Origin: Centipeda noxia ATCC 43541
GTDB taxonomy: Bacteria > Bacillota > Negativicutes > Selenomonadales > Selenomonadaceae
Assembly (NCBI RefSeq): GCF_000160555.1
Contig: NZ_GG749281.1
Coordinates: 304,433-355,668, forward strand
Length of the DNA stretch: 51,236 nt
Direction: 5' to 3'
Numbering within the stretch: the stretch's first letter is position 1; each line of letters begins with the position of its first letter. Both the position numbers and the translations under genes were made by a program. Positions 1 to 51,236 of this stretch are shown here, piece after piece. Under the pieces are notes generated by a model. It searched no databases. It saw only the letters and a list, made by a program, of their open reading frames with translations, and had not been told where the DNA came from.

Positions 1-942
1 TATGACTGCTTCGGCGCGGCGATGGGCGTGGCATGCATGGCGCGCGCGCTCGGGAAACGTGTGCACATTGTGCTCAGTGACATGAACGAGGGAATTGACC
101 GCATTGTGGATATGGTGCAGAAGGATGAGGGGTATGAGGACCTCTTCGTCCGCGCCGGCGATGTTGCCGGCGTCTCCCCTTCGGCGCTCCTGGTCGTGGT
201 GGATGCGCATATCCCCCACATCCTTGCCGATCCCACCCTCCTTGAGCGCATTCCGAAGATCGTCGTGATTGATCATCATCGCCGCAGCGAGAATTTCGTC
301 AAGAATCCTCTGCTGGTCTACATCGAGACGTCGTCGAGCTCGGCGAGCGAGCTGGTGACGGAGCTCCTGATGTATTTCGGCGAGAACGTCCGCCCGACGC
401 GCCTCGATGCGACGGCACTCTACTCGGGCGTTGTTGTGGATACAAAGAATTTCAACGTCGGTGCGGGTGTCCGCACCTTTGACGCGGCGGCATACCTCCG
501 GCGCGCCGGGGCGGACCCCGTGCTCGTACGGGCGCTGTTTCAGAGCGACTACGAGACCACGGTGGCGCTCGCACGTGCCAAGGCGAATGCGGAGTTCTTC
601 CCCGGCGGACTGATCGTGGGCAGTATTCCGGAGCGCCTGCAGAATGGACAGATCATCGCTGCACAGGCGGCGGACGGCATGCTGCGCGTGGACGGCGTGC
701 GCATGAGCATCTACGTCTTCCAGATGGCCGGAGACATGGTGGGCATCAGTGCACGCTCGACAGGGGAAATGAATGTTCAAGTGATTATGGAGGCGTTCGG
801 CGGCGGCGGGCACGCCAATGTTGCGGGCGCGCAGGTCAAAGGCGTTCCGCTCAGCGCGGTGCGCGCACGGGTCGTCGAACGGGCCAGAGCCTATATAGAG
901 GAGAGTGACCAGAGTGAAGGTAATACTGCAGACGGACATTAA
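1..942 (+). CDS. gdpP: c-di-AMP phosphodiesterase GdpP, C-terminal part (5' truncated by window)
   Basis: The reading frame is open from base 1, so the N-terminus (normally membrane helices, a PAS-like domain and a degenerate GGDEF domain) lies outside the window. What remains is the DHH/DHHA1 phosphoesterase part. It starts in the conserved stretch DCFGAAMG, continues through a DHH motif in VVIDHHRR, and ends with the DHHA1 signature GGGGHANVAGAQ. This domain hydrolyses cyclic di-AMP to pApA with Mn2+ at the inner face of the membrane. The order gdpP-rplI-dnaB is the classic Firmicutes arrangement near the replication origin and supports GdpP over other DHH proteins such as NrnA. The last 29 bases overlap the proposed rplI start, so the two are co-transcribed and probably translationally coupled. 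Confidence 0.9.
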   Translation, partial: YDCFGAAMGVACMARALGKRVHIVLSDMNEGIDRIVDMVQKDEGYEDLFVRAGDVAGVSPSALLVVVDAHIPHILADPTLLERIPKIVVIDHHRRSENFVKNPLLVYIETSSSSASELVTELLMYFGENVRPTRLDATALYSGVVVDTKNFNVGAGVRTFDAAAYLRRAGADPVLVRALFQSDYETTVALARAKANAEFFPGGLIVGSIPERLQNGQIIAAQAADGMLRVDGVRMSIYVFQMAGDMVGISARSTGEMNVQVIMEAFGGGGHANVAGAQVKGVPLSAVRARVVERARAYIEESDQSEGNTADGH

Positions 943-1360
943 GAATATCGGGAAAAAGGGCGAGATCGTAGAGGTTGCGGATGGCTACGGACGCAATTTC
1001 CTCCTGCCGAAGAAGCTGGCCCTTCCTGCAAGCAGCGAGAATGTAAATGTCGCGAAGGCACAGGCGGGCGCGAAGGCACGCAAGGATGCCATGGCCATGG
1101 ATGAGGCAAAACTCATGGCCGCCCAGCTCGAGAAGGTCGAGGTAGAGATCCCCGTGCGCATCGGCGAGAACGGACGCCTCTTCGGTGCGGTAACGGGCAA
1201 GGACGTTGCCGCGGCGCTGAAGAAGAAGAACATCGACGTGGACCGCCGCAAGATCACAATCCGCGGCGAGGTTACGGGCGAGGGCCTCTATGAGGCAATC
1301 GTAAAGGTTCACCCGAACATCTCCACAACGATCAAGGTTCACGTACAAAAGGAATCGTAA
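914..1360 (+). CDS. rplI: 50S ribosomal protein L9
   Basis: This 148-aa protein matches L9 end to end. The N-terminal RNA-binding lobe begins MKVILQTDIKNIG and contains the signature GYGRNFLLPKKLA. A charged central helix and the C-terminal lobe (RLFGAVTGKDVAAAL) follow. L9 binds 23S rRNA near the L1 stalk and helps maintain reading-frame fidelity. I chose the GTG at 914 rather than the in-frame GTG at 905 because it gives the canonical MKVIL start and lies 8 bases after a GAGGAGAG ribosome-binding site (898-905). The gene begins inside the end of gdpP. Confidence 0.96.
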   Translation: MKVILQTDIKNIGKKGEIVEVADGYGRNFLLPKKLALPASSENVNVAKAQAGAKARKDAMAMDEAKLMAAQLEKVEVEIPVRIGENGRLFGAVTGKDVAAALKKKNIDVDRRKITIRGEVTGEGLYEAIVKVHPNISTTIKVHVQKES

Positions 1361-1435
1361 GGAGAATCTGCCTCCCCTCCCCTATTCCTTCGGCACGGGA
1401 GATGATCACGGTCTTATTCATTTACATATAAGTAC

Positions 1436-1463
1436 GGGCTGATGAGGATCCTTTCATCAGCCC
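1436..1463 (+). other. Hairpin between rplI and lonC
   Basis: Perfect 10-bp inverted repeat GGGCTGATGA/TCATCAGCCC (1436-1445 and 1454-1463) with an 8-base loop, lying just before the lonC ribosome-binding site (1471-1479). No U-run follows, so it is not a typical intrinsic terminator. It may mark processing or modulate translation of lonC. Confidence 0.45.
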
Positions 1464-1482
1464 CTTGTCAAAAGGAAGGTTT

Positions 1483-3585
1483 ATGTCATTTTTTAAGGAT
1501 TTATTCGGAGGGAACAGCGAGCAAAAGAGTGTGCCGCCGACACTCTCCGCGGAAGCGCGCATCGATACGGAGATCGCCGCGATCTTTCGCATGCTCGCAG
1601 ACACAATGGGAACGGAGCGCCTTGTCATCCAAGCGGGCAAGATGAACGCGATGGCACTGATGCGTTCGGATGACCGCCGTGAACGGGTGCTTGCCCTCAT
1701 GCGTATTCTGGAGGAGGACCCGCTGCTCTCTCCTCCGCCGTCCGAGGCAGAGCTGCCTGAAATCATCGCGCGTATGACGGAGCAGGTCGCGGGAATCCTT
1801 GCACGGCGCGATCTTGAGGACCGTATCGAGCGCAAGGTCAATGAGAAGCTCGAGAAGGATCATGAGGAATATGTGGAGGATATTCGCCGACAGGTGATAT
1901 CGGAGGAGAACCCCGGCGCAGAGTCGCCGCATGACAAAAAGAAGCGCGAGGAACTCGAAGCACTGGAGAACATCCATCTCACGCAGTCGGTGATGGAGCT
2001 CCTGCGTCCGCAGAATTTCGATGAGATCGTCGGACAGGAACGTGCCGTGCGCTCGCTCATGGCGAAGCTCTCCTCCCCCTATCCGCAGCATCTTCTGCTC
2101 TATGGACCGCCGGGCGTCGGCAAGACGACGGCTGCGCGTCTCGTGCTCGAGGCGGCAAAGCGCCGCGCCGTTTCTCCCTTTGGAGAGGACGCACCGTTCG
2201 TCGAGACGGATGGGACAACCCTGCGCTGGGATCCGCGCGATATGACGAATCCCCTGCTCGGCTCCGTGCACGATCCGATCTATCAGGGCGCCCAGAAGAA
2301 CCTCGCAGACAGCGGTGTACCGGAACCAAAACCGGGACTCGTGACGGATGCGCACGGGGGGATCCTCTTCATCGACGAGATCGGTGAGATGGATGAGATG
2401 CTCCAGAACAAACTGCTCAAGGTGCTCGAAGATAAGCGCGCCTATTTTGAGTCGGCATACTATGATCCCGATGACAAGCGCGTCCCCCCCTATATTCGAA
2501 AACTCTTCGAGGAAGGGGCTCCCGCGGACTTCGTGCTGATCGGTGCGACAACGCGCGAACCCGATCATGTCAACCCGGCGCTGCGGTCGCGCTGCGCGGA
2601 GATCTACTTTGAGCCGCTGACCCCCGCGCATATTCTTACGATCGTCGAGAATGCAGCCGAGCGTCTGAACGTCACTCTTGCGCCGGGCGCCGCCGAACTG
2701 ATCAGTGCGTATACGATTGAGGGACGCAAGGCGATCAATATCCTTGCAGATGCGTACAGCCTCGCGCTGAATCGGTTCGAGGAGGAAGAGATCAAGCGTA
2801 TTGTTTCACGTGAAACAATCTCGGAGAACGCGGCGGATGATGACATGGGAACCGAGACGGAATTTCTCGGCGAAGTCCCCCACCGCGATCATGTACAGAA
2901 TGTTTCACGTGAAACAAAAACACCGCCGCTCGAGGTGACAAGAGCTGATATCTATGAGGTCGCACAGGTGAGCCGCCTCCATCAATTCGGCCGAAAGAAG
3001 GCCTCCGATACACCTGCTGTCGGCAGAGTGTTCGGGCTCGGCGTCGCTGGATTCCTCGGCTCCATCATCGAGATCGAGGCCGTCTCCTTCCCTGCAGCGG
3101 AGAAAGGCAAGGGTACCGTGCGCTTCAATGAGACGGCGGGCAGTATGGCAAAGGACTCCGTGTTCAATGCTGCTTCGGTCATGCGCCAACTGACAGGCCG
3201 GGATATCCACGACTACGATATTCATGTCAACGTCATCGGTGGGGGGAATATTGACGGCCCCAGCGCCGGTACAGCCATCCTTGCCGCAATTGTGAGCGCC
3301 GTTACCGGCTCTGCGATCCGGCAGGATACAGCGGTGACGGGAGAGATCTCTCTGCAGGGGGAGATCAAGCCGGTCGGCGGTGTCTTTGAGAAGGCATACG
3401 GCGCGCGGCAGGCGGGCATCTCGACCCTGATTATCCCGTGGGAGAACAAGAAGGACCTCCCGGAGGATCATCTCGGGCTTACGATTCATCGCCTTAAAAC
3501 GGCAGAAGAAGCGTTTAATCTGCTCTTTGCCGATGAGAAGTGGAAGCAGCGGCCTGAGCCCCCTGCGGACAGCGTGCAGAGATGA
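1483..3585 (+). CDS. lonC: Lon-family ATP-dependent protease, LonC type
   Basis: A 700-aa AAA+ protease with the ATPase and Lon peptidase domains on one chain but without the LonA N-terminal LAN domain. Walker A is GPPGVGKT near residue 206 and Walker B is LFIDEIGE near 294. The protease domain carries the Ser-Lys dyad: Ser594 in DGPSAGT and Lys637 in FEKAYGAR. The gene lies between rplI and dnaB. LonC and LonB are relatives of Lon best known from endospore formers. I chose ATG 1483 over TTG 1465 because AAAGGAAGG (1471-1479) is correctly spaced before it. Unusually, the linker between the two domains (about residues 440-480) contains VSRET twice, each encoded by a perfect parS site. Confidence 0.88.
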   Translation: MSFFKDLFGGNSEQKSVPPTLSAEARIDTEIAAIFRMLADTMGTERLVIQAGKMNAMALMRSDDRRERVLALMRILEEDPLLSPPPSEAELPEIIARMTEQVAGILARRDLEDRIERKVNEKLEKDHEEYVEDIRRQVISEENPGAESPHDKKKREELEALENIHLTQSVMELLRPQNFDEIVGQERAVRSLMAKLSSPYPQHLLLYGPPGVGKTTAARLVLEAAKRRAVSPFGEDAPFVETDGTTLRWDPRDMTNPLLGSVHDPIYQGAQKNLADSGVPEPKPGLVTDAHGGILFIDEIGEMDEMLQNKLLKVLEDKRAYFESAYYDPDDKRVPPYIRKLFEEGAPADFVLIGATTREPDHVNPALRSRCAEIYFEPLTPAHILTIVENAAERLNVTLAPGAAELISAYTIEGRKAINILADAYSLALNRFEEEEIKRIVSRETISENAADDDMGTETEFLGEVPHRDHVQNVSRETKTPPLEVTRADIYEVAQVSRLHQFGRKKASDTPAVGRVFGLGVAGFLGSIIEIEAVSFPAAEKGKGTVRFNETAGSMAKDSVFNAASVMRQLTGRDIHDYDIHVNVIGGGNIDGPSAGTAILAAIVSAVTGSAIRQDTAVTGEISLQGEIKPVGGVFEKAYGARQAGISTLIIPWENKKDLPEDHLGLTIHRLKTAEEAFNLLFADEKWKQRPEPPADSVQR
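2802..2817. other. parS: parS centromere site 1 (inside lonC)
   Basis: Perfect copy of the 16-bp palindrome TGTTTCACGTGAAACA, the established bacterial ParB-binding site. It lies inside lonC, where it encodes Val-Ser-Arg-Glu-Thr. parA and parB are 3.3 kb downstream. Confidence 0.95.
2901..2916. other. parS: parS centromere site 2 (inside lonC)
   Basis: Second perfect TGTTTCACGTGAAACA palindrome, 99 bp from the first and in the same codon phase, again encoding Val-Ser-Arg-Glu-Thr in the lonC interdomain linker. Confidence 0.95.
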
Positions 3586-3624
3586 GCGGTGCCTCTGATG
3601 ATTTTGTTGTGAAAGGAGAATCCT

Positions 3625-4947
3625 ATGGCAGAAGGACGCGTCCCGCCGCAGAATATTGAGGCGGAGCAGTCTGTGCTCGGCGCAATGATGCTGAAACAGA
3701 CGGCGGTTACGCAGGCATTGGAGCTCCTGCGCGCGGATGAGTTTTACCGCCAAGCCCATCGCCTCGTGTTTGAGACGATGGAGGGACTTGTGCACGCCGG
3801 CGAGCCGGTGGATATTGTCACCGTAACCGAATCTCTTAGGAAGAGCGGCATGCTCGAACAGGTGGGCGGGATCTCTTTTCTCGCGAATTTGTCAAATACT
3901 GTGCCGAGTACGGCAAATCTCGCGCACTATGCAAAGATCGTAAAGGAGAAGGCGATCCTGCGTGCGCTCATCGACGTGAGTACAGAGATTGCCGGTGCGG
4001 CGTATAATGAGAGTGAGGATGTTGCCGAGCAGCTTGACGATGCCGAGAACAAGATCCTCGCGATCGCAGGCGGACAGACGACCGGTGCCTTCATTCCGGC
4101 GAAGGAAGTCGTCTTTGCCGCCGTGGAGCGCGTCAGCGAACTTGCAAAGGCAAAGGGGGGGATTACGGGGCTTTCCACGGGCCTTGCGACACTTGACAAC
4201 GTGACGCGGGGGCTCCAGAAATCCGACCTCATTATCGTCGCTGCGCGCCCCGCAATGGGAAAGACTGCATTCGTCCTCAATCTCGCGACGCATGTGGCCC
4301 TGCAGGGCGGGACCGTCGCGTTCTTTTCCCTCGAGATGCCCCGTGAACAGTTGATGCACCGCATCTTCTGCGCTGAGGGGCAGATCGACGCGACCCGCCT
4401 GGCGCGCGGCGAGCTGGATGACGAAGAGTGGGACCGCCTGGTCAAGGTGGCGGACCGCATGATGAAGACGAAGCTCTACTTCGACGATACGAGCAGTACG
4501 ACGGTGCTTGATATCCGCACGCGTGCGCGGCGGCTCAAGGCAGAGCATGGCCTCGACCTCATTGCCGTTGATTACCTCCAGCTGATTCAGGCACCGGGGC
4601 GTGCGGAGAACCGCACGCTTGCCGTGGCGGAGATGACACGCTCACTGAAAGTGCTCGCCCGCGAGCTGAATGTGCCGATTGTCGTCCTTTCGCAGCTTTC
4701 GCGTGCAACAGAAGGCCGCTCCGACAAGCGCCCTCTGCTCTCTGACCTGCGCGAATCCGGCTCCATCGAGCAGGATGCCGACATCGTCATGTTCCTCTAT
4801 CGCGAGGACTATTACAATCAGGATACGGAGAATGCAAACATCACGGAGCTCAGCATTGCGAAGCATCGCAACGGTGCGACCGATACAGTGAAGATGTTCT
4901 TTCAAAAAGAATATACGCGTTTCCGTGATCTTGCGCGCGAGCAATGA
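3625..4947 (+). CDS. dnaB: Replicative DNA helicase DnaB
   Basis: The 440-aa length is normal for the hexameric replicative helicase. The N-terminal domain (about 1-110) opens with PPQNIEAEQSVLGAMM, a DnaB hallmark. After a linker the RecA-like ATPase domain has Walker A in ARPAMGKTAF (about 208-216), Walker B in LIAVDYLQLI and the DLRESGSIEQDAD motif near the C-terminus. It unwinds DNA ahead of the replication fork by ATP hydrolysis. A ribosome-binding site AAAGGAGA lies before ATG 3625. It follows lonC by about 40 bp in the origin-proximal cluster. A parS site begins 3 bp after the stop. Confidence 0.97.
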   Translation: MAEGRVPPQNIEAEQSVLGAMMLKQTAVTQALELLRADEFYRQAHRLVFETMEGLVHAGEPVDIVTVTESLRKSGMLEQVGGISFLANLSNTVPSTANLAHYAKIVKEKAILRALIDVSTEIAGAAYNESEDVAEQLDDAENKILAIAGGQTTGAFIPAKEVVFAAVERVSELAKAKGGITGLSTGLATLDNVTRGLQKSDLIIVAARPAMGKTAFVLNLATHVALQGGTVAFFSLEMPREQLMHRIFCAEGQIDATRLARGELDDEEWDRLVKVADRMMKTKLYFDDTSSTTVLDIRTRARRLKAEHGLDLIAVDYLQLIQAPGRAENRTLAVAEMTRSLKVLARELNVPIVVLSQLSRATEGRSDKRPLLSDLRESGSIEQDADIVMFLYREDYYNQDTENANITELSIAKHRNGATDTVKMFFQKEYTRFRDLAREQ

Positions 4948-4949
4948 AT

Positions 4950-4965
4950 TGTTTCACGTGAAACA
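4950..4965. other. parS: parS centromere site 3 (downstream of dnaB)
   Basis: Third perfect TGTTTCACGTGAAACA palindrome, intergenic, immediately after the dnaB stop codon and before its terminator. Confidence 0.95.
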
Positions 4966-4984
4966 TTTATTGTTCGGGTTCTTG

Positions 4985-5017
4985 AAATCCCCTCAAAAAA
5001 AAGAGGGGATTTTTTTT
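4985..5017 (+). terminator. Intrinsic terminator after dnaB
   Basis: Inverted repeat AAATCCCCTC/GAGGGGATTT (4985-4994 and 5003-5012) with an A8 loop, running into a T tract to 5017. It ends the gdpP-rplI-lonC-dnaB transcript and separates it from pfkA. Confidence 0.9.
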
Positions 5018-5025
5018 GTCATTTG

Positions 5026-5034
5026 TGCTATGAT
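5026..5034 (+). promoter_or_regulatory. Possible extended -10 promoter for pfkA
   Basis: TGCTATGAT is an extended -10 element lying just after the dnaB terminator and about 64 bp before the pfkA start. No convincing -35 was found, so the call rests on the -10 and the position. Confidence 0.4.
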
Positions 5035-5097
5035 GGAGGAAATATGGGGGCGCATGTGATTCGTGTGCGTTTAGAAGCGGGCAGGGGAGGAAGCGTT

Positions 5098-6060
5098 GTG
5101 TTAAAGAGTATCGCAGTCATGACGAGCGGGGGTGACAGCCCGGGAATGAATGCTGCGGCGCGTGCGGTTGCGCGTACGGCGCTCTATGAAGGCGTTCATG
5201 TATGGGGAATCAACGACGGCTACCACGGCCTGCTCGAAGAGGATATGCGCGAACTGCAGTCGATGGATGTGGGGGATATCATCCAGCGCGGCGGAACCTT
5301 TCTCGGGACGGCGCGCTGCAAGCGCTGGCAGACACCGGAGGGACGCCGTCTCGGCCATGAGAACCTCGTGAAGCGCGGCATCGAAGGTCTCTGCGTGATC
5401 GGCGGTGACGGGTCTCTGCGCGGAGCACAGCTGCTGTCGGAGGAGTACGGCTTTCCCATCATCGGCCTGCCGGGAACAATTGACAACGACGTCTGGGGAA
5501 TGGACTATACCATCGGCTGCGATACGGCGGCGAATACCATCATTGATGCGATCAACAAACTGCGCGACACCGCGTCGGCACACCGCCGCGTGATCGTGCT
5601 CGAGGTGATGGGGCGCAGCTGCGGGTGGCTGGCACTCGTCTCAGGCATTTCGGGCGGGGCGGAGTACATTCTCGTTCCCGAGGAAAAGTTCGATCTGGAG
5701 GAGATTACAAGCAGCCTCGCGGCCGCATATGAGCGCGGCAAACGCTATATCCTCATTGTCGTTGCCGAGGGGGCGGCAAAGGGACAGGATGTCTGTGACT
5801 ACATCGCAAAGCATACAGATATTGAGACGCGCGTCTCCGTGCTCGGTCATATCCAGCGCGGCGGAGCGCCGACGGTCATCGACCGCGTACGCGCCAGTCA
5901 GCTCGGCGAGCAGGCGGCACTTGCTCTCATCTCAGGCATCTCGGGCGTTGTGCTCGGATACAGCAAGGGCCACGTCGTCTCGGTCAACCTTTATGATGCC
6001 GTGAATAATAAGAAGAAACTGGACCCCGAGTACCTGCATCTGGCGAAGGTGCTGTCGTAA
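5098..6060 (+). CDS. pfkA: ATP-dependent 6-phosphofructokinase
   Basis: A 320-aa protein, the usual bacterial PfkA length. It phosphorylates fructose 6-phosphate to fructose 1,6-bisphosphate, the committed step of glycolysis, in the cytoplasm. Visible motifs are the ATP-binding TSGGDSPGMNAA at the start, GGDGSLRGA, the catalytic loop PGTIDNDV with the catalytic Asp, and EVMGRSCGWLA for sugar-phosphate binding. GTG 5098 was chosen because GGGGAGG lies about 7 bases upstream and it gives the family-typical N-terminus; the upstream extension to 5023 has no family counterpart. The gene stands alone between a terminator and parA. Confidence 0.95.
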   Translation: MLKSIAVMTSGGDSPGMNAAARAVARTALYEGVHVWGINDGYHGLLEEDMRELQSMDVGDIIQRGGTFLGTARCKRWQTPEGRRLGHENLVKRGIEGLCVIGGDGSLRGAQLLSEEYGFPIIGLPGTIDNDVWGMDYTIGCDTAANTIIDAINKLRDTASAHRRVIVLEVMGRSCGWLALVSGISGGAEYILVPEEKFDLEEITSSLAAAYERGKRYILIVVAEGAAKGQDVCDYIAKHTDIETRVSVLGHIQRGGAPTVIDRVRASQLGEQAALALISGISGVVLGYSKGHVVSVNLYDAVNNKKKLDPEYLHLAKVLS

Positions 6061-6122
6061 AAGTGCTGTGCGCCGGATTATGGGTGCGATGAGAGGCATA
6101 CTCCAGGAGAAAGGATGATCCC

Positions 6123-6887
6123 GTGGCAAAGATCATTGCGATTGCCAGCCAAAAGGGCGGCGTCGGCAAGACGACGACGGCCGTCAACCTCGCTGCTGCC
6201 GTCGCGCGTGCAAAGCGTCGTGTCCTCCTCGTTGACATTGACCCGCAGGGGAATGCGACGAGCGGATTCGGCCTCGATAAAAACATGCTTATGTCCACGA
6301 CTTATCGTGTGCTGATCGAGGGACAGAGCCTCCGGGAGTCGATTGTTCCCTCGGATTATGATGTGGATGTCCTGCCGGCCAATGTCGAGCTGGCAGGGGC
6401 TGAGGTGGAGCTCGCCGGGATGGAGCGCCGGGAGACGCGCCTGCGGGATGCGCTCACGGAGGCGGAGCGCGCCTATGACTACATCTTTATCGACTGTCCT
6501 CCATCGCTCGGCTTCCTGACGCTGAATGCGTTGACGGCGGCAGATGCTGTTCTCATCCCCATTCAATGTGAGTTTTACGCCCTCGAGGGGGTCGCACAGC
6601 TGATGAATACGATCGGCCTCGTGCAGGAGAGCGCAAATCCGGGGCTTCGGATTCAGGGCGTCGTTATGACCATGTACGACGGCCGAACCCGCATTGCAAC
6701 GCAGGTGGTGGAGGAAGTGCGCTCTGTCTTTGGCACCGCACTCTATGATACGTTGATCCCACGCAATGTACGGCTCTCTGAGGCACCCTCGTTCGGGCAG
6801 CCGATCACCTCCTACGACATCACGTCGCGCGGGGCCGAGACGTATATTGCACTGGCGAAGGAGGTGATGAAGCGTGAAGAAAACTAA
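6123..6887 (+). CDS. parA: Chromosome partitioning ATPase ParA (Soj)
   Basis: A 254-aa deviant Walker ATPase. The deviant Walker A KGGVGKTTT lies at residues 11-19, the A' motif DIDPQGNATSG near residue 40 and Walker B in FIDCPPSLG. ParA binds DNA without sequence specificity as an ATP dimer and, with ParB-parS, segregates newly replicated origins; Soj also regulates DnaA in Bacillus. The start is GTG 6123 with AGGAGAAAGGA upstream. The 3' end overlaps parB by 14 bases. The three parS sites 1.2-3.3 kb upstream complete the system. Confidence 0.95.
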   Translation: MAKIIAIASQKGGVGKTTTAVNLAAAVARAKRRVLLVDIDPQGNATSGFGLDKNMLMSTTYRVLIEGQSLRESIVPSDYDVDVLPANVELAGAEVELAGMERRETRLRDALTEAERAYDYIFIDCPPSLGFLTLNALTAADAVLIPIQCEFYALEGVAQLMNTIGLVQESANPGLRIQGVVMTMYDGRTRIATQVVEEVRSVFGTALYDTLIPRNVRLSEAPSFGQPITSYDITSRGAETYIALAKEVMKREEN

Positions 6888-7890
6888 AACAGGCGGACTC
6901 GGACGCGGCCTTGGCGCGCTTGGACTTGGAAAGAACGCGCTCACAGGAAAGAAAGAGGCGCCCGCCTCAGGGCGTGCGGCAGCATCGGCGGGGACTCCCC
7001 CCGCCATGCAGACAGGGACGCCGGCCGAACTCGGCGTAAACGCGATCCGCCCCAACCGTTTTCAGCCGCGGCATGAATTCGACGAAGCGGCGCTTGAGGA
7101 ACTGCGCGAATCCATCGCGCAGCACGGCATCCTCCAGCCCCTTTCCGTACGCGACATCGGCGGCGGGAAATACGAACTGATCGCCGGAGAACGCCGCCTG
7201 CGCGCAGCAAAACTCGCGGGGCTCAAAACCGTACCCGTCATCTTTCGCGCGGCAACGGATGCGGAGATGGCGGAGATGGCGCTCATCGAGAACCTCCAGC
7301 GCGAGGATCTCAACCCCATTGAGGAGGCGCGCGCCTATGAGCGCCTCCTGACAGAGTTCAAGCTCTCGCAGGAACAGCTTGCACGGCGTGTTGCCCGCAG
7401 CCGCTCGGCCGTTGCGAACAGCGTTCGCCTCCTGCGCCTCGCAAAGGAAGTCCAGGCATTTATCGCCAACGGCGTTCTCGCGATGGGGCAGGCGCGCCCG
7501 CTCCTCGCGCTCCAGACGGCGGCCCTTCAGCGCGAAGCGGCAGAGTATATCCAGGAGCATGAACTCTCGGCACGCGGTGCAGAGGCACTTGTGAAGCGGC
7601 TCGTAAAGGACCCGAAGGCCCTCAAGAAGGCCGCACAGACGCAGAAAAAGACGCGTACGCCGGCGGACATTTTTGTGCGGGAGGCAGAGGAACGCCTCAC
7701 ACACAGCCTTGGGACGAAAGTCCGTATTCAAGCGGGGCGTGAGCAGGGGAAGGGGCGGTTGGAGATCAGCTATTTCTCCGCAGAAGACCTCGAACGCCTG
7801 ATCGAACTCCTTTCTGCAGTGGACGGTGCTGCGAAGGAGGATAAACGCGCTGCGCTGCGCGCATTCTCCGCGCAGAAGTTTACTGTGTAA
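6874..7890 (+). CDS. parB: Chromosome partitioning protein ParB (Spo0J), parS-binding CTPase
   Basis: This 338-aa protein starts [17 protein letters not shown], the ParA-stimulating N-terminal peptide seen in ParB. The CTP-binding ParB/Srx domain follows, with [13 protein letters not shown], the GERRLRAA box and [11 protein letters not shown] helix-turn-helix in [25 protein letters not shown] binds parS. The C-terminal region ending at residue 338 should carry dimerisation. Low-complexity Ala/Gly sequence lies around residues 25-50. The GTG start at 6874 is preceded by AAGGAGGTGA inside the end of parA, so translation is coupled. It loads at parS and slides as a CTP clamp. Confidence 0.96.
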
Positions 7891-7930
7891 ATCGGACCCG
7901 CGCGATAATAGGGAAGAAGGGAAGAAAGAA

Positions 7931-8452
7931 TTGTTTCTGAACAATCTCGTAAACGATATTGCGGCACATGAGACGATACTCTTGTTTGCCTCGATGCTGC
8001 TGATCCTGCTTTTATTGATTCTGGTTGTCTATCTGATGATCCGCGTCAGCATGATGAGCAGCCGTTACCGGGCAATGATGCGCGGATCCGAGGCCAATGA
8101 CCTCGAGGGAATGCTGATTCAGCATATCAAGGAGGTCGAGAGGATTGCGGCGACGAATGCGCGCATCCTGGAGGAAAACGAGCTGATACGTCAGTTCATC
8201 CGCGGCTCGCTCGTGCGTGTTGCCGCCGTTCGGTTCCGCGCGTTCGAGGATATGGGCGGCGACCTCAGCTACGCGGTGGCCATGCTCAATGCGAACAACG
8301 ACGGCATTATTTTCTCGAGTATCTTTGCCCGCGCGGATTCGCGCAGCTATATCAAGCCCATCAAGAACGGCGCGTCGGACTATCCGCTCACGGATGAGGA
8401 AAAGGGCGTGCTGAAGGAAGCCATGGCGCAGCCGCTTCCGATTCAATACTGA
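7931..8452 (+). CDS. DUF4446 family membrane protein
   Basis: A 173-aa protein of unknown function. One hydrophobic segment (about residues 14-37, ILLFASMLLILLLLILVVYL) is followed by a charged helical stretch and a conserved C-terminal domain with VRFRAFEDMGGDLSYAVAML and IFARADSRSYIKPI. Proteins of this type lie beside parAB in several Firmicutes, which suggests but does not prove a link to segregation or the envelope. The start codon is TTG 7931, preceded by the purine-rich GGGAAGAA; earlier in-frame starts would overlap parB. An intrinsic terminator follows at once. Confidence 0.75.
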   Translation: MFLNNLVNDIAAHETILLFASMLLILLLLILVVYLMIRVSMMSSRYRAMMRGSEANDLEGMLIQHIKEVERIAATNARILEENELIRQFIRGSLVRVAAVRFRAFEDMGGDLSYAVAMLNANNDGIIFSSIFARADSRSYIKPIKNGASDYPLTDEEKGVLKEAMAQPLPIQY

Positions 8453-8463
8453 CAAAAGCAAAG

Positions 8464-8490
8464 AAAACCTGCTGAGTCTCAGCAGGTTTT
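8464..8490 (+). terminator. Intrinsic terminator after the parAB-DUF4446 unit
   Basis: Perfect 12-bp inverted repeat AAAACCTGCTGA/TCAGCAGGTTTT with a 3-base loop, its right arm ending in four T residues and followed by further T-rich sequence. Confidence 0.85.
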
Positions 8491-8549
8491 CATTTTGTTC
8501 CGCTAGGATAGGGGGATGGAAAAAATCAGGATAGAATAAGGAGAACGCA

Positions 8550-9473
8550 TTGAACGAGGAACAGAATCTACGATACAGTATTCAGCTAATTGACAGCGAG
8601 GCGGATGTCACGCGTACCGTGCGGCTTTCTCTGCGCGGACTGCGGATGATTGCGTTCGGCGCCGGAGCAGCGGTTGCCGTGCTCACCGGCGCCGCTGTTC
8701 TCTCTGTCTACACGCTCATGCACTCCTATCTGCACGAGTCGGAGACCGCGCAGCTGCGCGAGGCAAACCGCATCCAGCAGGAGCAGATCCTCCAGGTCTC
8801 GAAAAAAGCCTCCGCACTGCAGCAGGATCTGGACAGTCTGCGCCGCTCGGAGGACGGACTGCGTGCTCTCGTGGGCGCGCCTCCCGCAGAAGCCGACGAG
8901 GAGGATGCTGCGAAGGAGGGGACGGAGGCCCCGACGGGCGGCGCGCCGCATGCGCTCACAACGGATCAGGTGGATGAGGCGCTTGCGATGATCGAGAGCC
9001 GCCTCACCACGCGCCGGAGCTCTCTTGATCTCCTTGCACAGGAGATGTACCGGAATTTTCCGGGAGCGGGCAGTTTTCTCTCAGAGAGTGCGCCCGTCAC
9101 TACTCCGACGGGCTGGCCCACACAGGGGTATATCAGCTCGCCCTATGGGCTGCGGTTTAACGGGACAGAGTTCCATCAGGGCATCGACATCGCGGCTGAC
9201 ACGGGAACGCCGATCATTGCGACGGCAGACGGCGTCGTGACAACGGCAGGCTGGACGAGTTCGGGGTACGGCAATATGGTTGATATCGACCATGGAGGCG
9301 GCATCATGACGCGCTACGGTCATGCCTCCGCCGTCGCCGTCACTGCGGGCCAGCAGGTGCGCCGCGGTCAGATCATCGCCTACGTCGGCTCGACGGGCTA
9401 TTCCACGGGGCCGCATCTGCACTATGAGGTGCGTGTCGGCGGCCAGCCGGTCAACCCCGCGTCGTATTTATAA
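8550..9473 (+). CDS. Membrane-anchored M23 (LytM-type) peptidoglycan endopeptidase
   Basis: A 307-aa protein with an N-terminal transmembrane anchor (about residues 33-58, rich in Ala/Val/Leu). A coiled-coil segment follows (about 65-105, with repeated LQQ/SLRR patterns), then an Ala/Glu-rich linker and a C-terminal M23 domain. The zinc ligands of the family are visible: His and Asp in FHQGIDIA and the HxH of GPHLHYEV near the end. The domain appears complete and catalytic. M23 enzymes cut peptide cross-links in peptidoglycan; the anchored coiled-coil layout is common in cell-division and envelope-remodelling hydrolases. The TTG start at 8550 follows AAGGAGAACG. Confidence 0.88.
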   Translation: MNEEQNLRYSIQLIDSEADVTRTVRLSLRGLRMIAFGAGAAVAVLTGAAVLSVYTLMHSYLHESETAQLREANRIQQEQILQVSKKASALQQDLDSLRRSEDGLRALVGAPPAEADEEDAAKEGTEAPTGGAPHALTTDQVDEALAMIESRLTTRRSSLDLLAQEMYRNFPGAGSFLSESAPVTTPTGWPTQGYISSPYGLRFNGTEFHQGIDIAADTGTPIIATADGVVTTAGWTSSGYGNMVDIDHGGGIMTRYGHASAVAVTAGQQVRRGQIIAYVGSTGYSTGPHLHYEVRVGGQPVNPASYL

Positions 9474-9489
9474 AAGGAAAGGATATGCT

Positions 9490-10302
9490 ATGAAATCCAT
9501 CATCTTCCTGCTCGCTGCAGGGATCTTTATCCTGCCGGCATACGGCGAGACCGCGCCGGAGAAGGATATCCATGCCGTCATGGTGGCAGAGGAGGGCCAT
9601 GGGCACTCCGCAGCAAAGGCTGCCCCGGCGAAGAAAAAATCGGATGCAGCACCCGCCGAGAAGAAAGAATCCGCGCTCGAGGAGGAAATGGATGACCTCG
9701 GCGATGAATCCGTCGATGAGCATGATGAAAACGGAAAGATCATTCCCCTGCCGTATGAGGGCACGGAGGAGAATGGCGCCGCGCCGGAAAAATCCAAAGA
9801 GGAGGGAGCGCCCCCGGCAGAGAAGGAAAAGGACGCCGGCACAGCGGTGCCTCTTTCCGTCGATCCGCGCAGCAGCAGTTATGATGCGGGAGCGCACGGC
9901 GACCTGACGGCGATCGACCCGATCACGCTGAAGGACGGCGACTGGGTTTTCATTGAGGGCGATGAACGGCGCGGCTGGTTTTTCGACCGCAGCATGATGG
10001 CAAAGAATACGGACGGCAGCATTGCCTACTGGCAGCTCATCCTCTACAATGATCTCGGCAAGGCGCAGTTTGCCGAGGCGATGCACGACACGGACTATGA
10101 GAAGCTCGGCTATACACTCCAACGCCGCGTACTCAGTCCGAAGGAGAATACGATCCGTACCTACGAGATACTCGCCTACGATGAAGAGAATCAGAAGCTC
10201 ACCAGCGGCAACCGTGACGGCCACGCGGCCGAGATCCGCCCGAACACGATGGCGGAGAAGGAACGCGATGCCGTGAAAAAGGCGGCGCGTCACCTAAAAT
10301 AA
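9490..10302 (+). CDS. Secreted acidic low-complexity protein, unknown function
   Basis: A 270-aa protein I do not recognise. It begins with a Sec signal peptide (MKSIIFLLAAGIFILPAYG, probable cleavage after AYG). Residues 25-125 are dominated by Ala, Glu, Lys and Pro with no predicted fold. The C-terminal half (from about residue 140, LKDGDWVFIEGDERRGWFFDR) looks folded, with aromatic-rich strands. It starts 16 bases after the M23 peptidase stop behind AAAAGGAAAGGA, so the two probably share a transcript and both act outside the cytoplasmic membrane. The folded half might be a ligand-binding envelope domain. Confidence 0.7.
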   Translation: MKSIIFLLAAGIFILPAYGETAPEKDIHAVMVAEEGHGHSAAKAAPAKKKSDAAPAEKKESALEEEMDDLGDESVDEHDENGKIIPLPYEGTEENGAAPEKSKEEGAPPAEKEKDAGTAVPLSVDPRSSSYDAGAHGDLTAIDPITLKDGDWVFIEGDERRGWFFDRSMMAKNTDGSIAYWQLILYNDLGKAQFAEAMHDTDYEKLGYTLQRRVLSPKENTIRTYEILAYDEENQKLTSGNRDGHAAEIRPNTMAEKERDAVKKAARHLK

Positions 10303-10334
10303 AAAATCTCTATGGTGAGAATAATTATCGGATA

Positions 10335-10363
10335 TTGACAAAAGAATATAACCCTGTTAGAAT
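10335..10363 (+). promoter_or_regulatory. Strong sigma-A-type promoter
   Basis: TTGACA (10335-10340), a 17-bp spacer and TAGAAT (10358-10363). Expected transcription start is about 10370. It drives the transcribed unit that ends at the terminator at 10636-10679. Confidence 0.75.
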
Positions 10364-10446
10364 TAATTTATAATTAAATATAAGGGAAAAGATGCATTCA
10401 GCATTTGTTCCGCGTTTCCGAGCAAAAATATCTAAGGACGACGGAT

Positions 10447-10617
10447 ATGCCGCCTGTAGCCTATGATATTGCGTCTGCACTGCGGAGACGAAATCTCCGA
10501 GATGTGCACCGGGTTCATGCAGAAATGTCTGGGCCTTCCCGTATTGAAAAGGAAGCGGCAGAATTGCTACTGTCACAGGGGGACCTGTGTTTTTCCGGTG
10601 TTCTGTGCACGATCTGA
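10447..10617 (+). CDS. Possible small protein, 56 aa
   Basis: An open frame from ATG 10447 with AAGGA 8 bases upstream, lying fully inside the promoter-to-terminator unit 10335-10679. The product is basic in its first half (ALRRRNLRDVHRVH) and has an amphipathic helix (IEKEAAELLLSQ) and two Cys near its end. No homologue is recognised. G or C occurs at roughly 45% of third codon positions, far below the surrounding genes, so it is either foreign or not coding. A structured RNA is the main alternative. Confidence 0.25.
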   Translation: MPPVAYDIASALRRRNLRDVHRVHAEMSGPSRIEKEAAELLLSQGDLCFSGVLCTI

Positions 10618-10635
10618 GCGGAGTACAGTACAGCA

Positions 10636-10679
10636 GGGGCTGTCTGTCGTACCACGAGTACGGGAGACAGCTCCTTTTT
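10636..10679 (+). terminator. Strong intrinsic terminator or attenuator upstream of the hydrogenase operon
   Basis: Outer stem GGGGCTGTCT/AGACAGCTCC (10636-10645 and 10665-10674, one G-U pair) encloses an inner stem CGTAC/GTACG and is followed by five T (10675-10679). It ends 157 bp before the hydrogenase small subunit start. Confidence 0.85.
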
Positions 10680-10749
10680 GCGCTGTGAAAGGGAAGGGAA
10701 AATAAATGGAAGCGTAAATGAAATGATTTATTTTTCGTTCAATGAGCTG

Positions 10750-10755
10750 TATAAT
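10750..10755 (+). promoter_or_regulatory. Candidate -10 element for the hydrogenase operon
   Basis: A perfect TATAAT lies downstream of the terminator and about 80 bp before the small subunit start, in very AT-rich sequence (10711-10800). No good -35 is present at 16-18 bp, which would fit an activator-dependent promoter. Confidence 0.4.
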
Positions 10756-10835
10756 AAAAGAAAGTTATGGGCATGTGTATTTTCTTTTATTAAAATGCCC
10801 GATTGGACATTTGTGTATTTGTTAGGAGGGGTCAT

Positions 10836-11924
10836 GTGAGTAAGAGGGAGAGCCTGTGGGAGGCTTATCTTGCAAAGGGAATGAGCCGCCGCAGCTTCTT
10901 AAAGGGCTGCGTGACGCTCACGTCGCTCATGGGACTGAGCACGGAGATGCTGACGAAGGTCGTCGAGGCTGCCGAGGCGAAACCGCTGCCGGTTGTCATC
11001 TGGCTGCACGGGCATGAGTGCACGGGCTGTGACGAGTCGTTCATTCGATCGGGTGCACCGCTCGCATCGGATCTCGTGCTGAACAGCATTGCGCTCGAGT
11101 ACAGTCATGTTCTCAGCGCGGGCTGCGGCGAGCCGTTCGAGGAACATCTTGAAGCAACGGTCAAAAAGTACTACGGCGAGTATATCCTCGCCGTCGAGGG
11201 CGCGGTTGCCTCGGGCGAGCACGAGTACACCTGCATGTCGGGCGGGCATTCGTTCGCCCATACGCTGCGGCACGTCGCCGAGGGGGCAAAGGCCGTCATT
11301 GCCTACGGGACGTGTGCAACGGCGGGCGGCATTCAGGCGGCTGCGCCGAATCCGACGGAATCCAAGGGCATCCGCTCCTATATCGGCGCAAAGCCCTACA
11401 TTGCCGTGCCGGGCTGCCCGCCGATCCCCGAGGTCATGACGGGCGTGGTCATGCACGTTGCCCTGTTCGGTACGCTGCCGCCGCTTGACGGCGAAGGGCG
11501 CCCGCGTCAGTTCTACGGCAACCGTATTCACGACACCTGCTACCGCCGGCCGTTCTTCGATGCGGGCATGTTTGCCGACCGCTTCGACGATGCGGGGGCG
11601 AAGGCCGGCTGGTGCCTCTACCATCTCGGCTGCCGCGGACCGGAGACCTACAATTCCTGCGGCAATCTGCGCTGGTATCAGGGCATGTCCTATCCGATCC
11701 AGTCGGGTGCACCGTGCATCGGCTGCAGCAATGCGAACTTCTGGGATCAGGCGCCGTTCTCGAAGCGCCTGCCCGAGTACAACGGCATCGACGTCGATAT
11801 GGTCGGTGCGGGGCTTGCCGTGGCGACCGCGGTCGGTGTTGCGGCGCATGCGGGAGCGAGCCTCGTGCAGAAGAAGCAGCACGAAAAGCAGCTGGAAAAA
11901 GAGGGAAAGCAGGTGCATGAATGA
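10836..11924 (+). CDS. hyaA: [NiFe] uptake hydrogenase small subunit (Tat-exported)
   Basis: A 362-aa electron-transfer subunit of a group 1 respiratory hydrogenase. The Tat signal SRRSFLK lies near residues 17-23. The mature part carries three Fe-S clusters: the proximal site begins HECTGCDES and continues through GTCATAGG and PGCPP, and the medial/distal ligands lie in the HDTCYRR-WCLYHLGC-CGN-CIGC segment. The residue after Cys-Thr is Gly, as in ordinary oxygen-sensitive enzymes, not the extra Cys of oxygen-tolerant ones. A C-terminal hydrophobic helix (about 325-345) anchors it to the membrane beside cytochrome b. GTG 10836 follows AGGAGGGG; the nearby ATG 10834 runs straight into a stop. 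The gene overlaps the large subunit by 4 bases. Confidence 0.95.
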   Translation: MSKRESLWEAYLAKGMSRRSFLKGCVTLTSLMGLSTEMLTKVVEAAEAKPLPVVIWLHGHECTGCDESFIRSGAPLASDLVLNSIALEYSHVLSAGCGEPFEEHLEATVKKYYGEYILAVEGAVASGEHEYTCMSGGHSFAHTLRHVAEGAKAVIAYGTCATAGGIQAAAPNPTESKGIRSYIGAKPYIAVPGCPPIPEVMTGVVMHVALFGTLPPLDGEGRPRQFYGNRIHDTCYRRPFFDAGMFADRFDDAGAKAGWCLYHLGCRGPETYNSCGNLRWYQGMSYPIQSGAPCIGCSNANFWDQAPFSKRLPEYNGIDVDMVGAGLAVATAVGVAAHAGASLVQKKQHEKQLEKEGKQVHE

Positions 11925-13834
11925 AACACGTTGTTGTAGACCCGATCACCCGCATTGAGGGACATCTGCGCGTTGAAATTCAGGTCGATGAGGCGACGGG
12001 CAAGGTCGAGGACGCCATCTCCTCCGGAACGGCCTGGCGCGGTCTCGAGCTCGTCATGAACGATCGTGACCCGCGCGATGCGTGGGCATATATTCAGCGT
12101 ATCTGCGGCGTGTGCACATCCTCCCATGCGCTCGGCTGCCTGCGCGCCGTCGAGGATGCGTTCGGCATCACGATCCCAAAGAACGCGCATTACATCCGCA
12201 ACATCATCGCGGCGTGCCTCGGACATCAGGACCACATCATCCATTTCTATCATCTGCATGCGCTCGACTGGGTCAGTCCGCTCGAGGCGCTGAAAGCCGA
12301 TCCTGCGGCAACGGCAGCGCTGCAGAACACGGTGCTCAGCACCTACCGCCTGCCGTTCCACGGACCCGCAGGACTCGATACGGAGGCGTATCCGCACGAT
12401 GTGCCCGTCTCCAATCCAGAGTACTATGCGGCGATCAAGGCGAAGATCCAAAAGATCGTGGAGAGCGGACAGCTCGGCATTTTCTCTGCGCAGTGGTGGG
12501 ATCATCCGGACTACCGGATGCTGCCGCCCGAGGTGCACCTCATGGCAATCTCGCACTACCTCGAGATGCTCGATAAGCAGAAAGATCTTGTTGTACCGCA
12601 CGTTGTCTTCGGCGGCAAGAATCCCCATCCGCACTACGTGCTCGGCGGCATGCCCTGCTCCATCTCGATGGAGGACGGCAACGCGCCGATCAATACGGCA
12701 CGCCTTGCGATCGTGGATCGTTCGATCAACCAGGCGCGCCATATGATGAACGACTACTATCTGCCGGATGTCCTCGCCATCGGCCATCTCTATGTGAAAA
12801 ACGGCTATGTCTCCGGCGGCGGTCTTGCCAAGGAGCGTGTGCTCGGCTTCGGCATGTTCCCCGAGGAACCGTTCAGCGGAACCTCGAACGGCGACTTCTT
12901 CAGCACGCTGCTCGTGCGCTGCAACGGCGTCGTCGAGAACTTTGCCGGCGGCGTCATGCAGGCGAAGGTCTATGACTTCAAGATGGAGGATCTCAATGAT
13001 CCTGAGGGCATCAGCGAGAGCGTCGAGCATGCATGGTACGAGTACCCGGGCCAGGAGAATGCCTCGCTGCATCCGTGGGAGGGCGTGACGAAGCCCCACT
13101 ACACGGAGCCGAAGGAGGGCACGAAGACCGAATGGAAGGCGCTCAACGAGCAGGGCAAGTACTCCTGGCTCAAGACGCCGAAATGGCGCGGCAAGCTCTG
13201 TGAGGTCGGTCCGCTCGCGCGCTACATCGTTCTCTACACGAAGGCGAAGCAGGGACTCCTCGGCGAACTCACCTGGGCAGAGAAGATCATCGTCGATCAG
13301 ATCGACGCCGTGACGAATGTGCTCGGCGTTCCGGTCGAGGCATGGCTGCCCTCGACGGTCGGCCGCACGGCGGCGCGTGCACTTGAGGCGCAGCTGCAGG
13401 CGGAGCTCGGCAAGTACTTCTTCGACAAGCTCGTCGCGAACATCAAGAGCGGCGACACGCGCGTCGTGAACAATGACAAGTGGGATCCCTCGACCTGGCC
13501 GAAGGAGGCAAAGGGCGTCGGCCTCTACGAGGCACCGCGCGGCGCGCTCAGCCACTGGGTCGTGATCAAGGACGGCAAGATTGCCAACTACCAGGCGGTC
13601 GTTCCGACGACGTGGAATGCCTGCCCGCGCGATGACAAAGCGGGACAGGGTGCCTATGAGAAGTCGATGATGGATACGCCGGTGAAGATCGCCGACAAGC
13701 CGCTCGAGATCGTGAAGGCAATCCGCTCGTTCGATCCGTGCATGGCCTGCTCGACGCATCTCTTCAATGCAAAGGGGGAGAAGATCCGCGTCGTTACGAC
13801 GGATCCCTACGCAGGCGTGCGTGTGGACGAATAG
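11921..13834 (+). CDS. hyaB: [NiFe] uptake hydrogenase large (catalytic) subunit
   Basis: The 637-aa subunit holds the NiFe(CN)2CO active site. The L1 motif RICGVCTSSHALG supplies Cys62 and Cys65, and the C-terminal motif DPCMACSTH supplies Cys607 and Cys610. The 24 residues after His613 form the peptide removed by the maturation endopeptidase after nickel insertion. The subunit has no export signal of its own and would be carried through the Tat system with the small subunit. It oxidises H2 on the outer face of the membrane. The ATGA overlap with the small subunit shows translational coupling. All maturation genes except a nickel transporter follow in the same operon. Confidence 0.97.
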   Translation: MKHVVVDPITRIEGHLRVEIQVDEATGKVEDAISSGTAWRGLELVMNDRDPRDAWAYIQRICGVCTSSHALGCLRAVEDAFGITIPKNAHYIRNIIAACLGHQDHIIHFYHLHALDWVSPLEALKADPAATAALQNTVLSTYRLPFHGPAGLDTEAYPHDVPVSNPEYYAAIKAKIQKIVESGQLGIFSAQWWDHPDYRMLPPEVHLMAISHYLEMLDKQKDLVVPHVVFGGKNPHPHYVLGGMPCSISMEDGNAPINTARLAIVDRSINQARHMMNDYYLPDVLAIGHLYVKNGYVSGGGLAKERVLGFGMFPEEPFSGTSNGDFFSTLLVRCNGVVENFAGGVMQAKVYDFKMEDLNDPEGISESVEHAWYEYPGQENASLHPWEGVTKPHYTEPKEGTKTEWKALNEQGKYSWLKTPKWRGKLCEVGPLARYIVLYTKAKQGLLGELTWAEKIIVDQIDAVTNVLGVPVEAWLPSTVGRTAARALEAQLQAELGKYFFDKLVANIKSGDTRVVNNDKWDPSTWPKEAKGVGLYEAPRGALSHWVVIKDGKIANYQAVVPTTWNACPRDDKAGQGAYEKSMMDTPVKIADKPLEIVKAIRSFDPCMACSTHLFNAKGEKIRVVTTDPYAGVRVDE

Positions 13835-13846
13835 GGGGCGATCCGC

Positions 13847-14530
13847 ATGAAAAAAGAACAGCGGCAGGAATACTACCTCTTCAGCCCCTTTCTGCGCATC
13901 TTTCACTGGCTGATGGCCGCCTCGATCGTCGTCCTCTTCATCACGGGCTTCCTTATTACGAAGCCGCCCGTGATTCTCGGCTCTGAGCCGACCAACTCGG
14001 CGCTGCTGATGAACCTTGTGCGCAACATCCACTTCATTGCGGCGTTTGCGTTCTGCGCGGGCTTCATCGGGCGTGTGTACGGCTTCATCATCAACCGCGG
14101 CGACCGGCTGTTTCCGCATTTCTGGAAGCCGCAGTACTACCGCGATATGATGGATGTGGCGCTGCACTACATGCTGATCAAGCCGAGCCATGCACCTTTC
14201 CTGCGGAACCCGCTGGCACGTGCCTCATATGCGGGACTCTACGTCCTCGTGGCGATTGAGGTGCTGACAGGATTTGCCATGTACTATATGACAGAGCCGT
14301 CGGCGATCGGCGGGGTCATGTTCGGCTGGGTGAACCGCCTCCTCGGCAACGAGTTCACGACGCATTTTGTCCATCACTATGCGGCATGGGCGATCATCCT
14401 CTTTGCGATCGGGCACTTCTATATGGTTGTGCGCGCTGAGTTCATGGAGGGCGAGGCCGAGGTCTCGAGCATGTTCGCGGGTAGCAAGCTGCTGCGGCAT
14501 ACGCCTGTGGATGCGAAGGACGTGGAGTAA
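13847..14530 (+). CDS. hyaC: Ni/Fe-hydrogenase b-type cytochrome subunit
   Basis: A 227-aa integral membrane protein of the HyaC/CybH family. Four hydrophobic segments are visible, near residues 22-42, 60-80, 128-150 and 180-205. Candidate haem-b histidines are in RIFHWLMAAS, NIHFIAAF and the last helix (FVHHYAAW, AIGHFYM). It takes electrons from the small subunit's distal cluster and passes them to the menaquinone pool. It starts 12 bases after the large subunit stop. The expected order of small subunit, large subunit and cytochrome is kept, so the enzyme is a membrane-bound respiratory hydrogenase. A dispersed repeat lies directly downstream. Confidence 0.94.
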   Translation: MKKEQRQEYYLFSPFLRIFHWLMAASIVVLFITGFLITKPPVILGSEPTNSALLMNLVRNIHFIAAFAFCAGFIGRVYGFIINRGDRLFPHFWKPQYYRDMMDVALHYMLIKPSHAPFLRNPLARASYAGLYVLVAIEVLTGFAMYYMTEPSAIGGVMFGWVNRLLGNEFTTHFVHHYAAWAIILFAIGHFYMVVRAEFMEGEAEVSSMFAGSKLLRHTPVDAKDVE

Positions 14531-14560
14531 AGGGCATCTTTTGTACTCGACTGCGCATAT

Positions 14561-14704
14561 CCCGCGAACACCTCGCTTGCAGGCGTTCGTGCGCTTGTAC
14601 GCTGAAATATCGGCGAATTTCTAAACGCCCTTCGGTTGAACGACGAAATCCGCCGGGGCGTACCGCGCACTTTTCCCGCTTGCGCCGCTAGGGTTCGCTC
14701 TTGG
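14561..14704. repeat. Dispersed intergenic repeat, copy 1
   Basis: About 145 bp matching 27261-27407. A 49-bp core (14611-14659) is identical in both copies. The core contains an imperfect inverted repeat, GGCGAATTTC and GAAATCCGCC, around a loop of about 23 bases. It sits between the cytochrome b gene and the small metal-binding gene. No transposase is associated with it, so it may be a non-autonomous or palindromic repeat family. Confidence 0.8.
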
Positions 14705-14755
14705 ATGATGCGCAGGCAGTAGCAGTACGCTGCTGAATCAATAAAGGAGAAAACT

Positions 14756-14998
14756 ATGTGTAAGGATTGCGGCTGCGGTCTCGCGGAGAGCACCACACAT
14801 CTGCAGTTTTTTGTCAAGGGCTACACTGAGGAGAATGCCGCAGCGGTAGAGAAGGCGCTGCTGGGGCTGCCCGGCGTCCTCTACGTGCACATTCACACGC
14901 ACGACGGCGAGACGACGGTGGACTATGATCCGGCAAAGACGAAGCTGACGGAACTCGTCGGCACGTTCGCTGCGCACGGACTTTCGGCGGAGCTCTGA
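14756..14998 (+). CDS. Small HMA-like protein with HypB-type CxxCxC nickel-binding N-terminus
   Basis: An 80-aa protein that opens MCKDCGCG, the cysteine motif that in standard HypB forms the high-affinity nickel site. A ferredoxin-like heavy-metal-associated fold follows (LQFFVKGYTEENAAAVEKAL, then GVLYVHIHTHDGETTVDYDP). The usual CxxC of the HMA loop is missing (GYTEEN), while a histidine pair HIHTH lies in the middle. It starts behind AAAGGAG and ends 2 bases before hypA. The HypB in this operon lacks the Cys motif, so this protein probably acts as the detached nickel-binding arm or a nickel donor in hydrogenase maturation. That function is inferred from motif and position. Confidence 0.75.
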   Translation: MCKDCGCGLAESTTHLQFFVKGYTEENAAAVEKALLGLPGVLYVHIHTHDGETTVDYDPAKTKLTELVGTFAAHGLSAEL

Positions 14999-15000
14999 GC

Positions 15001-15339
15001 ATGCACGAGATGGCGATTGCCGAGGGCATCTTGGAGATCGCGCTCGACTATGCACAGAAGAATGATGCAGCACGTATCGAGCGCATCGGCCTCCTGCTCG
15101 GCGAACTGTCGGGCGTGGAGACCGATGCGCTTTCGCTGTGTTTTTCCTCCCTCGTGCAGGGGACGCCTGCGGAGCACGCGGCGCTCACATGGGAGCGCGT
15201 GCCTCTCATGGGACGCTGCCACGACTGCGGCAGAGAACTGCGGATACGGCCGCAGGACTATCTCTGCCCGGACTGCGGCGGAGGGATGGAGATCATCGGC
15301 GGACGCGAGATGCGTGTGGATTTTATAGAGATGGAATAG
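15001..15339 (+). CDS. hypA: Hydrogenase nickel incorporation protein HypA
   Basis: A 112-aa nickel metallochaperone. The N-terminal MHEMAIAEGI contains the conserved His2 nickel ligand. A treble zinc-ribbon site has two CxxC pairs, CHDCG (about residue 76) and CPDCG (about 94). It works with HypB to insert nickel into the hydrogenase large subunit precursor in the cytoplasm. Its length is the family norm. It lies directly between the small HMA-like gene and hypB with 2-base gaps, within one operon. Confidence 0.96.
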   Translation: MHEMAIAEGILEIALDYAQKNDAARIERIGLLLGELSGVETDALSLCFSSLVQGTPAEHAALTWERVPLMGRCHDCGRELRIRPQDYLCPDCGGGMEIIGGREMRVDFIEME

Positions 15340-15340
15340 G

Positions 15341-16018
15341 ATGATGAAGGTAGTTGTCAAGGCGGATATACTCGGCCGCAACGATGCGGCGGCTGCGGAG
15401 AATGCGGCGTTTTTTGCCCGCCGCGGAATCTATGCGCTGAACCTCCTCGGCTCGCCCGGCGCGGGCAAGACCTCACTCCTCGAGCAGACCCTTGCGGAGC
15501 TCGGAACGGATCTGCGCATTGCGGTGATCGAGGGAGACCTCTTTACGACGAAGGACGCCGCCCGCATTGAGCGCTGCGGCGCGCAGGTCGTGCAGATCAA
15601 TACGAGCGGCGGCTGCCATCTCGATGCGGCGATGGTCGCGGCGGCGCTGGAGAAAATTGACCTCACGGCGCTCGATCTCATTGTGATCGAGAACGTCGGC
15701 AACCTCGTCTGCCCTGCGGAATTTGCGCTTGGCGAGGATGCAAAGGCCGTGGTGCTGAGCATCACGGAGGGCGACGATAAGCCGCTGAAGTACCCGCTGA
15801 TCTTCAAGGAATCGGCGGCGGCCCTCTTAAATAAGGTGGACATTCTGCCCTATACGAATTTTGATATGGCGTCGGCGTGTGCGGATATCAGGGCACTGCA
15901 TCCGGGAATTGCCGTCCTGCCGGTCTCGTGCCGGACGGGAGAGGGGCTCTCGGCGTGGTATGCGTGGCTGCGGGCGCAGGCGGCGGCAAAGAAGGCGGCG
16001 CAGGAGGAATCGCGATGA
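15341..16018 (+). CDS. hypB: Hydrogenase maturation GTPase HypB (lacking the N-terminal Cys motif)
   Basis: A 225-aa SIMIBI-class GTPase. The P-loop GSPGAGKTS lies at 37-45 and the G4-type motif NKVD near 166. The metal site of the G domain, Cys92-His93, is in SGGCHLDAAM. It hydrolyses GTP while releasing nickel to the large subunit together with HypA. The protein starts directly at the G domain (MMKVVVKADILGRND), so the N-terminal CxxCGC and His-rich stretches found in many HypB proteins are absent. The CxxCxC is on the small protein at 14756-14998 instead. The 3' end overlaps the next gene by 4 bases. Confidence 0.95.
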   Translation: MMKVVVKADILGRNDAAAAENAAFFARRGIYALNLLGSPGAGKTSLLEQTLAELGTDLRIAVIEGDLFTTKDAARIERCGAQVVQINTSGGCHLDAAMVAAALEKIDLTALDLIVIENVGNLVCPAEFALGEDAKAVVLSITEGDDKPLKYPLIFKESAAALLNKVDILPYTNFDMASACADIRALHPGIAVLPVSCRTGEGLSAWYAWLRAQAAAKKAAQEESR

Positions 16019-16548
16019 ATATGGATCAGGACCAGCTGGTTCCGGTCGCGCCCGTGACGGTGCTCGGCATCGGCAACATCATCCTGCGGGATGAGGGGTT
16101 CGGCGTGCGTGCGGTAGAGTATCTGGAGGAACACTATCGTTTTTCGTCCGATGTCCGCCTGCTTGACGGCGGAACGCTCGGCCCGGAGCTGCTGCATTTC
16201 CTCACGGGGACGGAAAAGCTGCTCATCCTCGATGCGGTGTCGGGCGACGGTGCGCCCGGTACGGTCTACCGCTTTGAAAACGATGCCGTGATGGCACATT
16301 TTCAGGAGAAGGTGTCCTCGCATGAGATCGGGATTCAGGATGTGCTTGCGTGGCTGACGGTGACGGACCGCCCGATTCCGAACGTTGTGGTGCTCGGGAT
16401 GCAGCCGTATGAGCTGACGGCAGGCCTCACGCTCACTACGGAGATGGCAGCGGCGCTGCCCGGATTCGCACAGCGCGCGGTGGAAGAACTCACGCGCTGG
16501 GGGGAAATCCCCGCCGTGCGCCGTCCGCAGAGTGCACAGGGCATCTGA
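16015..16548 (+). CDS. hyaD: Hydrogenase maturation endopeptidase (HyaD/HybD type)
   Basis: A 177-aa protease that removes the C-terminal peptide of the large subunit after nickel insertion. The N-terminal GIGNIILRDEGFGV is the family signature. Likely nickel-sensing residues are Glu27 (in DEGFG), Asp73 (LILDAV) and His103 (SSHEIG), matching the Glu-Asp-His triad of HybD. ATG 16015 is chosen because it overlaps the hypB stop (ATGA) and gives the family start; the frame open further upstream is only the hypB shadow. The presence of one hydrogenase large subunit and one protease in the operon suggests they are specific partners. Confidence 0.93.
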   Translation: MNMDQDQLVPVAPVTVLGIGNIILRDEGFGVRAVEYLEEHYRFSSDVRLLDGGTLGPELLHFLTGTEKLLILDAVSGDGAPGTVYRFENDAVMAHFQEKVSSHEIGIQDVLAWLTVTDRPIPNVVVLGMQPYELTAGLTLTTEMAAALPGFAQRAVEELTRWGEIPAVRRPQSAQGI

Positions 16549-16550
16549 TC

Positions 16551-18893
16551 GTGGCATGCGATGCGTTTCCTGCGGATATACAGCGGTGCGCCCGCCAGCG
16601 GCGCGCCTTTCGCGTCTCGGGGATTGTGCAGGGGGTGGGGTTCCGCCCCTTTGTCTACCGTCTCGCCGTGCGTCTCAGCCTCGGCGGATGGGTGCTGAAC
16701 GACAGCGCCGGCGTCGGGATCGAGGCAGAGGGCACGCCGGCGGCGCTTGATTCCTTTGGAGAGGCGCTGCGCACGCAGGCGCCGCTTGCGGCTGCGGTCA
16801 CGGCGGTGACGTATACGGAGACGGCGATTCTCGGCGAGGTGTTGTTCCGTATTCTGCCGAGCCCTGCGGGGGAGCCGGCACGAACGCTTGTCTCGCCCGA
16901 TCTCGCCGTCTGTGCGGACTGCCGGCGCGAGATTTTGTCCGAAACGGATCGGCGGCAGGGCTATGCCTTTACAAATTGTACGAACTGCGGTCCGCGGTAC
17001 TCGATCATTCGCGGTGTGCCCTATGACCGCCCGCTGACCTCGATGGCGGCCTTTCACATGTGTCCTGCGTGCCAGCACGAATATGACGATCCTGCGGATC
17101 GCCGTTTCCACGCGCAGCCGAATGCATGCGCTGCCTGCGGACCCTCCTATCAGCTGCTGGCGGAGGGCGCGGCGGCGGACGGCAACCCTTTGGAAAAGGC
17201 GCGGGAAATTATCGCGGCGGGTGGAATCGTTGCGATCAAGGGCATCGGCGGCTACCATCTCGCGTGCGACGCGCGCAGCGACGAGGCGGTCACACGCCTG
17301 CGCCGCCGCAAGCGGCGTGAGGCGAAGGCGCTCGCCGTGATGGCGGGTGCGCTTGAGACGGTGCGCAGACTGTGCGCTGTCTCGGAGGAGGAGGAACGCT
17401 GGCTTGCCTCGCCTGCTGCGCCGATTGTGCTGCTGCAGCGGCGGCCGGATGCGGAGGATGCGGTCGCCCCGAGCGTTGCCCCGGGGAACCCTTGTCTCGG
17501 CGTCATGCTTCCATACGCACCCATACACTTCCTCCTGCTCGCCCCGGACGATCTCTGGGTCATGACGAGTGCAAACCTCAGCGGCGAGCCGATTATCTAT
17601 GACGATGCCGCCGCAGAGCAGGGACTCGCCGAGATTGCCGATGCGATCCTCATGCATAATCGGGAGATCGTGCATCGTGTGGATGATTCGGTTCTGCGCA
17701 TGATGGCAGGCGGACGGCAGATTGTGCGCCGCAGCCGCGGCTTTGCGCCGACACCGCTTGCGCTCCCATTTGCCCCGCAGGCGTCCGTGCTCGCAGGCGG
17801 AGCAGAGCTGAAGAGTACGTTCTGCCTGACGCGCGGGAATGAGGCGTTCCTGAGCGAGCACATCGGCGATCTGACGCACAGAAGCGTGCTCGCCTCCTAC
17901 GAGGAGACGATCGCGCACTATGAGCAGTTTTTTGAGACAAAACCGGAGCTGCTTGCCGCTGACCTGCATCCCGCCTACCTATCGGGACGTTGTCTCGCGG
18001 CGCGGGCAGAGCGCGAGGGGATTCCCCTTGTGCGAGTTCAGCACCATCATGCGCACATCGCGGCGGTGCTTGCCGAGCACGCATGTCATGAGCGCGTGCT
18101 TGGCGCAGCACTCGACGGGACGGGCTGGGGCGACGACGGAACGGCGTGGGGCGGGGAGTTCCTCGCGGCGGATATGGCGGGCTATGAGCGTCTCGCGCAT
18201 TTTGCCTGTATTCCGCTCCCGGGCGGCGACCGCGCGGCGGAGGAGCCGTGGCGCCTGGCTCTCTGGGTGCTGTACGGCCTTCATGGCGAGCGGCTGGCGA
18301 TGCATGCACCTGGCTTTGCGGCGCAGCTGCCCGCAGGCTGGCAGCTGCTGATGCAGGCAACGGCGGCCGGGGTCTCCGCGCCGCTCACGTCGAGTGCGGG
18401 GCGCCTCTTCGACGCGGCAGCGGCGCTGCTCGGCGTGTGCCTCGTCAACCGCTATGAGGGGCAGGCCGCAATCGAACTGGAGCTCCGCGCGCGCACGGCG
18501 CAGCGGGAGGGGCGTATCCTGCCCTATGTCCTGCGCGGTGCGCCGGGCGCGATGACGGCGGACTTCCTGCCGGTACTCAATGCCCTCGCGGACGGGGCGG
18601 AGCAGATCTCGGCAGAGGAGCGTGCGGGACGTGCGCTGGACTTCCATGTGACGATGGCAGCGGCCGTCGCCGAGGTGCTTGGCGTGCTCGCAGTGCACAC
18701 AGGCCTGCGCACAGCCGCGCTCGCGGGCGGCGTGTTCCAGAATGCGCTTTTATTGGAGCAGGTACTTGCCCGCATCGGCGGGGACTATCGCGTTCTCCTG
18801 CCGCACCTCGCTCCGCCGAACGACGGCGGCATTGCGTACGGACAGGCGGCCGCGGCGCTCGCGCGGATGAAAAACGGCCGGGGTGTGTCTTGA
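16551..18893 (+). CDS. hypF: Carbamoyltransferase HypF
   Basis: A 780-aa multidomain enzyme that makes the CN ligands of the active site by transferring carbamoyl phosphate-derived carbamoyl to the C-terminal Cys of HypE. Domains in order are acylphosphatase (VQGVGFRPFVYRLA, about 22-105), two zinc-finger motifs with paired CxxC (CADC-CTNC and CPAC-CAAC, about 120-200), a YrdC-like domain (about 210-395) and a Kae1-like domain (about 410-765, with HHHAHIAAVLAEH). Length and domain order are normal. The GTG start at 16551 lies 3 bases after the hyaD stop and has no strong ribosome-binding site, consistent with translational coupling. Confidence 0.95.
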   Translation: MACDAFPADIQRCARQRRAFRVSGIVQGVGFRPFVYRLAVRLSLGGWVLNDSAGVGIEAEGTPAALDSFGEALRTQAPLAAAVTAVTYTETAILGEVLFRILPSPAGEPARTLVSPDLAVCADCRREILSETDRRQGYAFTNCTNCGPRYSIIRGVPYDRPLTSMAAFHMCPACQHEYDDPADRRFHAQPNACAACGPSYQLLAEGAAADGNPLEKAREIIAAGGIVAIKGIGGYHLACDARSDEAVTRLRRRKRREAKALAVMAGALETVRRLCAVSEEEERWLASPAAPIVLLQRRPDAEDAVAPSVAPGNPCLGVMLPYAPIHFLLLAPDDLWVMTSANLSGEPIIYDDAAAEQGLAEIADAILMHNREIVHRVDDSVLRMMAGGRQIVRRSRGFAPTPLALPFAPQASVLAGGAELKSTFCLTRGNEAFLSEHIGDLTHRSVLASYEETIAHYEQFFETKPELLAADLHPAYLSGRCLAARAEREGIPLVRVQHHHAHIAAVLAEHACHERVLGAALDGTGWGDDGTAWGGEFLAADMAGYERLAHFACIPLPGGDRAAEEPWRLALWVLYGLHGERLAMHAPGFAAQLPAGWQLLMQATAAGVSAPLTSSAGRLFDAAAALLGVCLVNRYEGQAAIELELRARTAQREGRILPYVLRGAPGAMTADFLPVLNALADGAEQISAEERAGRALDFHVTMAAAVAEVLGVLAVHTGLRTAALAGGVFQNALLLEQVLARIGGDYRVLLPHLAPPNDGGIAYGQAAAALARMKNGRGVS

Positions 18894-18972
18894 AACACTG
18901 CGCCCGCAGGCGATGCGCGGTATAATGACAGAGAAAATACAATCGATGGGTTCAATGGGTTTAGGAGGATGT

Positions 18973-19212
18973 ATGTGTTTAGCGGTTCCGGCGAAGGTCG
19001 TTGAAATAAAGGATCAGCTTGCCTCGGTAGAACTGAACGGCGTGCGCCGTGCGGCGAGCCTCATGCTGCTGCCCGAGGCAAAGCTGGGAGACTATGTGCT
19101 CGTGCACGCGGGCTTTGCGATGCAGATCGTCGATGCGGAAGAGGCGGAGCGTATCCATGCCCTGCGGGCGGAGATGCGCGGAGCCCCGCGCACGGTGGAG
19201 CAGATCCCATGA
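18973..19212 (+). CDS. hypC: Hydrogenase assembly chaperone HypC
   Basis: A 79-aa protein starting MCLAVPAKVVEI; Cys2 is the essential residue that holds the Fe(CN)2CO unit with HypD. The conserved GDYVLVHAGFAMQ segment follows. It shuttles the iron unit to the large subunit precursor. ATG 18973 is preceded by TAGGAGG (18962-18968); the frame open upstream is not part of the family. A gap of about 80 bp separates it from hypF and includes a TATAAT at 18921-18926 without a clear -35, so an internal promoter is possible but weak. It overlaps hypD by 4 bases. Confidence 0.95.
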   Translation: MCLAVPAKVVEIKDQLASVELNGVRRAASLMLLPEAKLGDYVLVHAGFAMQIVDAEEAERIHALRAEMRGAPRTVEQIP

Positions 19213-20318
19213 GCACGGCCGCCGAGATACAGGCCGTGACCGCCGAGGCAGTTGCGGATATGCGGCGCCTGCTCGTGCACCGCACGCGTCCTGTGCGGAT
19301 TATGGAGGTCTGTGGGACGCATACGGTGGCGATCTTTCGTGCGGGGCTCCGGCAGATTCTCCCCGCCGAGATCGAGCTTGTCTCAGGCCCCGGCTGTCCT
19401 GTCTGCGTAACCGCCGACGACTACATCGACGCGGCGATTGCCTATGCGGGGATGGAGGATGTCATCATCACGACGTTCGGCGATATGCTGAAGGTCCCGG
19501 GGACGGACTCCAGTCTCGCTGAGGCGCAGGCGGCGGGCGCTGACGTGCGCATCGTCTACTCGCCGCTCGACGCGCTGACCGTTGCGGCGGAGAATCCCGC
19601 AAAGCAGGTGGTCTTCCTCGCGGTCGGCTTTGAGACGACTGCACCGACCGAGGCGGCGGCTGTGCTCGCGGCGGAGCGGCAGGGATGCGGAAACTTCTTC
19701 CTGCTGTCTGCGCAGAAGCTGGTCCCGCCCGTGATGCACACCCTGCTCGATGACGGGACGGCGGCGGTGGACGGATTTCTCCTGCCCGGACACGTTGCCG
19801 TCGTAACGGGGACGGGGCTCTTTGACTTCCTCGCGCGGGACTATCATGTGCCAGGCGTGGTCGGCGGGTTCCAGCCGCTCGAGATCCTGCGCGCGCTGCA
19901 CATGATCGTCCGTCAGATCAGCCATGGCGAAGCGCGCATCGAAAATGCCTATGAGACGGTGGTGCGCCCGGAGGGAAATCCTGCGGCACTGGCAGCGATC
20001 GACCGCGTCTATGAACCGGCGGCAACGGCGTGGCGGGGGCTGGGCGTAATCCCGGCATCGGGGCTCTCGATGCGCGGGGAATATGCGCGTTTTGACTTTG
20101 CGCGCGTGCGTCCGCTCTCCATCGAGACACGCACCGAGGGGCGGCGCGGCTGCCGCTGCGGCGAGGTGCTGCGCGGGGCAATCGTACCGAAGGACTGCGC
20201 GCTCTTTGGCAGGGCGTGTGTGCCGGAGCATGCCGTCGGCCCCTGCATGGTATCGGTTGAGGGGACGTGCGCGGCCTGGTATAAATACGGCGGAGGGAGG
20301 TTCCGTTATGGAGCATGA
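19209..20318 (+). CDS. hypD: Hydrogenase formation protein HypD
   Basis: A 369-aa iron-sulfur scaffold on which CO and CN are attached to iron. Key cysteines are visible: MEVCGTHT (iron-binding Cys), SGPGCPVCV (redox-active pair), and the [4Fe-4S] ligands in the C-terminal segment GCRCGEV-PKDCALFGRACVPEHAVGPC. Also present is GFETTAP. It forms a complex with HypC and accepts CN from HypE. It overlaps hypC by ATGA at the start and hypE by 11 bases at the end, so hypCDE is tightly coupled. Confidence 0.96.
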   Translation: MSTAAEIQAVTAEAVADMRRLLVHRTRPVRIMEVCGTHTVAIFRAGLRQILPAEIELVSGPGCPVCVTADDYIDAAIAYAGMEDVIITTFGDMLKVPGTDSSLAEAQAAGADVRIVYSPLDALTVAAENPAKQVVFLAVGFETTAPTEAAAVLAAERQGCGNFFLLSAQKLVPPVMHTLLDDGTAAVDGFLLPGHVAVVTGTGLFDFLARDYHVPGVVGGFQPLEILRALHMIVRQISHGEARIENAYETVVRPEGNPAALAAIDRVYEPAATAWRGLGVIPASGLSMRGEYARFDFARVRPLSIETRTEGRRGCRCGEVLRGAIVPKDCALFGRACVPEHAVGPCMVSVEGTCAAWYKYGGGRFRYGA

Positions 20319-21315
20319 GGTCATTACGCTCGCGCACGGTGCGGGCGGTCAGCTGAGCCATGCGCTCATGGAGGAAATCGTGCTGCCGGAGCTCGGCAAC
20401 ACCATCCTGAATGCTCTGCACGACGGCGCTGTTCTTCCGCCCACGGGGCGGGCGGCCTTTACAACGGATTCCTATGTTGTTCAGCCGCACTTCTTCCCCG
20501 GCGGGAGCATCGGCCGGCTCGCCATCTGCGGTACGGTCAACGATCTCGCGATGACGGGCGCGGTGCCGCGCTGGCTCTCGCTGGCCGTGATCCTCGAGGA
20601 AGGGCTGCCGATGGAGACCCTGCGCCGCGTCGTGCGCGACATCCGCACGGCGGCGGAGGAGGCAGGCGTCCTCATCGTGACGGGGGATACAAAGGTCGTG
20701 CCGCGCGGCTGCGGGGACGGCATCTATATCAATACGGCAGGCGTGGGCGAGATGATCGAGGGGGCTGACATTGCGCCGGCAAACATCAAGCCGGGCATGG
20801 ACATCATCGTCTCGGGCACGCTCGGCGATCATGCGGCGACGGTCATGGCGGCGCGGCACAATCTGACGCTCCCGCCGGAGATCATGAGCGACTGTGCGCC
20901 GCTTAACCATATGACGGCGGCAATGCTCGCAGCGGCACCCTCCATTGCAGTGCTCCGCGATCCGACGCGCGGCGGCGCCGCGGCATCGCTGAACGAGCTG
21001 GCGGGGGCGGTGGGGGTCGGCATCCTGCTCGACGAGGAGCGAATCCCCGTGCGTCCTGCCGTGCAGGGCGTCTGTGAGCTGCTCGGGTTTGACCCGCTGA
21101 CGCTCGCGAACGAGGGCAAGCTCATCGCGTTTACGCAGCCCGCAGATACGGAGCGTGTGCTCGACGTGATGCATGCGGACCCGCACGGCACGGAGGCCTG
21201 CGTCATCGGGCAGACGACGGCGGAGGCGCCCGGCGAGGTGGGGCTCAGAACCGCGCTCGGCGGCATCCGCGTGGTGGATATGCCGCTCGGCGAACTCGTT
21301 CCGCGGATTTGCTGA
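20308..21315 (+). CDS. hypE: Carbamoyl dehydratase HypE
   Basis: A 335-aa PurM/AIR-synthase-like enzyme. It converts the carbamoyl group on its C-terminal Cys to thiocyanate with ATP, giving the cyanide ligand. The C-terminus is PRIC, with the essential Cys as last residue. Other family features are AHGAGGQLSHALMEE at the start, VNDLAMTGAVPRWL, GDTKVVPRG for ATP binding and RDPTRGGAAASLNE. ATG 20308 overlaps the end of hypD and is preceded by GGAGGGAGG. It is the last gene of the hydrogenase operon. Confidence 0.96.
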   Translation: MEHEVITLAHGAGGQLSHALMEEIVLPELGNTILNALHDGAVLPPTGRAAFTTDSYVVQPHFFPGGSIGRLAICGTVNDLAMTGAVPRWLSLAVILEEGLPMETLRRVVRDIRTAAEEAGVLIVTGDTKVVPRGCGDGIYINTAGVGEMIEGADIAPANIKPGMDIIVSGTLGDHAATVMAARHNLTLPPEIMSDCAPLNHMTAAMLAAAPSIAVLRDPTRGGAAASLNELAGAVGVGILLDEERIPVRPAVQGVCELLGFDPLTLANEGKLIAFTQPADTERVLDVMHADPHGTEACVIGQTTAEAPGEVGLRTALGGIRVVDMPLGELVPRIC

Positions 21316-21397
21316 GCGGGCGGACGGCATCTGCCATGCGTATTCCCTTTGCGGCGATTTTACAATGCATCTGATCCGCATCCTTCTGCACACAAAA

Positions 21398-21428
21398 AAA
21401 GACGAGCGGTGGTCGTCCGCTCGTCTTT
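21398..21428 (-). terminator. Intrinsic terminator for the small minus-strand gene
   Basis: 12-bp inverted repeat AAAGACGAGCGG/CCGCTCGTCTTT (21398-21409 and 21417-21428). Read on the minus strand it is followed by seven T, so it terminates the 54-aa gene and may also slow read-through from hypE. Confidence 0.8.
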
Positions 21429-21458
21429 CAGAAGGAAGTTTTGCTCCGGAAACAAAAT

Positions 21459-21623
21459 CTACTTTGTGAGATGCACGTCGGGGATTTCAACCTCGTGGTG
21501 CGTCTCGGGATCTACGTTTGCGTACACGCCCGGCTTCGTCTCGAACGCCTTCAGATTGTCCGCGTTCGCCTCGAGCATGTCCTCGACAAAGCGTTCCACT
21601 GCCTCTGCGAAATAGATCTTCAT
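21459..21623 (-). CDS. Small conserved-looking protein, 54 aa, unknown function
   Basis: I do not recognise this gene. The product starts MKIYFAEAVERFVEDMLEANADNLKAF and ends VEIPDVHLTK; it is acidic and looks helical at the N-terminus, with several His residues near its end. The start at 21623 has AAGGGG about 9 bases upstream; the frame open further upstream is AT-rich non-coding sequence. It has its own terminator and is divergent from the LysR gene and convergent with the hydrogenase operon. Confidence 0.6.
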   Translation of the reverse strand: MKIYFAEAVERFVEDMLEANADNLKAFETKPGVYANVDPETHHEVEIPDVHLTK

Positions 21624-21860
21624 ACGGTATTTCCCCTTCTCTTGACCGTCGTAGATTTTGTATGGACTCAATCTAACACGTTTTCCGATGAAATAAAAAT
21701 ATTTCTTTTCGATACACAATAGCTTTGGACTATTAAAACTTTTAATACGAAGTGTGACTTTTATACTATACGGATTGGCCTATATATAGTAAACTAATGA
21801 GCAATATAGGAAATATTGATTGGATGGCAGCCGCCCTGTGTGCGGAGGGGAGATGATCGG

Positions 21861-22754
21861 ATGACGCTGGTTCAGATGCGGTATTTCTATGAGGTCTGTC
21901 AATGGCAGAACATCACGAAGGCGGCGGAGCACCTCCACGTCTCTCAGCCGACGGTGACCGTCGCCATGCAGGCGCTCGAGGCGGAGACGGGGCTGAACCT
22001 CTTCCACCGCGAAGGGCGCAAGATCACCGTTACGACGGACGGGGCGAAGCTCCTCGGCAAGATATCCTCCATCCTCACGGAGATCACGCGCCTTGACAAT
22101 GAGATTCGCGATATGGCGCACCGCCATGCGAAGGTCCGCATTGCGATGCCCCTCCAGCTCGGCGTCGTCTTTTTGCCGCATATTTTGGGCGAGTTTCGCC
22201 GTGCACATCCGGAGATCGAGCTCGAGATCATCGAGACCGGCGGCGTGAGCGCCCTGCAGATGGTCGAGGAGGAAAAACTCGACCTTGCGCTGACGAATTA
22301 CACTGCTGATTTCAGTGCACGGCTCAGCTATTCCAAACTCTTTGACTGCGAGTGCACCTTCGTTACGCGCCCCGATCATCCCTTTGCGCAGCGCCACAGC
22401 CTCAGCATCGCGGAACTGCAGGAGGAGCCCCTCGTCATGCTTGACAGCGGCTTTTTCGTCAACCGCCTCGTACAGGATGCCTATGGGCGTATCGGGGAGA
22501 AACCGAATGTCGTGCACTACTCGCCCTATCTGCATACGGTCAAGAACCTCGTGAATGCGGGCATCGGATCGACATTCCTCGCGCGCCCGTCGGTTCTTCC
22601 CGGGGACCATCTCGTACAGATTCCCCTCATCGACCCCATGTTCATCAACAGCGGTCTTGTTACCAAGAAGGGGCGTCAGACCTTCGACGATGTGCGGCTC
22701 GTCATGAGCTATCTGCGCCGGCTGACAAAGGAGCTCCTCGGCGGCGGGAAGTAA
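21861..22754 (+). CDS. LysR-family transcriptional regulator
   Basis: A 297-aa regulator. The N-terminal winged helix-turn-helix (about 1-60) reads MTLVQMRYFYEVCQWQNIT, then KAAEHLHVSQPTVTVAMQALE, typical of the family. A helical linker and the periplasmic-binding-protein-like effector domain follow (about 90-295). ATG 21861 is preceded by GGAGGGGA; the frame upstream lacks the family start. It stands alone between a divergent small gene and a convergent glycosyltransferase, so its target is not obvious. The nearby hydrogenase operon or its divergent neighbour are possible targets, but nothing in the sequence decides this. Confidence 0.9.
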   Translation: MTLVQMRYFYEVCQWQNITKAAEHLHVSQPTVTVAMQALEAETGLNLFHREGRKITVTTDGAKLLGKISSILTEITRLDNEIRDMAHRHAKVRIAMPLQLGVVFLPHILGEFRRAHPEIELEIIETGGVSALQMVEEEKLDLALTNYTADFSARLSYSKLFDCECTFVTRPDHPFAQRHSLSIAELQEEPLVMLDSGFFVNRLVQDAYGRIGEKPNVVHYSPYLHTVKNLVNAGIGSTFLARPSVLPGDHLVQIPLIDPMFINSGLVTKKGRQTFDDVRLVMSYLRRLTKELLGGGK

Positions 22755-22829
22755 ACAGCGCCGGATCATGCCGTATCCCCTGGTTTAGATCATTTGGGGG
22801 ATGCTGCATGGTCCGGCGGCATTGTGCTG

Positions 22830-24347
22830 TTAATTTCCAGAAAATGCGGCGGGCGTATCTTTCGCCCGTCGATAGATGCGTACGTGTTTTTGCTCGGCGA
22901 GCACCTGCCACTCATTGCGGTTCAGGAGCTTGCCGAGCTTTTTGTCGTGCCGCGTGTCCCAGAGCAGATAGATGTCCCGATCGTGCGGCAGTTGATCGAA
23001 CGTGAGAACGGGCATGACGTATTTGCGCTGCCAGTTGATGTCCGTGCCCGTTCGTTTTGCGTACGAAGAGGCGGGGATGAGATCGTAGACCATATGCCCC
23101 GTATAGTATACGACGGATGTTTGATATTCGCCGTAGGAGACGATGAGGTCGTCGCTCTTTACATATTGGTTCAGCACGTCCGCCTGCCATTTCCCCGAGA
23201 ACAGGTCGATCGCGTGATAGCCCGTCTGCCCCGGAACGTGAAGCGCATATGAAATCCTGCCGTTCGCGGCGTCGATCGGCAGGTACAGCAGGATCGTGAG
23301 CAGCCCGCAGCATACGACGGCGAGGGACAGCGTCCTGCGCAGCAGCCGCATATGCGATAGGAGGAGGCGCGCCGTGAGGAGCGCGATGGGCATGAGACCC
23401 GGCAGCGTATACGTCGCGTATTTTGTCGCTATCAGCTGGAAGAACACGTTGACCGTGAGGGCCCAGATCAGCAGGAAGAGGGTATGCGGGGCGAGCGTTC
23501 CGAGCCCTCTGCGCAGCCTTTGGGTGAGCGGAATGATGAGGGCAAAACTCCATGGAAAGAAGCCGATGAGGAAGATGGCAGGGTAGAAATACCAGACGTT
23601 CCAAGCGGGGTGTTCGGCGACCGTCGCACGCAGAAGGTTGTGCACACCGAAGAAGCCTACGATGAAATCCATGCCGTGCAGCGCATACATTCCTGCATAC
23701 CAGATGCCGCTCACGAGTGCAAAGAGAAGAATCCCGAGCGGTTTCATCCGCAGGAGCTCGCCGAGGTCGCGGCGCACGAGGAGGAAGGCAAGAATGACGA
23801 GGCCCGGCAGTACGATGCCGACGGGCCCTTTTGTCAGCACGGCGAGTCCGGCGGAAACGTAGGCAAGGTAGTAGAACCTGCGGTTCCGTGTATAGCCGAA
23901 GTAGAAGAAAACGAGTGCACCGTTCAGGAAGACGAACAGCGTCGCGTCGGTAATCACGCTCCTTCCGACCAGCCAATAGGCAAAGGAGGTCGCAAGAATG
24001 GCCGCGGCGAAGAAGCCGGTGCGCGCGTTATAGATCTGCCGTCCGAAGCCATAGGTGAGAAGGACGCCGATGCTCGCAAAGAGTCCCGGAAAAAAGCGCG
24101 CTGCAAAATCCGATGTGCCGAAGAGGGAAAAGGCAGCCATCAGCTCCCAATAGAAGAATGCCGGCTTGTCGTACCAGTAATTGCCGTAGATGCGCGGTGA
24201 GAAGTAATCACCGGAGGCAAGCATCTCTTTCGCAGTCAGCGCATAATTTGATTCCACCTGATCCGTGATCACAAGCCCGCTGCTCCCGAGGAAGAAAATC
24301 GCGCACAGCAAGCATAAAAGTCCCAGATGTTTTTTTGTTTCAGCCAC
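22830..24347 (-). CDS. ArnT-like family 39 glycosyltransferase (membrane)
   Basis: A 505-aa polytopic protein with about ten hydrophobic segments and a C-terminal extracytoplasmic tail (from about residue 370). The first loop carries DQVESNYALTAKEML, with the acidic residues that mark the catalytic loop of GT-C enzymes such as ArnT and PMT. PRIYGNYWYDKPAFFYW follows, the typical YDKPP-like motif. These enzymes move a sugar from an undecaprenyl-phosphate donor onto lipid A, proteins or other envelope targets. The substrate cannot be told here. The GTG start at 24347 is the earliest possible, as an in-frame stop lies just upstream. It has its own promoter at 24468-24496. Confidence 0.85.
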   Translation of the reverse strand: MAETKKHLGLLCLLCAIFFLGSSGLVITDQVESNYALTAKEMLASGDYFSPRIYGNYWYDKPAFFYWELMAAFSLFGTSDFAARFFPGLFASIGVLLTYGFGRQIYNARTGFFAAAILATSFAYWLVGRSVITDATLFVFLNGALVFFYFGYTRNRRFYYLAYVSAGLAVLTKGPVGIVLPGLVILAFLLVRRDLGELLRMKPLGILLFALVSGIWYAGMYALHGMDFIVGFFGVHNLLRATVAEHPAWNVWYFYPAIFLIGFFPWSFALIIPLTQRLRRGLGTLAPHTLFLLIWALTVNVFFQLIATKYATYTLPGLMPIALLTARLLLSHMRLLRRTLSLAVVCCGLLTILLYLPIDAANGRISYALHVPGQTGYHAIDLFSGKWQADVLNQYVKSDDLIVSYGEYQTSVVYYTGHMVYDLIPASSYAKRTGTDINWQRKYVMPVLTFDQLPHDRDIYLLWDTRHDKKLGKLLNRNEWQVLAEQKHVRIYRRAKDTPAAFSGN

Positions 24348-24467
24348 GCGGAATCATCAATGTCCTTTCTTGTCAGCTTGATTTGTGCAGAGAATATGCG
24401 CCCGCCTTTGACATAGTCCTGCAAAGACATCACGTCATGACTCCTAGGTCATTGTGCCTAAGCCTGT

Positions 24468-24496
24468 ACTATAGTCTTTTGCTTTCGTCATGTCAA
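24468..24496 (-). promoter_or_regulatory. Sigma-A-type promoter for the ArnT-like gene, with possible operator
   Basis: On the minus strand, TTGACA (24496-24491), a 17-bp spacer and TATAGT (24473-24468). Just downstream, about 24437-24462, are overlapping inverted repeats (ATGAC-GTCAT and CCTAGG-CCTAAG) over the start site that could bind a repressor. Confidence 0.7.
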
Positions 24497-24524
24497 CATT
24501 TATTATGCAAAGGCGGGGGCTTTG

Positions 24525-24533
24525 TGTTATAAT
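24525..24533 (+). promoter_or_regulatory. Extended -10 promoter for secA
   Basis: TGTTATAAT, a perfect extended -10, 73 bp before the secA start. No strong -35 is visible. It diverges from the ArnT-like promoter about 30 bp away. Confidence 0.55.
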
Positions 24534-24605
24534 GAAACGAATATTGCCTTGAAAAAGCGTTTCCTTTGGGCAATACGCTATCATCATACAGGAGTGTGAA
24601 ACTAC

Positions 24606-27245
24606 TTGTTCGGTATATCTTCGATATTAAAACGATTCCTCGGCGACAATAATGACAAAGAGATCGCGCGCTATACGGCGATTGTGGAGCAGATCAACGC
24701 GCTTGAGCCCGCGATGATGAATCTCACGGACGACAAGCTGACGAGCTATACACGGAAATTTCGCGAGCAGCTTGCAGAGGGCGCGACGATGGAGGAGATC
24801 CTGCCCGAGGCATTCGCGGTCGTGCGCGAGGGCTCGCGGCGTGTTCTCGGCATGCGCCATTTCGACGTGCAGCTGATCGGCGGCATCTGCCTCCACGAGG
24901 GCCGCATCGCTGAGATGCGTACGGGCGAGGGCAAGACGCTCGTCGCGACGACGGCGGTCTACCTCAATGCGCTCGCGGGACAGGGTGTCCACATGGTTAC
25001 GGTCAACGACTACCTCGCGCGCCGCGACAGCGAGTGGATGGGCAAGCTCTACCGCTACCTCGGCCTTTCGGTTGGCCTCATCGCGCACAATATGGACTTT
25101 CCCGAGCGCAAGGCGGCGTACGCGGCAGACGTGACGTTCGGCACGAACAACGAGTTCGGCTTTGACTACCTGCGCGACAACATGGTACTCTCCGAGGGAC
25201 AGATGGTGCAGCGCGCTCTGCATTACGCCATTGTCGACGAGGTGGACTCCATCCTCATCGACGAGGCGCGCACGCCGCTCATCATCTCTGGCCCGGGGAC
25301 GAAGTCCACGGACAACTACCGCGTCATGGCGGAGGCGGTGCGCCATCTGAAAGAGGGCGAGGACTACACGGTCGACGAGAAGCAGAAGACCGTTGCGCCC
25401 GCTGACAGCGCCGTTCCCAAAATTGAGAAGATCGTCGGCATCACGAACCTCTATGCGCCTGAGAACATTGAGCTGTCGCACTGCTTTACGGCGGCGCTCC
25501 GCGCAAAGGCGCTGATGCACCGCGACCGCGACTATGTCGTGCGCGGCGACGAGATTGTCATCGTCGATGAGTTCACCGGCCGCCTCATGGAGGGCCGCCG
25601 CTACTCGGACGGCCTGCATCAGGCGATCGAGGCGAAGGAGGGCGTCAAGATTCAGCGCGAGTCGCAGACGCTCGCGAGCATTACGTTCCAGAACTATTTC
25701 CGCATGTACGATAAACTGGCCGGCATGACGGGCACGGCAAAGACGGAGGAGAACGAGTTCCTCAAGATCTACAAGCTGCCGGTCATCGTCATCCCGACGA
25801 ACAAGCCGGTCATCCGCATCGATGAGCCGGACGTCATCTACAAGACGAAGGCGGCAAAGTACCGCGCCGTCGGCCGCGCGGTCAAGGAGATCCACGAAAC
25901 GGGGCAGCCGATCCTCATCGGTACGACCTCGATCACGCAGTCCGAGGAGATGTCCGGCGTCCTCAAGAAAAACGGCATTCCGCACGTCGTGCTGAACGCA
26001 AAATTTCATGAAAAAGAAGCCGAGATCGTCGCCAACGCCGGACAGAAGGGCGCGGTTACGATCGCGACGAACATGGCGGGCCGCGGTACGGACATCAAGC
26101 TCGGCGAGGGCGTCGAGGAGCTCGGCGGCCTCTACATCGTCGGCACGGAGCGGCACGAGTCGCGGCGCATCGACAACCAGCTGCGCGGACGCTCGGGCCG
26201 CCAGGGCGACCCCGGCGCGTCGAAGTTCTTCCTCTCGCTCGAGGACGATCTCATGCGCCTCTTTGCCTCCGACCGCATCGCGGGCATCATGGACCGTCTC
26301 GGCATGGAGGAGGATGAGCCGATCGAGCACACGATCATCACGCGGTCGATCGAGCATGCGCAGAAGAAGGTCGAGGCGCGCAACTTCGACATCCGCAAGC
26401 ACGTCCTCGAGTACGACGACGTCATGAACCAGCAGCGCGAGGTCATCTACGGCGAGCGCAAGAAGATCCTGCTCGGTGAGAACCTGCGCGAGAACATCCT
26501 CGCAATGGTGAAGCACATCATCAAGGACGAGATGACGCAGTACGCCAACGAAAAGCTCTATCCCGAGGAGTGGCAGCTCGATGCTCTCATCGAGGATGCG
26601 GAGAAGGTCTATGCACCGAAGGGGCGGCTCAAGAAGGAAGAACTCGAACAGCTCGCGCGCGACGAGATCCAGGAGGAGCTCGAGAAGGTCGCCGAGGAGG
26701 GCTACCGCACGCGCGAGCTCATGTTCGGCGAGGAGAATATGCGCGAGCTGGAGAAGGTCGTCATGCTCCGCGTTGTCGATCAAAAGTGGATGGACCACCT
26801 CGACCACATGGACATGCTGCGCGAGGGCATCAACCTGCGCGCATACGGACAGCGCAACCCGCTCGTCGAGTACAAGATCGAGGCGCTCACGATGTTCGAG
26901 GAGATGGAGGCGTCCATCATGGACCAGATTGCCTCCCTCATGTACCATGTGAGCATCATGACGCCGCAGCCTGCGGCATCACAGGCGGGTGCAGACAGCG
27001 CGGAGGCTCTGCCCGCGCCTGTCGTGGACGAGGGGGCACAGCGCCGCGCCGAGCAGCTGCTCGCACGCGAGCGCTCAAAGCTCGAGGATCACCTCATGAA
27101 CGCCCGCGCCTCGCACGGCGATGAGTCCGTGCCTGCTGAGGCAAAGGCGGAGAAGGGCGAGGACGGCAAGAAGGTCGGACGCAACGATCCGTGCCCCTGC
27201 GGCAGCGGGAAGAAGTATAAGAACTGCCACGGGAAGGATAAATAA
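24606..27245 (+). CDS. secA: Preprotein translocase motor ATPase SecA
   Basis: A 879-aa protein of normal SecA length. The N-terminal nucleotide-binding domain has the Walker A-type [11 protein letters not shown] (about residue 101) and the DEAD-like [14 protein letters not shown]. The second helicase domain has [13 protein letters not shown] and [12 protein letters not shown]. It ends with a zinc-binding SEC-C motif [16 protein letters not shown], which binds ribosomes and SecB. SecA drives precursor proteins through SecYEG using ATP. The start is TTG 24606 behind AGGAGTG. The intact SEC-C tail is notable because a SecB-like protein is encoded at 33484-33885, although that one appears to belong to a toxin system. 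Confidence 0.97.
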
Positions 27246-27260
27246 AAGAGGAGGCCACTG

Positions 27261-27407
27261 CCCGCGTGAACGCCTCGTTCTGCAGCCGTTCGCGTGCTTG
27301 TATGCTCAAATACCGGCGAATTTCTAAACGCCCTTCGGTTGAACGACGAAATCCGCCGGGGCATACCGCACACTTTTCCCGGTTGCTCCCCCAGGGTTCA
27401 CTTTTGG
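27261..27407. repeat. Dispersed intergenic repeat, copy 2
   Basis: Second copy of the repeat at 14561-14704, in the same orientation, in the gap between secA and prfB. The identical 49-bp core is 27314-27362. The flanks match with scattered differences and a few small indels. Both copies also leave the minus strand open for PRRISSFNRRAFRNSP, which I regard as a by-product of the repeat. Confidence 0.8.
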
Positions 27408-27474
27408 GCAGTATACCCCACACCTTGACGCGTGTCAGTCTGATACGGAAATAAATGGAGAATTTAAGGAAACT

Positions 27475-28581
27475 ATGCTGGAAGATCTGAAACCGATACT
27501 GAATGATCTGGGCGAAAAGCTCGATCAGATGCGCATCTCTTTGGAGATCCCCGCGAAGGAGGAGAAGATCGCCGAGCTCGAGTACAAGATGGGCGAGCCG
27601 TCCTTCTGGGACGATGCGGCGGCGGCGCAGAAGCTGAATCAGGAATTGGCCGACCTCAAGGGCGGAGTTGATACGTACCGTGATCTCGTGGCGAAGTACG
27701 AGGACGCCGAGACCCTGTATGAAATGGGCATCGAGGAGAACGATGCCTCGATGGAGGCGGACATCCGCGCGGAGCTGACCCTTATTTCCGAGGGCCTTGA
27801 AACGCTCCAGCTCGAGGTTCTGCTCTCGGGCGAGTACGATGCGAACGATGCCATCCTGACGCTCCACGCGGGCGCAGGCGGCACGGAGGCGCAGGACTGG
27901 ACGCAGATGCTCCTCAGGATGTACGGCCGCTGGGCGGAGCGGCACGGCTTCACGGTCGATACCGCTGACCTGCAGCCGGGCGATGAGGCGGGCGTGAAGT
28001 CCGCGACCCTCTTTATCAAGGGGCACAACGCCTATGGATTCCTGAAATCCGAAAAGGGGGTTCACCGCCTCGTGCGCATCTCGCCGTTTGACTCGCAGGC
28101 GCGGCGGCACACGTCGTTCTCCGCGTGCGATGTCATGCCGGAGATCGACGATGCCGTCGAGGTTCCCATCAATATGGACGATGTGCGCGTCGACTACTTC
28201 CGCGCGAGCGGTGCGGGGGGGCAGCACATCAACAAGACCTCGTCTGCCGTGCGCATGACGCATGAGCCGACGGGCATTGTCGTGCAGTGCCAGAATGAGC
28301 GCTCACAGCTCCAGAACAAGGAGCAGTGTCTCAAGATGCTCCGCGCGAAGCTGTTTGAGCTGGAGCAGGAGAAGAAGGAAGAGGAGATCGCGAGGCTCGA
28401 GGGCGTGCAGCAGAAGATCGAGTGGGGCAGCCAGATCCGCTCCTATGTGTTCCAGCCGTATACGATGGTGAAGGACGTGCGCACGAACGCCGAGACGGGC
28501 AATGTGCAGGCGGTCATGGACGGGGACATCGATCCCTTCATCCGCGCGTACCTCAACGCAAAGGCAAATCACGAAATTTGA
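27475..28581 (+). CDS. prfB: Peptide chain release factor 2
   Basis: A 368-aa class I release factor that reads UGA and UAA. The stop-codon tripeptide SPF is in RISPFDSQARRHTS. The catalytic GGQ is in ASGAGGQHINKTSSAVR (about residue 252). The frame is continuous from ATG 27475: at the place where many bacteria have the programmed +1 frameshift (CTTTGA), this gene reads TCTTTGGAG and contains no in-frame stop. RF2 autoregulation by frameshifting is therefore absent. It follows secA after a repeat-containing gap. Confidence 0.96.
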   Translation: MLEDLKPILNDLGEKLDQMRISLEIPAKEEKIAELEYKMGEPSFWDDAAAAQKLNQELADLKGGVDTYRDLVAKYEDAETLYEMGIEENDASMEADIRAELTLISEGLETLQLEVLLSGEYDANDAILTLHAGAGGTEAQDWTQMLLRMYGRWAERHGFTVDTADLQPGDEAGVKSATLFIKGHNAYGFLKSEKGVHRLVRISPFDSQARRHTSFSACDVMPEIDDAVEVPINMDDVRVDYFRASGAGGQHINKTSSAVRMTHEPTGIVVQCQNERSQLQNKEQCLKMLRAKLFELEQEKKEEEIARLEGVQQKIEWGSQIRSYVFQPYTMVKDVRTNAETGNVQAVMDGDIDPFIRAYLNAKANHEI

Positions 28582-28625
28582 TATGGATTGGGGAAGCGAT
28601 TTATCCCCGATCAAAGGAGTTTACC

Positions 28626-29300
28626 ATGTGGAAAGTTTCTGCCGTCATCATCTTCCTCATCGTCGCTGTCATCGGCGGTGTCTTTGCACTCCCGCACGCG
28701 GTCACGACGATGATCACGGACAGCCTGCGCGCGCGCACGGGGGCGGAGGATGTGCAGCTGTCAATCATTGACAGTCCGCGCCTCATCTTCGGTGAGATCG
28801 GCGCGATCGACGGCGTGATGCGGCAGGGGCGCATCGGCAAGCTCTTTGTGCGTGAGCTGACGGTCTCGGGCACGAATCTCCGCTTCGATATGGGCGCGCT
28901 CCTCTCCGAGCGCAATGTTGTCATCACAGAGGCGGAGAGCGTAGAGATGCGCGGCGTCATTGATGCGGACGCGATCCGCGGGCTCATCTCGAACGAGGCG
29001 GATAAATTCAGCGATGTCGCAGTGACCGTGCATCCCGACAGCATCCTTGCGACGGCGAAGACGCGTGCATTCGGGCAGACCTTCGAGGTCACGATGGAGG
29101 GCGGGTTCTCCATTATGAACGGCGATCTCTACTACAAGGCGAACCGCATTACCGCGCGCGGCATGGGACTCAACGTGCTAAGCCTCGATGGACTCTTCCC
29201 CGACGTGCTTGTCGCACGCGCCGATGCGCTGCCGCTTGGGCTGACCTTCGAGACGGTTGAGGCAGAGGACGGCATCGTCGTCCTGACGGCGGGGAAGTGA
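28626..29300 (+). CDS. DUF2993-like (LmeA-type) secreted or membrane-anchored protein
   Basis: A 224-aa protein starting with a hydrophobic segment (MWKVSAVIIFLIVAVIGGVFAL) that acts as a signal or anchor. The rest is a beta-rich domain with the pattern of DUF2993: an early stretch about the gene's own subfamily (VQLSIIDSPRLIFGEIG), then GTNLRFDMGALL and MEGGFSIMNGDLYYKANRI. The family is thought to bind phospholipids at the envelope. AAAGGAG lies before ATG 28626. It follows prfB by about 45 bp and precedes the DUF5693 gene by about 50 bp, so a shared transcript is likely. Confidence 0.65.
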   Translation: MWKVSAVIIFLIVAVIGGVFALPHAVTTMITDSLRARTGAEDVQLSIIDSPRLIFGEIGAIDGVMRQGRIGKLFVRELTVSGTNLRFDMGALLSERNVVITEAESVEMRGVIDADAIRGLISNEADKFSDVAVTVHPDSILATAKTRAFGQTFEVTMEGGFSIMNGDLYYKANRITARGMGLNVLSLDGLFPDVLVARADALPLGLTFETVEAEDGIVVLTAGK

Positions 29301-29351
29301 CGTGTCGGTTCGCAAGAGCCGTACGCCGCAGGAAACAAGGAATTATTTGAT

Positions 29352-31400
29352 ATGAAGAAATTTCACTATCATCCCATACTGCTTGCCGCAATCCTCATCG
29401 GATTCATCGCGAGCCTCGTCATCGGCTTTCAGCGGCATGCCGTCGAGGAGAACTCACGCACGGTGGAGCTCGCCATCGACTATGAGGGGCTCCTCGAGCT
29501 CGCTGCCCGGGAGGGTCTCCCTGCAGAGGAAGTCCTTGCGCAGGCAAAAGAGGCGGGCATCACCTCGCTCGCCGTCTATGAGACAACGTTCAAGAAGTTC
29601 AATGTCAACGGCAAGGCGGTCGCGCTCACGGGCGCGGATATCCTCGCACGCTATCACAGCGGCATGATGACCAATCCGCTCTGGCGTGCCCTCGTGGAGG
29701 AGGGCAGGGTTGTCGGTACGGAGATCTACATCGTGGGGCCGGATCCCGTCGCCTATGCGGAGCTGAAGGACGACCTCATGCGGCGCTTCGGCCCCGCGCG
29801 CGTCACCGTACATACGGTCGGCACGGATGAGGTCATCGCGGTCAAAGACTACTACGAGGCATTCGAAAAGCGCGACATCGGCCTGCCGGCAGACGAGATG
29901 CGCGCGGTCAACGCGGCGGGATTCGACGTTATCGCACGCCCTTCGAACTATCATGCGGCGACGCCCGACGATGTGCGCGCGGTTTTCGCGCGCCTTGATG
30001 GGATCCGCGTCTCAGACGTTGTGTTCTCGGGGGCGGAGACCCTCGGCGCGCCGAAGGCACTCCAGACGACGATTGACGAGATGCGTGCGCGCGGCCTGAC
30101 CCTCGGCCTTATCGAGGGTGTGACGCAGCTCCAGTTCTATCGCCAGCAGGGCATGGACGAGATTGCAGCGGGCGTCGGCTACGACCACGTCGCGCGTCTC
30201 TACTCCATCCCGAAGGACGAGCTGAAAAAGCTCAAGATCGATGCTGCCGTCGAGCGCTGGGTGACAACGGACGAGGAGCGGAACATCCGCATCAATCTCC
30301 TGCGCATCTACGAGGAGCCCGCGCCGAACATGTCGCTCCTCGAGACGAATCTGAAGTACTTCTCCGATACGCGCGCGGCGCTTGAGGCGCGCGGCTTTCA
30401 GATCGGCCGCGCAGGCTCGTTCGGCTCCTACGAGCCGTCCCGCGTTCTGCGCGCTCTCGTCATCATGGGCGTCGCAGCGGCGGGCGTCCTCTATCTCTCG
30501 CTTGTCGTGCCCGCGCTCAACCGGAGGAAACGCGCACTCATGCTCTTTTTCGCCGTTGCGGCACTCATCGCGATGATGCCCATCCTCATCGGTGCGGGGA
30601 GCAAAATCCGGCTGGCTGCGGCGCTCGCAAGCGCGAATCTCTTCCCGGCGCTCGCCGTCATCGGCCTCCTCGATCTCCTGCGCGGGCGGCGCTTCCAAAA
30701 GGATGCGCCCGCATGGCGCATCATCGTCGCGGGGCTTGTGCTCCTCGGCATTACGAGCGCGCTGTCTCTCATCGGCGCGTCCTATCTCTCGGGTGCACTC
30801 ACGGATACGCGCTATCTCTTGGAGTTCGACATCTTCCGCGGGATCAAGCTCACGTTTGTCCTGCCGATGATTCTTGTCGCCGCCGCCTTCCTGCAGCGGT
30901 TTGACATCTTTGATGGGCAGTTTGACGCCTCGGCGGGCGTGCTTGGGCAGGTGCGGGAGATCCTCGCGACGCCTGTGCGCGTCGGTTCTCTTCTCGGCGG
31001 ACTCCTCCTTCTCGGGGGGCTCGTCGTGCTCGTCCTGCGCAGCGGACATACGTCCGGGATGCCCGTGCCCGGCATCGAGCTCAAGATGCGCGCGGCGCTC
31101 GAGCAGCTCTTCTATGCGCGCCCGCGGACCAAGGAATTCATGATCGGACATCCCGCCTTCCTCCTTGCCGTCTATGCGGCGGCACAGCGCTGGCGGACGT
31201 GGATCATCTTTGCGCTTGTGCTCGCAGCGACCATCGGACAGGGGTCGATGGTCGAGACCTTTGCACATATGCGCACGCCGATCGAGATGTCATTCGTACG
31301 CGGCATCGGCGGCGTATTCCTCGGGGGGATCATCGGCGCCGTACTCGTCGCGCTCGTTGCAGCATGGAACCGTCTGCTCGAGCGGGTGAAGCGGGCGTAA
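29352..31400 (+). CDS. DUF5693 family polytopic membrane protein
   Basis: A 682-aa protein. An N-terminal membrane helix (about 9-26) is followed by a large extracytoplasmic domain (about 30-365) with DYEGLLELAAREGLP, then a cluster of about seven or eight hydrophobic helices (about 375-670). Its biochemical role is unknown. DUF5693 genes are commonly found directly upstream of csaB, as here, so a role in cell-wall polymer modification or export is likely by association. It starts at ATG 29352 behind AAGGAA. Confidence 0.75.
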   Translation: MKKFHYHPILLAAILIGFIASLVIGFQRHAVEENSRTVELAIDYEGLLELAAREGLPAEEVLAQAKEAGITSLAVYETTFKKFNVNGKAVALTGADILARYHSGMMTNPLWRALVEEGRVVGTEIYIVGPDPVAYAELKDDLMRRFGPARVTVHTVGTDEVIAVKDYYEAFEKRDIGLPADEMRAVNAAGFDVIARPSNYHAATPDDVRAVFARLDGIRVSDVVFSGAETLGAPKALQTTIDEMRARGLTLGLIEGVTQLQFYRQQGMDEIAAGVGYDHVARLYSIPKDELKKLKIDAAVERWVTTDEERNIRINLLRIYEEPAPNMSLLETNLKYFSDTRAALEARGFQIGRAGSFGSYEPSRVLRALVIMGVAAAGVLYLSLVVPALNRRKRALMLFFAVAALIAMMPILIGAGSKIRLAAALASANLFPALAVIGLLDLLRGRRFQKDAPAWRIIVAGLVLLGITSALSLIGASYLSGALTDTRYLLEFDIFRGIKLTFVLPMILVAAAFLQRFDIFDGQFDASAGVLGQVREILATPVRVGSLLGGLLLLGGLVVLVLRSGHTSGMPVPGIELKMRAALEQLFYARPRTKEFMIGHPAFLLAVYAAAQRWRTWIIFALVLAATIGQGSMVETFAHMRTPIEMSFVRGIGGVFLGGIIGAVLVALVAAWNRLLERVKRA

Positions 31401-31518
31401 AGCAGAGCCTCTCCGCTGCCGCGGGGAGGCGGGCCGTTTGCGGCGGAAGCAGCGTCTCGAGCGGTGAAGGAAGACAGCAGCAGGAAGTGGAAAAACGGAA
31501 CGGAGGGCATTCTACCCG

Positions 31519-32622
31519 ATGAAGCGGATCGTCGTATCGGGGTACTACGGAGCAAAGAATGCGGGCGATGAAGCAATGCTCGCGGCCATGCTGGAGGTAC
31601 TCGGAGATTTGGACCCGGAACTTCATATCACCGTCATCTCTGCGGATCCGGAGGATACCGAGCGCCGTCACGGCGTGCATGCCGTCGGGGCTCTTGATGC
31701 GGGCAAAATCTTCAGCGCCGTGCGCCGTGCCGATCTTCTCATCAGCGGCGGCGGCAGCCTGCTGCAGAATGTTACGAGCCGCCGCAGCCTGTATTACTAT
31801 ATGGCGGTCATCCTCCTCGCGCTTCTCCTTGGCCGGCGCGTCATGCTCTATGCACAGGGCGTCGGCCCTGTTACGGGGAGGTTTGCCTGCCGCTGCATGC
31901 GCTGGCTGGGCAACCGCGTCTCGCTCATCACCGTGCGCGACGAGGGCTCGATGGCGGAACTCCGCCGCCTCGGCATCACGCGCCCGCCGATGGAGTGCAC
32001 AGCGGATCCCGTGCTCGGGATCCGCCCCGTCGGCCGCGAGGCCGGGCGCGCCATCCTCGCGCAGTACGGCGCGGACGGGGCAAAGCCTGTCATCGGCGTA
32101 TCCGTGCGCGACTGGCAGGGCTGGCAGCACTACAAGGAGATCCTTGCCGAGATCAGCGACGCCATCGTCCGCGAGCTGGATGCGCGCGTCGTCTTTCTCC
32201 CCATGCAGTACCCCGAGGATGTACGGACGGCAGAGACTGTCGCTGCATGGACGCATGAAGACTGCACCGTTCTCACCAATGAGTACACAACGAGCGAGCT
32301 GCTCTCCCTCGTCGCCAACATGGACCTCATGATCGGGATTCGCCTGCATGCACTCATCTTTGCCGGGGTCATGGGGGTCCCGATGATCGGCATCTCCTAC
32401 GATCCGAAGGTCGATCGCTTCCTGCGCTCCATCGGCGAGAAGCCCGTCAACGACCTGCAGGACATCACGACGGCGAGCGTCCTCAAGGAGGTGCGCCGCA
32501 AATGGGAAGCGCGGCATGAATTCACCGCTGCGAACGCCGACCTCCTCGCGCAGATGCGCATTCTCGCGGCGCGCAACGCCGAGCTCGCGATGGCGCTTGT
32601 GCATGGGAAGTTGAATTTGTAA
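31519..32622 (+). CDS. csaB: Polysaccharide pyruvyl transferase CsaB
   Basis: A 367-aa protein of the CsaB family. It begins MKRIVVSGYYGAKNAGDEAML, the canonical opening of these transferases, and contains LLISGGGSLLQN, AQGVGPV and IGIRLHALIFAGVMGVP, which are conserved across polysaccharide pyruvyl transferases. CsaB uses phosphoenolpyruvate to add a ketal pyruvate to a cell-wall polymer that anchors SLH-domain proteins. In diderm Firmicutes, SLH proteins link the outer membrane to peptidoglycan, so it may serve outer-membrane tethering here. ATG 31519 has GGAGGG about 12 bases upstream. It follows the DUF5693 gene. Confidence 0.88.
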   Translation: MKRIVVSGYYGAKNAGDEAMLAAMLEVLGDLDPELHITVISADPEDTERRHGVHAVGALDAGKIFSAVRRADLLISGGGSLLQNVTSRRSLYYYMAVILLALLLGRRVMLYAQGVGPVTGRFACRCMRWLGNRVSLITVRDEGSMAELRRLGITRPPMECTADPVLGIRPVGREAGRAILAQYGADGAKPVIGVSVRDWQGWQHYKEILAEISDAIVRELDARVVFLPMQYPEDVRTAETVAAWTHEDCTVLTNEYTTSELLSLVANMDLMIGIRLHALIFAGVMGVPMIGISYDPKVDRFLRSIGEKPVNDLQDITTASVLKEVRRKWEARHEFTAANADLLAQMRILAARNAELAMALVHGKLNL

Positions 32623-32648
32623 AGATTTCGTGTTAGTATAACGATACT
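32611..32648 (+). promoter_or_regulatory. Promoter with palindromic operator for the toxin-antitoxin-chaperone genes
   Basis: TTGAAT (32611-32616) inside the last csaB codons, a 17-bp spacer and TAGTAT (32634-32639). A perfect inverted repeat AGTATAACGATACT (32635-32648) overlaps the -10, the usual place for autorepression by a toxin-antitoxin complex. Confidence 0.55.
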
Positions 32649-32660
32649 TTATACACAAGG

Positions 32661-33263
32661 ATGATTTCCGTGGAGATGACAGTATTTCATGGAACGTGTT
32701 CCGTTCATAGAGCATCCATCGAGCAATATGGTCTTGATCCGAGCAAAACAAAACGGCGTAAGGATCACTGGCTGGGACAGGGACTTTATTTTTTCGATAG
32801 TGCTGATCTTGCAATATGGTGGGCAGATACATTAGTTGGAAAGAAATATCCTGGATACTCTTCCCTTATATACCGAGCAAAGATTTTTACTCCAGACAGT
32901 AGGGTATTAAATTTCGATGATAACAAACAAGTCGATGCTTTTTATAAGGAAGTTATACAATATGTGCGTGAACGCAAGAATCAAACTGATGGGCGGCAAC
33001 CTGTCTTCTCGTTAGAAGGGATTGGACGTGCTGCCTTTCTGGACTATTATAAAAAGACACATGATATAGCTGTGGTCATTGCCACTTTTGAAAAAGATTG
33101 TGCGAGATATACTGCTCCCCGAAGTCGAGAGGAGCTTGAAATTCAAAGAGATCTTATGCGTATTTTGAAAATAAAATATCATGAAAGGCAAATATGTGTA
33201 TCAGATCAAGCGGTCATTCGGGATACACGAGTACATTATGATGCAGAGGAGGAAGTGCTGTGA
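32661..33263 (+). CDS. Predicted ADP-ribosyltransferase-like toxin of a toxin-antitoxin-chaperone system
   Basis: A protein of up to 200 aa. Near its start it carries VFHGTCS, and about 35 residues later HWLGQGLYFFDSADLAIWWAD. This H-G-T plus G-x-G-L-Y-F pattern is that of DUF3990 and PARP-like ADP-ribosyltransferase folds, where the His binds NAD. ATG 32661, GTG 32670 and ATG 32676 are all possible starts; GTG 32670 has the best-placed AAGGAT. The gene is markedly AT-rich compared with its neighbours, a sign of transfer. It overlaps the next gene by 4 bases and is followed by a SecB-like gene. In the E. coli CmdTAC system the toxin is an mRNA ADP-ribosyltransferase, so an RNA target is plausible but unproven. 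Confidence 0.6.
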   Translation: MISVEMTVFHGTCSVHRASIEQYGLDPSKTKRRKDHWLGQGLYFFDSADLAIWWADTLVGKKYPGYSSLIYRAKIFTPDSRVLNFDDNKQVDAFYKEVIQYVRERKNQTDGRQPVFSLEGIGRAAFLDYYKKTHDIAVVIATFEKDCARYTAPRSREELEIQRDLMRILKIKYHERQICVSDQAVIRDTRVHYDAEEEVL

Positions 33264-33472
33264 AATTTGACAGAGAACTATTTGACGCAATCTGCGAAGA
33301 ATATGGAGTTGAATTTAGTGAAGCCTATGATTGCCCCATGCTGGAAGAAGCCGATGGAAGTGTACATCCTCTGGGAGAGGATGATGTGAAGCGAATGTTT
33401 TCTTCTCACAAGTATAATATTGATCATGAATGTGTATTTGAAAATAGTGATAGCATGGCCGTTGCCTGTTAG
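33260..33472 (+). CDS. Small acidic protein, candidate antitoxin
   Basis: A 70-aa acidic protein (MKFDRELFDAICEEYGVEF, later DDVKRMFSSHKYNIDHECVFE) without a recognised domain. GTG 33260 overlaps the toxin stop codon and is preceded by AGAGGAGG, so toxin and antitoxin would be made in a coupled way. Its size, charge and position between an ADP-ribosyltransferase-like gene and a SecB-like gene point to an antitoxin that needs the chaperone for folding. No DNA-binding motif is obvious, although the promoter palindrome suggests that some member of the complex binds DNA. Function is inferred from context only. Confidence 0.55.
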   Translation: MKFDRELFDAICEEYGVEFSEAYDCPMLEEADGSVHPLGEDDVKRMFSSHKYNIDHECVFENSDSMAVAC

Positions 33473-33483
33473 GAGATATTACC

Positions 33484-33885
33484 ATGAAGATGAATATCAT
33501 GACTGAATACCATAGCCCGCTCATATTGGAGATGCTGGAAATCGTAGAAGGGGTATTCAAAAAAAAAGACAGTGATGCTGACGAAATTGATCTTATAATT
33601 CGCCCTCAATACAGCATTGAACAACAGGGCGACGACCTTTACAGCGTTACCCTGTCTCTGACACTTTCGGCTACAAATGAAGAAATCTACATTCATGTCA
33701 AGGGTAAAGCCTTGTTTCATACGACATCCGAGCATCAGGCACTGATCCAAAAAAACACGCTTGCGATCATGTTCCCCTATCTGCGCAGCTATATCACTTC
33801 TCTGACAGCGCAGCCAGGGGTTACTCCTATTGTTTTGCCTCCCATGAATATTGTTGCGATGCTTGAGGAGCTGGAAAAATCGTAA
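33484..33885 (+). CDS. SecB-like chaperone of the toxin-antitoxin-chaperone system
   Basis: A 133-aa protein with the SecB pattern: beta strands DDLYSVTLSLTLSA and EEIYIHVKGKALF, then the terminal hallmark IMFPYLRSYITSL-PGVTPIVLPPMNIV. In SecB the corresponding segment is the YLRE-helix followed by the LPPxNF motif. It is AT-rich like the two genes before it and starts 11 bases after the antitoxin stop with AGGAG. SecB-like proteins in toxin-antitoxin-chaperone modules (as in the mycobacterial HigBA-Rv1957 system) protect an unstable antitoxin. Housekeeping SecB is the alternative, but the operon context argues against it. Confidence 0.75.
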   Translation: MKMNIMTEYHSPLILEMLEIVEGVFKKKDSDADEIDLIIRPQYSIEQQGDDLYSVTLSLTLSATNEEIYIHVKGKALFHTTSEHQALIQKNTLAIMFPYLRSYITSLTAQPGVTPIVLPPMNIVAMLEELEKS

Positions 33886-33920
33886 GATCATTTTTCCTTG
33901 ATACCGACATAAGATAGTAA

Positions 33921-33962
33921 AAAAGCGGTACAATTGGTTGAAAATCCAATCGTATCGCTTTT
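33921..33962. terminator. Bidirectional terminator between the toxin island and the phosphonate cluster
   Basis: 17-bp inverted repeat with two G-U pairs (33921-33937 and 33946-33962) and an 8-base loop. T runs occur on both sides: at least four T on the plus strand and six on the minus. It serves the two convergent operons. Confidence 0.85.
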
Positions 33963-33971
33963 CTTATGCAG

Positions 33972-35087
33972 TCATCCGCGCAGCGTGCGCATCAGTGCCT
34001 CTTTGTTCTCTGCAGGCGTCGTGGTCGGGCGGCCGAGATCGGCGCGGGAGCCGACGGCGGTGCGGATCTCGAGGAAGGTGAGGGCATCGGCTCTCTGCAG
34101 CTCTGCGAGGGCGCGTGCGACCTCCTCCTCCGTCTCCGCCGCCTTGACGATATGATAGCCGAGACTCACGGCAACGGCGGGAAAGAGCACCGCCGCCGCT
34201 GCGGTCGGCGCGCCGCCGACACTCTCGTGTGCTTCGTTGTTGAGGAGGATGTGCATGAGATTCGACGGCGCGGCCGCACCGATGGTTGCCATTGTGCCCA
34301 TATGCATCAGCGCAGCGCCGTCGCCGTCGAGCACAAGCACACGCTGCTCCGGACGATGGAGCGCAATGCCGAGCGCAATCGCGCCCGCATGCCCCATCGA
34401 GCCGACGGTGAGAAAGTCATGTGCGTGATCCTCGCCGCGCCGCTCGCGCAGCTCAAAGAGCTCGCGCCCCGTCTTGCCCGTGGTGGCGACGATGACGGCG
34501 TCTCCTGCCGCATCGAGGATGCGCGCGATCACATCTTCACGGCGCAGGGCATATGCATTCCCGTATTTCCGCTTCGGGTATTCCAATGCCCCTTCGCGGA
34601 CAAGGAAGGCGCACTGCCCGCCCGCTGCGAGATGAGAGCGCTGCTCCTTTATCCAGGCAGCGGCATCTGCCGGTGCCGTCGCGCGCGTGAGCACCATCGT
34701 CTTTATGCCCATCGTCTCGAGCAGCGGCAGACTTAGCCGTCCCTGCACGAGATGCTGCGGCTCATCATGGAGATCCGGCTCGCCGCGCCAGCCGATAACG
34801 AAGACGCAAGGGATGCCGTAGACCTCCTCATGCAGGAGCGAGAGCAGAGGGTTCACGATGTTGCCGAGTCCGCTGTTCTGCAGATAGACGAGCGGCGTCT
34901 TGCCCGTCGCGAGATGATAGCCCGCCGCAAGCGCCGCGGCGCTGCCCTCGTTCGCGGCGATGATATGCGACGGCCCGCCGCTCCCGTAGGTATCCATGAG
35001 ATAATCCACGAGCGGGCGCAGCTTCGAGTCCGGCACGCCCGTGAAAAAGTCCGCGCCGAGCGCAGCGATGAGTTCGTTGACGTTCAT
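33972..35087 (-). CDS. aepY: Phosphonopyruvate decarboxylase
   Basis: A 371-aa thiamine-diphosphate enzyme that decarboxylates phosphonopyruvate to phosphonoacetaldehyde, the irreversible step that pulls phosphonate synthesis forward. Features include FFTGVPDSKLRPL near the start, the NEGSAAALAAGYHLATGK segment with the cofactor-activating Glu, and the TPP-Mg motif GDGAALMHMG followed by NN near residue 270. Sulfopyruvate decarboxylase is the close alternative, but the PEP mutase in the same cluster makes phosphonopyruvate the expected substrate. ATG 35087 follows AGGAGGATCGA. It is the last gene of the minus-strand cluster. Confidence 0.9.
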   Translation of the reverse strand: MNVNELIAALGADFFTGVPDSKLRPLVDYLMDTYGSGGPSHIIAANEGSAAALAAGYHLATGKTPLVYLQNSGLGNIVNPLLSLLHEEVYGIPCVFVIGWRGEPDLHDEPQHLVQGRLSLPLLETMGIKTMVLTRATAPADAAAWIKEQRSHLAAGGQCAFLVREGALEYPKRKYGNAYALRREDVIARILDAAGDAVIVATTGKTGRELFELRERRGEDHAHDFLTVGSMGHAGAIALGIALHRPEQRVLVLDGDGAALMHMGTMATIGAAAPSNLMHILLNNEAHESVGGAPTAAAAVLFPAVAVSLGYHIVKAAETEEEVARALAELQRADALTFLEIRTAVGSRADLGRPTTTPAENKEALMRTLRG

Positions 35088-35096
35088 TCGATCCTC

Positions 35097-37247
35097 CTAT
35101 GATTTTTCCCCAAACCACTCCGGGCGCGCCGCACGCATCGCCGGCCAAAACTCGCCGTTGTTTGCCGTCTCCCGCACAAACGCGCGGGCACGCGGGTAAA
35201 AGAACGCGCGCAGCTCCGCGCTGTCGATTTCATAGCCTTCCTCGAGCTCGTGGGCGCGCGGGTAGATCGCTGCACGGGCGTCGGCGAAGTCTGCCGTTCC
35301 GTCCTCGTCGAGCACCGCGCGCGTCTCGAGGCGCATCGTATACTCGTGCGTGCGCACAGCGAGCTTATACGTCTGCCCCGGGAACATCGACACGCTGCAG
35401 ACGGCGTCACGCTCCGTTCCGCCGAAGACGGCGGGAAGATTTCCGTCGATATCGGATGCTGCGGGGAATCCTGCGAGAGCGCCAAGCGTTGGATAGATAT
35501 CCGCAATGCTCGTCAGCTCGGGAATGACCATGCCCTCCGGTATGCCTGCACCGCGCATCATCCACGCCGCGCGCGTTGAGTTTTCTCCAATGACATCAAC
35601 GACGCCTCCGGTCGGCGTCGTGAATACCGAATTGCCGTGATCGGAATAGAGGCTTACAATATATTCATCGGGGCGGAAGCGCTCCTCAATATAGGTGAGG
35701 AGATGCCCGATGCTGCGGTCGGCATGGGCGAGGCTCTGCCAGAACTGCTCCTGATAGATGCGGAGCTTCGGCAGGCGAACGCTCGCGATATGTGCATCGA
35801 TGTCAAAGAGGCGCTGACGGAGCGGCAGATGTGTTTCCACCGCCGGGTGAAATTTGAAGCCCTTTGCGTTCCACGGGTGAACATCCGTCGTATGCAGGTA
35901 GAGGAACTGATCCGTTTCGTCAAACGCCTCGATCTGCATGATGGCGCGGTCTGCCATCTCTGCGGACGACAGTTTCCACGCGCTCACATTCAGGAGATCG
36001 TACCCGCGCAGCGCCCCGCAGCAGACACTGTCGCTTGCCCCCATCGGCGCGGCGGCATAGTAGCCGAGATCCGTCATGCACTCGGAAAGCGTTTTGAAAT
36101 CGAGCGGGATCTCGTGACTGTCGCGTTCGTTGAAGACCTGCGTATGCTGCGGATAGCGCCCCGTCTCGATGACGGGGAGCGCCGGATAGGTGCATTCGGA
36201 CGTGGAGAAGTGCTGGTCGAAGATCACGCCGCGCGCAAAGAAGCGCGCGATGTTCGGCATACAGTCGGGGAACCGCGTGCGGGCGATGTTCCATGAGAGC
36301 CCGTCCACGAGGATATTCAGCACCAGTCTGCACCGCGCAGAGCTGTGTCCGAGGCGGATGGGCGTGCCGACGGCATAGGGGGCGCTGGAGGCGGAATGCA
36401 GGCGTGTCGTCTCTGCGAGGCGGAAATGGCTGAATGCCCACTTGCCGAGATAGGCTGCCTGAGGCGGCATCGTATCTGTCTCGATGCGCAGCTCCTGTAA
36501 GTCCTCCGTTCCTGCGACGGGGAGAATGATCTCAGCGCCTGCAGGGACAGGGATCTCCACACTGCCGCGCACCTCCTCTGCGCGCTGCAGCTGGAACGGG
36601 AAATCGCGCTGCATCTTGTCGACGAAGACCCCCGTGTGCCGCACCTGTTCGATGAGGGCGCTCCGATCCGAGAGGAAGGCGTTCTCCACATAGACCCCGA
36701 CCCAGTGACGCGCGCTTCCCCGCGGCGGCGTGAGCGGCAGATGTTCCCCGACAAAGGCGTCGAGGACAAAGTCCAGCGAATCACCGTCCCATACGGCGCG
36801 GCGCTGCGTCATGGGCGCACCCGTGCCGTGCCATGCGGCGACGGAGAGGCGGCTCAGGCCCTCTCTGCCGCCGCGGCGGGCGAGGGGAAGCGGGATGGGC
36901 GTCTCATAGAGTCCGTAGGAATTGCCGCACATCGTGAGCGCATCGACCGGACGATCAAGGCGCTCGTAAATCTCCGCGAGCAGCTTCCACACCTCATAAT
37001 TTACCGGGCGGCGGCGGTATGCACGCTCCGCGCAAACGGCCGCCCCCGCGGCATCGCCCTGCGCAAGCAAATAGCGCGCGGCAAAGATATCCGCACGCTC
37101 GGAATCGGGCGACTCCTCCCGATAGGCGGCGAGCTGCATGAGAAAGTCGTCATCGTAGGCGCCGCGCTCCGCGCACGCAAGAAGAGCGCAGAAGAGCTCA
37201 CGGGCGCGCGCATTGTTCTGCCAGAATGTGCTGAAATCGTCCTTCAT
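35097..37247 (-). CDS. TPR-like/alkaline-phosphatase-superfamily fusion protein, paralogue 1
   Basis: A 716-aa protein of two parts. The N-terminus (about 1-110) has helical pairs with the spacing of TPR-like repeats (ADIFAARYLLAQGDAAGAAV, EVWKLLAEIYERLDRPVDAL). The C-terminal half (about 305-680) is a sulfatase/nucleotide-pyrophosphatase-type domain: metal Asp315 in NILVDGLSWN, probable nucleophile Thr353 in ECTYPALPVIETGRYPQHT, HTTDVHPW and the metal pair in LYSDHGNSV. There is no signal peptide or membrane segment, so it should be cytoplasmic. Thr in TxP resembles NPP-type phosphodiesterases or phosphonate-acting members more than sulfatases. It overlaps paralogue 2 by ATGA. The role is unknown; transfer or release of a CMP-activated phosphonate is my inference. 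Confidence 0.65.
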   Translation of the reverse strand: MKDDFSTFWQNNARARELFCALLACAERGAYDDDFLMQLAAYREESPDSERADIFAARYLLAQGDAAGAAVCAERAYRRRPVNYEVWKLLAEIYERLDRPVDALTMCGNSYGLYETPIPLPLARRGGREGLSRLSVAAWHGTGAPMTQRRAVWDGDSLDFVLDAFVGEHLPLTPPRGSARHWVGVYVENAFLSDRSALIEQVRHTGVFVDKMQRDFPFQLQRAEEVRGSVEIPVPAGAEIILPVAGTEDLQELRIETDTMPPQAAYLGKWAFSHFRLAETTRLHSASSAPYAVGTPIRLGHSSARCRLVLNILVDGLSWNIARTRFPDCMPNIARFFARGVIFDQHFSTSECTYPALPVIETGRYPQHTQVFNERDSHEIPLDFKTLSECMTDLGYYAAAPMGASDSVCCGALRGYDLLNVSAWKLSSAEMADRAIMQIEAFDETDQFLYLHTTDVHPWNAKGFKFHPAVETHLPLRQRLFDIDAHIASVRLPKLRIYQEQFWQSLAHADRSIGHLLTYIEERFRPDEYIVSLYSDHGNSVFTTPTGGVVDVIGENSTRAAWMMRGAGIPEGMVIPELTSIADIYPTLGALAGFPAASDIDGNLPAVFGGTERDAVCSVSMFPGQTYKLAVRTHEYTMRLETRAVLDEDGTADFADARAAIYPRAHELEEGYEIDSAELRAFFYPRARAFVRETANNGEFWPAMRAARPEWFGEKS

Positions 37248-39355
37248 CCTGTTATCTCCTCCGGCAGGGGGAATCTCTCTCCGTTGTTCCCGATGCCCTC
37301 CAGGAATGCCCGCACGGGCGGGTAGAAGAAGCGGCGCAGCTCCGCGCTGTCCGCCTCATAGCCCTCCTCGTGCTCGTGCGCGCGCGGATAGATGCCCGTC
37401 TTGGTCCGCGCGAGATCGGCGGTGCCGCTGAGCGAGACGGGATCCAGCGTATCGAGGCAGAACGTATAGTCCTTGGCGCGCGCCGCGAGATGATAGTGCT
37501 TGTGCGGAAAGAGTGAATTGCTGTATGCGATCGCGCGTCCTGTTCCGCCAAAGAGTTTCGGAAGCACGCCGTCCACATTTTCGGCGACGGGAAAGCCGAG
37601 GAGACGGGCGAGCGCGGGGTAGATATCGACGGCACTGGTCAATTCATCGGCGATCAGCCCGTCGGGCACGCCGGCGCCGCGCATCATCCACGCGGCTCCC
37701 GTCAGCTGCGTATCCACAATGTAGTGCGTCGGGCTGAAGATCGGCACGCCGTGATCCGAGCAGAGATTCACGAGATAGTCCTCAGGTGCATAGTGCTGCT
37801 CAAGATAGGAAAACAGGGCGCCGAGTGCGCGGTCCGTATCGCGCACTGCCTGTCGGAACGCCTTCTGATAGAAGCCACTCGGCCGCAGGTAGGGGCTGGT
37901 CACCTTCTCCTTGGAGCCCGAGAGACGTCCCGCCAGCGGCAGCTGCATCTGCGCGGCCGAGGAGATCTGGAAGATCTCGCCGCCCCACGGGTGCACATCG
38001 CCGAAATGCAGGAAGATGAAGTGATCCGCCTCCTGGCAGCCGTCCAGACAGCGGATCGTCCGCTCGACGCCTTCGTAGGCGTGGAGGCGGTAGGGCGAGA
38101 CCAGCAGGCGGTCATAGCCGCGCGTCACACCGTTGTAAATCCCAATGCCGTCGCCCATGAGGCTCGCCGTCGCATAGCCCGCCGCACGCGCCCGCTCGGA
38201 AATCGTGATAATCTCCTCACACAGCTCGATCGCGGCCCACTCGCTGAATATGCCCGTGTGCTGCGGGTACATTCCCGTCTCGATCGTCGGGAGCGAGGGA
38301 TAGGTGTACTCGAGCACGGAGAAATGCTGGTCGAATATTGCGCCGCGCCCAAAGAATCGCGCGGTGTTCGGCATATGCTCGGCGAACGATGTGCGCAGCA
38401 CCTGCCACGGGAGAGCGTCCACGAGGATATTCAGCACCAGTTTTCTGCGCGCGGAACTGTGCCCGAGGCGAATCGGCGTACCTACGACAAAATCCTCTGC
38501 AGAGGAAAGCTGCGTCGTCTCATCCAGACGGAAATAATTCGGCGTTGCGGGATTCAGCCAGATACAGTCGTCCACCGTCTCCGTCTTCGCCGTGAGCACC
38601 TGCCCGTCTGCCGTGCCGAAGACCGGCACGATCGCCGCCGCACCCTCCTCGACGGCGATGACAACATCGTTTGCCGGCGGCTGCGCGCGCATGATGTCGA
38701 ATGTGAAATCCCCGCCGACATTGTCTGCCAGCCCCGGCGCATTTCGGATCGTCTCCATCAGCCAGCGCTTGTTCCCGTGCACCTCCTGCTCCGTGTAGGC
38801 CCCGACATAGTAGTGCGGCGTGATGTGCGCCGAGACCGGCAGGAACTCCTCGAAGAATACGGTCGACGATGCCGTCAGGCCCTCCTCCGGCGTGTAGCGC
38901 ATGCGGCTGAGCGCGTACGGCGCGTAGTTTGCCTTGCCCGTTGCGCGCGAGAGGCGGGCGAGCGTCTCCTCCGTCAGCGCCGCGGGCGGTACGTTCAGGG
39001 AGATCGGCACCTTGAAGAAATTCAGCGGATAGCCCTGCATGACAAGCGCATCTGCATAGCGTCCGAGCGCCGCATAGGCACGCGAGAGCACCTGCCACAC
39101 CGCCGGCTCCACCGGACGGCGGCGAAATGCACGCTCCCCGCAGAGCGCAGCGCCCTCCGCATCGCCGTTGGCGAGGAGATACTGCGCGGCAAAGATGTCT
39201 GCGCGCTCGGAGTCCGGCGACGCCTCCCGATAGGCCGCAAGCTGCGCCAGGAAATCATCGTCATAGGCATCGTCCTCCGACCGCCCGAGGAGGTCCTGGA
39301 ACAGCGCGTAAGCGCGCGCGTCGTTCTGCCAGAATGTGCTGAAATCGTCCGTCAT
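37244..39355 (-). CDS. TPR-like/alkaline-phosphatase-superfamily fusion protein, paralogue 2
   Basis: A 703-aa protein with the same architecture as its neighbours: MTDDFSTFWQND opening, helical repeats to about 115, and a phosphatase-superfamily domain with NILVDALPWQV, EYTYPSLPTIETGMYPQHT, FGDVHPWG and CSDHGVPI. It is the most divergent of the three. ATG 39355 follows AAAGGAGG and gives the family N-terminus; the upstream TTG frame has no counterpart in the other paralogues. One metal-loop residue differs (LHFGDVHPW against LHTTDVHPW), so substrate range may differ. It is directly coupled to paralogue 1. Confidence 0.65.
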   Translation of the reverse strand: MTDDFSTFWQNDARAYALFQDLLGRSEDDAYDDDFLAQLAAYREASPDSERADIFAAQYLLANGDAEGAALCGERAFRRRPVEPAVWQVLSRAYAALGRYADALVMQGYPLNFFKVPISLNVPPAALTEETLARLSRATGKANYAPYALSRMRYTPEEGLTASSTVFFEEFLPVSAHITPHYYVGAYTEQEVHGNKRWLMETIRNAPGLADNVGGDFTFDIMRAQPPANDVVIAVEEGAAAIVPVFGTADGQVLTAKTETVDDCIWLNPATPNYFRLDETTQLSSAEDFVVGTPIRLGHSSARRKLVLNILVDALPWQVLRTSFAEHMPNTARFFGRGAIFDQHFSVLEYTYPSLPTIETGMYPQHTGIFSEWAAIELCEEIITISERARAAGYATASLMGDGIGIYNGVTRGYDRLLVSPYRLHAYEGVERTIRCLDGCQEADHFIFLHFGDVHPWGGEIFQISSAAQMQLPLAGRLSGSKEKVTSPYLRPSGFYQKAFRQAVRDTDRALGALFSYLEQHYAPEDYLVNLCSDHGVPIFSPTHYIVDTQLTGAAWMMRGAGVPDGLIADELTSAVDIYPALARLLGFPVAENVDGVLPKLFGGTGRAIAYSNSLFPHKHYHLAARAKDYTFCLDTLDPVSLSGTADLARTKTGIYPRAHEHEEGYEADSAELRRFFYPPVRAFLEGIGNNGERFPLPEEITG

Positions 39356-39415
39356 GGAGACCTCCTTTCCGATGTGGTTCCGCTCTGCCTTCTGCCGCAA
39401 AAGCAGGAGCGGGGA

Positions 39416-41533
39416 TCAATTCTGCGGCGAAAAATACTCTGCATTGTTTGCAAAACCGCGGACAAAATCGCGCGCCCGCGGCCAGAAGAAGGCGCGCAGC
39501 TCCGCGCTGTCCAGTGCGTGATCATGCTCCAGCTCGTGGCCGCGCGGATAGATGCCGACCGCTGCATCCGCAAAGTCCGCCGTACCGTCGCCCAGAACCG
39601 GCCCGCGCGTCTCGAGGCGCAGCGCGTACTCGTGCGTGCGCATGGCGAGCTTGTACGTCTGCCCCGGATACATGGAGAAGGAGCACACCGTGTCGCGCCC
39701 CCGGCCGCCGAACACCGCCGGCAGACGGCCGTCGATGTCGGGGGAGACGGGGAAGCTGCAGAGATGCCCAAGCGTCGGATAGAGGTCGGCAATGCTTGTC
39801 AGCTCCTGTGCCCGCACGCCCTCCGGCACGCCCGCGCCGCGCATCATCCACGCTGCGCACGTCGAGTTCTCGCCGATGACATCGAGCTCCGCCCCCTCCG
39901 CACGCGGCGTGAAGACCGAGCTCCCGTGATCGGAGTAAAGACTTACAATATATTCATCGTCGGCGTAGTGATTTTCGATATAGGAGAGAAGCCCGCCGAT
40001 ATTGCGGTCGACCTCGCGCAGACCCGCATGGAACTGTGCCTTGTAGATCTCGAAATCGGGCAGACGGACGCTCGCCGTCGCCTTCTCCCAGGCAAAGAGC
40101 CGCTGGCTGAGCGGCAGACGCGTCTCGACCGCGGGCGCAAAGCAAAAGCCCATCGCATCCCACGGATGCACGTCGGAGAGGTGGAGGAACGCGAAGAGAT
40201 CGGCCTCTCCGAATGCCTCGATATGGCGGATCATGCGGTCGGCGCCGATCAGTGAGGGGAGCTGCCACGTTGCGGTGATGAGCCGGTCATAGCCGCGCAT
40301 GACGCCGTTGTATACGCCGTCCGGGGAGGTCATGGGCGCCGCCGTATAGTAGCCGAGGTCCTTCATGCACTCCGCGAGCGTCAGGATCTCGGGCGCGAGC
40401 TCATGGCTTGCCTCCGCATCGAAGAGCTGCGTGTGATGGGCGTACCGTCCCGTCTCGATCGCGGGCAGCGCAGGGTACGTGTACTCCGATGTGGAGAAAT
40501 GCTGGTCGAAGATCGTGCCGCGCGCAAAGAAGCGTGCGATGCTCGGCATCCATGCGGCAAAATGCTCGCGTACGACATTCCATGGGAGCGCATCCACGAG
40601 GATGTTCAGCACGAGTTTTTTCCGCGCGGGACTGTGGCCGAGGAGGATGGGCGTTCCAACGGCGAACGACGTGCCGTCCTCGCAGGTCAGCGTCGTCGTC
40701 TCCGCGAGGCGCAGATGGCTGTACGACCACTTGCCGAGGTAGGCGAGCTGGTCATCATGGGACGGCGTCTGTGCGATCAGCTCCTGCAGGGGCGCCGTGC
40801 CGCCGACCGGGAGGATCGCCGTGCGTCCCTCGGGCACGGCAATCTGGACCGTGCCGCTGACCGCGCGCGCCTTTTGCAGGTCAAAGGGGAAATCGCGGCA
40901 GACGTTGTCCTGAAACCAGTCCTTCGTCCGCGCGTCCGCAATCATATAGCCGCGGTCCGAGAGAAAGCCCCGATCGGCATAGGCGGCGACCCAGAAACGC
41001 TCGCTGCCCGCGGGAACCGTGACCGGCAGATATTCGCCGACAAAGACGTCGGGGCGCAGTGTGAGTGCATGGTTCTCGATTACGGCACGCTTCTTTGCGA
41101 GCGGCGCGTCGAGGCAGCCGTTCATCGCGCGCGTGAGCCGCGCAAGCACCGCGTCATTCAGCTCTGTTGGCCAGGCGGGCAGGGGCGCCTGGGCGAAGCG
41201 ATGCGCATAGGCCTCGAATACCGCAGCCTCCGCTGCATTCCCCAGCTGCCGGTATGCAGCGGCAAGAACGCTCCATGCCGCCGCGCTCTGGGGACGCTTC
41301 TCATGTGCGCGCATCCCGCAGACTGCGGCGCCTGCAGGATCGTTCTGCGCAAGCAAATAGCGCGCGGCAAAGATATCCGCGCGCTCGGAATCCGGGGCGG
41401 CTTCGCGGTAAGCGGCGAGCTGGACGAGGAAATCATCATCGTATGCTCCGTGCTCGGAGCGGTCGAGGAGATCGTAAAACAGCTTATATGCGTATTCGTC
41501 GTTGCGCCAGAATACGGTGAAATCGTCCTGCAT
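39416..41533 (-). CDS. TPR-like/alkaline-phosphatase-superfamily fusion protein, paralogue 3
   Basis: A 705-aa protein, first of the three to be transcribed. Same layout: MQDDFTVFWRND opening, helical repeats with ADIFAARYLLAQNDPAGAAV, and the phosphatase-superfamily domain with NILVDALPWNV, EYTYPALPAIETGRYAHHT, LHLSDVHPWD and LYSDHGSSV. Short DNA stretches are identical to paralogue 1 (for example 41347-41380 and 37061-37094, 34 bp), a sign of recent duplication or gene conversion. GGCAGGAGAGGG precedes ATG 41533. It follows the AEP transaminase gene by about 30 bp. Confidence 0.65.
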   Translation of the reverse strand: MQDDFTVFWRNDEYAYKLFYDLLDRSEHGAYDDDFLVQLAAYREAAPDSERADIFAARYLLAQNDPAGAAVCGMRAHEKRPQSAAAWSVLAAAYRQLGNAAEAAVFEAYAHRFAQAPLPAWPTELNDAVLARLTRAMNGCLDAPLAKKRAVIENHALTLRPDVFVGEYLPVTVPAGSERFWVAAYADRGFLSDRGYMIADARTKDWFQDNVCRDFPFDLQKARAVSGTVQIAVPEGRTAILPVGGTAPLQELIAQTPSHDDQLAYLGKWSYSHLRLAETTTLTCEDGTSFAVGTPILLGHSPARKKLVLNILVDALPWNVVREHFAAWMPSIARFFARGTIFDQHFSTSEYTYPALPAIETGRYAHHTQLFDAEASHELAPEILTLAECMKDLGYYTAAPMTSPDGVYNGVMRGYDRLITATWQLPSLIGADRMIRHIEAFGEADLFAFLHLSDVHPWDAMGFCFAPAVETRLPLSQRLFAWEKATASVRLPDFEIYKAQFHAGLREVDRNIGGLLSYIENHYADDEYIVSLYSDHGSSVFTPRAEGAELDVIGENSTCAAWMMRGAGVPEGVRAQELTSIADLYPTLGHLCSFPVSPDIDGRLPAVFGGRGRDTVCSFSMYPGQTYKLAMRTHEYALRLETRGPVLGDGTADFADAAVGIYPRGHELEHDHALDSAELRAFFWPRARDFVRGFANNAEYFSPQN

Positions 41534-41562
41534 TTATCCCTCTCCTGCCGTTCTCCTGTTGG

Positions 41563-42660
41563 TTATCGAGCCTTTAGTGCCTCTTCGAATACGCGGAAGA
41601 AGCCGTGGATATCCGCCGCATCGATCGCGCCGAGGGCGCAGAGGCGGAACGTTGATGCCGTCTGCATCTTGCCCGGGTAGATGGTATAGCCGCGTTCATA
41701 GCAGTAGTCGTGCACGCGGAGAAAGTCGAAGTCCGCCGACGGGTACTTCACAGCGACGACGAGCCCCGACTGGATTTCACGCGGGATGGCTTCGCTGAGA
41801 CCGAGCTGCGCAAGCCCCTCATGGATGGCGTTTGCGACGCGCGTGTGGCGCGCCCATTTCTTCTCCTCTCCCTCGACGAAGTACTCCATCAGTGCGCGCT
41901 TTGCCGCGTAGACGGTCTGTACGGGCGGAGTGAAGCGCATCTCGCCCGTCTCCTCAAACCCCTCGTACTGCATGATGAGGTTCGTATAGTACGAGCGTAC
42001 GGGATAGGCTTTTGCCGCCGTGAGAACCGCTTTTTTTGCGAGGACGAACGAGAGGCCTGTCATGCCTTGGATCCCCTTTTGCGCCGAGGACATGCAGACG
42101 TCGATGTTCATCTCGTCCGCGGAGAACGGGATCATCGCATAGGTGGAGATCGTGTCCGCGATCATGACCGCGCCGTGCGCATGGGCGAGGGCGCCGATCT
42201 CGCGCACGGGGTTCAGGATGCCCGTGCCCGTCTCCTGATGCGTCGTGTAGACGGCAGCGATGTCGGGATGCTCGTTGAGCGTGCGCTCAACGGCGGCGAG
42301 GTCGGGCAGCTCGTCAATGGGGAAGGTCAGATCGATATGCGGCACGGCATAGGCGCGCGCCATCGCCGCAGCACGTGCGGAGTAGGCGCCGTTGTTGACG
42401 ATGAGGAGTTTTTTGTCCGCAGGCACGAGCGAGCTCACGCAGGCGTCCATGCAGATCGTGCCGGACCCGCAGAAAAGTACGGTCGTCCAGTCTGCTGCAT
42501 CGGCGTGGACGACCCTGAGGAGATCCGTGCCGAGCTGACGCATGAGATCGCCGAACGCGCGCTCGCGCGGACAGATATCGGGGACGAGCTGCGCCGCCTT
42601 GACCATGTCTGTGGTCGTTGCGGGGCCGGGGTTGAGCAGAATGTTTCGCTTGATATTCAT
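41563..42660 (-). CDS. phnW: 2-aminoethylphosphonate-pyruvate transaminase-like aminotransferase
   Basis: A 365-aa class V aminotransferase. It begins KRNILLNPGPATTTDMVK, the PhnW-type opening, and has the PLP lysine Lys195 in SSAQKGIQGMTG. FCGSGTICMDA lies near residue 64. PhnW interconverts AEP plus pyruvate with phosphonoacetaldehyde plus alanine; beside PEP mutase and the decarboxylase it should act in the AEP-forming direction. The start overlaps the preceding methyltransferase by 4 bases (ATGA). Other class V enzymes with similar motifs exist, but the context is decisive. Confidence 0.85.
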   Translation of the reverse strand: MNIKRNILLNPGPATTTDMVKAAQLVPDICPRERAFGDLMRQLGTDLLRVVHADAADWTTVLFCGSGTICMDACVSSLVPADKKLLIVNNGAYSARAAAMARAYAVPHIDLTFPIDELPDLAAVERTLNEHPDIAAVYTTHQETGTGILNPVREIGALAHAHGAVMIADTISTYAMIPFSADEMNIDVCMSSAQKGIQGMTGLSFVLAKKAVLTAAKAYPVRSYYTNLIMQYEGFEETGEMRFTPPVQTVYAAKRALMEYFVEGEEKKWARHTRVANAIHEGLAQLGLSEAIPREIQSGLVVAVKYPSADFDFLRVHDYCYERGYTIYPGKMQTASTFRLCALGAIDAADIHGFFRVFEEALKAR

Positions 42661-43370
42661 GATGACTTCCGATACATAAAGCAGTTGAAGATGAACGGCG
42701 TGTTCCAGTATCCCTTGAGCTCCATGGAAGGAAATGCGATGCGCAGTCCATGTGCCGATGCATAGTCGGTAAAGAGGCTGTGTGTGTAGAAGTGCCGCTG
42801 CAGACCCTTATACAGCTCGTCGTAGTTGGGAATATTTGCCCGACGGAAGGCAAGGTAGTCTTCGCGTTTTTCAATATCATGCAGCCCCATGATGCCGATG
42901 GGGCCGCGGCTCTTTTCCCGCATGAGGTTGAGGACATGGACGGCGTAGTCGTCATTGGGGAAGTAGGGGAATACGCCGCTGGCAAAGATGGCGTCGTATT
43001 TCTGATCGACGCTGATGGCGTCCGCCTCGCCGGCGTATAGCTCTACCGGGGATGAGATCACCGTGCGTGCGGTCTCGATAAGTCCCTCGGCGTAGTCCGT
43101 TCCGCCGACGGTCATCCCATCACGCTGCATCAGATAGAGGTTTGCACCTGTCCCGCAGCCGACTTCAAAAACGCTGGAATCATTGGTGAGGCGGAGCAGT
43201 TCTTTTGTCTGTGCGTATTCGTTGAGGAAGGCATCCAGTGAGATGCCTTCTCCCATCACATCGTAACCGTTGAGGCGCTTGAGCTCGAGGAAAATGTCCT
43301 CCCAGTTCCCCGACAGCTTTCCTGTGCCGGGCTTTCTGCGATTCCAAATGGCTCTCCATTTATTGTCCAC
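42657..43370 (-). CDS. Class I SAM-dependent methyltransferase, paralogue B
   Basis: A 237-aa methyltransferase. The glycine-rich SAM motif is VFEVGCGTGANLYLM (about residue 67), with the acidic residue TDYAEGL about 20 residues later and AIFASGVFPYFP as the post-II region. It begins MDNKWRAIWNRRKPG, like its neighbour, and shares the C-terminal GYWNTPFIF. Lengths and motifs show it is a tandem duplicate of the gene upstream. The GTG start is inferred from this shared N-terminus. Its substrate is unknown; methylation of the phosphonate amine or of the modified polymer would fit the cluster. Confidence 0.75.
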   Translation of the reverse strand: MDNKWRAIWNRRKPGTGKLSGNWEDIFLELKRLNGYDVMGEGISLDAFLNEYAQTKELLRLTNDSSVFEVGCGTGANLYLMQRDGMTVGGTDYAEGLIETARTVISSPVELYAGEADAISVDQKYDAIFASGVFPYFPNDDYAVHVLNLMREKSRGPIGIMGLHDIEKREDYLAFRRANIPNYDELYKGLQRHFYTHSLFTDYASAHGLRIAFPSMELKGYWNTPFIFNCFMYRKSS

Positions 43371-43376
43371 GGTGAC

Positions 43377-44084
43377 CTACTTTCGATACAGGAATACGTG
43401 AAAGACGAACGGGGTGTTCCAATAGCCTTCCATCTCGATGGCGGGGAACTCGATGCGAAGATCGTGCGCGCGGGCGAAGTCCTCAAAGAAGCTGCGGCGG
43501 TAGAAGAGCTTGCCGAGGCCCTTGTAGCGTTCGTCGTAGTCCGGGATGGCGGCGCGGCGGTAGGCGAGGAATTCTTCTTCTTTATCTGCGTCGTGGATGT
43601 CGATGAGGCCGATCGCGCCCGCAGTTTTTTTGAGCATGCGCGTGAGAACGCGCGCGGCAAAAGCCTCATCGGGAAAATATGAAAAGACGCTGTTGGAGAG
43701 TGCAGCGTCATATTTTATGGTTGTGTCGAAGGCATCCGCCTCGCCGCAGGTGAGCTCGCGCGCCGCAGGAAGCACGCTGCGTGCGATCTCGACGAGCGGA
43801 CGGGCGTAGTCTGTGCCGCCGACGGCGATGCCGCTGCGCGCGAGGAGATAGAGGTTTGCCCCCGCGCCGCAGCCGACGTCGTAGACGCTCATGCCCTCCG
43901 TCAGATGCAGCAGCTCTCTGATCCGCCGTCCCTGCATCAGGAGCGAGTCCAGCGGGATGCCGCCGTCCACAACGTCAAATCCGTTGAGCCGTTTCAGCTC
44001 GAGAAAGATGTTCTGCCAGCTCCCCGTGAGGGTGTCTGTCTCCGCCTGCCGCCGGTTCCAGACCGCCTTCCATTCATTTGTCAC
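43377..44084 (-). CDS. Class I SAM-dependent methyltransferase, paralogue A
   Basis: A 235-aa methyltransferase with SAM-binding motif VYDVGCGAGANLYLL (about residue 67) and GTDYARPL following. Start MTNEWKAVWNRRQAETD and end EGYWNTPFVFHVFLYRK match paralogue B. The GTG start overlaps the PEP mutase stop by one base (TAGTG), so it is translated with that gene. The duplicated pair suggests either two successive methylations or two substrates, which the sequence cannot distinguish. Confidence 0.75.
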   Translation of the reverse strand: MTNEWKAVWNRRQAETDTLTGSWQNIFLELKRLNGFDVVDGGIPLDSLLMQGRRIRELLHLTEGMSVYDVGCGAGANLYLLARSGIAVGGTDYARPLVEIARSVLPAARELTCGEADAFDTTIKYDAALSNSVFSYFPDEAFAARVLTRMLKKTAGAIGLIDIHDADKEEEFLAYRRAAIPDYDERYKGLGKLFYRRSFFEDFARAHDLRIEFPAIEMEGYWNTPFVFHVFLYRK

Positions 44085-45379
44085 TATACCACCTCGATGA
44101 GCCGGATGATGTCCTTGATCGGCAGGAGCTCGGCGTCGATCTCGTGCGCGCGGTGATGGACGAGGATGGAGCGCGCCGCGTTCTCCATCGCGGGGAAGGC
44201 GCTGCGCGTGAGCTGGTTTGCGTAGATGACGATGCGCACGCCGTGCGCTGCAAGCTCCGCCTCCGTGATGGTGTTGTAGGAGGAGGGGACGGCGACGATG
44301 GGCACGTCGGGGTGGCTCGTGTGGAAGGCGTCGCAGAACGCGATGACCTCATCGGGCGATTTGGCGCGCGAGTGAATCATGATGCCGTCTGCGCCTGCAG
44401 CAACATAGGCCTCTGCACGCGCGAGCGCATCCTCGATGCCCTTTTCCAGAATCAGGCTCTCGATGCGCGCAATGATCATGAACTCCTCGGTGCGCTGCGC
44501 CGCTTTGCCTGCGGCGATCTTCTCGGAGAAGTTTTCGATCGTGTCCTGCGTCTGTGCGACCTCCGTGCCGAAGAGGGAGTTGCGCTTTGCGCCCGTCTTG
44601 TCCTCGACGATGACGGCAGAGACGCCGATGCGCTCGAGGGTGCGGACGTTGTAGGCGAAATGCTCCGCTGTGCCGCCCGTGTCCATGTCGAGGATGATGG
44701 GCTTCGTCGTGACGTCCATGACCTCGTTGATGGTCTGGATGCGGTCAGAGAGGTCGATCAGCTCGATGTCCGGTTTGCCGCGCGAGGTCGAGTCACAGAG
44801 GCTCGAGATCCACATGGCGTCGAACTGGTCGAGCCCGCCGTCGTTCTCAACGACGGTTTTCTCTGCGATCAGTCCTGTGAGGCCGTTGTGGACCTCGATT
44901 GTCTTTACAATGGGGACGATCTCGAGCAGGCGGCGCAGGCGCCCGCGGCGCGCCTCGGGCATCGCGAGCTGCTCGCGCATGCGCCAGTCGATGTTGCGGA
45001 CTTCCTTGCTTTCGGTATACGGCGGCTCGACGAGCTCGCCGCCATAGCGTGCGAGGCAGGCGAGCACGTTTTTGCGGATCGAGGACTCGGGCCCCTGCGC
45101 CCAGTTGCTCCCGTGCACCACGTAGTCGGGGCGCAGCTGATCGAGAATCTCGTCGTACATGATGTGCTCCTGTACGACGACCTCTGCGACCTCGGGCAGC
45201 ACGCGGATCATCTCCATGCGCTCGGCGAGCGCCTTGGTCGGAAAGCGGTTGTAGCGCACCATCTCCGGATCGGAGAGCACGCCGACGGTCACCGCGCCCA
45301 GTTCTGCCGCAGCGCGAAGGAGGTTCCGGTGTCCCTCGTGGATGATGTCGGTGCAGAAGCAGGTGTAAACACGTTTCAT
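44084..45379 (-). CDS. pepM: Phosphoenolpyruvate mutase with N-terminal cytidylyltransferase-like domain
   Basis: A 431-aa two-domain protein. Residues 1-140 form a cytidylyltransferase-like domain with the HxGH motif (HEGH, 14-17) in CFCTDIIHEGHRNLL. Residues 165-431 are the PEP mutase, with DQFDAMWISS, LDMDTGG and the signature EDKTGAKRNS (259-268), which separates true mutases from isocitrate-lyase-like relatives. It makes phosphonopyruvate from PEP by forming the C-P bond, the entry into nearly all phosphonate pathways. I prefer the ATG at 45379 to that at 45388 because GAGGGAGA is too close to the first. The role of the N-terminal domain is not established. Confidence 0.92.
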   Translation of the reverse strand: MKRVYTCFCTDIIHEGHRNLLRAAAELGAVTVGVLSDPEMVRYNRFPTKALAERMEMIRVLPEVAEVVVQEHIMYDEILDQLRPDYVVHGSNWAQGPESSIRKNVLACLARYGGELVEPPYTESKEVRNIDWRMREQLAMPEARRGRLRRLLEIVPIVKTIEVHNGLTGLIAEKTVVENDGGLDQFDAMWISSLCDSTSRGKPDIELIDLSDRIQTINEVMDVTTKPIILDMDTGGTAEHFAYNVRTLERIGVSAVIVEDKTGAKRNSLFGTEVAQTQDTIENFSEKIAAGKAAQRTEEFMIIARIESLILEKGIEDALARAEAYVAAGADGIMIHSRAKSPDEVIAFCDAFHTSHPDVPIVAVPSSYNTITEAELAAHGVRIVIYANQLTRSAFPAMENAARSILVHHRAHEIDAELLPIKDIIRLIEVV

Positions 45380-45395
45380 AACTTTCATTCTCCCT

Positions 45396-46130
45396 CTATC
45401 CCATTGGCTTTTTGCTGCCCTTTACGCGCTCCTCGAGTGCCCTGAGCTCCTCCACGGTGTCGATCTCCCACACATCCTCCCGCGCGCATTCCCTGATATA
45501 TACGTCGCATTCGTGCGGATAGTATTTCAGCATGATCTCATCCCAGTAGAGCTGGCGGTAACGCTCCTCCTTGTAAAGTTCGTTCGCGCACGCTGCGAGC
45601 CGCCGTCCGTCCTCTGGCGTCCAGTACGACAGCCCGAGCATCTGATGGCACGGGTGATCGCTCGCCGTATCGATGTGTGTGATCTTCCCGGCCGAGTCCG
45701 TGTCGAAACACCAGTCGTCTGTCTTTGCAACGGGAAACGCAATGTAGTTTGAGCGCTCCTGCATGGATGTGATGACGGCGGGATGCGCGAGATAGAGATC
45801 GCCCTCGATCACGTAGCTGTCTTCGAGAAGCCCCGCCCGCCCTGCGCGCGCAACGGATGAAATATTGTTTGCCGTCGCCCAGTCGGGATTGTCCATGTAG
45901 GAGAGATGCGGGTACTCTGCGCGGAGCATGTCGAACGCTGCGCCAGCGTAGCCCCGCACAATAGTAATCGACGAAATCCCCGCATCATTAAGCGCATCTA
46001 AAATTGTCGCGATGATCGGACGCCCGTTCACGGGGACGAGAGGCTTCGGCATATGATCCGTCAGCGGTGCGAGGCGTGTCCCGCGTCCTGCCGCGAGGAT
46101 GACGGCGCGCGTCACGCGATGCGCACTCAT
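45396..46130 (-). CDS. LicC/PntC-like nucleotidyltransferase (probable phosphonate-activating)
   Basis: A 244-aa sugar-nucleotidyltransferase-fold protein. The N-terminal signature AVILAAGRGTRLAPLTDHMPKPL binds the NTP, and IEGDLYLA and the C-terminal WDEIMLKYY, then WEIDTVEEL, resemble LicC choline-phosphate cytidylyltransferases. A close relative, PntC, makes CMP-AEP from CTP and AEP. In this cluster the same reaction would activate AEP (or its methylated form) for transfer. The start overlaps the trpS stop by one base (TGATG), tying the cluster's expression to trpS. It could instead activate another small molecule. Confidence 0.8.
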   Translation of the reverse strand: MSAHRVTRAVILAAGRGTRLAPLTDHMPKPLVPVNGRPIIATILDALNDAGISSITIVRGYAGAAFDMLRAEYPHLSYMDNPDWATANNISSVARAGRAGLLEDSYVIEGDLYLAHPAVITSMQERSNYIAFPVAKTDDWCFDTDSAGKITHIDTASDHPCHQMLGLSYWTPEDGRRLAACANELYKEERYRQLYWDEIMLKYYPHECDVYIRECAREDVWEIDTVEELRALEERVKGSKKPMG

Positions 46131-47140
46131 CAGACGAGGCCCATTTTGCGCATCGTTTTGCGGAGCGTCTTCTCTGCGATCTGTGAGGCGCGTTCCGTGC
46201 CGTCCATGATGGCGGCGTCGAGATACGCCGCATCCTTGAGGAGCCGGGCGTAGTTCTCGCGGATCTCGCGCAGCTCCTCGGCGACGACCGTGCCGACCGC
46301 TGTCTTGAAGTCGCCGTAGCCTTTGCCGCTGAATTCGTCCGCGATCGCCTCCATGGATTTCCCCGTCACGGCGGAGTAGATCGTCATCAGATTGTTGATG
46401 CCGTCTTTTCCTTCGCGGAACGCAACCAGGGCCTCGCTGTCCGTGACGGCGGATTTGAATTTCTTCAGGATGGTCTTTTCATCGTCGAGGATGAAGATCG
46501 TCGCCTTGGCGTTCTCGTCCGACTTGCTCATCTTTGCCGTCGGTTCCGCGAGGCTCATGACGCGTGCACCTGTCTTCGGGAAATACCCCTCGGGCAGGCG
46601 GAACGTCTCGCCGTAGATGTGGTTGAACCGCGCGGCGATGTTCCGCGTGAACTCGAGATGCTGCGTCTGATCCGCGCCGACGGGCACGTAGTCCGCCTGA
46701 TAGAGCAGGATGTCGCCTGCCATCAGCGCAGGATATGTGAAGAGCCCCGCATTGATGTCCTCGGGGTGCTTCGCCGACTTGTCCTTGAACTGCGTCATGC
46801 GCGAGAGATCGCCGAACGGACTGAGGCAGGAGAGCATCCACGCCATCTGCGCGTGGGCGGGCACGTGACTCTGGATGAAGACGAGGCTCTTCGTGGGATC
46901 GAGCCCGCACGCAAGCAGCAGAGCGAACGCCTCGCGGCTCGCTTTCCTGCGCGCGGCGGGATCGTGGTAGACCGTGAGCGCGTGGAGGTCGGCGACAAAA
47001 TAATAGCAGTCATACTCCTCCTGCAGCTGCCGCCAATTCTTCACCGCCCCGAGATAATTGCCCAGGGTGAATGTGCCGGTGGGCTGGATGCCGCTCAGGA
47101 TGATCCTGCGGCGGGAGGCGGCTGCATTTGTGTCGTTCAT
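46130..47140 (-). CDS. trpS: Tryptophanyl-tRNA synthetase
   Basis: A 336-aa class I synthetase that charges tRNA-Trp. The HIGH-equivalent is in SGIQPTGTFTLGNYLGA (about 14-30), with KMSKS in TAKMSKSDENAKA (near 205). PVGADQTQHLEFTR is also present. ATG 47140 gives the family N-terminus (MNDTNAAASRRRIILSG) after AAGAGGGGATC; the frame further upstream is leader. It is the first gene of the minus-strand unit that continues into the phosphonate cluster, with its own promoter. Confidence 0.96.
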   Translation of the reverse strand: MNDTNAAASRRRIILSGIQPTGTFTLGNYLGAVKNWRQLQEEYDCYYFVADLHALTVYHDPAARRKASREAFALLLACGLDPTKSLVFIQSHVPAHAQMAWMLSCLSPFGDLSRMTQFKDKSAKHPEDINAGLFTYPALMAGDILLYQADYVPVGADQTQHLEFTRNIAARFNHIYGETFRLPEGYFPKTGARVMSLAEPTAKMSKSDENAKATIFILDDEKTILKKFKSAVTDSEALVAFREGKDGINNLMTIYSAVTGKSMEAIADEFSGKGYGDFKTAVGTVVAEELREIRENYARLLKDAAYLDAAIMDGTERASQIAEKTLRKTMRKMGLV

Positions 47141-47174
47141 AAAGTGATCCCCTCTTAACATGATATAATGTTTC

Positions 47175-47203
47175 ATTATATACCATCGGACGATGATACG
47201 CAA
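47175..47203 (-). promoter_or_regulatory. Promoter for trpS and the phosphonate cluster
   Basis: On the minus strand, TTGCGT (47203-47198), a 17-bp spacer and TATAAT (47180-47175). A near-perfect palindrome AACATGATATAATGTT (47158-47173) lies immediately downstream. Confidence 0.7.
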
Positions 47204-47257
47204 AGAAAGAATGGCAGGGGAGCGTGCACGGGCAGCAGAGAAAAATTGAAAAATATC

Positions 47258-47286
47258 TTGCGTATCATCCGCGGCTCTGTTACAAT
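47258..47286 (+). promoter_or_regulatory. Promoter for nrdD
   Basis: TTGCGT (47258-47263), a 17-bp spacer and TACAAT (47281-47286). The 12 bases TTGCGTATCATC at the -35 also occur inverted at the trpS promoter. Weak NrdR-box-like sequences are centred near 47286 and 47319. Confidence 0.65.
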
Positions 47287-47346
47287 ATGTTCCGTATCAA
47301 GGAACGACAACCACAAGATATAGTATATTTTAAAGGAGTTCTATTC

Positions 47347-49611
47347 ATGACAGTGACGACGGTAACGAAGCGCGCGGGGCACGCGGTGCCCTATGACCGC
47401 GCGAAGATTCTCAACGCGATTGCGGCGGCGAGCAAGGAGTATGTGCACCCGATGACAGCGCTCGAGATCGACGAGGTGACGGCGGCGGTCGAGGCGTCGT
47501 TCGAGAACCGCGCGGAGATCAGCGTCGAGGAGATCCAGGATCTCGTCGAGAAGCAGCTGCTCGCGCACGGCTTCTACGACATCGCGCGCCGCTACATCAC
47601 CTATCGCCAGCGCCACGCGCAGCGCCGTCTTGCGCAAAAGCACCTCATGGCGAGCTATCGCGACATCTTCTTCGCCGATGCCGTTGACTCCGACCTCAAG
47701 CGCGACAATGCGAACATCAACACGGACGCGTCCATGGGCATCATGCTGAAACTCGGCGCGGAGGGGGCGAAGCACTTCGTCGACAACTATGTGCTCGATG
47801 AGCGCTACGCGACGGCGGACCGCGAGAACTTCATCCACATTCACGACAAGGACTTTTCGCTCATCACGTTCAACTGCTGCCAGATCGATCTGCTGAAGCT
47901 CTTCCACGGCGGCTTCTCCACGGGACACGGCTTCCTGCGTGAACCGAACTCCATTCGCGCCTACGCGAGCCTCGCGTGCATCGCGATCCAGTCGAACCAG
48001 AATGACATGTTCGGCGGGCAGAGCATCAACGCATTTGACTACGCGATGGCGGACGGCGTGAAAAAGTCCTTCCGCAAGGCGCTCGTCGAGGAGGCGTGGA
48101 AGGCGCTCCTCTACCGTCTCGGACGCGGGCAGTTCACCCATGAAGCGTTCAAAAAGGCACTGCGCCATGAGCTCGATTTCGCCGTCTGCGTCTACGCGGA
48201 GAACCAGGACGAGGAGCGGGCGGCGCTTGCGCGTGCAGAACTGCAGCGCGCACTGAACGTCGTTTACAGCGCAGCGTTTGAGACGCCGGTCGCACAGGAG
48301 CTCGAGGCGGATGCGGATACGATCTATCAGCTCGCCTGTGAGAGCGTCGAGGAGGAGACGCATCAGGCGATGGAGGCGCTCATCCACAACTTCAACACAC
48401 TCCACTCGCGCGCGGGCGCTCAGGTGCCGTTCAGCTCCATCAACTACGGCATGGACACCTCGCCCGAGGGGCGCCTCGTCACCCGCGAGGTGCTCAGCGC
48501 CATTTGGAACGGCCTCGGCAACGGTGAGACGGCGATCTTCCCGATCTCCGTATTCCAGCTGAAGGCGGGCGTCAACTACAACCCCGAGGATCCGAACTAC
48601 GACCTCTTCATCGAGTCCTGCCGCGTCAGTGCGCGCCGGCTCTTCCCGAACTACGTCAACATCGATGCGCCGTACAACCTCCAGTACTACAAGCCCGGCG
48701 ACTACAACAGCTGCGTTGCGACGATGGGCTGCCGCACGCGCGTCATGAGCAACGTCAACGGCCCCGAGCAGTCGGGCAGCCGCGGCAACTTCTCCTTTAC
48801 GACGATCAACCTGCCCAAGCTCGCGCTCGAGGCAAAGGGCGATCTCGATAAATTCTGGGAGCTCTACGACTACTACATCGAACTCTGCCACGACTATCTC
48901 CTCGACCGTCTGAAGGTCATCGAGGAAAAACATGTCTACAACTATCCGTTCCTCATGGGACAGGGCGTCTGGCTCGACAGCGAGAAAGCGAGCCCCGTCG
49001 ACTCCATCAAGGACCTCTTAAAGCACGCGTCGTTCTCCATCGGTTTCTGCGGCCTTGCCGAGTGCCTCGTCGCGCTCACGGGCAAGCATCACGGCGAGAG
49101 CGAGGAGGCGCAGGAACTCGGCCTTCGGATCATCGGGCATATGCGCGAACGCACGGACGCCTACACGGAGGCGGAGCACCGCAACTGGTCAACGTTCGGC
49201 ACCCCGGCGGAGAGCACGGCGGGACAGTTCCAGCGTGCCAACAAGAAGGCGTACGGCAATATCCCGGGCGTCACCGACCGCTCCTACATGACAAACTCCA
49301 GCCATGTGCCCGTCTACTTCGAAATCAGCGCCTACGACAAAATCCGAATCGAGGCACCGTACCACGCGCTCGAGAACGCGGGACACATCGCCTACATCGA
49401 GATGGACGGCGATCCGTCGAAGAACGTCAAGGCGTTCGAGAAGGTCGTGCGCGCCATGCACGACGCGGATATGGGGTACTTCTCCATCAACCACCCCGTC
49501 GACCGCGATCCCGTCTGCGGCTACACGGGACTCATCGAGAATGAGTGCCCGCACTGCCACCGCAAGGAAAAAGCCTTCGGCACGATGACCCTGCCGCGTA
49601 TGAAGGACTAA
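47347..49611 (+). CDS. nrdD: Anaerobic (class III) ribonucleoside-triphosphate reductase, lacking the C-terminal glycyl-radical motif
   Basis: A 754-aa protein. An ATP-cone is at the N-terminus (KRAGHAVPYDRAKILNAIAAAS, to about 95). The NrdD barrel follows, with FGGQSINAFD, the probable active-site Cys near 462 in ATMGCRTRV, and SYMTNSSHVPVYFE. A zinc-ribbon-like segment CGYTGLIENECPHCHRKE is near the end. The protein then stops at LPRMKD, where other NrdD proteins continue with an RxxGYxG motif bearing the glycyl radical. No other frame encodes that motif before the terminator, and nrdG is not adjacent. ATG 47347 follows AAAGGAG. It normally reduces ribonucleoside triphosphates under anaerobiosis; activity here is uncertain. 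Confidence 0.85.
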   Translation: MTVTTVTKRAGHAVPYDRAKILNAIAAASKEYVHPMTALEIDEVTAAVEASFENRAEISVEEIQDLVEKQLLAHGFYDIARRYITYRQRHAQRRLAQKHLMASYRDIFFADAVDSDLKRDNANINTDASMGIMLKLGAEGAKHFVDNYVLDERYATADRENFIHIHDKDFSLITFNCCQIDLLKLFHGGFSTGHGFLREPNSIRAYASLACIAIQSNQNDMFGGQSINAFDYAMADGVKKSFRKALVEEAWKALLYRLGRGQFTHEAFKKALRHELDFAVCVYAENQDEERAALARAELQRALNVVYSAAFETPVAQELEADADTIYQLACESVEEETHQAMEALIHNFNTLHSRAGAQVPFSSINYGMDTSPEGRLVTREVLSAIWNGLGNGETAIFPISVFQLKAGVNYNPEDPNYDLFIESCRVSARRLFPNYVNIDAPYNLQYYKPGDYNSCVATMGCRTRVMSNVNGPEQSGSRGNFSFTTINLPKLALEAKGDLDKFWELYDYYIELCHDYLLDRLKVIEEKHVYNYPFLMGQGVWLDSEKASPVDSIKDLLKHASFSIGFCGLAECLVALTGKHHGESEEAQELGLRIIGHMRERTDAYTEAEHRNWSTFGTPAESTAGQFQRANKKAYGNIPGVTDRSYMTNSSHVPVYFEISAYDKIRIEAPYHALENAGHIAYIEMDGDPSKNVKAFEKVVRAMHDADMGYFSINHPVDRDPVCGYTGLIENECPHCHRKEKAFGTMTLPRMKD

Positions 49612-49623
49612 ACAAATCAACAG

Positions 49624-49671
49624 AAAGAGCGCATCGCGTGCCATTCTCAACGCACGCGATGCGCTCTTTTT
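49624..49671 (+). terminator. Intrinsic terminator after nrdD
   Basis: Perfect 14-bp stem GAGCGCATCGCGTG/CACGCGATGCGCTC (49627-49640 and 49653-49666), extended by AAA/TTT, with a 12-base loop and a run of five T (49667-49671). Confidence 0.92.
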
Positions 49672-49697
49672 CGTCGACTGTTTTTAGATGAAATTTC

Positions 49698-50990
49698 TCA
49701 TCCCGCCGCTGCGACCTCGACGATCGGGGCCGCGCCCTCCGTGATGCATTCCTTCGTCACGGTGACTCGGCGCGGGGCGGTCTCGCGCGGGATGTCGAAC
49801 ATCACATCGAGCATGACCTCCTCGATGATGCCCTTGAGGCTGCGCGCGCCGGTCTTGCGCTCGATCGCCTTCTTTGCGACGGCGCGCAGTGCGTCCTCGG
49901 TAAAGACGAGTTCCACGCCGTCCATCGCGAGCAGCTTCTCGTACTGACGTACGGGCGCGTTGATGGGCTCGGTGAGAATGCGCAGGAGGGCGTCCTCATC
50001 CAGCGTCTCCAGCGTGCAGATGACGGGCAGACGCCCGATGATCTCGGGGATGATGCCGTACTCCATCAGATCCTCGGGCGTCACCTGATGAATGAGCGTA
50101 TCGAACTCCTTCTCGATGTCCTTGCCGCGCACCTCTGCACCGAAACCGATGGAGACATTGCCCTTTTTGAGGCGCTTGGAGATCACCTTCTCGATGCCGA
50201 CGAACGCGCCGCCGACGATGAATAGGATGTTCTTCGTGTCCACCTTGATGGTCGGCGCCTCCGGATGCTTGCGCTGCCCGCGCGCCGTGAACTCCACGAC
50301 GCTGCCCTCGAGCATCTTCAGCAGTGCCTGCTGTACGCCCTCGTGACCGGGGTCGGCGGTGATGGAGTTGTTCGCGCCGGACTTGCGCGCAATCTTGTCG
50401 AACTCGTCGAGATAGATGATGCCGTGCTCTGCCCGCTCCACGTCCTTGTCCGCCGCGTAGTAGAGATTGCGCACGGCCACCTCGACATCCGCGCCGACAA
50501 AGCCCGCCTCCGTGAGGCTCGAGGCGTCCGTCACCGTGAACGGCACGTCGAGGAGCTTCGAGAGATGGGAGAGCAGTGCCGTTTTGCCGCAGCCCGAGGG
50601 CCCGAGCATAATGACGTTCGACTTCTCGATCTCCGTCTCCTCGCCTTCCTTTTCGTAGCCGTACTTCATGCGCTTATAGTGATTGTAGACCGCGACGGCG
50701 AGGATCTTTTTCGCGCGATCCTGCTTGATGATATAGGAGTCCAGATACTCTTTGATGAGGTGCGGGCGCGTCTTTTCGAGCACGTCGTCGAGCTGCATGC
50801 GGAACGATGTGCGCTCCTCCGAGGAGACGGACGCGTCGTGCTCGTCGAGGAAACGGTTGATCTCACGCACACAGTCCTTGCAGATTGCAAAGCCTGTATT
50901 CGGATCGTAGATCGGCATATCGTATTGATCGCGCACGTCGATGATGCGCTTGCAGAAGCTGCACTGATGCTTTACCGGATTTTTCGGCAT
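49698..50990 (-). CDS. clpX: ClpX-type AAA+ protease ATPase (divergent)
   Basis: A 430-aa unfoldase. An N-terminal zinc-binding domain has two CxxC pairs (CSFC and CKDC). The AAA+ domain has Walker A GPSGCGKTALL, pore loop GFVG, Walker B IIYLDEFDKIA, sensor region FIVGGAF and the pore-proximal RKH in QRKHPEAP. The ClpP-binding IGF loop is present (SIGFGAEV), so it should work with ClpP. Several usually invariant stretches are altered (GPTGSGKT to GPSGCGKT, DEIDK to DEFDK, GYVG to GFVG), and the zinc domain has a longer insert. It may be a second ClpX paralogue rather than the housekeeping copy. A ribosome-binding site AAAGGAA precedes ATG 50990. Confidence 0.85.
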   Translation of the reverse strand: MPKNPVKHQCSFCKRIIDVRDQYDMPIYDPNTGFAICKDCVREINRFLDEHDASVSSEERTSFRMQLDDVLEKTRPHLIKEYLDSYIIKQDRAKKILAVAVYNHYKRMKYGYEKEGEETEIEKSNVIMLGPSGCGKTALLSHLSKLLDVPFTVTDASSLTEAGFVGADVEVAVRNLYYAADKDVERAEHGIIYLDEFDKIARKSGANNSITADPGHEGVQQALLKMLEGSVVEFTARGQRKHPEAPTIKVDTKNILFIVGGAFVGIEKVISKRLKKGNVSIGFGAEVRGKDIEKEFDTLIHQVTPEDLMEYGIIPEIIGRLPVICTLETLDEDALLRILTEPINAPVRQYEKLLAMDGVELVFTEDALRAVAKKAIERKTGARSLKGIIEEVMLDVMFDIPRETAPRRVTVTKECITEGAAPIVEVAAAG

Positions 50991-51026
50991 ATCAATTTCC
51001 TTTCAGGGGACATTTCTCTTGGATAA

Positions 51027-51041
51027 ATTCTATCATAGAAT
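51027..51041. promoter_or_regulatory. Palindrome in the clpX promoter region
   Basis: Perfect odd palindrome ATTCTAT-C-ATAGAAT. On the minus strand a plausible promoter TTGTTT-N17-TATTCT ends in its outer edge, so a bound repressor would block the -10 of clpX. It does not match CIRCE or CtsR boxes. Confidence 0.45.
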
Positions 51042-51149
51042 ACCATAGGCAAATGAAAGAAACAAGGAACAATCAACGCGCAATCGATAAATATTATATG
51101 GAAAGAAAAATATAATATGCAAAAATAATGAAAAACCTTGAAAATATAC

Positions 51150-51178
51150 TTGACGAAAGAATATGAGCGTGTTATATT
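51150..51178 (+). promoter_or_regulatory. Promoter for a gene beyond the window
   Basis: TTGACG (51150-51155), a 17-bp spacer and TATATT (51173-51178), pointing out of the right end. It diverges from clpX. Confidence 0.65.
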
Positions 51179-51202
51179 ATGACAGTCGCGCTGATGCGGG
51201 AA

Positions 51203-51228
51203 AGTGCTCTTGGTGAGCACTGTTTTTG
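51203..51228 (+). terminator. Early terminator or attenuator at the right edge
   Basis: 7-bp stem AGTGCTC/GAGCACT (51203-51209 and 51215-51221) with a 5-base loop and a T-rich tail (GTTTTTG), about 20 bases after the expected transcription start. The downstream part lies outside the window. Confidence 0.5.
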
Positions 51229-51236
51229 TCTTGATC

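Follow-up and report, generated by a model that had tools for sequence, protein, structure and literature searches.

A minus-strand gene cluster of Centipeda noxia ATCC 43541, located at positions 33972 to 46130 of the window (the whole stretch of 51,236 nucleotides that was analysed), raises the question of which enzyme transfers the group of 2-aminoethylphosphonate (AEP), a rare compound with a carbon-phosphorus bond, after its activation to CMP-AEP. The cluster contains genes for AEP synthesis and activation, together with two methyltransferases and three proteins that join a TPR part to an alkaline-phosphatase-superfamily domain, named TPR-APs here (SulfA, SulfB and SulfC). Every gene named in a sequence-only reading of this DNA was found on the minus strand at its coordinates, as given below.

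46130..47203, minus strand: trpS, tryptophan--tRNA ligase, the upstream neighbour (TIGR00233, 350 bits against a cut-off of 176.75)
45396..46130, minus strand: PntC/LicC-like cytidylyltransferase (PF12804; 1jyk match; LAAGxGxR motif)
44084..45388, minus strand: AepX, a cytidylyltransferase domain fused to PEP mutase (PF01467, PF13714, TIGR02320, 5x3d, 5unc)
43377..44084, minus strand: MT1, class I SAM methyltransferase (Pfam)
42657..43370, minus strand: MT2, paralogue of MT1 (Pfam; 54% identity to MT1)
41563..42660, minus strand: AepZ, AEP transaminase (TIGR03301, 427.8 bits against a cut-off of 360.8)
39416..41533, minus strand: SulfA, TPR-AP paralogue (PF00884/PF01663; motif EYTYPALPAIETG)
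37244..39400, minus strand: SulfB, TPR-AP paralogue (PF00884/PF01663; motif EYTYPSLPTIETG)
35097..37247, minus strand: SulfC, TPR-AP paralogue (PF00884/PF01663; structure model and fold matches)
33972..35087, minus strand: AepY/Ppd, phosphonopyruvate decarboxylase (TIGR03297, 439.8 bits against a cut-off of 312.5)
33929..33954, minus strand: terminator-like hairpin with a T tail, 3′ of the last gene (pattern scan only, with 21 sites found across the region against 9.3 expected)

The trpS gene overlaps the first cluster gene by one base in ORF coordinates; therefore, the transcription unit probably starts at trpS, with trpS in the same transcript as the cluster, and this neighbour was also kept in the named Selenomonas loci. 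For SulfB, the ATG at 39355 is the more likely start. Since the gene order of the cluster was kept in the named Selenomonas genomes, a chance set of ORFs was ruled out.

The route from PEP through AEP to CMP-AEP proposed earlier is well supported, with curated family cut-offs exceeded. The PEP mutase part of AepX scored 393.3 bits with TIGR02320 (cut-off 319.55) and carries an intact EDKxxxxxNS motif (EDKTGAKRNS, at residue 262), while its N-terminal cytidylyltransferase domain (residues 14–100, PF01467) harbors HEGH at residue 17 and matches 5x3d, which we take to be the Fom1 cytidylyltransferase, with an E of 8e-26. Residues 7–238 of the 244 in the PntC/LicC-like protein match the CTP:phosphocholine cytidylyltransferase 1jyk, presumably LicC of S. 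pneumoniae, with an E of 2.9e-30, and its product is expected to be CMP-AEP. AepX would thus convert PEP to phosphonopyruvate, AepY would decarboxylate the latter to phosphonoacetaldehyde, AepZ would transaminate this to AEP, and CMP-AEP would be made by PntC and/or the fused AepX domain. With the mutase motif, Ppd and AEP transaminase over cut-off, and both PF12804 and PF01467 present, AEP synthesis with CMP activation appears, by its gene content, to be an already known kind of pathway (Rice 2019). MT1 and MT2, for which a PDB comparison gave generic relatives only, would probably perform N-methylation, the presumed substrate of MT1 being the amine of AEP or CMP-AEP; a relative of MT1 with 42% identity adjoins a TPR-AP in a genome in which PEP mutase gave no match. 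A free small phosphonate as the product was rejected: the unit shows no recognisable gene for additional tailoring or for export, and a cytidylyl activation that no later small-molecule step follows would fit tailoring.

The sequence-only reading had also held that no known transferase is present. This was borne out in the cluster, where the ten proteins scanned from its region gave no domain of the LicD, CDP-alcohol phosphatidyltransferase or TagF type, and for the most part in the genome, where LicD (PF04991) gave no match at E up to 1e-5; it did not stand for one TagF-type match (PF04464) on contig 17, which is over the family cut-off with an E of 1.1e-7. LicD was not found in 12 of the 13 genus genomes with PEP mutase. 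In several other genera LicD adjoins AepX, so LicD could perform the transfer there.

The three TPR-APs match PF00884 (over cut-off) and PF01663, with the second and third sharing 48% and 58% identity with the first. A structure model of SulfC (pLDDT 90.7, pTM 0.92) displays a TPR-like helical N-terminal domain (residues 13–138), which is taken to apply to all three proteins, followed by a beta domain (about 146–294) and the phosphatase-superfamily domain (about 302–713). The closest folds were choline sulfatase (Z 28.0, 3.2 Å over 356 residues) and phosphonate monoester hydrolase (Z 24.8), and PbgA (6xlp) was among the best 50 matches; no title naming LtaS or EptA was among these 50, which carries no weight as evidence. 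The N-terminal comparison listed OGT TPR domains, mainly over residues 7–129, while the beta domain gave no clear match in the fold comparison, with weak carbohydrate-binding-module and cupin rows.

The C-x-P-x-R motif, or S-x-P-x-R in the wider formylglycine form, holds the nucleophile of sulfatases and phosphonate monoester hydrolases. At this position, assigned by spacing to the following TG, SulfA, SulfB and SulfC carry T-Y-P-x-L, thus Thr for Cys and Leu for Arg, and all 71 aligned TPR-APs possess Thr at the site of the sulfatase formylglycine Cys. Ordinary sulfatases were therefore rejected, the formylglycine motif being absent from TPR-APs. In SulfC numbering, T353, D315, H457, D536, H537 and E351 are invariant in 71 of 71 sequences and D455 is nearly so, the latter and H457 having been compared, from sequence only, with the D-x3-H and late His in the two-metal site of NPP nucleotide pyrophosphatases. 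T353 is the presumed nucleophile. No membrane segment was detected in SulfA, SulfB or SulfC, whose maximal 19-residue hydropathy values were 0.89, 1.67 and 1.13, respectively, against 2.72 for the DUF5693 protein of the window, taken for contrast.

The gene-content comparison that had been suggested as a check on the cluster was run over 151 family genomes and agrees with the earlier reading. TPR-AP was detected in 41 genomes, AepX in 36 and both in 30; outside the genus, 17 genomes contain both, and 10 and 6 contain one only (p 2.4e-10), and when counted by genus, both were present in 12 of 30 (p 1.7e-5). A TPR-AP lies within 6 kb (start to start) of 26 of the 37 AepX copies, these counts and those outside the genus and by genus leaving out the weakest fragment matches of the survey. 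In the genus itself, TPR-AP adjoins aepX in all 13 genomes that carry aepX, and a single aepX can have as many as seven TPR-AP copies next to it; copy numbers may be lower bounds, as at most seven candidates per genome were taken. Half of the AepX genomes (18/36) contain TPR-AP without LicD; among the six AepX genomes without TPR-AP, four harbor LicD and two harbor neither (86% and 88% complete). Genes in relatives were called with a self-trained caller, and some calls are still wrong, for instance at one examined locus.

Of the 20 TPR-AP loci examined away from AepX, 11 have a CTP-type nucleotidyltransferase nearby, a count that leaves out loci chosen for holding aepX (a tally of 21/29 includes ten such loci and was not used). 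Choline-kinase genes lie near TPR-AP at four loci (at one of them a short, weak match), CDP-glucose genes at one, and a cytidylyltransferase with CobD-like, methyltransferase or HAD genes at three, including the locus L078. One of these loci is that of the single TPR-AP found outside the family, in a search that scored at most two candidates per genome; it adjoins a choline kinase, a LicC-like protein and a BCCT transporter. In the TPR-AP tree, AEP-linked, choline-linked and type-A-like-linked members interleave. Elsewhere the family thus appears, from its neighborhoods, to serve other CMP/CDP donors, namely choline, CDP-glucose type sugars and an amino-alcohol. No nucleotidyltransferase was found near TPR-AP at the other 9 of the 20 loci, including that of the valS-linked TPR-AP of C. 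noxia.

From the co-occurrence, the neighbors for CTP activation, the Thr in place of Cys and the lack of membrane helices, we infer that the TPR-AP is a cytosolic transferase with CMP/CDP donors. That the transfer is made by an enzyme of a new kind, as proposed earlier, is plausible; the TPR-APs are the proteins singled out by the evidence, a link that the sequence-only reading did not draw and that makes them the best candidate for the missing step after CMP-AEP. Most likely, AEP would be attached to proteins or their sugars by this previously undescribed enzyme family. We put a probability of roughly 0.6 on the operon performing cytosolic phosphonate tagging, with the TPR-APs as CMP-AEP:acceptor phosphonotransferases and a flagellin sugar as the most likely acceptor. 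Thr353 would attack the phosphorus and expel CMP at a metal site formed by at least D315, D536 and H537, and the AEP group would then be taken by a hydroxyl of an acceptor brought in by the TPR part. This acceptor would most likely be a sugar of a protein that is O-glycosylated in the cytoplasm, with flagellin as the foremost candidate. The tandem copies would differ in the acceptor or site that they modify.

Among candidate acceptors, glycosylated flagellin ranks first because TPR-AP loci elsewhere often lie in flagellin glycosylation islands. In 13 of 29 genomes, a TPR-AP and one of the Flagellin_N matches listed are no more than 20 kb apart, against a null mean of 1.9 and a maximum of 8 in 4000 draws; this test used the higher-scoring of these matches, covered 29 of the 41 TPR-AP genomes, assumed genomes of 2.6 Mb and included many genomes on short contigs that could not score. 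C. noxia and one other genome enter the count only via a TPR-AP linked to CDP-glucose-type genes. In another genome, csrA, fliD, fliS, fliC and glycosyltransferases of families 2 and 41 are followed on one strand by TPR-AP and aepX genes. In C. noxia, both Flagellin_N matches (among those listed) are on contig 17 and the operon is on contig 16, which means no fliC adjacency. This lack of linkage in the own genome, as well as the 9 of 20 loci without a nucleotidyltransferase, was counted against phosphonate tagging.

A narrower form of the tagging proposal, to which we give somewhat less than even odds, is a type-A-like flagellin modification in which the place of N-methylthreonine phosphate on a flagellin GlcNAc is taken by AEP or N-methyl-AEP, with TPR-AP acting as CD0244 does. 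The published C. difficile model (PMC10714395) brings together a CDP donor, a methyltransferase and a transferase that releases CMP, and PMC8861647 reports AEP on the type A GlcNAc of C. difficile flagellin and C. difficile to be without a PepM homologue. At L078, a TPR-AP lies beside a phosphoserine-phosphatase-like HAD, a nucleotidyltransferase and a methyltransferase, which is the type A set without CD0244; however, this methyltransferase is only distantly like MT1 (28% over 99 residues), and the contig separation described above also speaks against this form.

It is unlikely that the TPR-APs are instead hydrolases that strip AEP or choline phosphate off finished products or break down excess CMP-AEP, with another, unrecognised enzyme performing the transfer. 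Their best folds are those of sulfatases, phosphonate monoester hydrolases and nucleotide pyrophosphatases, and PF01663 is a nucleotide pyrophosphatase family, but the sulfatase motif is replaced in all three proteins, the TPR-AP occurs without LicD in half of the AepX genomes, and one recycling step would hardly call for so many copies next to a single aepX. Moreover, the joining of a TPR part to a catalytic domain is a typical feature of enzymes that modify proteins, for example OGT. That hydrolases are the closest folds was counted against phosphonate tagging.

Improbable by a wider measure is a decoration of LPS or a glycan in the outer membrane or capsule by a known enzyme class encoded elsewhere (PF00884, TagF-type or PgsA-like), with the TPR-APs unrelated: AEP is published in the B. 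fragilis capsule (PMC6697681), the C. noxia genome holds three further PF00884 proteins (open frames of 624–689 codons) and TagF-type matches occur in 8 of 14 genus genomes, yet these enzymes all lie outside the cluster, in which TPR-AP accompanies aepX throughout the genus, LicD was not found in C. noxia, the TagF-type is missing in the other 6 of 14, all with aepX, and a single CDP-OH_P_transf match is present in each of 14/14, one of them without aepX. The latter count also led us to reject a phosphonolipid as the main idea. The TagF-type match and the further PF00884 proteins of the own genome were counted against phosphonate tagging, as was the LicD beside AepX in several other genera.

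More tentatively, and with somewhat less than even odds as a whole, the TPR-APs may form a new cytosolic class of phospho- and phosphonotransferases with a formylglycine-to-threonine switch, a TPR acceptor module, many CMP/CDP donors (AEP, N-methyl-AEP, choline, CDP-sugars, amino-alcohols and possibly hydroxyethylphosphonate) and glycosylated flagellin and other proteins as targets, the array in Selenomonas, which is variable and reaches at least seven copies after expansion in that genus, acting as a combinatorial, species-specific phosphonate code. The TPR-APs could be the enzymes that phosphonate-tagging pathways lack for their final step. If they also use CDP-choline and other donors, phosphonate, phosphocholine and type-A-like flagellin modification would be joined through one enzyme family, which would open a way to the phosphonylation of proteins in human oral bacteria. 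As there are three soluble candidates for the step after CMP-AEP in a genus with cultured strains, mostly without LicD, the question is directly testable. A literature search, with most subscription journals outside its reach, found no report of the TPR-AP family, and among the papers listed on phosphonates or flagellin glycosylation in Selenomonas, judged by title and abstract opening, none dealt with this system.

Among known systems, choline sulfatase and phosphonate monoester hydrolase are the best fold matches of the TPR-AP, which differs in the substituted Cys and Arg and in its extra TPR and beta domains. PptA, EptA and LtaS possess a Thr nucleophile and are membrane-anchored, EptA and LtaS using lipid donors. 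The TPR-AP resembles them in superfamily, in the active-site Thr (T353 here) and, as proposed, in the transfer of a phospho-head-group, whereas it has no membrane segment and lies beside nucleotide-donor genes; PptA transfers to a protein, and its donor is called unidentified in PMC10434233. The Lic-1 phosphocholine pathway shares the LicC-like activation, with TPR-APs of related genomes adjoining choline-kinase-like and LicC-like genes, whereas its known transferase LicD was not found in C. noxia and TPR-APs match PF00884 rather than the LicD family. The type A or b-type flagellin glycan of C. difficile and P. aeruginosa (PMC10714395, PMC11833859 and PMC8861647) is alike in the proposed CDP-activated small amino compound, the N-methyltransferase and the transfer to a flagellin sugar, but the transferase proposed there is the TagF-like CD0244, while here it would be the TPR-AP, without PF04464 in the cluster. 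The Pnt clusters (Rice et al. 2019, PMC6697681) share the PEP mutase-cytidylyltransferase fusion, Ppd, AEP transaminase, LicC-like PntC and CMP-AEP donor. Most bacterial phosphonate clusters were predicted there to decorate cell surfaces, in a main text without the words sulfatase and methyltransferase, and the step after CMP-AEP was stated to be unknown, whereas here, with LicD not found, tandem TPR-APs stand in that place.

The genes for synthesis and activation of 2-aminoethylphosphonate (AEP) claimed by the sequence-only reading were all present in one minus-strand unit, and AepX, AepZ and AepY (the PEP mutase fusion, AEP transaminase and phosphonopyruvate decarboxylase) passed curated cut-offs. 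From ORF calls and family matches, the unit is:

47203 down to 33972, minus strand, trpS-to-aepY unit, with trpS, a LicC/PntC-like cytidylyltransferase, AepX, two paralogous methyltransferases, AepZ, SulfA, SulfB, SulfC and AepY

AepX contains the PEP-mutase motif and consists of a cytidylyltransferase domain fused to PEP mutase; the fused domain matches 5x3d, which we take to be the Fom1 cytidylyltransferase, while the LicC/PntC-like protein matches the CTP:phosphocholine cytidylyltransferase 1jyk, presumably LicC, over almost its full length. SulfA, SulfB and SulfC are three tandem paralogues, each combining a TPR domain with an alkaline-phosphatase-superfamily domain (TPR-APs). A terminator-like hairpin 3′ of aepY was detected by pattern scan only. 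The organism's own genome is 2.05 Mb with a completeness of 99.98%. A SecB-like protein (window 33484-33885; PF02556, 32.9 bits vs 26) is convergent with the operon, and between csaB and its gene lies a plus-strand ORF of 200 codons (window 32661-33263), without a match in the Pfam scan, whose relative, 57% identical, occupies the same place in locus L008.

Of the eight loci that the named-genome scan yielded, seven belong to Selenomonas and the other to Centipeda, all of them mouth bacteria. The complete order trpS-pntC-aepX-methyltransferase(s)-aepZ-array-aepY was observed in L009, L011 and L015, and is kept in L012 as far as the array, at which point the contig stops; only the array and aepY were seen in L008, L010 and L014, and L099, L100 and L101 hold aepX, one methyltransferase, aepZ, the array and aepY together. 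Across the 13 AepX-encoding genomes of the genus, the number of TPR-AP copies no more than 20 kb from aepX ranges from at least 3 to at least 7. In Centipeda periodontii, the remnant locus (L013, 9764-12106) comprises trpS and a pntC remnant of 41 residues alongside one TPR-AP; aepX to aepY were not found there, and this species has lost the AEP biosynthetic genes at that locus. TPR-AP copies are also being lost, as in L099, where one copy is in three fragments (9952-11355) and the array is otherwise intact. Given the varying copy number, the L013 remnant and this fragmented copy, the array appears to undergo both gain and loss of copies. A second TPR-AP group, of longer proteins (about 790-840 residues), with one to three copies and without donor genes, has a fixed place in the genus, between valS-type and formate-tetrahydrofolate ligase genes (neighbours scanned in L017):

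L017:9257-11788, longer TPR-AP group
L079:7207-9585, longer TPR-AP group
L080:7066-14299, longer TPR-AP group

Among 151 family genomes, TPR-AP (E up to 1e-20) was found in 41, AepX (E up to 1e-40) in 36 and both in 30, with a raw Fisher value, relatedness ignored, of 8.7e-17 for co-occurrence. The p value was 2.4e-10 outside the genus and 1.7e-5 when counted by genus (12 with both, 1 with TPR-AP only, 2 with AepX only and 15 with neither). TPR-AP lies within 6 kb of AepX, match start to match start, at 26 of 37 AepX loci (13/13 in the genus and 13/24 outside). The phylum sample gave TPR-AP in 4 of 398 genomes (E up to 1e-20), one of them, G368, outside the family.

Twenty of the TPR-AP loci away from aepX were read (L016, L017, L066-L082 and L098), and a CTP-type nucleotidyltransferase was observed within about 10 kb at 11 of them (L016, L066, L067, L068, L070, L071, L072, L077, L078, L082 and L098). 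The chance of 11/20 is 2.1e-7 if one generously assumes 12 such genes in 2.6 Mb, and 5.6e-4 if the per-locus chance is 0.2; with orthologous or same-genus loci collapsed, the count is 9/14 (chance 4.4e-7). The nine loci without such a gene within about 10 kb were L017, L079 and L080, which are one orthologous locus adjoining a valS-type gene, L073, L074 and L075, with a dehydratase-type protein only, L076, an aep remnant, L069, which stops at a contig edge, and L081. The donor genes vary. Choline-kinase-family and LicC-like PF12804 genes occur in L066, L067, L070 and L071 (the L070 choline-kinase gene being short, with a weak match), with an EamA-type, LicB-like transporter in L066 and L070, while L098, from outside the family, contains a choline kinase, a LicC-like protein and a BCCT transporter. 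L072 encodes a fusion of cytidylyltransferase-like and CobD-like domains, together with a methyltransferase of the MT1 family (MT1 being one of the window's two), and the same pair is found in L068; L078 has a phosphoserine-phosphatase-like HAD protein, a nucleotidyltransferase and a methyltransferase. In the own genome, a TPR-AP lies directly upstream of three genes, all over cut-offs, with no glycosyltransferase among the five neighbours scanned:

L016:6063-11481 (own genome contig 17:518062-523480), TPR-AP, then glucose-1-phosphate cytidylyltransferase, CDP-glucose 4,6-dehydratase and RfbH; flagellin gene 18 kb off

Three aepX loci contain an iron-type alcohol dehydrogenase, with aepZ absent from the stretch read:

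L052:5666-6808, iron-type alcohol dehydrogenase
L058:12178-13302, iron-type alcohol dehydrogenase
L059:4337-5425, iron-type alcohol dehydrogenase

This combination suggests that the product there may be hydroxyethylphosphonate, possibly CMP-hydroxyethylphosphonate. The donor contexts interleave in the TPR-AP tree: choline-linked L071 and AEP-linked L058 form a sister pair (support 1.0), and type-A-like L068/L072 cluster with the AEP-linked L051/L053 (support 0.94), although support is low at some of the deeper nodes. Since a CMP- or CDP-activated donor is the element common to these loci, we read TPR-AP as a putative enzyme using such a donor.

The AlphaFold model of SulfC, built from 32 sequences (pLDDT 90.7, pTM 0.92), predicts TPR helices at 13-138, a beta-rich part at about 146-294 and the phosphatase-superfamily domain from 302. 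The best-aligned solved structure was choline sulfatase (Z 28.0, rmsd 3.2, 356 residues), compared with Z 24.8 for phosphonate monoester hydrolase and near 24 for nucleotide pyrophosphatases. Residues 1-300 folded alone resembled TPR proteins, O-GlcNAc transferase among them, with Z about 10-11, a score that helical repeats may reach through their arrangement only. D315, E351, T353, H457, D510, D536 and H537 are invariant in 71/71 aligned sequences, and metal-ligand roles are inferred for the invariant residues from the superfamily. With the sulfatase formylglycine motif presumed to carry Cys and Arg, T353 stands at the place of the formylglycine Cys and a Leu at that of the conserved Arg, judged by spacing to the following T-G. 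SulfA-C are expected to be cytosolic because they have no hydrophobic segment long enough for a membrane helix.

Other candidate transferases were also surveyed. The search for LicD (PF04991) found none in the own genome, nor in 12 of the 13 aepX-bearing genomes of the genus; the 36 AepX genomes comprise 18 with TPR-AP and no LicD, 12 with both, 4 with LicD only and 2 with neither, the last two having a completeness of 86 and 88%. CDP-alcohol phosphatidyltransferase gives a single match in every one of 14 genus genomes, and TagF-type PF04464 is present in 8/14 and missing from 6/14. The own genome has one PF04464 match (E 1.1e-7, over cut-off), on a contig other than the operon's, and three further PF00884 proteins besides the TPR-APs.

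Identity within and between genomes (all pairs) was compared for five arrays plus the window. In the first 80 residues, taken as two 40-residue blocks, it was 70.2 and 64.4% within genomes vs 62.4 and 58.1% between; beyond them, TPR-APs were not more alike within a genome than between. At 35097-41533 of the window, this pattern covers about the first 240 bases of each TPR-AP gene. Because identity in these blocks is 67.3 and 76.5% for 12 reciprocal-best orthologue pairs, residues 41-80 lying well above the within-genome value, homogenisation of the gene starts would be only partial, clear at most in the first 40 residues. Divergence among copies is greatest in the beta domain and at residues 426-510, and a shared docking part with diversified specificity would fit this pattern.

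As for the acceptor, among the matches listed, TPR-AP and a Flagellin_N match lie no more than 20 kb apart in 13 of 29 genomes with both data sets (4000 random placements gave a mean of 1.9 and a maximum of 8). Both the own genome and G116 score solely via a TPR-AP linked to CDP-glucose-type genes, which in the own genome is on contig 17, the AEP operon being on contig 16. In G019, csrA-fliD-fliS-fliC, family 2 glycosyltransferases and a family 41 glycosyltransferase are followed on one strand by TPR-AP, choline-type and aepX genes; G030 has a similar layout, with fliC and family 41 confirmed and the remainder judged by eye. A flagellin gene immediately adjoins TPR-AP in L071, and family 41 glycosyltransferases occur in genus genomes, several adjoining flagellin in the own genome. 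Glycosylated flagellin is the leading candidate acceptor for the putative TPR-AP transfer.

AEP biosynthesis with CMP activation is a known kind of pathway (PMC6697681), and the TPR-AP transfer module is plausible as a candidate new enzyme family. For C. difficile flagellin, PMC8861647 shows AEP on the type A sugar, and the type A model proposed in PMC10714395 involves CDP-threonine together with a methyltransferase and a transferase that releases CMP.
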